Source: Cystobasidium ongulense
Lineage: Eukaryota > Basidiomycota > Cystobasidiomycetes > Cystobasidiales > Cystobasidiaceae
Assembly (NCBI GenBank): GCA_022835595.1
Contig: BQUP01000009.1
Location: forward strand, 1-64,000
Direction of reading: 5' to 3'
Length of the DNA: 64,000 bases
The translations under genes and the position numbers were made by a program. Of this stretch, positions 1 to 64,000 are shown piece after piece (within the stretch, counting starts at the first letter, position 1; the number at the start of each line of letters is the position of its first letter). Below the pieces are notes generated by a model. The model worked only from the letters and a program-made list of their open reading frames with translations. It was not told the DNA's origin and made no database searches.

Positions 1-15748: not shown

Positions 15749-18700
15749 ATGGCGTACTCGGCACATACGAGAAACGACAGCCATTCATCCTTCTTTCCCA
15801 GAGCGCCTGTCAGCAATTCTCGACACGCTTCTCCTGAAGCAGAACTGGAAGACCACCAACAGGAAGCAGAGATTGCGTCAGTTCCATCTGACGGGCGTGC
15901 CGCCTCGAGCTCTATTGGAGAGACGTCTGCAGGACCAGGGTCGGCTAGCATTGCTACCGGAAACACAGGCCTCTACGACGGCATCTCGCCATTCTTCGGC
16001 AGTTCTGGTGTAGGAGTATCGTCCAACAGACGCTTTCCTAGTCCGTACGGAACTCCTGCCGGCACGCCCACTTCGGGGCAATTCTATCCGTCCCTAGCAG
16101 GAAACTCGAGCGTGCAGTCAACAGGGTCGAGATCTCCCTATCCGCCTTATATGCAGCAGCAGCAACAACAGTCTGCCCTGAACCGCATTCATCACCAAGC
16201 ACAATACCTCCAAGACCTTCAACAGCAAAGCCAAAACCTCCTCAGTCCCGTGATCGCCCCATCCTACCTGCAGCACCAGCCAATGCTTCTCGGATCATCC
16301 ATGGCAGATGCAGGTGCAACGCACAATATGTATGCGACCAATGGATCATTACCGACCCGATCCAATTCGGGCATAGATCAGGCCATTTCTACAGTCATGG
16401 GCTCGACTTTGGATGATATCGAAGATGACGATGAAGATGAAGATGCCGAGGAAGAGTCCAGCGGGGACGAGCAGTCGTCCTTTGGCGAAGAAGCAGCTAT
16501 GCAAGAGGACACTTCCATTTCTCAGGGTCGTAAACGAGGTCGTAAACCCAGAGTCAATCAGGTTACCAAATCCAACGGATTGAGTTCGAATACATACTCA
16601 GCCAAGCGCGTCAAGTCCGAGGAAGGTAGCTATACTGGAGCTGCGAAGAACAATCGGAAAGGAAAGGCAAAAAGTGAAGCAACACAGAATATTGAGATGG
16701 ATTCCAAGTCAAAGTCTACCCGAGGCAGCAAAGCGTGCACAGTGTGTCGCCGATTGAAGATGCGGTGCGAGCCAGCTCCAGATGGTGACGAAAGCAAGTG
16801 CAAGCGTTGTCGGGCCGGCGGGCACGAGTGCGTTTTCGAAGAATCTCAAAGAGGTCGGCGAAAAAATCAGAAAACGGATGCTATGGCGAAGTCTATAAAA
16901 AACATGGAAAGCACCCTTGAGACCGTGCTGAAAGCCATCGCCACCGGTAACGCTCACACAGTAGCTGGAATGTCTCTTGGCTCCGACGGTAATCTCGTCG
17001 CTGTGAGTGGTGTTCAGCAACCGCATGTGTTACCCATAGCGCCGTCACAAAATACTACGCCTTCATTCAATCTGCCGCCGCTGCCCTCTATCGACCCCTC
17101 GCTGTCCAGTAGTAGCCACGCGAGTTCTACAACTGCCACTGCTCCGCAACATCACGGGAGAGATCAAGAAACCTACGCTAGCTCGGCATTGTCTGATTCT
17201 CATGCCCGTTCTACTCAGGGCATATTCGCCATTAAAACAGAAGACAATCTGGTTGGAAGCAACGGACATGGTGCCTCGCCAGCTCTTCGCTTGCATTCCC
17301 TCCCCGAGCCTGAAAATACTTGGGCACCGCTGGGTCTATTGGCTGAAGCTTCGCTGGAGAACAATCAAAGCAAAGGGCGGCGGGGCACCTTTACTGCGAG
17401 CGACCTTCCGCATAATCTTAGCGCCTTGGAAGAGATTCGACAAGCGCGGGCTCAAGCAGGAAGCGGTGAAAAAAATCCTGAAGGGGGAAAATTAGGTGTA
17501 GCCAACGACGCATACTTCCAGCCAGGTCCGTTCAACGGTGAGCCAGTTTGCGACCATTGTCGGTGGCTGCTAGCTGACCTATCGATTTACAGTACTGCCC
17601 CTGCGCCAATTAATGATCGACAAGAATCTCCCATCCCCCCTGCTCACAGAGAAGATCATCACTGTAGAAGAGGCCGTCTCGCTTTTTAATCTGTACGCCG
17701 AAGTCCTTTCGTCCCGCACAGTACAGTCCTGACCTGCGCTCCCGTTTCCTTGCACACCAGCTATCACCGCGAGTGCTCCATGTTCACAGCTCATTACCTT
17801 TTAGAAGACTGGCACACTCCGATCAATGTCAGCTCTCGGTCTACGTTTCTCTTTACCACGAGTACGTTGCTTTGGAAACACATTTCACGTCCGGACTGGC
17901 GATACGACTGACTCTGGTGATCACTTTCACTAGTATGTGCTGTTGCCAGCAAATTCTACGAGCAGCGTCCCGAACTATATGGCCTTTGCATGCCTTACGC
18001 ACGCAAGCTCGCTAGTGACATGATCGAGCGTGGTTATAAGTCTATCGAGATAGTACAAGCATATATGCTCCTGGCCTACTATAATACTCCTACCGAACGC
18101 TTCGAAGATGATAGAACGTGGACCTATATCGGTTTGGCTATTCGAATGGCTGTTGAGCTAAATCTGTGGAGAAATCCTAGACAGCCTCCCGATCTTGACG
18201 AGGAGGGCATCGCGAGCTTTACCATGGAGACGGTGAACCGCGAAAGAACATGGTATCAGATCTTTATCATGGATGTAAGCTTGCTGTTCCTTCCTACGTC
18301 CTCTGCTGTTGAGCAAGCTTGCTCACTTCATCCAATTTATAGAGATCAATTGCTATCCAGACGGGCCGGCCGCATTCGTTGCGGGTGGGAAATTTCGAGC
18401 GCAATGCACGTAGCTGGTCGCTGCAGACGACTTCTCGGACACCTGATGTCGGCCTCGCTGCGAGTAAGTAGCTGACAATTCAGAGTGATTTCGTCACAGC
18501 GTAAGCTAATACAAAATATACAGTTGTTGAATTGTACCGTATCACGTCGGGATTCCAGGACCTGTTACAGCTATCCTGTTTCGAAAGATCTGACACCGCT
18601 AATCTGAATGACTAGTAAGTCTGCTTGTCAGGATAGCCATGATCGCATATCTTGTCGTGCTGACGCTACTTCTCCCTGGACAGTGCTATCGTCACGCGGT

Positions 18701-19871
18701 CTGTGGACAATGCTCTCGAAAATTGGAATACGGAATGGGGAAGTGAGTGCTACCTTTGGTTGTATATCTCGTTGCAATTTTGTAAGCTCACGCTACAACA
18801 TCGCCCATCAGCCAGCGTCGAAGGAACTCCTCCTAGCAGGCACCTCGCTTTCACGACCGCGATGAAGGTGGATCAAAATATCTTCTCAAAGCGCTGCACC
18901 TGTACTGAATACAACTTTGTCTTTTAGGGGTTCTATTACCATTATCACCGGCTCTTGGCATATTCGTTCGCGCTACAGCAAACGCTCAAGGTAACTTCCA
19001 GCAGTCTGGAAACACTGCCCTACTTTCTACCATCATATGAGAGTGCTAGTCAAGTGCTCAAGATCGCACGCGAGCAGTTACATGCACTGGGGCATCTCAA
19101 ATACGCGCCGGACCTAGTATTTATCAACATGTCATATGCTGCAGTGTTCCTGCTCAAGCTTCTTCGGCCGGAACTGTCAGAGTTCACCGACCCCGAAAGA
19201 ATACTTGGCGAAGTCGAAGAAATGGTGGCGGCGCTCGAATCTTGCAGTGTAGATGCAGGTCACACGCCGGCCCTATATGCTGGTTTCTTGAGGCTATTGC
19301 TAGCTGCCAAGCGTGGAAAGGACGAACATGGCGAAAACGGCATCAAACTCGATCCAGCTTTAGCTAGCAAGCTCTCTGCGGACCAGCAACCCCATCATCC
19401 TGGCCTGAGCGCTACTTTAGCAGCTTCGGCTCCTCCACGACACGACCCCTTGCGTCCGGATGGCTCTATATCTGCACCAGCGATCTTCGCGCAGGATCTG
19501 GGAGGTCTCACTAGCCGGCCAAATGGCCTGGCAAATGGGGGTGCTTCCGCTTTCATGTCCGGCGAACCGTCCAACCAACCGTCCGGGTCATTTTGGAACT
19601 TGGACCAACTGGGTCAAGCAGGCTTCTGGGAGAATCTATCAATGCGTACGCTTTTGGTAACATGGGGATTGCTGTGCCGAGCTGACTCTTCGACCTTTCA
19701 GCTGGGTTGGGATCACCGCCAACCTACGGGCTTTCCGCTGGCCATCTATTCCAAGGGGACCCCTGGCCTTTCAGCACACCCAATTCAGCTACAGTGTCGC
19801 GCAATAACTCTCCAAAGCTCTCGGCCACACATGCATCGTTCGTTCCTGCTCCAAATATGCCAGCCTTGTAA
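15749..19871 (+). CDS. Zn2Cys6 fungal-specific transcription factor
   Basis: Ten exons (15749-17537, 17593-17692, 17761-17861, 17934-18274, 18343-18463, 18524-18614, 18684-18742, 18812-18867, 18928-19645, 19702-19871) give 1181 residues. The binuclear zinc cluster is near residue 330 (CTVCRRLKMRC...CKRC...CVF), with a basic run just before it. The N-terminus is disordered with a Gln-rich patch and an acidic patch. The middle carries the fungal-specific factor domain: EAVSLFNLY, STFLFTTICAVASKFYEQRP, GLAIRMAVELNLW, RERTWYQIFIMDRSIAIQTGRP and FYYHYHRLLAYSFALQ. Every intron join keeps the frame and restores one of these motifs. The exon 7/8 join is chosen over a longer alternative because GTGAGT is the better donor. 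Targets unknown. Confidence 0.9.
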
Positions 19872-19981
19872 TAGCTTGAACATACAAGTCACCTGCTTTG
19901 TAGCTTGGTTGTATAAGATTACATCTTGTAGCAATAGTGCAAACTTGAAAGAGCGGCGAGACCTTCGCGCAAAACAATTCC

Positions 19982-20168
19982 AATACATACAATCAAATCT
20001 ACATCAATTTCAAACAGATTTGACTTTATTATTAACAATACAATCAAATCTAATTGAAATTGATATAGATTTGACTTTGTTATTAATAACCCAGCTAGAT
20101 CTATTTGAAATTGATATAGATTGATATTTATTATTAAGAATACAGTCAAATCTATTTGATTTTGATAC
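19982..20168. repeat. AT-rich tandem repeat, period about 51 bp
   Basis: About three and a half imperfect copies, with the word CAAATCT or a close variant at about 19994, 20044, 20094 and 20147. Each full copy also has AGATTTG-like sequence downstream, so a copy can fold back on itself. Read in one frame it gives a repeated 17-residue peptide, but this lies after the stop of the Zn2Cys6 gene. It sits in the 398-bp gap between that gene and PIK1. Confidence 0.85.
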
Positions 20169-20269
20169 TACGGCACATCACTTTGCTATGCGATTAAAGC
20201 TGAGAATGATCACGCTTTACCGGTAAGTTTGTGTGGCTTCTTACGCGCAAACCGAATCAAGAAGTTGTG

Positions 20270-23200
20270 ATGTCCGCCCAGCTGCTATTGCGGCTGTTTC
20301 AAAGCGAATACTTCAATGTGCACCTGGCAGTGTCGTAGTGAGTCCATCAGTGGCTCCAGATTGATTGGACTGCTTGCTCACTCTTTCGACGTTGTGCACG
20401 CGTACAATCATGCCTCCTCAGCCTGCGGACATACAAGGATTCCGTCGGCGTCACATACTACCTAGCACAACGGTTGGCCCAGGTAGACGAGGCCGAGTTA
20501 GAGTTCTACTGGCCCCAGCTATGTCATCTCCTTGTCTCTCATGCGTCCGAAAGCGGCGCGCTCGAAGGTCTGATTGTCAAGAAGTGCGAAGAGAGCATTC
20601 ACCTTGCAATGCTCGTGAGTGCACGTCCTCAATCAGCACGTCTGCTGCTCAAGCTTGACTGATATTCTGTTTACATTGCAAGACACTATGGCAGATGCAA
20701 GCATCTCTTAGTGACCTGGCGGCCAATCCCTCCACCGCGTCTTTCGCGACATGCCGTCGTCTATACAATCGAGCACAACATATCATCTTCAGCGATGCCC
20801 TCTTAGAAAGCAGCGCTGAAGCGTGCAATACCCGGCGCAAGCTCAAATCACAACGTGTCAAGCCCTCTCTCGTCGGCATGGGCATGGCCATAGCGGCTAT
20901 CGCTCAACCTCGCCTCTCGACTTTCCAGGGTCAAATTGCTGTTGAAGAAGGCCGAAAGCAACATGGACCTACCTCTAGTGACTACACTCCACAGGATTCA
21001 TTTGATCCGTCGTTGAGTGAATCAGAGGGCAGTGATGCGGAAAATAAAAGCACTTCCACCAAGAAAACATCGACGACTACGCCCCAACTGTCTAAATCCA
21101 GCGCTGCCTTACAAGGGCTGAAAGCGCAATTTAGCCGTACAACGACCTCAAGCGCAAACATAGACCTTCCCTCCTCGTCTTCACGTAGCTCGTCTCCGTC
21201 CTACCTTCCGGGGGCCCCTCTTCCTTTGGCTGATCTGACCGGCACCTCGACCTCTCCATATATACGCTCGAAACCGGAAATCCTCCTGCACAAAGGAGCC
21301 ATTCGACGAACGTCGAGTGCTGTACCATCCCCTTCATATCTTGACGTTGCGTTAGATCGACCTTCTCACTCTCACAGCATGGTCAATTTACCAACACCTT
21401 CGAAGTCCTCCCGAAACGGAATCCCACACTCGGGTGGCAGTCATTACACATCCAAATTAGACAGCCGCACAAGAAGCTCTGGGTCTGCACTGAAGCCGTT
21501 AATTCTCGACAATTCAGCGACTCGCACTGCCGGCTACACAAATGGCATATCTAGCTCAAAGACGCGACAAATCAAGCACTCGACAACCCCTCTTAGCTCT
21601 CCACGTTTAGCCGCTTCGACGCCTGCGTTCCATCCGTACAGCTCATCAAGTGCCAGTCTCTCGCAGACACGCTTTGGCACCGAGTTGTCGCTCTCACCGG
21701 AAACTATATCCCTTCTTCTACGATCATATGCGTGCCGTTCGCAACTCGACCTGATAACATCACTACAAGACATTGCAACTCGCTTGATAGTGGTCCCTAG
21801 ACTGGCACGCCTGTCAGCACTTCGCGCGGAGCTCACTGTTCTCAATCACGGCTTACCTCGTGGTTGCTGTCTGTGCCTAGGGTGCTCAGGACAGGGCACC
21901 GGCAGTCTAGTATCTACGGATACTGGACCTTCTGAAAGTCGCCTATCTTCCATGGCTGCTAGCCTTAGCTCCCTCTTCATTAGGAGCGACTCTTCCAAGG
22001 CACGTCGTGCCCATCACCGTATCGTACGGATATCGCCTTCGGAATCCGTGGTATTGAACTCGGCAGACCGAGCACCGTTTCTCATTCACGTAGAGATACT
22101 CGAAGGCGATCTCGACTTCGACCCCACCAGACGTCAGAATGCAGAAGATATTCGCAGTGTAATGGCGGAGCGGGAAGGGAAAATTAGCAAAGCGAGGAGC
22201 TCGAGTGTCGAACCTTCAGATTCTATAGTTCCACCGTCAGATGTGACCCACTCGATATACCAAGACAGGAACAAACTTCATTCTCCAGCCACGCGTAGCG
22301 ATGACGATACAACCCACACAGCCTACGATGAGTCATTCGACAAGTTGGCGGGTGTCTCAGAAGTGTCCGCCTTACACTCTCCTGAACTATCCGAGAATCG
22401 CGACGCAGAAAACAAGGACGACAATAACCCGGAAGAAGTCGACCTAGTGGAGCAAATGTATGGCTCATTCTCCGTTCACGATGCGGCAGCGCTGCCGGCA
22501 GGCGAATACCATCCCAATATACATAATCGCTCCGTCGACGAGAAGGCATGGCGTCGCGCAGAGAGTCGAAAATCATTCCACGCACGCAATATGTCTGGTT
22601 CTGATGACAGTATTCTAGCCTCGGAACATGGGAAAAATGCGGGTCCAATCGGAAATTCGCGCCGCCGCGAACCACTCTCTATCGATGAATATGCAGAACG
22701 AATGCGAATGGCGGCTATAATGCTGGCCCAACTCAACGCTTCCCAACAAGTGCCTCTTACGGGTACCGATGCTGTAACTGGTGCGGTTGGCGCTGGTGTT
22801 GGAATGGGAGTCAATCTGACGTATGGAGTCGGCTCGGTTGTTGGATCTGTCGTAGGCGTCGGCGTGGATGCCGTAAGAGCCAGCATGGGTTCGAAGCGTC
22901 GCACATCCATAACAATAACCAATAGTGCTTCAACCGCCGCTGGACAAGGGTCCGCTGGTCTTTCCGCTCCCGTAGACGATAGCACAGCTGTAGCTGGCCT
23001 CTCTAATGTCTCCGGGACCGTCAATCCAGCGAATTTTCCGGAGGGCGTTCTTTCTCCCAAGTCGTCCAGTCAGGCAAATACCAAGAGTACTGCCACAACT
23101 AGCCCTACCATCCCGGCGTCTCGAAGTGTACGTCAAAGGGTTTTATCAGCGCAAGAGGCGTCAGCCATCCGGGAACGCATCATGAGCGAAATGATGTCCC

Positions 23201-24310
23201 TCGAAGACGAGCGAATGTCGCGCATGAAAGCCGTGAACCGTTCCGAACGGGTGCCCATGATGGCCTCGGGTGCTCCAGGGGAGACTGTGGAAGAGGAATC
23301 GATAGTTATGCGAGCGATAAACAAGGATGATCCGTCGGGATCGGTACTCTCAGAGTCCTGGCTCGACAAGAAAAGCAGGATCCGTAAGGGCAGTCCCTAC
23401 GGTCACCTTCTCAGCTGGGACGTATTCAGCGTTATTGTCAAGACCGGCGCTGATCTCCGGCAAGAACAGCTAGCAGTGCAGCTGATCAAGGAATTTGGAC
23501 GTATTTGGACCGAAACCAGCTGCCCTCATTGGGTTCGATAGTATGTACCTCGTCACTTCCTCTTGCTCTTGTCACTCACTGACCAGTCAGGGTCGTAGCT
23601 TCCGCATTCTCGTGACATCGGAAAGTACCGGCCTAATGGAGACCATTACGGACGCTGTATCTGTGCACTCTATCAAAAAGGAAGCATATTCCAAGATGGC
23701 CGCCTCTGATGCTGTCCAAGGCGGCTTTCTGCCATCTTACACTCTCTATGACCACTTCATCGCAGAGTTCGGGCAGCCGGACACTACTCGATATCGTAAA
23801 GCGCAAGATGCATTTCTTAAAAGTCTAGCGAGCTACTCGGTAATCACATACCTCTTACAAATCAAGGACCGACACAATGGTAACATCCTCGTAGATAAGC
23901 AAGGGCATCTCATGCATATAGACTTTGGCTTTATGCTTTCAAACTCGCCCGGATCCTTGGGCTTTGAGATGGCACCTTTCAAGTTATCTCAAGATTACGT
24001 GGATATTCTTGGAGGTATTGAAGGGCCCAAGTTTTTAGAATATCGAGCTCTACTTAAACGCCTATTCCGGGATATAAGACAGCACGCAGAACGGATAGTA
24101 ACTCTTGTTGAAATAATGCAGACAGGGTCTAAGCTTCCATGTTTTGATAATGGAGTGGCGACTGTGCAACAACTGCGAGAGCGCTTTCAACTTGGATTGT
24201 CACTCCCGCAACTAGATGAGCACGTCGATCGGCTGGTGCTCTCTTCAGCTGGAAGTGCATTCACACGTCTGTACGACACTTTCCAGCGGCATTCTCAAGG
24301 AGTGCTTTAA
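20270..24310 (+). CDS. PIK1: Phosphatidylinositol 4-kinase, Pik1/PI4K-beta type
   Basis: Makes PI4P on Golgi membranes. Four exons (20270-20337, 20422-20614, 20683-23540, 23599-24310) give 1276 residues. The N-terminal MSAQLLLRLFQSEYFNVHLAVSYLRTY and the AELEFYWPQLCHLLVS segment are the Pik1 lipid-kinase-unique region. A very long serine-rich, probably disordered middle follows. The kinase domain starts near residue 1000 (SVIVKTGADLRQEQLAVQLI), has the catalytic loop KDRHNGNILV near residue 1129 and the metal-binding HIDFGFML. It ends close to the usual C-terminus. The exon 1 donor was placed to give AVSYLRTY, matching the family. Confidence 0.95.
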
Positions 24311-24400
24311 GTTATGTAGTATTAGGCGATTCGATGTTGTTATATAACATTTACGCATAGTGACGAGCAACAATGTATATTTCTTGGTACCTTATTTCTA

Positions 24401-25681
24401 TCACACTGTATTTACAGTTGCCGGCCAACCACGCCTCTGCAACAAATCTATTGCATTGTTCTGGTATATGTTTTGCTGATCACCGCTCGACTCGAAGGCC
24501 ACAGGTAGACTTGTATCCATCATTTTCGCGAGTAACTCCACTTTGTCTAGCGTAGTGAAAGGAAAATCGCTCCCGTACAAGAGTTGTTCTGGTGTTATGT
24601 ATGGCATGATCATCTTGCACTGATTAGGCCAAGCCAGTCCCGCCATATCAAAGTAAAACTGCTTGCTCTGAAGTTTGTTGCGCACGAAATCGGGAGTGAT
24701 GCTAGCATCTACCTTTGATTCGGAGACAAGCGAGCCAAAGATGGAGAATCGATCAACAAGTGGTGCCAATGTTCCTCCACAGTGCGGGACAATGTAAGTT
24801 ATATCTGAGTACTTGCTAACAGTTCCAGACATGAACAAGTTGATGATAGCTCGTGAGGTGTCGAAAAGGAATTCCATCATTGGAGCAGGATATTGTGACA
24901 AGGGTGAGATCGTCTGGCATGCGTCCCCTGGATTTCCCGTCTTGGCGTGCCCCGTCAACATGCAAGGTGTTGTAGGATGAATAAAGACGATTGCTTTGCG
25001 CTTATTCAGTTCGCGGAATAAGGGATCAAAGTCGGGATGGCCGAGATATTTGCCGTGAGCATTTGTTTCCAATGTGACACCTGTACAAGCGTATCAGAGA
25101 CTCGCTAAGGAAAGGCAAATGGTACCGTAGATATCATGGCGGCTTACCGTCTGGATTCAGGTTATCGCAGGCGAACTTTAATTCTGCCAGACTGCCCTCA
25201 ACATCTGGCAGTAGAAGTGAGGCCCAATAACCAAAATGTTGAGGTTGACTACGCTTCAGTTCGGCAGCATATTCATTCGCTTCGCGTGTAATTTTTCGCG
25301 CGAGTGCATAATCGCCAGGAACAAGATGAGTTCCCGGGCTATCGAACAGGCGTGTTAGACGATCATCTCGACCTTGAATAGAAACAATTGTGCAAAGGTA
25401 AATCACCTTGAAATACTCAAGTAGGACTTCGTCACATTGACGGCGGTTGCCATTTCCAAGTGTGCTTCTGGCGACCATGCCTGTTAAGGTCAGTCACGAG
25501 AGTTGTGTTAATCAACCCGTCTAGTGTGATATTTGCTATTTGCCTTGCATATCCAGCTTACTGGAATTGCAGGCATGCCATCTGGTTTACTATGCCCCGT
25601 TTGCTCCAATGCCTGCTTATATGCTGGGGGAATGAAGTGTGAATGGACGTCTATTCTGGCGGGTCTCAAAGTCGGAGCCAT
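24401..25681 (-). CDS. Amidohydrolase, 6-methylsalicylate/salicylate decarboxylase-like
   Basis: Non-oxidative decarboxylase of the ACMSD/amidohydrolase-2 family. Four exons (25681-25562, 25480-25407, 25338-25148, 25080-24401) give 354 residues. Metal and active-site motifs are visible: IDVHSHFIPP at the N-terminus, FIHPTTP, the HCGG loop and GSDFPF. The GHSKPDGMPAIPAWSPEAHLEMATAVNV-type opening and SYLSISSPGTHL closely recall PatG/YanB-type 6-methylsalicylate decarboxylases, which give m-cresol. It shares a 436-bp divergent promoter with the FAH-family hydrolase. No polyketide synthase is near, so a catabolic role is more likely than toxin synthesis. The exact acid cannot be told from sequence. 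Confidence 0.88.
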
Positions 25682-26117
25682 AGCGAAGGCGGAAGTACTG
25701 GAGTCTGCTCAAGGAGTGTCGCGGCGTCCAGGTTACAGTTGCTGGAAGACCACTTTTACTGCGTATCCTTCAGTAAGGCGTTGCCGTCGGGCATGGAACT
25801 TTTTCTCAAAGACTAGGTCGGCAAGCAGCAGAATTGCGGTGGGTCGCTCTTCGGCCTTCGCGTATCCCGAAGTATCATGCATGGTATTTTGCCAATATGC
25901 TCAGCTTCTAAATGGCCTATCCGCCGATGGGTCCCACTTGACGAGGGACCGAGATTGTGGGAAAACGGCTAAGCCGAAGCAATCATACGGATGGCCTGGC
26001 CGCAGCTCCGATATCGATAGCCGGGGGGCGGTCTGCTAGCTCTCTTCTTGCAGTCAGAGGCGCCTCGCACAACTGCACCTCTGCTTCACATCAACAAGCA
26101 CAGTCTATCAGCGCAAG
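25682..26117. promoter_or_regulatory. Divergent promoter 1 of the catabolic cluster
   Basis: 436 bp between the decarboxylase-like and FAH-family genes. It contains GTCCCAC at 25931-25937, followed by GGGACC at 25945-25950 in opposite sense, which makes a short imperfect inverted pair. Confidence 0.6.
25931..25937 (-). promoter_or_regulatory. Candidate cluster operator GTGGGAC, site 1
   Basis: Seven-base word shared by the cluster promoters. On the minus strand it reads GTGGGAC, which fits five of six bases predicted for the two zinc fingers of the nearby C2H2 regulator. Role inferred, not shown. Confidence 0.4.
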
Positions 26118-27297
26118 ATGACTGCCTGGACCCGACTGGTCCGCTTCGAGGACGAGAGTGGCAAGATCTACCTGGGACAGCCCGTCGACGCTTCCCAAGA
26201 CGTCGGCCTTGCCTGTGCTGCTGGCGAGCCAGTCCAGGTGAAGCTCATCTCAGGCGACATCTACACGGGCACAGTCACTGAACAGACAAGGACCATCAAG
26301 AAGGTGAGCAATCAGCTGGGCTTGTATTCGCAGTGTCGTGAACCATTCTGACGGGACCTCTGCCCGATCACGTCTATCATAGCTGCTTGCACCTCTTAGT
26401 CGGGAGCAATGCAGCCTGATCCGCTGCCTGGGGTTAAACTACAAAGGTGAGCACCAGTTGTATGGTCATGCTGGATGGGTGATGTCCTCGCTGACGTCCT
26501 ACTCCAGCCCACGCTGCGGAAGCCGGATTCCCACTGCCAGCTGCCCCGATTCTGTTCATCAAACCAAGAACCGCTCTAGCAGGCCCAGGGGATCTCCCAG
26601 TTTCAAAAGCAGCACAAGATGACCAATTGGACTTTGAGACTGAGCTTGCTGTCGTCATTGGCAAAGACTGTCGTGATGTCTCAGAAGATCAAGCTCTCGA
26701 ATACATTCTAGGGTGAGTCCGGTGCTGATGTGTGCCAAAGTTCTGCTCCTCAAGCCTATTGCGCACTGGCTGACCACGTACATGCAGATATACCGCCTCC
26801 AACGACGTGTCCGCTAGGAAACTGCAGATGGCGACTTCTCAATGGTAAGACCTTTGCGTAGACTTATCCTAGTTTCATCACCGACACTTGTATGCCAACT
26901 ACAGGTGCTTTGGTAAAGGCCTGGACAACTCCTGCCCTATCGGTCCAGTGTTGGTCCGGCCTTCCGAGATTGACGGAGACGCTCTTGAGTTCAAGGGTGT
27001 CTTGTCTGGCGAGACCGTGCAATCTTCGAACACCTCGTACGTCATCAGTCAACATTACGTTACTATCGGTGCTCACTATGCTCTACTTGCTCCAGAGACA
27101 TGATCTTTGGTATTAAAGAGACCCTTGCCTATCTCAGTCAAGGCACTACCCTCGAAAAGGGTACAATTATACAGATGGGTACTCCTTCCGGCATCGGCTG
27201 GGCAAGGAAGCCTCAGCGCATCGTTCAGAATGGGGAAGAGATGCGCATATGGTTCAAGGGAATTGGCACATTAGTCAATAAGTTTGTATTCGAGTAG
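26118..27297 (+). CDS. Fumarylacetoacetase (FAH)-family hydrolase
   Basis: Six exons (26118-26303, 26383-26446, 26508-26712, 26788-26844, 26905-27036, 27096-27297) give 281 residues, the length of small acylpyruvases and HpcE/MhpD-type enzymes rather than full FAH (~420). Core motifs: IRCLGLNYKAHAAEAG, FIKPRTALAGPGD, metal-binding FETELAVVIGKDCRD, YTASNDVSARKLQ, GKGLDNSCPIGP and the final GTIIQMGTPSGIGWARKP. Such enzymes cleave or isomerise 2,4-dioxo acids produced by ring fission. Position in the cluster suggests it handles the ring-cleavage product, but the substrate is not determined. Confidence 0.92.
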
Positions 27298-27645
27298 AGT
27301 CAGCCTTCTCTTTGCGAACCAACAAAGGACTGCCCGTGCGACTAGCAATATGATCGCCTCGTACGCCGAAACCTTCCCGCATAAGATGTGGATGTCTACT
27401 AGATGCAGCCCTGTTCTTACACTAGTGTCTGGTAAATTGCGTATGGTTCAAAGTGTGAGCAAGTTCCAAGCGACGAAATGCAACAACCGCTACTGTTGCC
27501 ATTTATGAACTATTATTGCATTACAGGTTGACACTTTCAGTAGCCTGGGACAGTAGGTATGACAACTAAACGCAGCGTCGGAATAAGTATGTGCAGAAGC
27601 AGAAACTGCGAAACAATAGATTTGAGCTATCCCTACAGGACCCTA
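27298..27645. other. Convergent 3' region
   Basis: 348 bp between the stops of the FAH-family and transporter genes. Holds both terminators; no other signal seen. Confidence 0.5.
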
Positions 27646-29761
27646 TTAGTACTTCCATCGGAACGAGGGATGACGCCAGTCCAGATCTTCTATCTCCTTC
27701 TGTGAAAGGCCCGCCAATGCAGTGTCGACGTCGATCTTCTCACGTCGTTTGTTGTCCTGGCGTTCCCATGCCATTAAAGTAAGCCCGCTGCAAGCTATGA
27801 TTACCGCGGATGCTAGGTTGAGACCGTTTCCAACGCTGTAGAGGGTGTTAGCATGGCTCGCCCTAGCATTGTGAAAAACTTCTACGAAATTGCTCACTGG
27901 TATTGCGGGCCGTCTGTCTTGATGTATGACCAGGTGGAGACTATACCGCCAATCGCGCTGATCATGACATTGGTACCAATCGCCGCTGAGCGCGCGGTGT
28001 CCGTTACGGTGTTCACTGCGACTTGAGCGTTCGTTAAGGCACCGTAAGAGAAGAGACCTAGTGTCAGGACGAATACACCGCCGTATCGTATCTTGGCTTG
28101 TTTTGGGTCCTTTGCGTCGGTTGCCAGCAGCATGGCGTACCTGCGAATATCAGGGGCATGAGGTGGAGTGCCAAAAGTAGAAGTCCAAATACGCGGAATT
28201 TACCCAATAATAACAGGCACCGTTAATCCAATCATGTATATCATGCGCTTGTCGAGTTTCCAGCTAGTGTAGCAGAAAAAGAGGACGCCCGCAGCTCCCA
28301 CGATGTATGGAGGCTGATAGCGTGAATGTCAGTGTCAGGCAAAAGTTGGGATAGGTATGTGACTCACTACCGTCATGAGCTGTTGATGGACTGTTGTGTA
28401 GCTGGGATAGATCGTTGCTATAATCGTTGGAGCAAAAATGGCGACACCCGCAGCTGTTATGTTGTTCAAGAGGAAGATCCAGGCAATGCCGAGTGTCTAT
28501 GGATAACATCAGCGGTAAGCAAGTGACCTGGGCCAAGAAAGTGATCCCTACATTTGGATTGAACATTCCAGCCTTGATCTTAGCAGTGTCGATGCGATCT
28601 AAGACTTCTGTGGTACCGACGTGTTCAGACTTGACGCGAGCGATGGCAATGTCTAAGAAGTAAAGTAAGTCGATAGCCTACATTCTTGCTGTGTGTGTCA
28701 CCGCTCACCTTTCTCTTCTTGTGTAAGGAATTTTGCGGTAGCCGGTCTATCCGTCAATATGAAGAAAGCGACGACTGCAAGACCGACAGTCACGATCCCT
28801 TCAACTACAAAGATTTTGCGCCATGAATGGACGGAGCCAATATCGCCTGTCTTTAGGATTCCCGATGCAATGAGGCCCCCGAAAGCACCGGCCTATTATC
28901 GTGGAGTGACATTAGCAAAATAATCGGAATAGAAAGCAGTAAGTAGGCGAGCATACCAAAGGGGCTGTTACGACGTATAAAGCCAAGCGAAAAGCTAATT
29001 CTGCTTTTCGGTACCATCTGCTCATATAGTATGCGATGCCTGGCAGCATACCTGCTTCAAAAAGGCCAAGAAGGAAGCGCACGCCCATAGCTTGCGAATA
29101 TGTTTTAACGAATCCAAAGGAAATAGACATGACCTACGATGAGGGAGTCAGCCTTTTCACGTGAAGGTACTGCATGTAGCTCCCCCTTACGCCAAACATG
29201 AGGGTGCAGAAGGGAATCCATTTGCCAGGCCCGAAGTATTTGCAAGCCATGTTCGAGGGGACTTCGAAAAGGGTGTAGGAGATGACTAAAGTCACAAAGT
29301 GGTTGCCAGTGTTAGACGAAGACAAACATCATAGTTAAGGGAAATGGGGATGCTCACAAAAAATGGTCAAGAGAATGTTGAACTGAAAGCCTTTAAGACC
29401 CAGATCTCGCTCCAGACCAGCCAGACGGGCATTACCGATGTTATTGCGCTGTTGGGGGACGAAAGGTTGAGTAAAACGCTCAATACTGGCATATATAAGC
29501 ACTAACATCGATGAAGCAAAACAAATACAAAAGGGCGACTATCGGACAAATAGCCCAATCGATTTTGCGCCGGATTCGCGCTTCAACCGCTGGATCAAAA
29601 TGAACGAGAACGCAGCCATATTTATCGGTAGCTGCGTGACCTCGTTGGGCATATAGCTTTGGCGCCTCTTCGTCATTAATGGCTTCGTGCCCCAATTCTT
29701 CGTGCTTCTCGACTTCCATAGTATCGGAATGCTCGCGTGTCACCGGGATGCGAGTTGTCAT
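27646..29761 (-). CDS. MFS transporter, anion:cation symporter (allantoate permease) family
   Basis: Ten exons (29761-29507, 29448-29358, 29285-29191, 29133-28957, 28892-28709, 28652-28552, 28496-28368, 28313-28204, 28140-27898, 27835-27646) give 524 residues with about 12 membrane segments. Family marks are RRKIDWAICPIVALLYLFCFIDRNNIGNARL split across exon 1/2, YTLFEVPSNM, GVRFLLGLFEAGMLPG, LNNITAAGVAIFAPTI, SWKLDKRMIYMIG and the tail YHVGNGLNLASAVI. This family (Tna1, Dal5, Seo1) imports organic anions. Lying between catabolic enzymes and sharing a promoter with acetoacetyl-CoA synthetase, it probably imports the aromatic acid used by the cluster. That link is inference. Confidence 0.92.
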
Positions 29762-30297
29762 TATATCTTTGGTACCCAAGCAAAGTGAAGAGAAGGTGCA
29801 TTCCCCTGTAGATGCCAATAATTTGGTTGGAAAGTCTAGCAAGGACGAAGCGGGGCTCCTCTTTGTGAGTGTGGGACCTCCGACAGGGTACGGGAATAGC
29901 CTGGTGGGAACTGGCCCATGCTTCTTGCTACAGTGAGACTGCCGGCGCCTGCCTCGTTACGGCGGTATCACCTTGCTACCCCGCAGGCAATTTCGCCGGC
30001 CGGCATCTTGGACGGGACCCACACCAGCTGCAACTAGAAATGACCCACCTCGCATTGTGCGACGGTCCGTAAATCAAGCATTGATGCTAGCGAATAAGGT
30101 GCATGTACGAGGATGCAGTTGAGCGCAGCTCCAGCCAAGTTATACTGGGTAGCTGCTGACCGCACTTATTGCTAGCATTGCTTGCTACTACGAAATTGAG
30201 CAGTACACCAGTGCACATTTCGCTTCGCGCCTCCAGATCCGGAAGAGAACTTGGGAAGGGCACGTAAGGGATCTGGTGGCTAGATCAAGTGCTCAAG
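29762..30297. promoter_or_regulatory. Divergent promoter 2 of the catabolic cluster
   Basis: 536 bp between the transporter and acetoacetyl-CoA synthetase. Contains GTGGGAC at 29871-29877 and the related GGGACCCAC near 30015. A GCCGGC-rich inverted pair lies around 29940-30005. Confidence 0.6.
29871..29877 (+). promoter_or_regulatory. Candidate cluster operator GTGGGAC, site 2
   Basis: Exact match to the seven-base word found in the other cluster promoters, here on the plus strand, about 115 bp upstream of the transporter ATG. Confidence 0.4.
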
Positions 30298-33116
30298 ATG
30301 GCAGGACAGCCTTTTTGGACACCAAGCGAGTCGCAAGTCGACGCAGCCGAAATGACCAAGTTCCGCCACTTTGTTAACAAGAGGTATAACCTCTCGCTGG
30401 CGGATTACTGGGACCTCTGGCGATGGAGCACAGGCAATCCAACCGAGATGAATGACTTTTGGACTGCTGTATGGGACTTTACTGGAATCCTTGGTGATCA
30501 AGGACCTTCGCCTGTGAGTTGTGTCGTATTTTCATGTTCTTTGCGATTGCTGCTCAGACGCGTGTCACCTCCTACTTTCTCGACAACCAGCTCTTCAATG
30601 CAAGCGTACCTATCTACGAGACCAGAAAATTCTGCACAAATGCTCAAGTTAACTGGGCGGAGAACATGCTGTTGGGACACTCCCTGGCCCGGTCAGACAA
30701 GCACACCGCCATAATCTCGCTGATCGAGCCGCTTGGAGAGTCGCAGGCAGAACCAGCATTTGTGCGCAGCCTCACCTTCGAGGAGCTATACATTGAGGTT
30801 GCACAGGCTGCAAGTGCTCTCAGAAAACTGGGAGTAAAGCAAGGCGACAGAGTCGCTGCTGTCAGTTCCAATAATGCCGGTGAGTTCGACCTGGAGCCAC
30901 AGCACTGGCAGCGTTGACCAGGCTGACAGATACTTTTCTCTTAACGCGTACAGAAGCGATTGTTCTGGTATTAGCTACCACTGCTATTGGAGCGATATGG
31001 AGTTCTGTCGCTCCTGAATTCGGCGTTCCTTCTATCTTGGAACGATTCGTACAATTACGGCCAAAAGTGCTGCTAGTATGCGACCGCTATCGAGCTGCAG
31101 GAAAGGAGCACGACGTTCTTCCGAAGATGCAAGAAGTCGCCGAAGCTCTGAAGCGTGTCGGTCTGAATACTATGATTGTAGTAGGCCAGCTTGCTAAGGA
31201 TCGTCGTCCTCGAGACGCGTTCCTTCAGGTGGATGGTGTTCTATCAGTATCCTGGCCAGACTTCCTAGATAAGACTGCTACGAATCTTACTTTCGTTAGA
31301 GTGCTTGCCAATACACCTCTCTGGGTGTTGTACTCGAGTGGAACAAGTGAGCATTTCTATTTCAGTCTCGCACTTGCAGTACGTCTTTGCTGAGCGACAG
31401 AGTATAATCCAGCTGGAAAACCCAAAGCCATTATTCACAGCCACCTTGGGATGATCTTCGCCATCAAGCAGGGAGGGCCCTTGCATTCCGCTTTAGAAAA
31501 GCACGATGTTCATCTACAAATAAGCACCACTGGCTGGATGATGTGGAACCATATGGTGAACCATCTCTGTCTCGGTATCACTTTGCTCGTGTACGATGGC
31601 AATCCGCTAGTACCGAACAGGCTTATCCTGTTTAACTTCGTTGGACGCTACAGGTAAACCTTCCAATATTCTACATTGATTACCTGTCACTATAGCTGAG
31701 CCTGGCATAATCAGGGTCACATCCTTGTCACTTTCTCCCCGCTATCTCCAAGTGCTTCTACAGGGCAATATTCACCCAAGTCAAAGCCATGATTGTTCTT
31801 CGCTCAAGTCCATAACAAGTGCAGGTTCACCTCTCAAGCCGGAGTTGTACGACTATATTAGGCAGTCAATTGGCAATGTATATATTCAGAATGTTTCCGG
31901 TACGTTTGCCATACTATTCCCCACTTGCAGTCAATTGGCTCTCTCTGACTTTCCGGCTGTCTGATCTGTAGGTGGGACAGATGTTTGCGCAGGTCCGCGA
32001 CCTTTGGGTATAACTCATGTGCGCCAAGTGAGCTAACTGTTCGATTATCTTCAGGGCTAGTTGGTGGTTGTCCAGTAAGTCAGGATACTGGCATCGTCAG
32101 CTCTAGCAAATGGAGCTCAGCACCCCTCTTCGCAGATACTTCCAATATACGCTGGCAAAATCCAATGCGCTTGGCTCGGTGTCGCCCTGCAGGCATATGG
32201 TGATGATGGGCAACCTGCTGCTTCCGGGGAAGGCGATCTGGTCATTACCAAACCTCTGCCATTTATGCCTCTGGGTTTCCTAGGAGATGATGACAAGGAC
32301 ACAAAGTTGAAGGATGCATATTTCAATCAGTATTCCAACACCTGCGTCTGGAATCACTCAGATCATAGTACGTAAAGTCTCTTCATGGTAAATTCAGGGC
32401 AAAGCTGACTGCTCTTGCTAGTTGCTATTGATAACAATGGCGGTATAACCATGCTTGGCAGAAGCGATGGCGTGCTCAACCCGCAAGGCGTAAGATTCGG
32501 CAGTGCCGAATTGTATGCGGTCGTGGAGGAGATGAAAGACGAGTAAGTGCAGTTGAAAGGACACATCGGCCCCTAGGCTGGGCTTATAGCGCTCTTGTGT
32601 TTAGGATTGATGATTGTATAGCTGTCGGTCAAAAAACTCCAGAGGGAGATGAGAGAGTGTGAGAGCGAAATCGACTGAGCCGAAAAGTAGCACTTGCTGA
32701 ATTACATTACAGCATTCTATTCGTCAAGCCATTGTCACCTCAGGGTCTTACAGGCAGTTTGATCCGACAAATTCAGGATGCCATTGCTACCAAGCTTTCG
32801 CGACGCCACGTTCCCGCAAGGATTCTCGAATGCCCCGAAATCCCGGTGAGCTCTAACTGAAATTTGCCTCTGCAGACTCCGCTGACAATACCACCTCCAA
32901 AGTATACGGTAAACGGTAAACGAGTTGAAGTAGCAGTCAAGAAGATTATCAATGGCGCATCTCCCAAGTCACTCAATACGAGGTGCGTGGTGCCTCAATG
33001 TGCTCTATATATCCTGTACTGATTGATACCATAGTGGACTGGCCAACCCAAGCGCATTGCGATGGTTCGTGAATCGTCCAGAGCTGTCGTTCACCTCACT
33101 GCAAGCCAAACTCTAG
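30298..33116 (+). CDS. AACS: Acetoacetyl-CoA synthetase
   Basis: Activates acetoacetate to acetoacetyl-CoA with ATP. Thirteen exons (30298-30513, 30558-30879, 30954-31346, 31413-31653, 31715-31899, 31972-31992, 32055-32074, 32136-32367, 32422-32542, 32605-32658, 32713-32845, 32903-32982, 33035-33116) give 699 residues. ANL-superfamily motifs are intact: P-loop [79 protein letters not shown] and the C-terminal [15 protein letters not shown]. Two consecutive exons are only 21 and 20 nt and code the adenine-binding loop. The 44-nt first intron is the shortest in the window. In this cluster it may salvage acetoacetate released by the FAH-family step. Confidence 0.95.
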
Positions 33117-33352
33117 ACGTGTCATGCTTTGATATAGTAACAACTTTAACAATCGTCCCATGTATAATAAGCGGAGACAAGTCAGCATGCTTCTGCGATC
33201 TATCAGTGCTCTGCTTCATTAGTGAGGGATGTTCTGACATTATTTTGGTCATACGCATTTCTCTTGTTATTACGCTACTAAGACCATTTCATCAACAACA
33301 ACCGCCCTGGAAATACAATGTTGCAGTATTAAACATAACTCCGCAAGATTGC

Positions 33353-34718
33353 CTACGCTACAGCTTGTACCTGTGGCGCTGGCTTGGGAGCCTGGAGCTG
33401 GGGCTCTGCATCCATGAATCCTTCAGCTGTGAAGAAGGCTCATCAGATCAGGGAACGCCAGTTTGTTGGACAGATCACGACTTACGAACGGCCGGGCCCC
33501 AGATAGCGAGAGCTTCGTCAGAAGCTGGTAGGGTTGAAGTGTCTGTATGGCAATTGACTTGATCACCGTCCGCGTAATGCTCTATCATGAAATTTTCGGG
33601 CATGAACCTGCACAATAATTATCAGTATCGGCGAGTTTGCCCTCGAGAGGCTAGCATACTTACCAATAATCGAACACCTGCGATCCAAGAATATGCCTTC
33701 CAAGTCCCCATGCCGGTGTATAGCCTTTTTGCTTGAGCCACTGCAAGTGAGAGAAGAGGTAGGTTAGAACAGCACGTTAAGCCTCAATTAGCAAGCAAGC
33801 CTTACGTCGTGCCCGATGGCTTGGACGTCCGGGTCGTGGACCTCGAATGAGCAATGATGAGGGCCAGTTTTCTTGGAGTTCATGGAAAAGAAGAAAGTGT
33901 GGTGATCCACCCATTCTTCTTCGCGGTCGACGTGCATGAATGCTGCCACTACCTTGCCGTCCGGCGCAGTCAGTAGGTCTGTGGCTTTCAGGTTGAAGTA
34001 CTTGGTAAAGAAGTCATAGGTTTTGTCGAAATCAGATACCAGTCTGAGCGGACATGAAAGAAAGGATTAGTTTATCGCTTGCCTAGGCAATATAGTGCGC
34101 CAGGGTAGACGAGAAAGGCGAAGTGCACGTGATAAGCAGGCTTACAAGCCGAAATGTCCTAGCTTGAACACAGGACTGGGCCCTTGCTTGAATCGTCTAA
34201 ATTCTCCCAGGCGAGGCTTGACAACTGGATAGTTCACCACAGGAACGTTGCTATCTTCAGGCACTCGTTTTGCGTCCAATCCCCAGACCAAATTGCAAGG
34301 TATTCCATCCGGATCTCTGAAGGTGACGATAAATCCTCCTGCAGGTCCGTCGTCTGGTAAGACGGCTGAAGCACCGGGAATGAGCTGGGATGCGCGCTCG
34401 AGGTCTTCTCGAGTTTCTACAAGGAAAGTGCCACCAAGGAACTCGCTTTTGTCGCCCTGTGAGTGCAGGACAGAGAGAAAAAGAAGCAAGGGAGTAAGTG
34501 GTCTGCCTCGAGTACATATTGAAATAACTCTTGCGACCCACAGCTTCAGCAACAAAGACGTAGGGATCAGGACCCTCGCCCGCATAGTATCGTTTGCCAC
34601 CTTTCTCCTCCAAGAAGCGAATGCCAAAGTCGGCGAGGAAGGTGTGCTGCTTCTCAATGTCGGCGAAGCGGTAGCGCATGTGCGCGAGGCGTACGATGCG
34701 GATAGGTGGTGGAGTCAT
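33353..34718 (-). CDS. VOC-fold extradiol-type ring-cleavage dioxygenase
   Basis: Six exons (34718-34542, 34456-34146, 34043-33806, 33740-33664, 33607-33486, 33426-33353) give 332 residues with two glyoxalase/bleomycin-resistance modules. The C-terminal module keeps a 2-His-1-carboxylate iron set: LGHFGL, GPHHCSFEV and MIEHYADGD, as in catechol 2,3- and 2,3-dihydroxybiphenyl dioxygenases. The conserved ending AIWGPAVPEGFM appears only after a 59-nt last intron is removed. The 102-nt intron 2 is long for this window. The N-terminal module (RIVRLAHMRYRFAD, GTFLVETREDLE, FRDPDGIPCNLVWG) lacks the full metal set, as usual. Hydroxyphenylpyruvate dioxygenase is unlikely given length and motifs. The natural diphenol is unknown. 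Confidence 0.87.
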
Positions 34719-35284
34719 TGTGCAGGCTGGTCACGCGTCGGCTGCTGCGGTGGAAAGAGGATCCGGGATGTCGCTCGACAAGCTGAACGGTTGCAGGAAT
34801 GAGCTGGAGGTGGATGCAGCGTCGGGATCTGACAGCGAGCAGCTTTGTTCTATGCGATAGTTACCTCAGAGGAGAGGCAACCTCTCTCTCCGCTGTGTGG
34901 CCCCGCTGCTGAGGCGTCGCCTTCTCTCTGCCTGCGCTCGCCGGCTCGTCTCTTTACCCACCCATCCATCCACCATTCTGCCCATCGTTCAGCAGCGCTC
35001 AGCGTCCCACAGCTTGTCCCACACCCAACACCTGGCGAGCAATGAGGGCCCCCGCCTTATCTGCCGCACGCTGCAATGCAGTCCAATGCGTGGTAACATG
35101 CTACTTTGGGGCGAGCCAACAAACAACGGTCCAGTGCTGCTGCTGCTGCTGCCCCACGCGTGCATCCCACCAGCGCTGGGCAAACTGCACGACCAAGCTT
35201 GACATCCATCACCCAGATTGCGAGCAGGCTTTCGCTAATATCACCTAGCACTACCGCAAGTCCAGCAAGCCTATCATCCTCGCG
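34719..35284. promoter_or_regulatory. Divergent promoter 3 of the catabolic cluster
   Basis: 566 bp between the dioxygenase and hydroxylase genes. It has two GTCCCAC words 12 bp apart (35004-35010, 35016-35022), a perfect short inverted repeat GAGAGG-CAA-CCTCTC at 34872-34886 and a CTG repeat near 35138-35150. Confidence 0.6.
35004..35022 (-). promoter_or_regulatory. Candidate cluster operator, tandem sites 3 and 4
   Basis: Two exact GTCCCAC words (GTGGGAC on the minus strand) spaced 12 bp start to start, about one helical turn, so two bound regulators would lie on nearly the same face of the DNA. Confidence 0.45.
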
Positions 35285-37293
35285 ATGTATCCAACCGAAG
35301 CCCAAGTCATAGTGGTTGGTGCTGGGCCGGTCGGGCTCTTTACTGCACTCCTGCTGAAAGACCGCGGAGTCGATGTGGTCGTCGTCGAGCGTCAGAAAGC
35401 ACTATATCCCCTACCGCGTGCAGTAGCATTCGATCATGAATCAAGACGTCTGATGGAAAGCATCGGCTTGGGTCGTCAGCTAGACGCTGTTCTCCAAACC
35501 ATAGTTTCGCCCATTGGCGGCGAAGAAAGTACCAATTTTAATTGGAGGGACAAGAATCATCGATGTAAGTTACTTCAGCCTGTTGAGCTCTGTATGACTA
35601 TACTATGCCCGCTGAAGATGTTCACTGAACCTAATCAATAGTGATTGTCGACCTCAAGTGGGAAGATCCTACAAGGTCAGGCTTTCCTGTGGCTATGGGC
35701 TTCAGTCAACCTCAGCTGGAGACCTTGCTCGAGACAGCTGTATTGGAACGGGGTATTCCTCTCATCCGAGGTTACGGTGCGATAGATTTCTTCTTATTTC
35801 TATTGTCTCCGTCAAAGCTGATGCACGTGTGTGGCAACTTTTAGCCCTTAGGAAAATCGAGCACAGACAAGACAAAGTCACTGGACTGTTTGAATACGTA
35901 CCGGCCAAAAATGGAGCAACAGTCAATGGTCATGGCTCGCCGAATCTCGATATACAAGCAGCATACTTAGTGGGTTGCGATGGAGCCAATTCTGCCGTTC
36001 GCAACTTGATGGAAATAACGTGCACCGACTTGGGTTTCGAAAACGACTGGCTCGTGCTCGATTTGGTGGGTTGAAAAGCTTCGAGATTGGCAAACCTTGC
36101 TTACGTATTTCTGCCATCTTCCCACAGCTTCTTAAGGATGGCTATATCCCTGCAGCTTTGCAAAAGCTGGGCAATGCACAAATCTGTGACCCGGAAAGAC
36201 CAACTACAGCTGTCTTTGGCGGTGCTGGGCGGCGGCGCTTTGAATTTATGCGCCTACCGGGAGAAGACAGGGAGTCGTTGCTGTCCGACACGATGATGTG
36301 GAGCTTACTGAAAAAGTGGGGTTACAACGAGGTGAGGCTCTGGGCGCTGGTATACGCTTTCTATGAATGTAGAACAAATGCTAAGAGCAGTCTATCAGTG
36401 TAATTGCTATCTAGAGCGCAAAGTCATCTACACCTTCAAGGCAAGGTGGGCCAACGAATTTTATAAGCAACGGGTTCTACTTGGTGGGTCCAGCCTCCTG
36501 AACATTGCTAGCTTTTTTAAAGATGCTGAATGACACCTGTTCTGTGGCTATAGCGGGAGATGCACTACATCTGATGCCTCCTTTCATCGGCCAAGGCCTT
36601 AATTCAGGTTTTCGCGATGCGGCTGCGATAGCCTGGAGGCTGCCTTTGATTCTTTCCGGTTTGGGAGAACCTACACCTCTGTTGAGATCGTTCCAGGTTG
36701 AACGATTACAGCATCTTGAGAAGATCACAAGGCATTGCATTCTCCTCGGGGAAGCCATCTGCGAGACCGACCCCAAGAAGTCAGCGGAATTGCATCGTGT
36801 ATTGAGAGCCAATCGTATGTCTTTCAATCCGAGCAGCGTGGAGCCTCTAGGCTTACAGAGGAACTGTCCTTCTTATTTAGCTCCGCCAAAAGGCTTTGAT
36901 CCACCCTTGGGGAAGCCCGGGTTGCTGACAGATCAGGAAGAGTCCGGCCGCCTCTCCTTACATCGGCAATTGAAGATCGGCGAAGATGACTCCTCATGGT
37001 ACGACCAGATCTACGGTTATGGTTGGCGCCTTGTTACTATGAGCCCTGTTCCCCTTGAAAGTCTGCTCAATGACGAGGCGCGTCACCTATTTATCGACCG
37101 CTTATCGGGCAAGTGTATCAATATAAAACCAGAAGAAGATATCACCGGTGAATACTCTGAGTGGTTCGAAAAGGATTTGGGCCAAGACCACGTAGTGCTG
37201 ATTCGGCCTGACTTCTATAACTTTGGGCATGCACATGTTTCAGAAGTTAATACACTGGTTGGGCAGCTCCGGTCAAAGATGAGATCATTATGA
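35285..37293 (+). CDS. FAD-dependent aromatic hydroxylase (MhpA/PheA family)
   Basis: Class A flavoprotein monooxygenase using NAD(P)H and O2 to hydroxylate a phenolic ring. Six exons (35285-35564, 35642-35776, 35845-36065, 36128-36331, 36399-36483, 36554-37293) give 554 residues. The FAD dinucleotide fold is at the start ([20 protein letters not shown]), the DG motif is [11 protein letters not shown], and the ribityl-binding [19 protein letters not shown] is restored by the 70-nt fifth intron. [16 protein letters not shown] matches the MhpA (3-hydroxyphenylpropionate hydroxylase) pattern. It is divergent from the dioxygenase, so it likely makes the diphenol that enzyme cleaves. No signal peptide; probably cytosolic. 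Confidence 0.92.
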
Positions 37294-37436
37294 AAAGTGT
37301 TGTACGTTAGAGTTTTAAGTCGTTATTAAGTACAAGGGTGCATGCTTTGCTGCAATATGGATGTGTATACGGTACAATGCAAAATAACGTTACAGAAGAA
37401 GGATTGAAAGCTGGCGAATCTAGAACAGATACACTA

Positions 37437-38855
37437 CTAACTTGCAAACTGCTGCTTTAGACTGGAGGCTCCGTTGGATGCCCCAAAGCCGTCAAGGTTT
37501 GTGCCTCTGCTGAGTGACTCGTATTTCTTGTAGCCGTCAATAATCTCTTCGTGAGATTGAATGATTAGCTCGTAGCCGTCGTCCTGGTGAGATTGATGAG
37601 TGAATGCACAAAAAAGAATAGACCTGGCAAACCTGACTCACTCCCAAGGCAAAGCGCATAGGTAGCTCTTCTTGCTGCACTAGCTGAATAATTCGCTGAA
37701 CTCCCTTGCGAGTGTCTCCAGGCTCCTGCCCTGCTCCTTCCGAAAGCATGTTTATCCACCCGTGTGCGCTATCATATCCGTCAATGTAATTTGCGGGCTT
37801 CTTGAAATTCGTCGGGGATCCAACTGCTGTAGCGAAGGCGCCGGGCTGCCAAACGCGGTAGAGAAAGGGGATTAGTAGTGTTGATGCCGTCTGCTGTTGC
37901 TTGAGTAAGTGACTTTGCATTTACCTGAACAGACACGCAACGTATATTGAAAGGGCGCAGTTCACGGCTCCATACATCGCTGATACCTGAAGACGCGGAT
38001 TTCATATGTATGTGTTGCCGTGTGTTACAGATTAGAGAAGTGACTTACTATCTAGCGCTGCTTTTGAAGCACAATAGATGGCAGAACCAGCATCTGGTTG
38101 GACATGTTAGGGCTGGATTTGACTCGCTGAAAGTTGGGAACTGAGAACTTACTGTTCAAGATGCCACCCTACGAGTAAATGATCCAAAGGTGAGCGATAG
38201 TAATACAAGAGCTTGGATCGTAGCCTTCGAATGCGCTTACCATCGAACTGATATTGACAATAGTTCCACGTCTTTTTTGACGGAAGTAAGGAAGAAAGGC
38301 ATTCGTGAGGTTGATGACTTTGGCACAATGTATAAAATTAGGTAATTCCGGTCTTCACGAGATTATATAGACTATACGCACCGCCAAAGAAGTTTGTCGC
38401 GAATTGGGCCATTCTTTGCTCATGCGAAGTCTCCTCTAGTGCACCAGATTGACAAAATCCAGCATTCGAAACGAGAACCTAGGTCGCAGTTGGGAAAATA
38501 TGCAAGCTTGTCAGTTGATGAAGCCAAGGCTTCCAAGTCTTGATGTCGTAGGCATACATCCAGCTGACCACTGAATGCAGAAATGTTAGCGGTGCCTCCG
38601 AGTTCAACTTTCTGCAGTATGTACGCACTAGACACCGATGGCTTCTCTTGCAAAGGCATCGAGCGCTTCTGGAGAGTCAGTTACATCCAACTGTAGCAGC
38701 GCTGCTCCTTCTTGCTCCAAGTCCCGAATAGCTTCCAGCTTGCGTGCAGTAGCTATTACCCTGTATCCGTGTCCTAAGGCTGCCAGCACGAGGTCGCGTC
38801 CGAAGCCAGAGCTGCATCCGCTGATGAGCCACACGGCGCCAGGAGTGATGGTCAT
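37437..38855 (-). CDS. Short-chain dehydrogenase/reductase, classical type
   Basis: Nine exons (38855-38629, 38570-38558, 38478-38382, 38317-38241, 38168-38153, 38093-38049, 37986-37925, 37845-37642, 37583-37437) give 295 residues. Cofactor loop SGCSSGFGRD, NAG in VLVSNAGFC, structural NISSM and the catalytic YCASKAAL are all present, the last only after splicing. Two exons are tiny, 13 and 16 nt. The cofactor loop followed by a basic ATARKLE suggests NADP(H). It follows the C2H2 regulator on the same strand and is back to back with the hydroxylase 3' end. Its place in the pathway is unclear; it may reduce or oxidise a ring-cleavage aldehyde or keto group. Confidence 0.9.
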
Positions 38856-39338
38856 GTTGGGACAAGAGAGGTGCGATGTAACTTGTAAGTATGCAGTGGG
38901 CTGGCTCGTATACTCTGCTATTGTTCTGGTCAACGAGAGAATGTCGTGCGTTACATCTGCGCTTTGTGCTGGGTGGGTCCGCTGGAGAGTCCCACGTTGG
39001 CCAAATGCGCGCCCACGAGAGAGTCCCAGCCGTGGTCTCGACGCAGCGGCAGACGGACTCCAAGTTTCTACCAGTAACACGCTGAATCACAGGCTATGAG
39101 TGCGCATGACTCAGCGGCATGTACCTGTTATACTGTAACAGACTGAACCAGCAGGGCCACCGAAGTCGAGCCAGGCAAAAAGGTGATGTGGCGGATTGCC
39201 CATGACTTCGCTGCGCTCCAACCTGAGAGTCGGAAGCCATGCACGAGTACAGTTACAACAACAGCACGTCCAACCGACCCGCGGCATCAACACAACTAAT
39301 ATCCCAAGTTTATGGTAGCAAGAATATCGCCCATCGCG
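38856..39338. promoter_or_regulatory. Promoter of the dehydrogenase gene
   Basis: 483 bp between the C2H2 regulator stop and the dehydrogenase ATG. Contains GTCCCAC at 38989-38995, about 135 bp upstream of the ATG. Confidence 0.55.
38989..38995 (-). promoter_or_regulatory. Candidate cluster operator, site 5
   Basis: Exact GTCCCAC word in the dehydrogenase promoter, matching those in the three divergent promoters. Confidence 0.4.
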
Positions 39339-42300
39339 TCACCAATCCCCCATGGCGTGCAACGTCTCAGCAAGCGCGTTGTAGTCGACAGCAGACTGTG
39401 GCACAGACAACAGCGAGATACTCAGCACCAGAAAGTCCAGGCGTGACAATGGCTTGTCTTCATCTGTCGTTGGGGAATCATGGCTCACCTCACATAGTCC
39501 ATTTGCTTTTCCTTCCCCTCGATGAACTTTTCCAGTTTCCAACGACAACAGTTACTTCGTATCCACTTCTCTGCCAGTCGTGGACGGCCATCGACGACAA
39601 ACTCAAAGCCTGCATTAGGGCACGTCCCGAACATGATTGGAGGCGACGTCCCTGGTTTCGAGCATTCCGCCAGGACCTCAGCGAAGTGTTCCCAGTCAGT
39701 GGCATCGGTTGCATCAAACATTTCAATAGACCCATCTAAAGCCTCGTTGAAGGCGATAAAGCACAGCAAGACGAGTGTAGCTTGAAAGATAGTCCTGTTC
39801 AATCACGAAGGACAGAGACTTTGATCAGCCGAATGATGCACAATGAACAAGCATAGGCAAGAAGAGCTCTTGAAACCCGTCGCAGCGAGGGTGACAGCGG
39901 AGCGTATCTGCAGGATTCACCCTTGCTACGCTTGGCTGAACAAACACGGGCCATCTTATGCACCATGTATCACTATGCTCACCTTGGTACTATGAAGGCG
40001 AGGTCCCTGAGATCAGCAGCATGATGCAGGATGTGCGCGCAATGTAGCGTAGCTAACCGAGCCTCCGGCGAAGCAACCCATTTCTTCACAGCTTCTACTG
40101 CATGTGGCTGTGGAATGCCTTCTCTACCTGCCACTTCTTCGATTTGGTCTAGTCTAGCCAGCCTGGCTAGGCAGCAATAGTGCCACATAACTTTCAGGAT
40201 TTGAGGTTGATTGCTGCTACTTCTGGATGAAGGAGCTTCTACGCCTTGGCGGCGGTCCGAGTCTGTTATACCAAATCTAGCACCGAGGTCCAGCATGTCG
40301 CGGTAAAAGAGCGCAATATCGGTGAAGCTAGAAACAAAGCTCGGCTCTGAGCGGCATAGCTCCTTCAACTGCAGTATATTCACAATCTTCTGGGCCATCA
40401 CACTCATTGGGAAGAGTGTGTCTGCCGTTGGAACGACCCGGAAACCGGTAGCCGGAGGAGTACGTAGGGAATTGCTAGGTGAGCCACCACTCAGGCACAG
40501 TAAAAGCCATTTCCAGCTTGACGCGTCTTCTGCTTCAAATAGTGCATCGCTCGACTGGTCGAGAGCCGATAACTGAACTGGAACAAGCCGGGGTAGCAGA
40601 CTGTACGTCGCTGCGTCTGCAGCATGCAGAGTCAAGCCTAATGCCACCCTCCGGAGCATCTCGCGTCGCGCCCATTCTTGCCATCGAGCCTCGAGGGCTT
40701 CTTCATCCAAGTTGGCGACGTTATCGTACGTAATTGTGTTCTGGTCAATGAGCTTGAAAAGCCCTGCACGTCTTGCAAAAGTGCACAAGCAACCGTGAAA
40801 AGACTCGGCAGTGAACATATGCTTTGGTTCTCCATAAAGGAAACTGAAGCATTGGCCCAGGAGTCCACTGAGAGTCATGGCCACTCTGGCATCCTCTGTC
40901 GCCATTCTTGAATCGCGCTGGAAAAAAGCATTCCCCTCTCAGCATGTATCAAAACGTTGTCTGGATAAAGACTACCGACCGAAAAGACAATCACGTGGTG
41001 GAGTCTTTCGTAGATCCATAAGCCTCTTTCGCGGGCCGCCTGCGTCCCCATGAATATGCAGCCGATTGAGCACATGCTGAGCAGAAGAAGAGGCGAAGAT
41101 TGATGACGGCTAAAGGTGGCTTTATGTAAGATGGGGAAGGTGGGGTGGAAATCTCGGAAATAGAGATGTAGACAACTGTCCAGAAATTTGATGGAAGGAA
41201 TTGCAGTTTGCTCTTCTTTGGCCCAATGCTTGCGCGCCATCTTGTCCTGCAAAACATGTTTGCACTTTAGTGGGAGTTTTCAGCACACCTATCAGTAAGC
41301 GAATCTCTTACCACTGATGTTTCAACACTCAATTCCTCGATTATCTGCTCTGGGGACGTTATGTCTGGTCTGGGAAGGTCTACGTTGCCGTGCTCTGGCG
41401 CTTGCATCGAGTTGAGCCATGTGTCGGTCGTCAAGACGCGGTGGAGGACCTTGCGTCTCGGGGTCCCGGTAGAAACTGCACCATTTTCCTCGTAGTAGGT
41501 ACTCACAGGACCTGAAGATACTGGTACGGAAGAACTCGGTGGACGTTGGTCCTTTAATGCAGTTGGAAAGCTGGTGCCTGACGAGCTTCCAAGTTGTATG
41601 TTGGGATGACCCGGTGGGGCTCGGAACAGCTCTTGTGACAGGTTGACCTGTAAATTTTGCTGTCTATCTGTCGAATTTTGCCCAGTTTCTGTGGCGATGT
41701 TAGAGGTGGACATGCCTTCGAAAGTATAACTAGCCGCTGCAGGGCTCGATTTCCAAAGATCCTCGAATTGGAGGCCAAAGGGGTACAGCTTATTGAGACC
41801 GTTGTCATTTGCGCCGTTATTTGCCGAGGGCGTACTAAAGTTGAGTGGAGCGCTCTGATTGAAGTTATTGGTCGTACCTGTACCCGAAGATGTTATGCCG
41901 TTAGATTCGAGAGGTTCGACTGAAAAATTATCCCATCCACTGGCCGAAGCCACAGGCTGATGTGCGTTTCCCAACAATTCGCGCGAAAACACCATTTCTA
42001 GGGCATTCTCTGCGGCATGGGAGCCGCCTTCGAGTGTGAGCCAAGAGTCGATGCTTGCGTCAAGTGACACTGCTGCAGCGGGATAAGGTTGCGGGAAGGC
42101 GGCCATGTACGAAGCTATTGGTATAGTTTGTGGGGCGCTGTGTGAGCTGTTGCTGTAGGCCGAGGTCGTCTGCGGCATAGCAAAGTCTGCGAAGGCGATA
42201 TATTTTAGTAAGATATCGTGTACTGCACTACAAGTTGTACATTGAAGATGCAGGAGATCTTACCCGGAACTCCGAACTGCGATGATGGTATGAAAGCATT

Positions 42301-42987
42301 CGAGGCCTGTCCATTCGTATTGCGATTCTCTTTGTTGCTGTGGTTGCCGGCCTTGAGCTCGGCCTGGCTAGACAATTGCAAGGACTGTTGATGCTGTGTC
42401 TTTTGGCCTACTTGAAGGTGATCCTCAATCCCGAACAAGTGGCTAAAGGCGGGGTGGAACAAACTATTCTCATCTATCTGGCTTCGAGGAGTGGTCGCAG
42501 TCTCGCCGCTTAATGTGATATTTTCGGAAGCGCCGTCCGTCCTGCGTTTCTTCGACTGGTTTCCTGCAGCAGAGGCCGATGTGTCTTCATTTCCCCCTGC
42601 TGGTAAAGGGTCTGATAATGACGGCGAGACCGCCATCTCGTCGCGGCTGCCGCTGTCAGAATGGACAGCTCGCTCATGCCTTTGCAGGGCATCTGTACGA
42701 GCGAATGCTTTATCACATTTGCTGCAGCTGAATGGTCTCTCGTCACCATGTGTTCGGACGTGTCGGATGAGATGGGCGAGCTTTATAAAGCCGCGCCCGC
42801 AGACCTCGCACGTCTTGATGCTCTTGACCCTCTTTGACACCTTGGGCTGTGCTGATATCTCTGCTTGACGCGCTGCGGTCGACGAGTGCTCGTCGCCCAT
42901 GCTCGGTGGCCCATGCGCTGCTGGTGTGGGAGTCTTTGGCAAGAAGCAGCAGACCGAATTGCGGGAAGTGTGGGACTCCAGATTCAT
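39339..42987 (-). CDS. C2H2 zinc-finger transcription factor with fungal-specific domain
   Basis: Six exons (42987-42264, 42186-41312, 41246-40980, 40917-39983, 39794-39494, 39395-39339) give 1052 residues. Two C2H2 fingers lie near residues 60-110 (CEVCGRGFIKLAHLIRHVRTH and CSKCDKAFARTDALQRHERAVH). A long serine/glutamine-rich linker follows. The fungal-specific factor domain is seen in SIKFLDSCLHLYFRDFHPTFPILHKATF, SIGCIFMGTQAARERGLWIYERLHH and LSGLLGQCFSFLYGEPKHM. The last two exons restore the usual ending (TIFQATLVLLCF..., AEKWIRSN..., NALAETLHAMGDW). The 188-nt intron before them is long but its phase fits. At the edge of the catabolic cluster, it is the natural candidate for its regulator. 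An ATG at 42900 is an alternative start. Confidence 0.88.
42970..42976 (+). promoter_or_regulatory. Candidate operator copy at the start of the C2H2 gene
   Basis: GTGGGAC lies within codons 4 to 6 of the regulator itself (11 bp inside the ATG on the minus strand). If the later ATG at 42900 is used, it would be in the leader, where it could serve autoregulation. Confidence 0.25.
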
Positions 42988-44097
42988 GTGAGCTGTCGAT
43001 CATCATGGCTGAGCCATCAACGAGTTGGCAGACAATGTAGCTCTGTTCGAACTACACACCCCCTGCATCGTGATTCTTGTCGCATCGACCAGATGATGTG
43101 TATTATGGGGTACCCGTCCGTCCAGGGAGCTTAGTCCGGGCGGGCCTGCCGTCAACAAGCAAGAGTCAACGCCACTATTTGCAGTATCCAAAGCTTGACC
43201 AGTCGTTGTTCGCACCTTGGGGGCTTCGTGCTATTCGGTTGTTCTTGTAATGATTCGGCCCTCTCAGCGCGTCTGTAATGTCTGTTCGAGACTCTACCCT
43301 CGCTCTCATCGATATTCTGGGACAAGGCAAGATTCCGCACTCGATGAAAACCCTCAGGCGGCTCAAGCTGCTCCACCGAGTGAGCAACACGAGAGAGCAC
43401 CCGATGCAGGTCGCAACAAGGCCACACATCCATCGTCGAGTCCCTCTTCCCTCTCGGCTCTTTTCTCTCCAGTGAAAGCGTTCTCGAGTATAAGCAATCA
43501 ACAGCCAATTGCTCTGGTCGAACTCAGCAAAAACCATCTTGCAACGCAGCAGGTTGGCCGAGACAGCGTATATGGGGTGGTGCCAGGAGAGGCGCGGGAA
43601 ACAGACGTGGGTCCGGTCCTTGTCTAGTGTCGGAGCATGCTGTGTATTGCGTCCTCCAGCTGACTGCAGTGCCGTCTTTTCGTCCCCGATCACCTGTTTA
43701 CATGTATGCAGCATTGCATAGCAAGTCTCTCAATGGTTTGCCCGGAAGGCAATTGCGGTTTACAGTTTACGAGTGAAAACGACCTTGATTCTCATCTGCA
43801 TAAGCAGCACAAGTTAGATGCACAGCCATCGTAGCCTTTTCCTGTTTGTCTGTGTTGCACGTGTTTTTGTCTTCGTGAACAGGCGCTGTTCAACAGAAAA
43901 GCTCCCACAACGAAAGCATCTCTTATCTATATAGTGTAGCAGCTTTTGCTCTTCTATTAATGATCCTACTGTGCACGAATGGAGATGCATAGGTATTCCT
44001 GAAGTGCGTGTACTTGCCTGGCGTGATTTGCCCTGTCGCCTGCACCACAACTTGCTTCTATCCCAATCCCCAAGCCACTGGCACACAACAAGCCGTA
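42988..44097. other. Divergent region between the C2H2 gene and OXA1
   Basis: 1110 bp holding both promoters. The middle has one plus-strand frame that looks protein-like (43250-43627, listed separately) and an antisense frame of 179 codons that I regard as its shadow. Nothing else recognised. Confidence 0.5.
43250..43627 (+). CDS. Possible small mitochondrial protein, unrecognised
   Basis: Single ATG-started frame of 125 codons. The first ~25 residues (MIRPSQRVCNVCSRLYPRS...) are basic with no acidic residue, as in mitochondrial presequences. Then comes an Ala/Pro/Ser-rich linker, and the last 50 residues (ALVELSKNHLATQQVGRDSVYGVV...) look like ordinary protein with a plausible helix. No family is recognised. 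It sits just upstream of OXA1, itself mitochondrial, on the same strand. It may instead be an exon of a longer gene or chance. Confidence 0.4.
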   Translation: MIRPSQRVCNVCSRLYPRSHRYSGTRQDSALDENPQAAQAAPPSEQHERAPDAGRNKATHPSSSPSSLSALFSPVKAFSSISNQQPIALVELSKNHLATQQVGRDSVYGVVPGEARETDVGPVLV

Positions 44098-45617
44098 ATG
44101 TCAAGCTTCATCTTGTCGAGAGGGCTTGTCCATCAAAAACACGCATTGTGTGCACTCAGCTCAACAAAAGTCTGGTCGTACATTGCTTCTACGACCATTT
44201 CCCAATCTCGAAATCTCCATTCAAGTCCACACGATGCAACTGAAGGAGCGACATCAGCTGGAAAGGCAGTAGCCAACAGAAGCTTAGACGTAACGGAGGA
44301 TGCAGTCGAGGCGGTCAATACGGCTTCTGCTCTCGGCAGCAGTCTTCTGCGCGCGTCATCCGATGCATTTCTCGAGCTGCCGCAGATACTTGGAGGAACC
44401 TCCTACGCTGCAACGATAGTATTGGTTACACTGCTTCTGCGCTCAAGTGTTACTCTCCCGATGATAGCTTGGCAGCGACGACGTGTCAAAAGAGTTCAGG
44501 AGCTAGTTGTCCCAGCCGCTAAGGAGTGGATGTCAACCGCCAAATTCGCTTTACGGGCAGAATTCAGGAAGAGCAACAAGAGTTACGAGGAGTACGTGGC
44601 TACGTTAAATGCGCGAGTAAGTATTCAGCTAGTTCCAAGGGTGTTGCATGACCAGATCACTTAACAATGTTCAAACCCAGGCTAAGAAACAATTCAAAGC
44701 TCTGGCAGCCAAGTATAAATGCCGACCTCTTCCTACTATGCTCCTTCCACCCTTGATACATCTTCCAATATTCATCGGTACGACGCTCACCATTCGTGAA
44801 GCATGCTCAAGTTCCTTTCTATCGTTGCAATCATCCGTTCAGGCTGTCGAAAGCGGTGCAGCTGCTAATCTCGACAACACTCTGCCTTCGCTTGCTTTGG
44901 AAAGCTTAGCTTGGTGTCCTTCGTTGGCCGATGTCGATCCTTACTCGGCTCTTCCTGTGGCAGTGAGTATCACTGCCCTGCTCAACGTCGAAATACAAGC
45001 CAGGATCCGACAAGCTTTGGCCGAGCTAAGGGACAACGTACTCGACGAATCCGAAGGTGCCGCGACGTCTGCCGCCTCTTCATCCAGCATAAAACCTGCT
45101 GTTCCACAAGATATCAATGCAGCAAAACTGAGCCAGAAAGCACGACGTCCAGCCCGACCTTCTCCATCCATACCGTCAATCTTGCAGAAGAAGACCTTTG
45201 CCACTACAGCTTCACGATGTCTCGCAATTTCTCCGTCGTCCAAGCAAGAAGTAGGCGTCACTCCTCCTACAAACACTAAAGATCCTTCTACAGCGGCCGC
45301 TGCTCGGTCGCGAGCCATCACGAACGTACTCCGCTTTGGCAGCATTTTGTTTATACCGATTGCCGCCGCTTCCCCTGTTGTGAGCCCGTCCTGCTGAGCA
45401 TATCTCAGCCTTCCTACACAGAATACTGATTGAATCCCGTATTCAACAGGCTGTCAATCTATATTGGCTGACTTCAAACCTCTTTTCTTTAACACAAAAT
45501 TTGGTACTAGGCTATCGTGATAGATCGAAGGGCATGAACACCAAAGTAGCAAAGGCTGTAATTACACGCACAACGATTCCCAGCTCCCCTGTACAAGTAC
45601 AGAGGCGGCGATATTGA
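44098..45617 (+). CDS. OXA1: Mitochondrial inner-membrane insertase Oxa1/Cox18 family
   Basis: Inserts mitochondrially made and some imported proteins into the inner membrane. Three exons (44098-44616, 44681-45379, 45450-45617) give 461 residues. A serine- and histidine-rich presequence with LHSSP fits a cleavage site. The YidC/Oxa1 core shows LPQILGGTSYAATIVLVTLLLRSSVTLPM, then KYKCRPLPTMLLPPLIHLPIFIGTTLTIRE, and after the last intron AVNLYWLTSNLFSLTQN. The final 30 residues are basic, as in ribosome-binding tails. A ~100-residue disordered insert lies between membrane segments 4 and 5 (about 45000-45300), and the order of motifs is nearer Cox18 than the shortest Oxa1, so Cox18 is possible. 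Confidence 0.85.
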
Positions 45618-46170
45618 AAATCTCAAAAGTCGCTATGCGCGCCGGTGGCGACGCGCCTGATATCGGGCGCTCGGATCATCACTCTTCAAAGGCGATCACT
45701 GTCCAACGACAGCGTCTTTGAGCAGGCATGTCCTGGTCTCACTGCTGCCTCCTGCAAGCAAACCTGAGCCTTCATAGGTTCCCTTATTGCCATATAGAAG
45801 ACTGTCACCGCCAGTCTGTCGAGGGACGTCTGGAAGTCGCCCAAGCATTTGGTTCTCCTTGCCCATCAAACACAGCTGCATTTGTGGCGCACCATAGTCA
45901 ATCCGAGACGCCTCAGTGTGAAGTCCTCAAGTAGTACGACATAGCTTCCGAAGAGTGTCTTGCATCAGATATTCCTCTCTTGCGCAGAGGACCTTCCAAT
46001 TGCAAGTCCTACCCTCCTATGATCAGCAACGTCAAAATCCAAGATGGCACGAAATCATGCACCATTGCTTGGACAATCGACAATGAAAGTCTCGCCACCT
46101 ATACGTGGGTTTCGCGAACCAACAAATCTGAAGGTCCCTCACACGACCTTTTTCTCAACAAGACTCCATC
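45618..46170. other. Intergenic upstream of the unrecognised 546-residue gene
   Basis: 553 bp after OXA1. No motif-bearing frame or RNA gene seen. Confidence 0.5.
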
Positions 46171-47915
46171 ATGGATGTGAAATTACCGGTACAACCAAGT
46201 CGTGCGCATACTTTTCTCTTCCGGACGAGAGGAATGGACAAAGCACAACCCGCAGGTGCCTTCTCTCCCTATCTCTTCAATTCTTTCCTGGTCCGAGCGC
46301 CTCCATCGCAGACTTCTCGATTTCACTAGACATAGCAAGGGAAGTAGCGCATCCTCCCACTGTCGAGGGCTTCAAGTTTCTCAATCTGGAGGATACTACT
46401 TTCAATGAAGACTTTCGTGGGAATCTCAATCAAACACCCTCGACACTAGGGCCAGAATGGCACGAGAAAGATTATGAAAGTATTCTGTGCGGATCCGACG
46501 ATGTTCCCTATCTTACGGTTAACTGCCACACATACATTTGGGCCGAGAGAAGACTTCGTCCAACTCTTACAATCCGCGGTGACGGGTTCGTCGGCGCACC
46601 AGAAAGCGCCGTACAGACCGTGCCCCTCTGTATCCTCCTAGCCTTCTCAGAGCCTCTTCCCCCCTTTCTGTCCGCCGATATCTGCCTGCGAGCCAAGATC
46701 ACTCAAAACACGGAGGGTTGTCTCTCACAGAGTTTGCGATCTTCAGTAGTCTCTTGCCATCGCATGCAGAAGCTGAACCTAGTAGCTGGGCCAGACAGAC
46801 AGCTCATCCGAGGTGATCCGACATTCTTTAAGCCATCGCGCTGGATACAGGACAAGGAAACCACACCGCAGGCGCCTATAGCTAACATGCTCAAGCCATC
46901 GGACAAGCTACTAGGCTACTTTAGCAGGAAGAAGAGTGTACCGCCGGGAGATATGCACCAAGGCAAGACAATCGCGCATCAATAGCTTAGCAAGAAGGCA
47001 AATATAACGTCATACCCAGTTTACCATCAAGACCCAATCCGTGAAGGTGCAGTTGAACACCTTCCTGCCAATCTACGAAACGCGCGTCTCAGTCCGGAAC
47101 CTGTCAGCAAAGACGAGCAGGCTATTGATCAGCGCATCAATTCCACTATAGTACCAGCATTTCGCGAGTCTCGTCCCGTATTATCTGTTTCTTCAGAAAG
47201 CCTACTCGCTCCAATCGAAGCCAAAGTCTTACAAGAATCTGTCGCTCCTTCAGACCCCTCGACGTCGACTGATGAGCTTTACCGAACATCGAAAGCGCTT
47301 CAAGGAGGCAGACGATGCTGTGAATCGAATCTGGATGAGATGAGAAGATTGGATCGAAGGATTCTTGATAGCCAGAAAGTCAGAACCAGTCTAGCGTTTC
47401 GGCTGCGTACATCCACTACATCGGCAGCAGATGATAGAACAGCAACCAGCGAACAAAGCCCAAATGTGGCATCACATCTTCCTATTCCGAACGATGTTGT
47501 CATACAAGGCTTGCTCATTCCAGCGACCAGTGCAGTGACGTCCAACCCACGCGGTGAATCTCAGAATATACCGAACCGGACCAAATCAGCAGAGGTCGCG
47601 GACTTGGCCCGTCTTTTAGATAGCCGAATGGCAGTGGAAGAAATCGCAACGTCGGCTACTACGAGAGCTGCGAATGCGTCGAATTTCCTGGAGCGGATCG
47701 ACCTGCCTTATCCACCAAGGCCATCGCGACCAGTAAAAACCAGACCTGATCAATCCGCAACATCTGTACGCCAATTACCAGAGCGTCTTGGAGAGATCTC
47801 AAAGCGTTCCTGGCAGTATTCGGATGTTACGGGAGAAAGTGTGTTTTCCGTACAACCCAGCTCTGGGATACGAGCGTGGTCTGACAGTTCCAGGTCTGGT
47901 AAATTTGCAGCATAA
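46171..47915 (+). CDS. Unrecognised 546-residue protein
   Basis: Modelled as three exons (46171-46255, 46312-46937, 46986-47915). The first intron (56 nt) and its phase join an ATG exon to a long open frame. The second is a 48-nt intron of exactly 16 codons that contains an in-frame TAG; the frame is identical on both sides and stays open for 930 nt. The N-terminal third looks folded (TVEGFKFLNLEDTTFNEDF, DVPYLTVNCHTYIWAERRLR, VPLCILLAFSEPLPPFL). The C-terminal half is Ser/Arg-rich and probably disordered, with a PYPPRPSRP patch. I recognise no domain. Two separate genes, or a stop that is not removed, cannot be excluded. Confidence 0.6.
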
Positions 47916-48338
47916 AGCTAATGTGTAGAGCTGTAGAATGAGGTCTAGCCGAGCTAGAGTCGTTTGCATGTTCGCATGCAAGGTACACATTTTGCACAAA
48001 GCTGTACAGTAGACTTTGTGAATTTACAATCGATACATAGGCCGAGGTGCGAAGCGGTGGTCTTCAGGCGCGCAGCTTGTGGCATTGCCCAGCTTGATGG
48101 CAACCAGTCCTACAGACAAACGAATGGCCAGTAGTGGATCAGCCAGTCTGATCCTCAGACTGTCGGTCAACCAGTCAGTCTGTCCTGTTGGTCATGGCAG
48201 CAGCCCGTGCAGCAGCTGCCACTCCATTGTCCAGTCAGCCCCGTGAAGGGGATCCACGGACTCGAAGCCAAGCTCAAGGCGTCAAACCTGGCTTGTCTTT
48301 GTTTCAATAGCATCTCTTGCTTTCTATTCCTCGCTGTG
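47916..48338. promoter_or_regulatory. Promoter of M16 copy A
   Basis: 423 bp. The last ~100 bp resemble the same region upstream of copy B (around 53780-53924), e.g. a shared CTTGTCTTTGTT word, so the duplication included part of the promoter. Confidence 0.5.
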
Positions 48339-51300
48339 ATGGTGCCTCTCCAGATGCCTCTGGACCAGTCTGGCTTTCCTTCTGGCTGCGAACATCTCGA
48401 TGCCAATCGGCTCATGGAGGGCTACACAGACCACGGTGAATACGCTGAATGGACAGCAGGCCTCGAGACTAGTCCAAACGACATCCAGCAGTACCGCTTG
48501 ATACGACTCAAGAATGGCATGGAGTGCATGCTGGTGCATAATCCGACTGGTGTGTGCTAGCGCCGTGTTCGACCACCTCACGCTCGTGACTGACAAAGAT
48601 CACGTTTTCTACGACTGGCTTTTGCAACTCACCCTTGATTGTCCGTTCATGATCTGCAGCAGAAACAGTACGTGCTAGGACAATTCAATTCACTAAGACT
48701 CCAGAACGCATGGGCTAAGAGCTACTTTGTCTGCAGTGTGCCGCCAGCATGGCAGTCCGCGTTGGACACTTGCAGGATCCGGAGGAACTGCCAGGTCTAG
48801 CACATTTCCTTGTCAGTATCTTCATAGTACTTCTGTCCTCACGACTTGAACTAAAGTCCAGATTTGTAGGAGCATCTTCTGTTCATGGGAAGCGCGAAGT
48901 ACCCGGGTGAGAACGAGTACGCGGACCATCTAAGCAAGTTTGGTGGCCTGTCAAACGCCTATACGAGTACCAATCAAACAGTCTACTATTTCGAGACCAC
49001 TCACCCTGGCTTTGAAGGGGCACTCGACCGCTTCGCTCAGTTCTTTGTTTCACCGCTATTCAATGAGAATTGTGTCGAGAAAGAAATCAAAGCGGTCGAC
49101 AGTGAACACCAGAAAAACTTGCAAGATGACGTCTGGAGGCTTCAACAACTTAGAAGGTCGCTTTCCAAAACAGACCATCCTTACCACAAATTTGGTACCG
49201 GAGATCTTGAAACATTATGGAACAGACCAAGAGCCCAAGGACTAGACATAAGGGCTGAGTTGATCAAGTTCTACGAGGAACAGTGAGGATTCTCAGACCT
49301 TGCATATATGTGCACACCGCTAAACAATCATTCTGCGCAGCTATTCGGCCAACCTCATGAAACTGTGTATCATAAGTAGAGATCCGCTAGATACAACGTT
49401 AAGTCAGGTCTTACACTATTTTAACGAGGTCTCAAATTGCAATATTCCACCCACGATCTTTCCTGCAGATCCTTATCCGGACGCTCTGCATATGGCGAGT
49501 GCTAGGCCGGTTATTACTGCCCAAGCTCTCCATCGCTAACTGACACACCAATCACTTTAGACCCAAATTGCTATGAAGCAGATCAAAGATCAAAGCTGTA
49601 TACTTATCCAGATGCCCTTTTACGACTCTTCGAAGATACTGGGCTCGAAGCCGGCTTCTTTGATCTCGTATCTTTTAAGTAATAAAGGTCCCCACTCATT
49701 ATTTGGTGAGCATAAAGGACATATATGGTTTATTACTTCTCCACTTAAGGCTCAGATTATCTCTCCTACTTTCGACAGGCTTTCTGAAAGAGAAAGGCCT
49801 CGTGACGTATCTCGACGCGTATCCTTACAACGCAGCTCCTGGTATCCATTTCTACGTCATCGAATGTGGACTGACTCACGAAGGAATCAAGCATCACCAG
49901 CTTAGTGAGTTTGCTGAGCTGAGGGTGCGACATTTACTTCGACAGTCGACTGATTGAACTCTATCTTGCTCGCGCATGTTGCATTTTCGGGCCTCAAGTT
50001 GCATCTACCGCTTATGAGTATATCAAGCTTCTTAAAAGCCAGCCCTTTCCCACTTGGGTGTTTCGAGAACTTCGACAGATGCTTCAAATCAGTTTCCGCT
50101 TCCTCGAAGCTAGAGGCTCAATCTCCGAGGCTGCCGTTGCTGTCAGCGTTGCTCTACACAACACATTGCCGCGAAGTCATGTATTTGCAGCACCTTACAC
50201 CTTGACAGACAAGGATACTAAGTCGCTCAAGCATGCACTGAGTTATTTGGTCAAGGACAAAGCCCAGATTATCGTAGCTTCCCCTGTCGAAATCGAAGGC
50301 CTAAATTATAACGAGCGCGAGCAATGGTACGGAACGGAGTATGCAATCAACCCTTTAAAGAGCGACTGGTTCGAGGTACGTGTGGAAGGACCAAGCGATC
50401 CGCAATGGCACTGACAAAGACTTGTCGGCTCTAAGGCTTCCCTTGCGGCGGGTGAAACCTTATTGCTACCTGAGGAGAATCGTTTTATACCAAAAAATCT
50501 GCAACTCATCGGGAACCGAGATGCAACGAAACCGTTCCCTCGCCCTCTTCTTATCAAGCAGACCGAGGGCCAAAGGATATGGTTCAAGCAAGATGACCGG
50601 TGAGTTGGTCGCTTGATTACACAGACGGTAGGAACAGGGCCTCACTAACGCTGCAACCTCGCGGGGTAGGTGGAAAGTCCCCAAGGGCAGCTTCTTTATC
50701 AAGCTGTCCAAGTAAGCTTTCCCACTATGAAGCGCTGCCGCCTATGCTGATGAGGGCCCATCAGTCCTTTCATGAAAGCATCGTACAAGAACGGAGTACT
50801 GTGTGGAAGCTACCTATACTTGGTCAACGATGCCCTGGAGAAGTACGCCGATGATGCTGCAGTAGCTAGTCTCTACTACAGTGTCCAGCATCACCAGTCG
50901 CATCTTGAAATCAGCATTTCTGGCTTCACAGATAAGCTTCCCGACTTGCTAAAGGTAACCCATGAAATGCTTGCAGATGTGGTCGTAAGACTGACTATGT
51001 AAACTCACATATGATCAGCTCATTCTACACCAGCTTAAGCACCTCAAAATTGATGAGAAAGCTTTTGACTTGATGAGAGAAGAGAAGCTAAAAAGCCTTG
51101 AGAATGAAACTCACGACAAGCCGGTTCGACAGGTCACTTCTGAACTTTACTGGATCCTCAACTCAGCCGGCACTACTTTTGATCAGCGTAAAGATATCTT
51201 GAATGGTATGCTCTTTCGCATCAAAGCGATCCATCTTTTTCATTGACAGTGTTGTCCCTAGCTATGAAAGCGGAGGATATCAAAGCGTTTGCTAATGAGC

Positions 51301-52806
51301 TACTGTCAAAATTCTACGTCGAAGCTCTGGTAAGCTAACTTTCAAACCTGTCTTCTGGACAAGCCTCTCTGATCCGGTGTTTTTGCAGTGCCATGGAAAT
51401 TTCGCCAAGACTGTAAGTCGGTCGTCTATGTCCTGCCTGAATGTCGGTTAACGGCCCGTGCGCTTAGACAATGTACGAGCTTGTGAGCATGACAGAAGAA
51501 GTCCTAGACTACGGCCGATTGCCCAGGAGTGCCATTCTGCCACCGCGAAGCCGGATAATTCCAGAGAGTACGTTGGCTTTTTCAGCGTTGCAGTGCTGCA
51601 AGTCATACTAATGTGCTCCGATCTTCCTGCACTTCAATCAGAATCCAATTTCGTTGTCCGCATGGTAGCTTCAAGCAAAGAAGAGGTAAACAATGCCATG
51701 TGGGTTGATTTCCCTTGACGCCGGGTTCGATCATGGCTGAGATGCCAGAAATCCAGCCGCTATTACACGAGTGTGGGCCACCCAAATGATCCAGATCTGT
51801 AAGTGATGATCAGAATGACTTCGCTTGAATAGGAAGAGATTCTGACCGGTTTGCATGATGAATCAGCTTCGCACGGCTACTCCTACTGGAAACGCTCATT
51901 GCCGAGCCGTGCTTCAACACTTTGCGTACTAAGGAGCAGCTCGGGTACATTGTGAGAGCAGTGAGTTGACACCTGCGAGGAAGGTCTTGACTTCTTGCTG
52001 AAGCATTGGCACACCATAGACTACCATGGCGGAATCTTCCCATTGCGGACTGGCCGTTATCATTCAAAGCGCTCGAAGCCCTGTGCATCTTGAGCTGCGC
52101 ATAAATGCTTTCTTGAGTGACTTTGCTCGTATCCTAGAGGCTATGGAGTTGGAAAAGTTCGAGAGCGCCAAAAATGGTCTCATTACGAATCTTTTGGAAG
52201 ACTATCAAAACCAGACATCTGAGTGAGTGATATGCCATGTAAGCGAAGAATAGGTCAGCACTGACTTGTCTCCTGCTGGAATACTCTTTTCTTAGGTCCA
52301 GCACCTATTGGTCGCACATCTCCGACGGCTCATACGATTTCTTCGAAAGTGACAGGCTCACTGCTCTGCTGAAACCACTAAGCTTGCGCGACATCCATGC
52401 CTTCTACATGAAACACGTACATCCGGCGTCTGAGACGCGAGCCAAGGTCTCTGTACATCTCTACTCGCATCGAGTCCATTTGACAGACATCGACAAGCTT
52501 GTCGAAGTCCTGGACGAGCACAAAGTCGACTGTGAGCCTGTCAAAGCTGCTGTTAAAGAACAGCCATTGCCGAAAGCCTTGCGCGAAATTGTCGAGAAGC
52601 ATATCAAAACGACCGTTCCGGACCTGCACAACTGCTGCAAAGAGGAGATCTTAAAGGAAGTCGACGCGCTTGACGATTTTCCCAGCTTAGAGAAGGACCT
52701 TCCAGATGTGAAGGTTATCAATTCCGTAGCGTTGAAGAACTCTCTTGCGGTTGGGGAACCCCGCAAGCCTATTGGGGATTTTTATGATGGGGTTGCAAGC
52801 TTGTAG
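48339..52806 (+). CDS. STE23: Insulinase-family (M16A) metalloprotease, tandem copy A
   Basis: Twenty exons give 1063 residues, full length for insulysin/Ste23: 48339-48549, 48660-48667, 48737-48811, 48870-49282, 49341-49494, 49561-49705, 49779-49904, 49999-50375, 50436-50599, 50670-50711, 50765-50954, 51019-51205, 51262-51329, 51389-51412, 51468-51567, 51642-51699, 51757-51798, 51867-51960, 52020-52222, 52296-52806. The inverted zinc site HFLEH is restored across the exon 3/4 join, and the distal ligand is in KEIKAVDSEHQKNL. LETLIAEPCFNTLRTKEQLGYIV is the usual C-terminal-half motif. Exon 2 is only 8 nt. Intron 5 (49495-49560) uses a GC donor. It degrades short peptides; Ste23 relatives also mature a-factor pheromone, which is a possible role here. 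Confidence 0.94.
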
Positions 52807-53924
52807 CGGCGTAGCCATTTGGCATCGGAGGCATACTGACAACTCAAATACGACCTGACCAATGTACCAATGTACTATAGTATTGAAACGAAACCTTCCA
52901 GGTGGTTGTGATTCATGAAAGCAAGAGTCCTGAGTATTGAAAAGGTTGTATGATGCCCCAACCGCTTGCAGTGGCACAGCCAATCCCGGGCGAAAAGGGG
53001 AGGTGTGTGCGCTCAAGCATGCGAAAGCCATAACTGAGCGCCAATGAGCGGTATGTAGAGTCGAGTATGCGTTGAATGTGTCGGTGAAGGGCCGACTTGC
53101 GCGACGCGCGGGGAAAATTGAGGGACAGACAGGATACGAGGCGGTGTTCGCATATTCGACAGGCACGAGAACAGGTCATTATTATAAGCAGGCCTTGTAT
53201 CCATAGCGCTTTGGGAGATGCTTGCTCCTGCTGCTGTCGCAGAGGCTGCACTGCGGAGCGCAACGGACCAGCTCGATGCTCCTACTGTTCCATTATTTGA
53301 GTCGTAGACGAAGCACACTAAAGTAAATCGCTAGGAGCAGTTCACGGTTGACTGCATTTCATGGCCGCATTCGCTCATCGATAGGACATCAAGACACGAA
53401 GCAGGATGCAATGTCGATGCGCTCAAAGCCACCTCGATCACGCGCGACTATACTCGAGGCGTCGTAGAAGGCCTTGTGCTCTGCTGGTGGTTCAACGACG
53501 ACAATGCTGGCCATCCATCTCTGACTGAGGATCGTGCCGGTCCTCTCGCTGAACCTGGCAGGTGCTTTATTACGCGACCGCTCCAAGGTCTTTAGCACCG
53601 AAAGCCAGCCAGCCACATCGGCCGTCCGGCTCATTTGACAAGAGAGGCTTCGGTGAAAGCCTCGCACAAAGAGAGCAATGTTCTGATTGCCTATCAATCC
53701 CTCAAGGCTGTACGTCCGTCTGTCCAATCCGATATTGAGTCAGTCATGCAGCCGCGCCGCCAGCCTGTTTGGTCCGTCACGTTGGGCAGTCCAGCCAGTT
53801 CTCGCACGGCAGATGAAATGGATCCCAGGACTTTGCAAGCAACAAGGCTAGTCTTGTCTTTGTTCCAACGCCTACCACTTATTAATCTGCCATCCTTGCA
53901 GCTCGTGATAGTGGTGCTAAAGCT
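52807..53924. other. Gap between the tandem M16 genes
   Basis: 1118 bp. Open frames up to 159 codons lie on the minus strand with no recognisable family. A short stretch near 53262-53300 matches one near 59937-59975 beyond copy B, suggesting the duplicated unit reached past the stop codon. Confidence 0.5.
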
Positions 53925-56900
53925 ATGACGCCACTACATATGCCACTGGGTCAGGCTGGCTTTCCCTCTGGTTACGAACACCTCAATGCCAGCCGACTCC
54001 TAGAAGGCTACACAGACCACGGTGAATACGCTGAATGGACAGCAGGCCTGGAGACGAGTCCAACCGACGCGCAGCAATACCGCTTGATAAGACTCAAGAA
54101 TGGCATGGAGTGCATGCTGGTGCATAATCCGACCGGTGTGTGCTGTACTTGAGAAGTATATGACGCTCGTGACTAACAGACCCGACAAACACTACAACGC
54201 CTCCTTCTACGGTCGTCATTTTGGTGTTTGACTTGGGTCCTACAGCAGAAACAGTACGCTTCCATCAGGTCGAATCGTCTCGAGGTCGCATGTAACATGA
54301 ACTGAGAGCTACTTGTCTTCAGTGTGCCGCCAGTATGGCAGTCCGAGTCGGACACCTGCAGGATCCGGATGAATTGCCTGGTTTAGCGCACTTCCTTGTG
54401 CGTAGCGTACTCCGAGCGCACTTCTGTCTTTTCAAGAGACTGACATTAAGATCCAGGAGCATCTATTGTTCATGGGAAGCGCTAAATATCCCGGAGAGAA
54501 CGAGTACGCCCATTATCTAAGCAAGTTTGGTGGCTGGTCAAATGCCTATACGAGTACCAATCAAACAGTCTACTATTTCGAGACCACTTACCCTGGCTTT
54601 GAAGGGGCACTCGACCGCTTCGCTCAGTTCTTTGTTTCCCCGCTATTTAACGAGAATTGCGTTGAAAAGGAAATCAGAGCCGTCGACAGTGAACATCGGA
54701 AAAACTTGCAAGATGATAGTCGGAGATTATTTTACCTACGAAAGGCCCTCTCTAAACCAGATCATCCCTTCCACAAATTCGGTACTGGGAATCTGGAAAC
54801 CTTGTGGAACAGACCAAGGGCCCTAGGACTGGACGTCAGAGCCGAATTAATCAAGTTCTATGAGAAGCAGTAAGCATCGTCGAACCCAGCCAATATTATC
54901 CTCCGCTTACCTTTTTATATACACAGCTATTCAGCCAATCTGATGAAACTTTGTATAGCAAGTAGAGATCCGCTCGACACAGCATTGAGTAAAGTCTTAC
55001 GCTACTTTAATGAAGTACCAAATTGCAACATACCTCCTACCATATTTCCTCCAGAGCCTTATCCGGATGTTCTGCACATGGTGAGCCTATGCCGCCCATT
55101 TTTGTTCCAGTCTCCACCGGCAATTGATGCACAATCATGCAGACCCGAATTGCCATGAAGCAGATCAAAGATCAGAGCTGCATCCTCATACAAATGCCTT
55201 TTTACGATTCTTCCAAGACGCTGGGCTCAAATCCAGCTTCTATGATTTCGTATCTTTTAAGCAATGAAGGTCGCCATTCGTTATTCGGTGAGTATAGCAA
55301 ACGTTTACACATAATCATTCCTGCGATACATGCTAATATCCGCTTGTTCGTTTACGATAGGCTTTCTGAAGAACAAAGATCTCGTAACGGATGTCGAGGC
55401 ATATCCCTACGATGTGGCTCCCGGTATTCATTTCTACGTTATCAAATGCGGCCTCACACATGAAGGTGTTAAGCATCACCAGCTTGGTGAGTTTGTTGAG
55501 TCATAGATAAGACTTCCAGCTTGACCATCGACCTAATTGGAAGTCATCTTGCCGAAACAATTCTTGTCTCACGACCCCAAGTTGCATCTACCGTTTATGA
55601 GTACATCAAGCTTCTTAAAAACCAGCCCTTTCCTGCCTGGGTATTCGAAGAACTTCGGCAGATGCTTCAAATCAGATTCCGCTTCCTCGAAACTAGAGGT
55701 CCAGTCTCCAATGCTGCTATTGCTATCAGTGTCGCTTTGCAGAGTCGCGCGCCGCGAGCTCACATCTTTGCGGCACCCTACACCTTGACGGACCAGGATC
55801 CCAAATCTCTTAAGCATGCACTCAGCTATTTGGTCAAAGATAAAGCCCAGATTATCGTGGCTTCACCTGTCGAGGTTGAAGGACTGACATACAACGAGCG
55901 CGATCGATGGTATGGAACGGAATATGCAATCGATCCTTTGAAGAGCGAATGGTTCAAGGTAGGTAAGGAAGAACTCCAGCGGTTGAACCAAACTGACATA
56001 CGTTTGTTGGTTTTAAGGCCTCTCTGATTGCCGATGAGAAGTTTTCGCTACCCGAAGAGAATCGTTTCATACCAAAGAATTTGCAGATAATTGGAAATCG
56101 AGATACCAGCAAACCGTTTCCTCGCCCTCTTCTTATTAAGCAGACCGAGGGCCAAAGGATATGGTTCAAGCAAGATGACCGGTGAGTTGGTCGCTTGATT
56201 ACACAGACGGTAGGAACAGGGCCTCACTAACGCTGCAACCTCGCGGGGTAGGTGGAAAGTCCCCAAGGGCAGCTTCTTTATCAAGCTGTCCAAGTAAGCT
56301 TTCCCACTATGAAGCGCTTCCGCCTATGTTGACGAGAGCCCATCAGTCCTTTCATGAAAGCATCGTACAAAAACGGAGTAATCTGTGGCAGCTACTTATA
56401 TCTAGTCAACGATGCCCTAAGAAAGTATGCTAGGGAGGCTGCAGTAGGCGGTCTCCACTACAGAGTCTCGCATCACGAGTCAAATATCGAAATCGCCGTT
56501 TCCGGTTTTACCGATAAATTTGCTGACTTGTTGAAGGTGATTCATTGAAGTGCCTGCCAAAATGACGCCAGGCTGACCCTATGAAACCTTCTCTCGTCAG
56601 CTTATTGTACACGAGCTCAAGCATCTCAGATTTGATCAGAAAGCTTTTGACCTGATGAAAGAAGAAAAACTGAAAAGCTTAGAGAACGAAACTCACGATA
56701 GACCAGTTGAGCAGGTCCGAGATGAGCTTTCCTGGATCCTCAATTCATCTGGCACTACCTTTGATCAGCGCAAAGAAATCATGAATGGTATGCGTCTATG
56801 CGTCGAAGCTATCCAACTCTTTTATTGACGACATCCCTCTAGCAATGAAACCAGAGGACATCGAGTCCTTTTCCAGCGAGTTGCTATCGAAGTTTTACGT

Positions 56901-58390
56901 CGAAGCCTTGGTAAGCTGCCGTCCTCATGTATTTTTTGGAAAGCCCCCTGACCCGTGTCTTTTTGCAGTGCCACGGAAACTTCGCCAAGACTGTAGGTCG
57001 GTCGTATATGTCCTGCTTAACATCGATTAACTTGTTATTTATTGTAGACGGTGTACGAGCTTGTGAGCATGACAGAAGAAGTCCTAGACTACGGCCGGCT
57101 GCCCAGGAGTGCCATTCTGCCACCGCGAAGCCGGATAATTCCAGAGAGTACGTTGACCTTTTCAGCGCTGCAGTGTTGCAAGTCATGCTAATGTGCTTCT
57201 ATCCTCCTGCACTCCAATCAGAATCCAATTTCGTTGTCCGCATGGTAGCTTCAAGCAAAGAAGAGGTAAACAATGCCATGTGGGTTGATGTCCCTTGACC
57301 TGAGGTTCGAGCATGGCTGAATTGTCAGAACTCCAGCCACTACTACACGAGTGTAGGCCACCCAAATGATCCAGATCTGTAAGTGATGATCAGAATGACT
57401 ACGCTTGAATAGGATGAGATGCTGACCAGTTTGCATGATGAATCAGCTTCGCACGGCTTCTCCTACTGAGAGCGCTCATCGCCGAGCCGTGCTTCAACAC
57501 TTTGCGTACTAAGGAGCAGCTCGGGTACATTGTGAGAGCAGTGAGTTGACACCTGCGAAGAAGGCCTTGACTTGTTGCTGAAGCATTGGCACACCATAGA
57601 CTACCATGGCGGGAACGTCCCATTGCGGGCTGGTCGTTATGATTCAAAGCGCTCGAAGTCCTGTGCATCTTGAGCTGCGCATAAATGCTTTCTTGAGTGA
57701 CTTTGCTCGTACCCTAGAGGCTATGGAGTTGGAAAAGTTCGAGAGTGCCCAGAATGGTCTCATCTCGAATCTTTTGGAAGATTATAAGAACCAGATCTCT
57801 GAGTGAGTGACAGACATGATACGTTGTTGGCCAAGAAGTCAGCACTGACGTGTCTCCCGCTGGGACGCTTTATTCATAGGTCGAGCGCCTACTGGTCACA
57901 TATCGCCGATGGCTCATATGACTTCTTCCAAAGTGACAGGCTCACTGCTCTGCTGAAACCACTGAGCTTGCGCGACATCCATGCCTTCTACATGGAACAC
58001 GTGCACCCAGCATCCGAGACGCGAGCCAAGGTGTCCGTACACCTGTACTCGCATCGAGTCCATTTGACAGACATCGACAAGCTTGTCGAAGTCTTGGACG
58101 AGCACAAAGTCGACTGCGAGCTTGTCAAAGCTGCTGTCAAGGAGCAGCCACTACCGAAAGCCTTGCGCGAAGTTGTCGAGAAGCATATTAAAGCGACTGT
58201 TCCGGATTTGCACACTTGCTGCAAGGAGGAGGTCTTGAGAGAAGTCGATGCACTGGAAGAATTCGCAAGCCTGGAGAAGGACCTCTCTGATGTGCAGGTC
58301 TTAACCTCCGCAGAGTTGAAGGAATCTCTTGTCATCGGAGAACCTCGCAAGCCTATTGGGGATTTTTGTGATGGGATCGCAAACTTGTAA
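53925..58390 (+). CDS. STE23: Insulinase-family (M16A) metalloprotease, tandem copy B
   Basis: Twenty exons, each the same length as in copy A, give 1063 residues: 53925-54135, 54246-54253, 54323-54397, 54457-54869, 54927-55080, 55143-55287, 55361-55486, 55582-55958, 56018-56181, 56252-56293, 56347-56536, 56601-56787, 56843-56910, 56969-56992, 57048-57147, 57222-57279, 57337-57378, 57447-57540, 57600-57802, 57880-58390. HFLEH and the distal glutamate (KEIRAVDSEH) are intact, as is KEQLGYIV, so both copies look active. Protein changes are mostly conservative. The intron-5 donor is GT here, unlike GC in copy A. A 181-bp segment (56138-56318) is identical to copy A. Confidence 0.94.
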
Positions 58391-60365
58391 AGGCTTAGCG
58401 CGCCGTAGAGACAATGTCGTAACAACCTCGAAATTTATGTGCACTGAAATCCTAAAAGCATCTGCCAAGTGTAGCCTAAGTCACTTATACCGAATGAGAT
58501 TAATGACTTTACGCCAGGCATTGACACTCTACATGGTCTTGCTTGCAGGTTAACGTGATCCCCAAGGAACTCTGCTTTGACGAGTGAGAGGAACGAGAAT
58601 CATAAGAGTCAGCACATGTAGACTTATGTAGGGGTGAAGTCCGGATAGAGTGAGGGAAGGAGATAGTGTTTAAATGTATCAGTGCCCAAGACTCCAACCG
58701 CATAGAAGCAGTTTTCATCCCAGGCCTCAAAAAGTTTGATCTCTTCGCTGATCCCATAAATCTCGCTTGCAAGCAATCCGACCAGAATCTTCTTGGAATG
58801 CCAGCTTTCCAATTCCAGCATCCCGCTCATGCGCTTGAATACACCTCCCCTACGACATGCTGCCCAGATACGTCCATGCTTGCCCTAAACGTCACGCTAG
58901 CCATCGTCCACAGTCATACCGCCTTTCCAATAAAGCCTGCCTAGGATGTAGGCCTTGCATCCTGGTCGCACGCTTGCACTACTCGCAAGCGAGAGTGACA
59001 AGCACAGACACTGTCCTTGAGAGTATACAGTCTGCGCAACCCTGATCGCGAAGGTCTCATCGGGAAGTGGGTATTCGGGCGAAACAGCCAATACTGCTGT
59101 GAGACGGAAAAAGGCCTGCCAGATGAGAGTGTTTCTAGTACGAATACAGGAAACTCCTGCCACCTGAGCAGAACCATTCATCTGATTCAAGCATGTGTAT
59201 TGTCTGGTAATCTCCCAAAGAATCCCACTCTCCCAACCGTAAATGTCTCGTCTTTTTTGATTGATATCGTTTTTTTTGTTTATCCTTGTCTGTTTTCATC
59301 CACCGCATTGCACCGATTATTCTCTGGGTAGATTTTGCAAACGGCTCGGCCAGAACGACGAATTTTGTTTGTGAATGTTCGTACCCGCCTTTGCATGCGC
59401 GTGAAGTGGTATCGAGCTTAGCGATTAATCAAGGGAAAGACCAACAGCATTCAAACCACATAAATGGAAGAATGCATGTCCCAATCCATTCCCTTGAAAT
59501 CTCCAGCTTTGTCCTCCACATTTCTTAGCGATACGCGAAGGACAACCGCGCAGTCTATTTAAGGTACGCACTAGGCAAGCAACCGCATCTCGCGATGAAT
59601 CGCTTACCCAGATTGTCTGATAGAATTGATATTTGCTCATCTTCAACACTCCCATTCCTATAGACTCCGGTGAGGGACTTTATATTGAATATGAATATGA
59701 ACGGAAGGGAGCGAGTCAAAAGAGCTTGTATTTTATGATGGTAGGAAATGAAGGAAACACGGAAAACTGCTTGAGGAGGTTTGACTTTGCTCGACATCGG
59801 GGACAAGCACAGAAAACCCCGAGCAGCAGACAAAGAAAGAGCCGTACTCTTGTGCACGGATCGAAATGAGAAGTTGGAGTCCTTGCTGTGCCTTCTTGAG
59901 AAGATTGCGAGATTGGGATTGCTTGCTTGCAGAAGACGACGGACCAGCTCGACCCTTTTACTATTCCATCATTTAAAGTGGTAGGGTGGGATAGGAAGGT
60001 GGAGCGAGGGAGTAGAAGAGGAACGGAGGGCTTACATTATATGACTGTGCTCTAATCCGGCCATTGTATGGCGCAGGCCATTCGTGCAGGAAGCAAGCAG
60101 CAAAGCAGAACCAACTTCGAGAGGCTTCAACACCTCGATCACGCACAACAAGCTGCTGCAATTTGGTGGGCAAAAGTAGGCTGTATTGACATGCTGAATT
60201 GCTGAATACATGCTGTTTGTGTTATTGGTTTGTTTTGATTCAATACAAGAGGTCGCGCTAGACAATCATAACCCTATTTTACCTTCTTATGCTCCTTTTT
60301 GCAAGTCTGACCGTCTCAAGTGAAGATACTAGCTAGCGTCCCGTGCACCATGCACAGAGGCTCGC
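58391..60365. other. Gene-free convergent gap, about 2 kb
   Basis: The largest stretch without a supported gene, between the stops of copy B and FBP1. Open frames are short, overlap on both strands and lack motifs. Runs of T occur near 59258-59281. A short similarity to 53262-53300 lies at 59937-59975. A noncoding RNA cannot be excluded from sequence. Confidence 0.5.
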
Positions 60366-61959
60366 TCATGCAGCCGCCTTGTAGAACTTTTCAACATCCT
60401 GTACGTCCTCCTTTGATCCCAAGAAGATACCAGTTCTCTGGTGAATTTCAGTAGGAATAATATCCAAGACAGCTTGTTTACCATCAATAGCTAGGCCACC
60501 AGCTTGTTCGACTAGGTATGCCATTGGGTATCCCTCGTACAATAAGCGTAGCTTGCCGGATTTTGACTTTGAGTCTGCTGGGTAGCCGAAGATGCCTCCG
60601 TATAGAAGCGTGCGGTGAACATCTGCTACCATAGAGCCGATGTAACGAGCAGAGTAGGGCTTGTTGTTTGCTGGGACTGTGTACGAGAAAGCGCGTAAGA
60701 AGACATTTAGGGACAGCGTGTGGCGATGGAAGGTAAGGCGGTCAGCGACGTATTCTGTAAATGGCTGCAAGCGATCTCGTCTACTCACACTTGATACTCT
60801 CGAGGTACTTCTTTGTGGGCTCGTCAAAGAATAGAGCGTTTCCTTCGTTGAAAGAGTAGATCTTTCCTCTTGATGGAATTCGGATATCGGGATGGGTAAG
60901 GATGAACTCGCCGATGCCCTGTAGCAATGACAGTCTTATCAGCTGGAGTCAAGTGATATGGAGTGATTTCATATGCCTCTACGCACGTTGTCCAAAGTGT
61001 ATCCGTTCACTCCGTTGCCGGTACTGATGACAATGTTGGAAGATGAACCGTACATGCAGTAACCGGCTACGACCATCTCTCTTCCAGGTTTGAGGACAGA
61101 GTTGACAGATGGTTCGCCTTCGACCTTGTAGACACCGAAGATGGTACCGCTGTTGTTTGAGTAGGTAGAGTGGTGTGGGAGAGGGTAACAGTAAAGTAGG
61201 CGGGAAGATCAGCCGTCATCCCGTCGCTCTTGCGCACTGCAAGCGGTAGAAAGCTACGCACATGTTGACACCAGCGTCGATGTTGGAAGAGCCGTCTAAT
61301 GGATCGAATACGACGGCATACTTGCCTCTGTACATGTCTTCGACGATAATAGCTTCTTCATCTTCTTCGGAGACCATGACAGCGGTCTTGCCGCACTGTC
61401 TGAGGGTGTTGACCATGATTTCGTTGGAGACTGGGAGGAGAGCCCATTAGAGGTGAATTATGATTGAACCTCGGTGCCATTACTCACGAATGTCGAGCTT
61501 CTTCTGGTCGTCACCGGTCTTGTTGGCAGTTCCAGCAGCGCCAATGCTGTGTGCATGCAAAGCAGGTTTGCCCGGCGGGGAAGGATGACGGGAAGAGGGC
61601 AAGGAAGGAGGGAGACATGAGATGCGGATCAGCGAGTGTCTTGTGGTACGAAAACCAGAGCAAGCTGCACCCACAGGTCGAGCAGTCTCGCGCGGCGGAC
61701 GTTCATTGCAATGGTCTTGCATGTCGTCTGGATGGCGGTGAGGAGGATGGTGAGGTCTCCGGAAGCCTGGCCGCCGAGTTCAGCTTGTTGCTGGAGGGTG
61801 TGGCTGCGTGTTTGCAGATGAATTGGGATTGCATTGATGGAGAATGGCAGATTAGCTCGCACACTTCTATATACCACGGCATAGCCGCCATTCAGCCCAG
61901 CCCAGCCCGACCCACCTGGTCAGCGTGACAATCTTGGCTGAAGCGGGCGTCTTGTCCAT
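60366..61959 (-). CDS. FBP1: Fructose-1,6-bisphosphatase
   Basis: Gluconeogenic enzyme, cytosolic. Seven exons (61959-61916, 61803-61675, 61546-61488, 61430-61262, 61149-60987, 60918-60789, 60676-60366) give 334 residues, the usual length. Motifs: [20 protein letters not shown], the metal-binding [64 protein letters not shown] and [10 protein letters not shown]. Joining exon 6 to 7 yields [10 protein letters not shown], as in other fungi. Three introns are exactly 112 nt and one 128 nt, longer than elsewhere in the window. It starts with [11 protein letters not shown] and lacks the Pro at position 2 that marks yeast FBP1 for glucose-induced degradation, though initiation details are unknown. 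Confidence 0.95.
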
Positions 61960-62332
61960 TGTGAATGCGTGGATGTAGGGAGGGTAGTAGCAGTGTTGAT
62001 GGGAGTAGTCTCAGTTAATAATATTATTGAATACTGTTGGAAATGGTGAAGATGTCAATCACTCTGCCGGCCAAGGCCCTCGAAGAAGAACACCCTTCGC
62101 TCGATCACCCGCAAGGAAGAACGCGGAACGGCAATGCTGGATGACGCGGGAGAGGCCGGATGATCATGACCCCGGCTAATCAATATACGAAGTCACTAGT
62201 ATTACTGATACTTTATACATGCAGTGCTTTCTTGACTACGTGCATACAACAGTCGCACTACTACCTTGTTCTTATATGATACACTCCGTCTTGACGTGGC
62301 ATGCATTGTGCAAACATTCAAGCGCAGCATCC
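61960..62332. promoter_or_regulatory. FBP1 promoter region
   Basis: 373 bp between the RAD3 stop and the FBP1 ATG, both minus strand. No carbon-source response element could be named with confidence. Confidence 0.5.
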
Positions 62333-64000
62333 CTACTCGTCCACGTCCATGGTTATAGCAGCGCCGCCCCCGTTTCTCTGCTTCTTCGCTTGAATACTGC
62401 TGGCCTCCATCTCTGCCTCTTCTATAGCCATAATATCAGCATCCTCGAACCCTTCATACCATCCCTCTGCTTCTGCTTCTGCCACGGGATCTCGGCTCTC
62501 GTCTGCTCCGGTCAAGGTTCTGCCTCCTTCTGCAGCTTCCCGGACTGCCTGTTGTCGCGCTTCAATGTGCTCGACTGTCCACAATGAGACCCCAGTTTGG
62601 TCGTGCTCGAAGGGCTGCGCCATTGACCGCAGGAAACGCTTGCTCATGACTGCGGGAGCGGTAGAAATAGTTCGTAACCAAAGGATGGTCACAAAAGTGA
62701 AGGAATGAATAGCAAGTGCGCAGAAACAGTGATCAGCTGACAGAGTCTCCCTTCACTCATACTCGTTCAAATAAGATCGGCAACTCACCAATGGCCATAT
62801 CCGTAGAAAGGTTCGTAGCAGTTTCGGCAATGTATTGATTGATCCACTTAGGTAACTTGGCGCGTTTATCAGCACGAGCAAAGCGCTGCAATACGTGATG
62901 GTCGGGAGTGAGCAAGGCCGGGTCAGCCTAATGCACGGAATCCGCGACAAGACAGCTGGATAATGACTTACACGATCCGCGAACACCATCAACCCATAAT
63001 CGGTTTTACTGCGAGTGAGGCAAACAAGTCAGCATATTCGGATACCGCGTATGGAAGGGAAGACTTCACATACCCGCGCAATACTCTTCCTACACATTGA
63101 GCAGCGTGTCGCATAGCGTCGAAGGTAAGATAATCATTCTCGCGTATTCGATAATTGTCACGCATGAATTCGAGACGGGCCTGAACAAGACGTTGGACCA
63201 ATGTCAGCATTCGGAATGAGGTATTGTTCACTTAGTCACTGTGTCGACCGCTCACTTTCAAGATACGAGACTCTGTGTATTGATATGGAATACCAAACAT
63301 GATGACAGCTCGTCCATAATTATGGTCGAAATCAATGCCTTCAGACACTTTGCCTCGAGCGACTGAGAGCAGTACAGCGCCTCGTCCGTTATTGCATGCC
63401 TGAAATAGAACGTCATGTCTCGAATAGTCAGCTGACAGAACATCCAGCAAGGCAAGCAGAGTCCCCCAGGCTCACCCTCCGGTAATTCTCCAAAGCAACG
63501 GACGTTTCTCCAGCATCGGGCGTTTCGACGAAAATGAGTTTGTGTTTCCACACATCGTTGAGAATGCCCTGAAGGAAAAAATGATACACATCAAGACCTT
63601 CGTCCATAGCTGGTGTTGAACACGCCTTACCATCTCATTCCAAGCTGCCACGATACTCTCCATATAAAGATAACTAGGGAAGAATCCCACAATACCATCC
63701 GGGACAGCTTTGCAGTATTCAATGAGAATAGTACCGAAATTCCTAACGACAGCAGGTTCATTTCTGACCTCGAATCTAGAAGAAATAGGAACTTGATCTG
63801 ATCCTCTTGTAATTACTAGTGGTAAGAAACAATTTCTTGTCAATGTCATCGCGTAGGATTCCATCATTGTCGCTTCGAATCCTAGCATCTTGGGGTACAT
63901 GTCCAAAGGTGAGATGGTTCCCGATGTAATGACCACGCTGCTAAAACGTTCAAACACGGGTGCAATAGCTAATGAGGCATCGAGGCAGCTATAAAATGTA
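62333..64000 (-). CDS. RAD3: DNA repair/TFIIH helicase RAD3 (XPD), 5' part outside window
   Basis: 5'-3' helicase subunit of TFIIH in transcription and nucleotide-excision repair. Only the C-terminal part is here: exons 64000-63631 (open to the left of the protein), 63568-63476, 63399-63256, 63180-63074, 63008-62972, 62885-62789, 62649-62333. Helicase-domain-2 motifs: [67 protein letters not shown] (motif V) and [27 protein letters not shown] (motif VI). The C-terminal [20 protein letters not shown] is typical. The tail ends in an acidic stretch (AITMDVDE). The 139-nt last intron is the longest in this gene but in phase. Confidence 0.95.

What the first reader, a model, noticed from the sequence alone, without database searches (positions are those of the whole stretch)
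24401..42987. Putative aromatic-acid catabolic gene cluster with its own regulator
Eight adjacent genes make a coherent route: organic-anion uptake, decarboxylation of a salicylate-type acid, FAD hydroxylation to a diphenol, extradiol-type ring cleavage, FAH-family hydrolysis and acetoacetate activation, plus a dehydrogenase and a C2H2 regulator. Meta-cleavage style routes are rare and poorly described in fungi, which mostly use ortho cleavage. No polyketide synthase is nearby, so this is unlikely to be a patulin-type biosynthetic cluster.
Basis: partly seen in the sequence, partly recalled or inferred. Interest (0 to 1): 0.8.

Follow-up and report, generated by a model that had tools for sequence, protein, structure and literature searches.

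The report
Yeast gene cluster for eating orsellinate
Eight neighbouring genes near a chromosome end of a basidiomycete yeast look like a complete, self-regulated route that breaks down a methylated phenolic acid, most likely orsellinic acid (the building block of many lichen compounds), into pyruvate and acetoacetate, a ring-opening route described in bacteria but for which I found no published fungal gene set.

Summary
The eight genes are real and end exactly at the stated coordinates: decarboxylase, FAH-type hydrolase, MFS carrier, acetoacetate-CoA ligase, type I extradiol (VOC) dioxygenase, FAD hydroxylase, SDR, C2H2/Fungal_trans regulator, 24-43 kb from a telomere-like contig end. The catabolic reading holds, but the likely substrate is orsellinate, not salicylate or 6-methylsalicylate: only that route (via orcinol and 2,3,5-trihydroxytoluene) needs one hydroxylation, gives the FAH enzyme an acylpyruvate, and yields acetoacetate for the ligase, which passes curated cut-offs. 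Bacterial clusters combine the same functions: Streptomyces FAH-VOC-FMO-acetoacetate ligase, Pseudonocardia ligase-decarboxylase beside VOC-FAH, Cupriavidus decarboxylase-FMO-FAH-VOC, a lichen isolate FAH-VOC-FMO-MFS. The word GTGGGAC sits in all three divergent promoters and the SDR promoter: 5 against a shuffle mean of 0.22 (word chosen after looking). Against: the ligase is in only 1 of 80 bacterial VOC loci, and the genome has four more ligases of its family. No enzyme has been assayed; the substrate is inferred. Verdict: new variant of a known kind, the bacterial orcinol meta-pathway; no fungal gene set found in ten searches.

The parts
24401..25681 (-). g1, Amidohydro_2 decarboxylase (6-methylsalicylate/orsellinate type), exons 25562-25681, 25407-25480, 25148-25338, 24401-25080
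   Evidence: Pfam PF04909 71.4 bits; homologs named 6-methylsalicylate decarboxylase, best Cystobasidium minutum 79%; AlphaFold model of that homolog matches 2f6k, then 2,6-dihydroxybenzoate decarboxylase; DxHxH, H, H, D columns conserved in 28-29 of 29 rows, the rest gaps
26118..27297 (+). g2, FAH-superfamily hydrolase, acylpyruvase role proposed, 6 exons
   Evidence: PF01557 216 bits; best solved relatives 8sky (FAH-family protein), 1gtt (isomerase/decarboxylase of 4-hydroxyphenylacetate degradation), 8gsr (diketo-deoxyrhamnonate hydrolase); acylpyruvase FAHD1 at 103.8 bits; HxxE at residues 85-88
27646..29761 (-). g3, MFS carrier, 10 exons
   Evidence: PF07690 114.9 bits; weak solved relatives: D-galactonate transporter (E 5e-5) and an antiseptic resistance carrier
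30298..33116 (+). g4, acetoacetate-CoA ligase, 13 exons
   Evidence: over both NCBIfam cut-offs; best PDB match 4wd1 acetoacetate-CoA ligase, 373 bits vs 144 for the next, acetyl-CoA synthetase
33353..34718 (-). g5, type I extradiol (VOC) ring-cleavage dioxygenase, 6 exons
   Evidence: PF00903; homologs named trihydroxytoluene oxygenase; H160, H225/H226, E277 in 20 of 20 rows; model of a 71% homolog matches 3b59 (called glyoxalase), then AphC, dihydroxybiphenyl, catechol 2,3- and homoprotocatechuate 2,3-dioxygenases; no other match in the genome
35285..37293 (+). g6, FAD hydroxylase of the MhpA / resorcinol-hydroxylase kind, 7 exons
   Evidence: NCBIfam PRK06183.1-3 400 bits vs cut-off 390; homologs include one named resorcinol 4-hydroxylase (P0133); only one weak match elsewhere in the genome
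37437..38855 (-). g7, classical SDR, 9 exons, role unassigned
   Evidence: PF00106 146 bits; none of the 25 listed of 214 NCBIfam matches passes its cut-off
39339..42987 (-). g8, regulator with two C2H2 fingers and Fungal_trans domain, 7 exons
   Evidence: PF00096 and PF04082
25682..26117 (.). divergent promoter g1/g2; GTGGGAC at 25931
29762..30297 (.). divergent promoter g3/g4; GTGGGAC at 29871
34719..35284 (.). divergent promoter g5/g6; paired TGTGGGAC at 35004-35023, one of two such pairs (0-30 bases apart) in 19.77 Mb; the other lies in an open frame on C4
38989..38995 (-). GTGGGAC in the SDR promoter
42970..42976 (+). GTGGGAC just inside the predicted start of g8

Best explanation
The cluster is a complete inducible route for orsellinic acid (2,4-dihydroxy-6-methylbenzoate), as free acid or released from depsides. 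Proposed steps: g3 imports the anion; g1 decarboxylates it to orcinol; g6 hydroxylates orcinol to 2,3,5-trihydroxytoluene; g5 opens the ring between the methyl-bearing and the neighbouring hydroxyl carbon, giving 2,4,6-trioxoheptanoate (acetoacetylpyruvate); g2, acting as an acylpyruvase, cuts it to pyruvate and acetoacetate; g4 makes acetoacetyl-CoA, hence two acetyl-CoA. g8 is proposed to act through TGTGGGAC sites in the three divergent promoters. g7 may handle a quinone or aldehyde side product (weak). Shown by sequence: the enzyme families, intact catalytic residues, gene order, and recurrence of much of the set in bacteria. Inferred: the substrate, the cleavage position, the products and the regulator's target.
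For: g4 is a curated-level acetoacetate-CoA ligase, which points to acetoacetate as end product. Extradiol fold and metal triad. g2's best-scoring NCBIfam model is a 2,4-diketo-acid hydrolase, below its cut-off (170.9 vs 500). FMO relatives include a named resorcinol hydroxylase. Bacterial clusters with the same functions: Streptomyces FAH-VOC-FMO-acetoacetate ligase; Pseudonocardia acetoacetate ligase-decarboxylase plus VOC-FAH with an apparent two-component oxygenase; Cupriavidus FAH-FMO-decarboxylase-VOC-FAH; Hydrocarboniphaga FMO-VOC-acetoacetate ligase-SDR with FAH nearby; lichen isolate Paraburkholderia D15 FAH-VOC-FMO-porin-MFS. In 80 VOC loci FAH lies within 10 kb in 59 and FMO in 37. 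Trihydroxytoluene and 2,4,6-trioxoheptanoate stand in the abbreviation list of a paper on a Burkholderia symbiont (PMC8571283, passages). Fungal co-location: VOC and FMO of Cutaneotrichosporon HIS471 have tags 0600100 and 0600090 on contigs of equal length.
Against: No enzyme or growth datum for this organism. Acetoacetate ligase occurs in only 1 of 80 bacterial VOC loci and the decarboxylase in 7 of 80. The bacterial VOC most like g5 and the FMO most like g6 are mostly not in the same clusters: beside the closest plasmid FMOs the VOC scores below 60 to 172 bits, against 178-231 in the 80 loci, and the FMOs of the VOC loci fall outside the FMO branch that holds the fungi. Some VOC-FMO-FAH clusters carry another acyl-CoA synthetase. 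A Rhodococcus plasmid joins decarboxylase and FMO homologs to a classical aldolase-type meta pathway. 'Trihydroxytoluene oxygenase' is a name given by sources, not a test. g6 formally falls in a 3-hydroxyphenylpropionate hydroxylase model. Four other ligases of g4's family lie elsewhere in the genome, two of them also over the equivalog cut-off, so the family call alone does not show a dedicated acetoacetate role. Closest solved relatives of g2 include an isomerase/decarboxylase. The SDR has no clear job.
Confidence: 0.6

Rival explanations
1. Same chemistry on a different or broader set of 6-alkyl-2,4-dihydroxybenzoates or 5-alkylresorcinols (lichen or plant lipids): the FAH enzyme releases pyruvate and a longer 3-oxo acid, which g4 activates.
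For: Bacterial relatives pair VOC-FMO-FAH with other acyl-CoA synthetases; the expanded ligase family in this genome leaves room for other 3-oxo acids (inference).
Against: g4 scores best as an acetoacetate enzyme; no thiolase or beta-oxidation gene among the eight.
Confidence: 0.15
2. 6-Methylsalicylate or salicylate route: decarboxylation to m-cresol or phenol, hydroxylation to a (methyl)catechol, meta cleavage, FAH-type hydratase.
For: g1 homologs are named 6-methylsalicylate decarboxylase; a Rhodococcus plasmid couples decarboxylase and FMO homologs to an aldolase-type meta pathway.
Against: Those routes give acetate or aldehyde plus pyruvate and need an aldolase and an acetaldehyde dehydrogenase (recalled), not among the eight genes; they leave g4 unexplained.
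Confidence: 0.12
3. Resorcylate to resorcinol to hydroxyquinol with extradiol cleavage to pyruvate and malonate semialdehyde, which the SDR would reduce.
For: FMO homologs sit near hydroxyquinol-type genes in some bacteria (maleylacetate reductase; intradiol dioxygenase) and include a named resorcinol hydroxylase; would give the SDR a job.
Against: No acetoacetate formed, so g4 has no role.
Confidence: 0.08
4. A biosynthetic or detoxification cluster rather than growth catabolism.
For: PatG-like decarboxylases occur in polyketide clusters (recalled; a homolog is named macB).
Against: No polyketide synthase found in the genome search; ring cleavage, FAH hydrolase and CoA ligase lead to central metabolites.
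Confidence: 0.05

Closest known systems
Orcinol meta-cleavage pathway of Pseudomonas putida (Chapman & Ribbons 1976)
   Same: Proposed intermediates orcinol, 2,3,5-trihydroxytoluene and 2,4,6-trioxoheptanoate. The paper is not held; I know its content from recall and its title from the reference list of PMC8571283.
   Different: Here in a fungus, with an upstream decarboxylase, and with an acetoacetate-CoA ligase pointing to a pyruvate + acetoacetate exit; as I recall, acetate and pyruvate were reported in the bacterium.
Mhq pathway (methylhydroquinone oxygenases) of Burkholderia NF100 and symbiont SFA1
   Same: Trihydroxytoluene and 2,4,6-trioxoheptanoate are listed with this pathway (PMC8571283, passages).
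   Different: Entry from a nitrophenol insecticide via methylhydroquinone; no decarboxylase step mentioned in the passages seen.
Trihydroxytoluene oxygenase of 2,4-dinitrotoluene degradation (DntD, name recalled)
   Same: Same enzyme name as carried by 21 of 120 listed g5 homologs; an extradiol enzyme (reference title seen in PMC5716253). That the fungal names derive from it is inference.
   Different: Acts on 2,4,5-trihydroxytoluene, whose product gives no acetoacetate (recalled chemistry). Sequence not compared.
Orsellinic acid decarboxylase of Arthrobacter sp. K8 (Kino 2020)
   Same: Same activity as proposed for g1; cited among metal-dependent (de)carboxylases (passage and reference in PMC10176493; paper not read).
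   Different: Sequence not compared here.
Fungal gentisate and homogentisate routes
   Same: FAH-family last step; homogentisate also ends in acetoacetate (recalled).
   Different: Ring cleavage there is by cupin dioxygenases (recalled), not VOC.

Membership tests
Acetoacetate-CoA ligase (g4) | Score over curated cut-offs TIGR01217 / PRK03584 | tested here: met
   604.9 vs 520.9 and 668 vs 639 bits; nearest PDB 4wd1
Type I extradiol (VOC) dioxygenase (g5) | Two-domain VOC fold with 2-His-1-Glu metal site | tested here: met
   fold matches on a 71% homolog; residues conserved 20 of 20
Catechol 2,3-, 2,3-dihydroxybiphenyl or HpaD equivalogs (g5) | NCBIfam equivalog cut-offs | tested here: not met
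   38.4, 49.7 and 55.8 bits vs 320.2, 366.45 and 321.4
Trihydroxytoluene oxygenase (g5) | Cleaves a trihydroxytoluene | not testable with these tools
   only names of homologs given by sources
MhpA-like hydroxylase subfamily (g6) | PRK06183.1-3 cut-off | tested here: met
   400 vs 390 bits
Resorcinol/orcinol hydroxylase (g6) | ortho-hydroxylation of a resorcinol | tested here: inconclusive
   tree puts the fungal clade beside 10 bacterial rows including one so named (91/82 support)
Amidohydrolase aromatic-acid decarboxylase (g1) | Amidohydro_2 domain with metal ligands | tested here: met
Orsellinate decarboxylase (g1) | Substrate orsellinate | not testable with these tools
   no assay; K8 sequence not compared
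FAH superfamily (g2) | FAA_hydrolase domain with HxxE pair | tested here: met
Acylpyruvase (g2) | A curated hydrolase equivalog cut-off | tested here: not met
   none of the 7 NCBIfam matches passes its cut-off; activity not testable here
Orcinol meta-pathway gene set | hydroxylase, extradiol dioxygenase and FAH-type hydrolase together | tested here: met
   g6, g5, g2 in one cluster

The most novel reading that the evidence does not exclude
Basidiomycete yeasts carry a portable, subtelomeric, self-regulated orsellinate meta-cleavage cluster with an acetoacetate exit, shared patchily between Cystobasidiomycetes and Tremellomycetes and paralleled by bacterial operons (one in a lichen isolate), which lets them feed on the orcinol-type depsides of lichens and moulds.
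Probability: 0.4. Interest if true: 0.78.

Novelty: new variant of a known kind. Interest (0 to 1): 0.62.

Why it matters
A 2025 review of Aspergillus niger aromatic pathways says extradiol dioxygenases are less common in fungi, and the words orcinol and orsellin- do not occur in its main text (PMC12388069, passages and word counts). Here a whole gene set fits one such route step by step, with a testable end product and a testable regulator site. It gives a function hypothesis for a dioxygenase family with many fungal members (about 95 named rows among the 120 listed of 658), and suggests how yeasts, perhaps lichen-associated ones, could use orcinol-type polyketides as food.

Tried and rejected
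A second cluster on C4 was suspected because the only other TGTGGGAC pair lies 18 kb from an amidohydrolase exon; the 40 kb looked at show no tblastn match to g1-g8 at E 1e-3, and the pair is in an open frame. Polyketide synthase: one place only, read as a fatty-acid synthase subunit. A second VOC copy: no match; a second FMO copy: one weak match. tRNA and Rfam: none. Literature: ten searches listed no fungal orcinol or orsellinate catabolic gene cluster that I could see in titles and abstracts; only open-licence PMC papers are covered and the longer lists were cut. Fungal decarboxylase-VOC co-location: of 11 species I found by eye in both top-120 listings, 2 share a contig length (Stylonectria g422/g423, Talaromyces proteolyticus); 9 do not (other strains or paralogs may be the reason). 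In one search the finder mis-spliced g4 and g6; corrected by reading. In one search the tree script stopped on a label error; repeated. From the FMO tree I left out P0130 and P0131 (partial) and took about every fourth bacterial hit plus nine FMOs from VOC loci and plasmids; the 15 bacterial VOC rows were picked by hand.
Full report
OBSERVATION. The left neighbour has a PI3/PI4-kinase domain. The right neighbour (44098-45397) reads to me as a mitochondrial insertase of the OXA1 kind, but Pfam found nothing on its second exon. The window is the start of contig C9 and opens with about 290 bases of degenerate CCCCTAA/CCCTAA repeat, so the cluster is probably subtelomeric.

ORGANISM. The genome is 19.77 Mb in 19 contigs. 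The best homologs of g6 and g1 are in Cystobasidium minutum (76% and 79%; lineage), both with a longest contig of 3,317,164 bases, hence very likely on the same contig. g5 is nearest to Saitozyma (71%), another subphylum. A Cystobasidiomycete yeast is the likeliest host, not proven.

ENZYMES. g4 passes curated acetoacetate-CoA ligase cut-offs and matches the solved enzyme 4wd1 at 373 bits against 144 for the next, acetyl-CoA synthetase. Four other genes of this family lie on C5, C6, C7 and C12; with rough models, C6 and C7 pass the equivalog cut-off (553.8 and 585.1 vs 520.9), C5 (model cut short) and C12 do not (470 and 423). g5 keeps the His/His/Glu positions in 20 of 20 aligned rows; a model of a 71% homolog (P0001; pLDDT 83) matches 3b59 and then extradiol dioxygenases. 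g1 has the amidohydrolase decarboxylase metal residues, and a model of the 79% homolog matches 2f6k and 2,6-dihydroxybenzoate decarboxylase best. g2 is an FAH-type enzyme whose best NCBIfam model is a 2,4-diketo-acid hydrolase, below cut-off; solved relatives include an isomerase/decarboxylase, a diketo-acid hydrolase and FAHD1. g6 belongs to the MhpA-like hydroxylases and its fungal clade lies beside bacterial proteins including one named resorcinol 4-hydroxylase.

WHY ORSELLINATE. This argument is from pathway chemistry (established knowledge plus inference). Extradiol cleavage of 2,3,5-trihydroxytoluene next to the methyl group gives 2,4,6-trioxoheptanoate. As an acylpyruvate (acyl = acetoacetyl) it is a natural substrate for an acylpyruvase, which cuts C3-C4 to give pyruvate and acetoacetate. 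That uses exactly one decarboxylase, one hydroxylase, one dioxygenase, one FAH enzyme and one acetoacetate ligase. Salicylate, 6-methylsalicylate and plain resorcylates leave the ligase idle. Trihydroxytoluene and 2,4,6-trioxoheptanoate appear together in the abbreviation list of PMC8571283 (passages only), whose references include Chapman & Ribbons (not held).

COMPARATIVE TEST. In these 80 loci, up to 10 kb each side and with the bit thresholds set in the script, homologs were: FAH 59, FMO 37, decarboxylase 7, acetoacetate ligase 1; for comparison SDR 3 and MFS 0. The FAH open frame is within 500 bp in 50 of the 59 (median gap 4 bp between stop-to-stop frames). Of 20 listed plasmid dioxygenase rows (102 records) I opened 6: FAH in 6, FMO in 2, decarboxylase in 1, acetoacetate ligase in 0. 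Of 20 listed FMO rows (600 records) I opened 10, the rest being further records of two of the same species: 6 of 10 have both FAH and VOC (in Streptomyces NBC_00015 the VOC by annotation only); 4 of 10 do not. Of 20 listed decarboxylase rows (140 records) I opened 10: 5 of 10 have FAH and VOC in the stretch (two of the VOC by annotation only, two places from closely similar Paraburkholderia, and in NBC_00015 the decarboxylase lies about 21 kb from the ligase). A sixth, Rhodococcus, has annotated VOC and FAH but an aldolase-type pathway. Four have neither. Acetoacetate ligase is in 2 of these 10. Against a single ancestral set: beside the plasmid FMOs closest to g6 the VOC scores below 60 to 172 bits, against 178-231 in the 80 loci, and the nine FMOs taken from VOC loci and plasmids fall outside the branch that holds the fungi. 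The resemblance is of function and grouping, not of one conserved operon.

EVOLUTION. The 11 rows counted as fungal in the FMO tree form one clade (100/100) next to bacterial rows, from few fungi: the window, Cystobasidium, Cutaneotrichosporon, Microbotryomycetes, Meredithblackwellia, Pyricularia, and one unnamed row. The 24 dioxygenase rows counted as fungal (four unnamed) form one clade (100/99). The window's dioxygenase groups with Saitozyma, Cutaneotrichosporon and an unnamed row (100/99), not with the Cyphobasidiales row that should be nearer by species. With tags 0600090 and 0600100 for FMO and VOC in Cutaneotrichosporon HIS471, this suggests a conserved pair, perhaps near a chromosome end if tags count from the end, and possible transfer; paralogy and loss are not excluded.

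REGULATION. GTGGGAC occurs 8 times in the window, which is not unusual for the window as a whole (5.21 expected; 17 of 100 shuffles reach 8), but 7 of the 8 lie within the cluster. Five are in the three divergent promoters and the SDR promoter, against a mean of 0.22 in 300 shuffles (0 of 300 reach 5); GTGGGA occurs 8 times there against 0.97 (largest count 4, in 4 of 300). The word was picked because it was shared, so these numbers are biased; the number of 7-mers shared by the four regions (2) is reached by 14 of 300 shuffles. A tight TGTGGGAC pair occurs at two places in the genome, one here and one in an open frame on C4. From recalled recognition rules the two fingers of g8 could read G-N-G-G-G-N; this was not tested.

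LIMITS. No function is assayed. The SDR is unassigned. The genome also has intradiol dioxygenase matches on C4 and C5, so ordinary ortho cleavage is probably present too.

Noticed in passing
window 1-293: Contig begins with a degenerate telomere-like repeat with variable numbers of C and A (AACCCCTAA, AACCCTA), not a uniform array.
   Followed up: no
window 19987-20167: 51-bp tandem repeat, 3.5 copies, upstream of the PI4-kinase-like gene, overlapping the end of an open frame that reads as low complexity.
   Followed up: no
window 3886-6426: MYST acetyltransferase gene (zf-MYST and MOZ_SAS matches).
   Followed up: no
window 7693-9423: bZIP transcription factor gene near the contig end.
   Followed up: no
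G000 C5, C6, C7, C12 (L020-L023): Four more genes of the acetoacetate-CoA ligase family besides g4, two over the equivalog cut-off: a family expansion in a 19.8 Mb genome.
   Followed up: partly
L107, L108 and 35 of the 80 loci L026-L105: Bacterial loci with FMO, VOC and FAH homologs together (35 of 80), some with another acyl-CoA synthetase: possibly alkylresorcinol or related catabolic operons.
   Followed up: partly
L117 (Pseudonocardia pBCI1-2; source Apterostigma dentigerum, a fungus-growing ant by recall): Plasmid carries decarboxylase, acetoacetate ligase, VOC, FAH and an apparent two-component oxygenase.
   Followed up: partly
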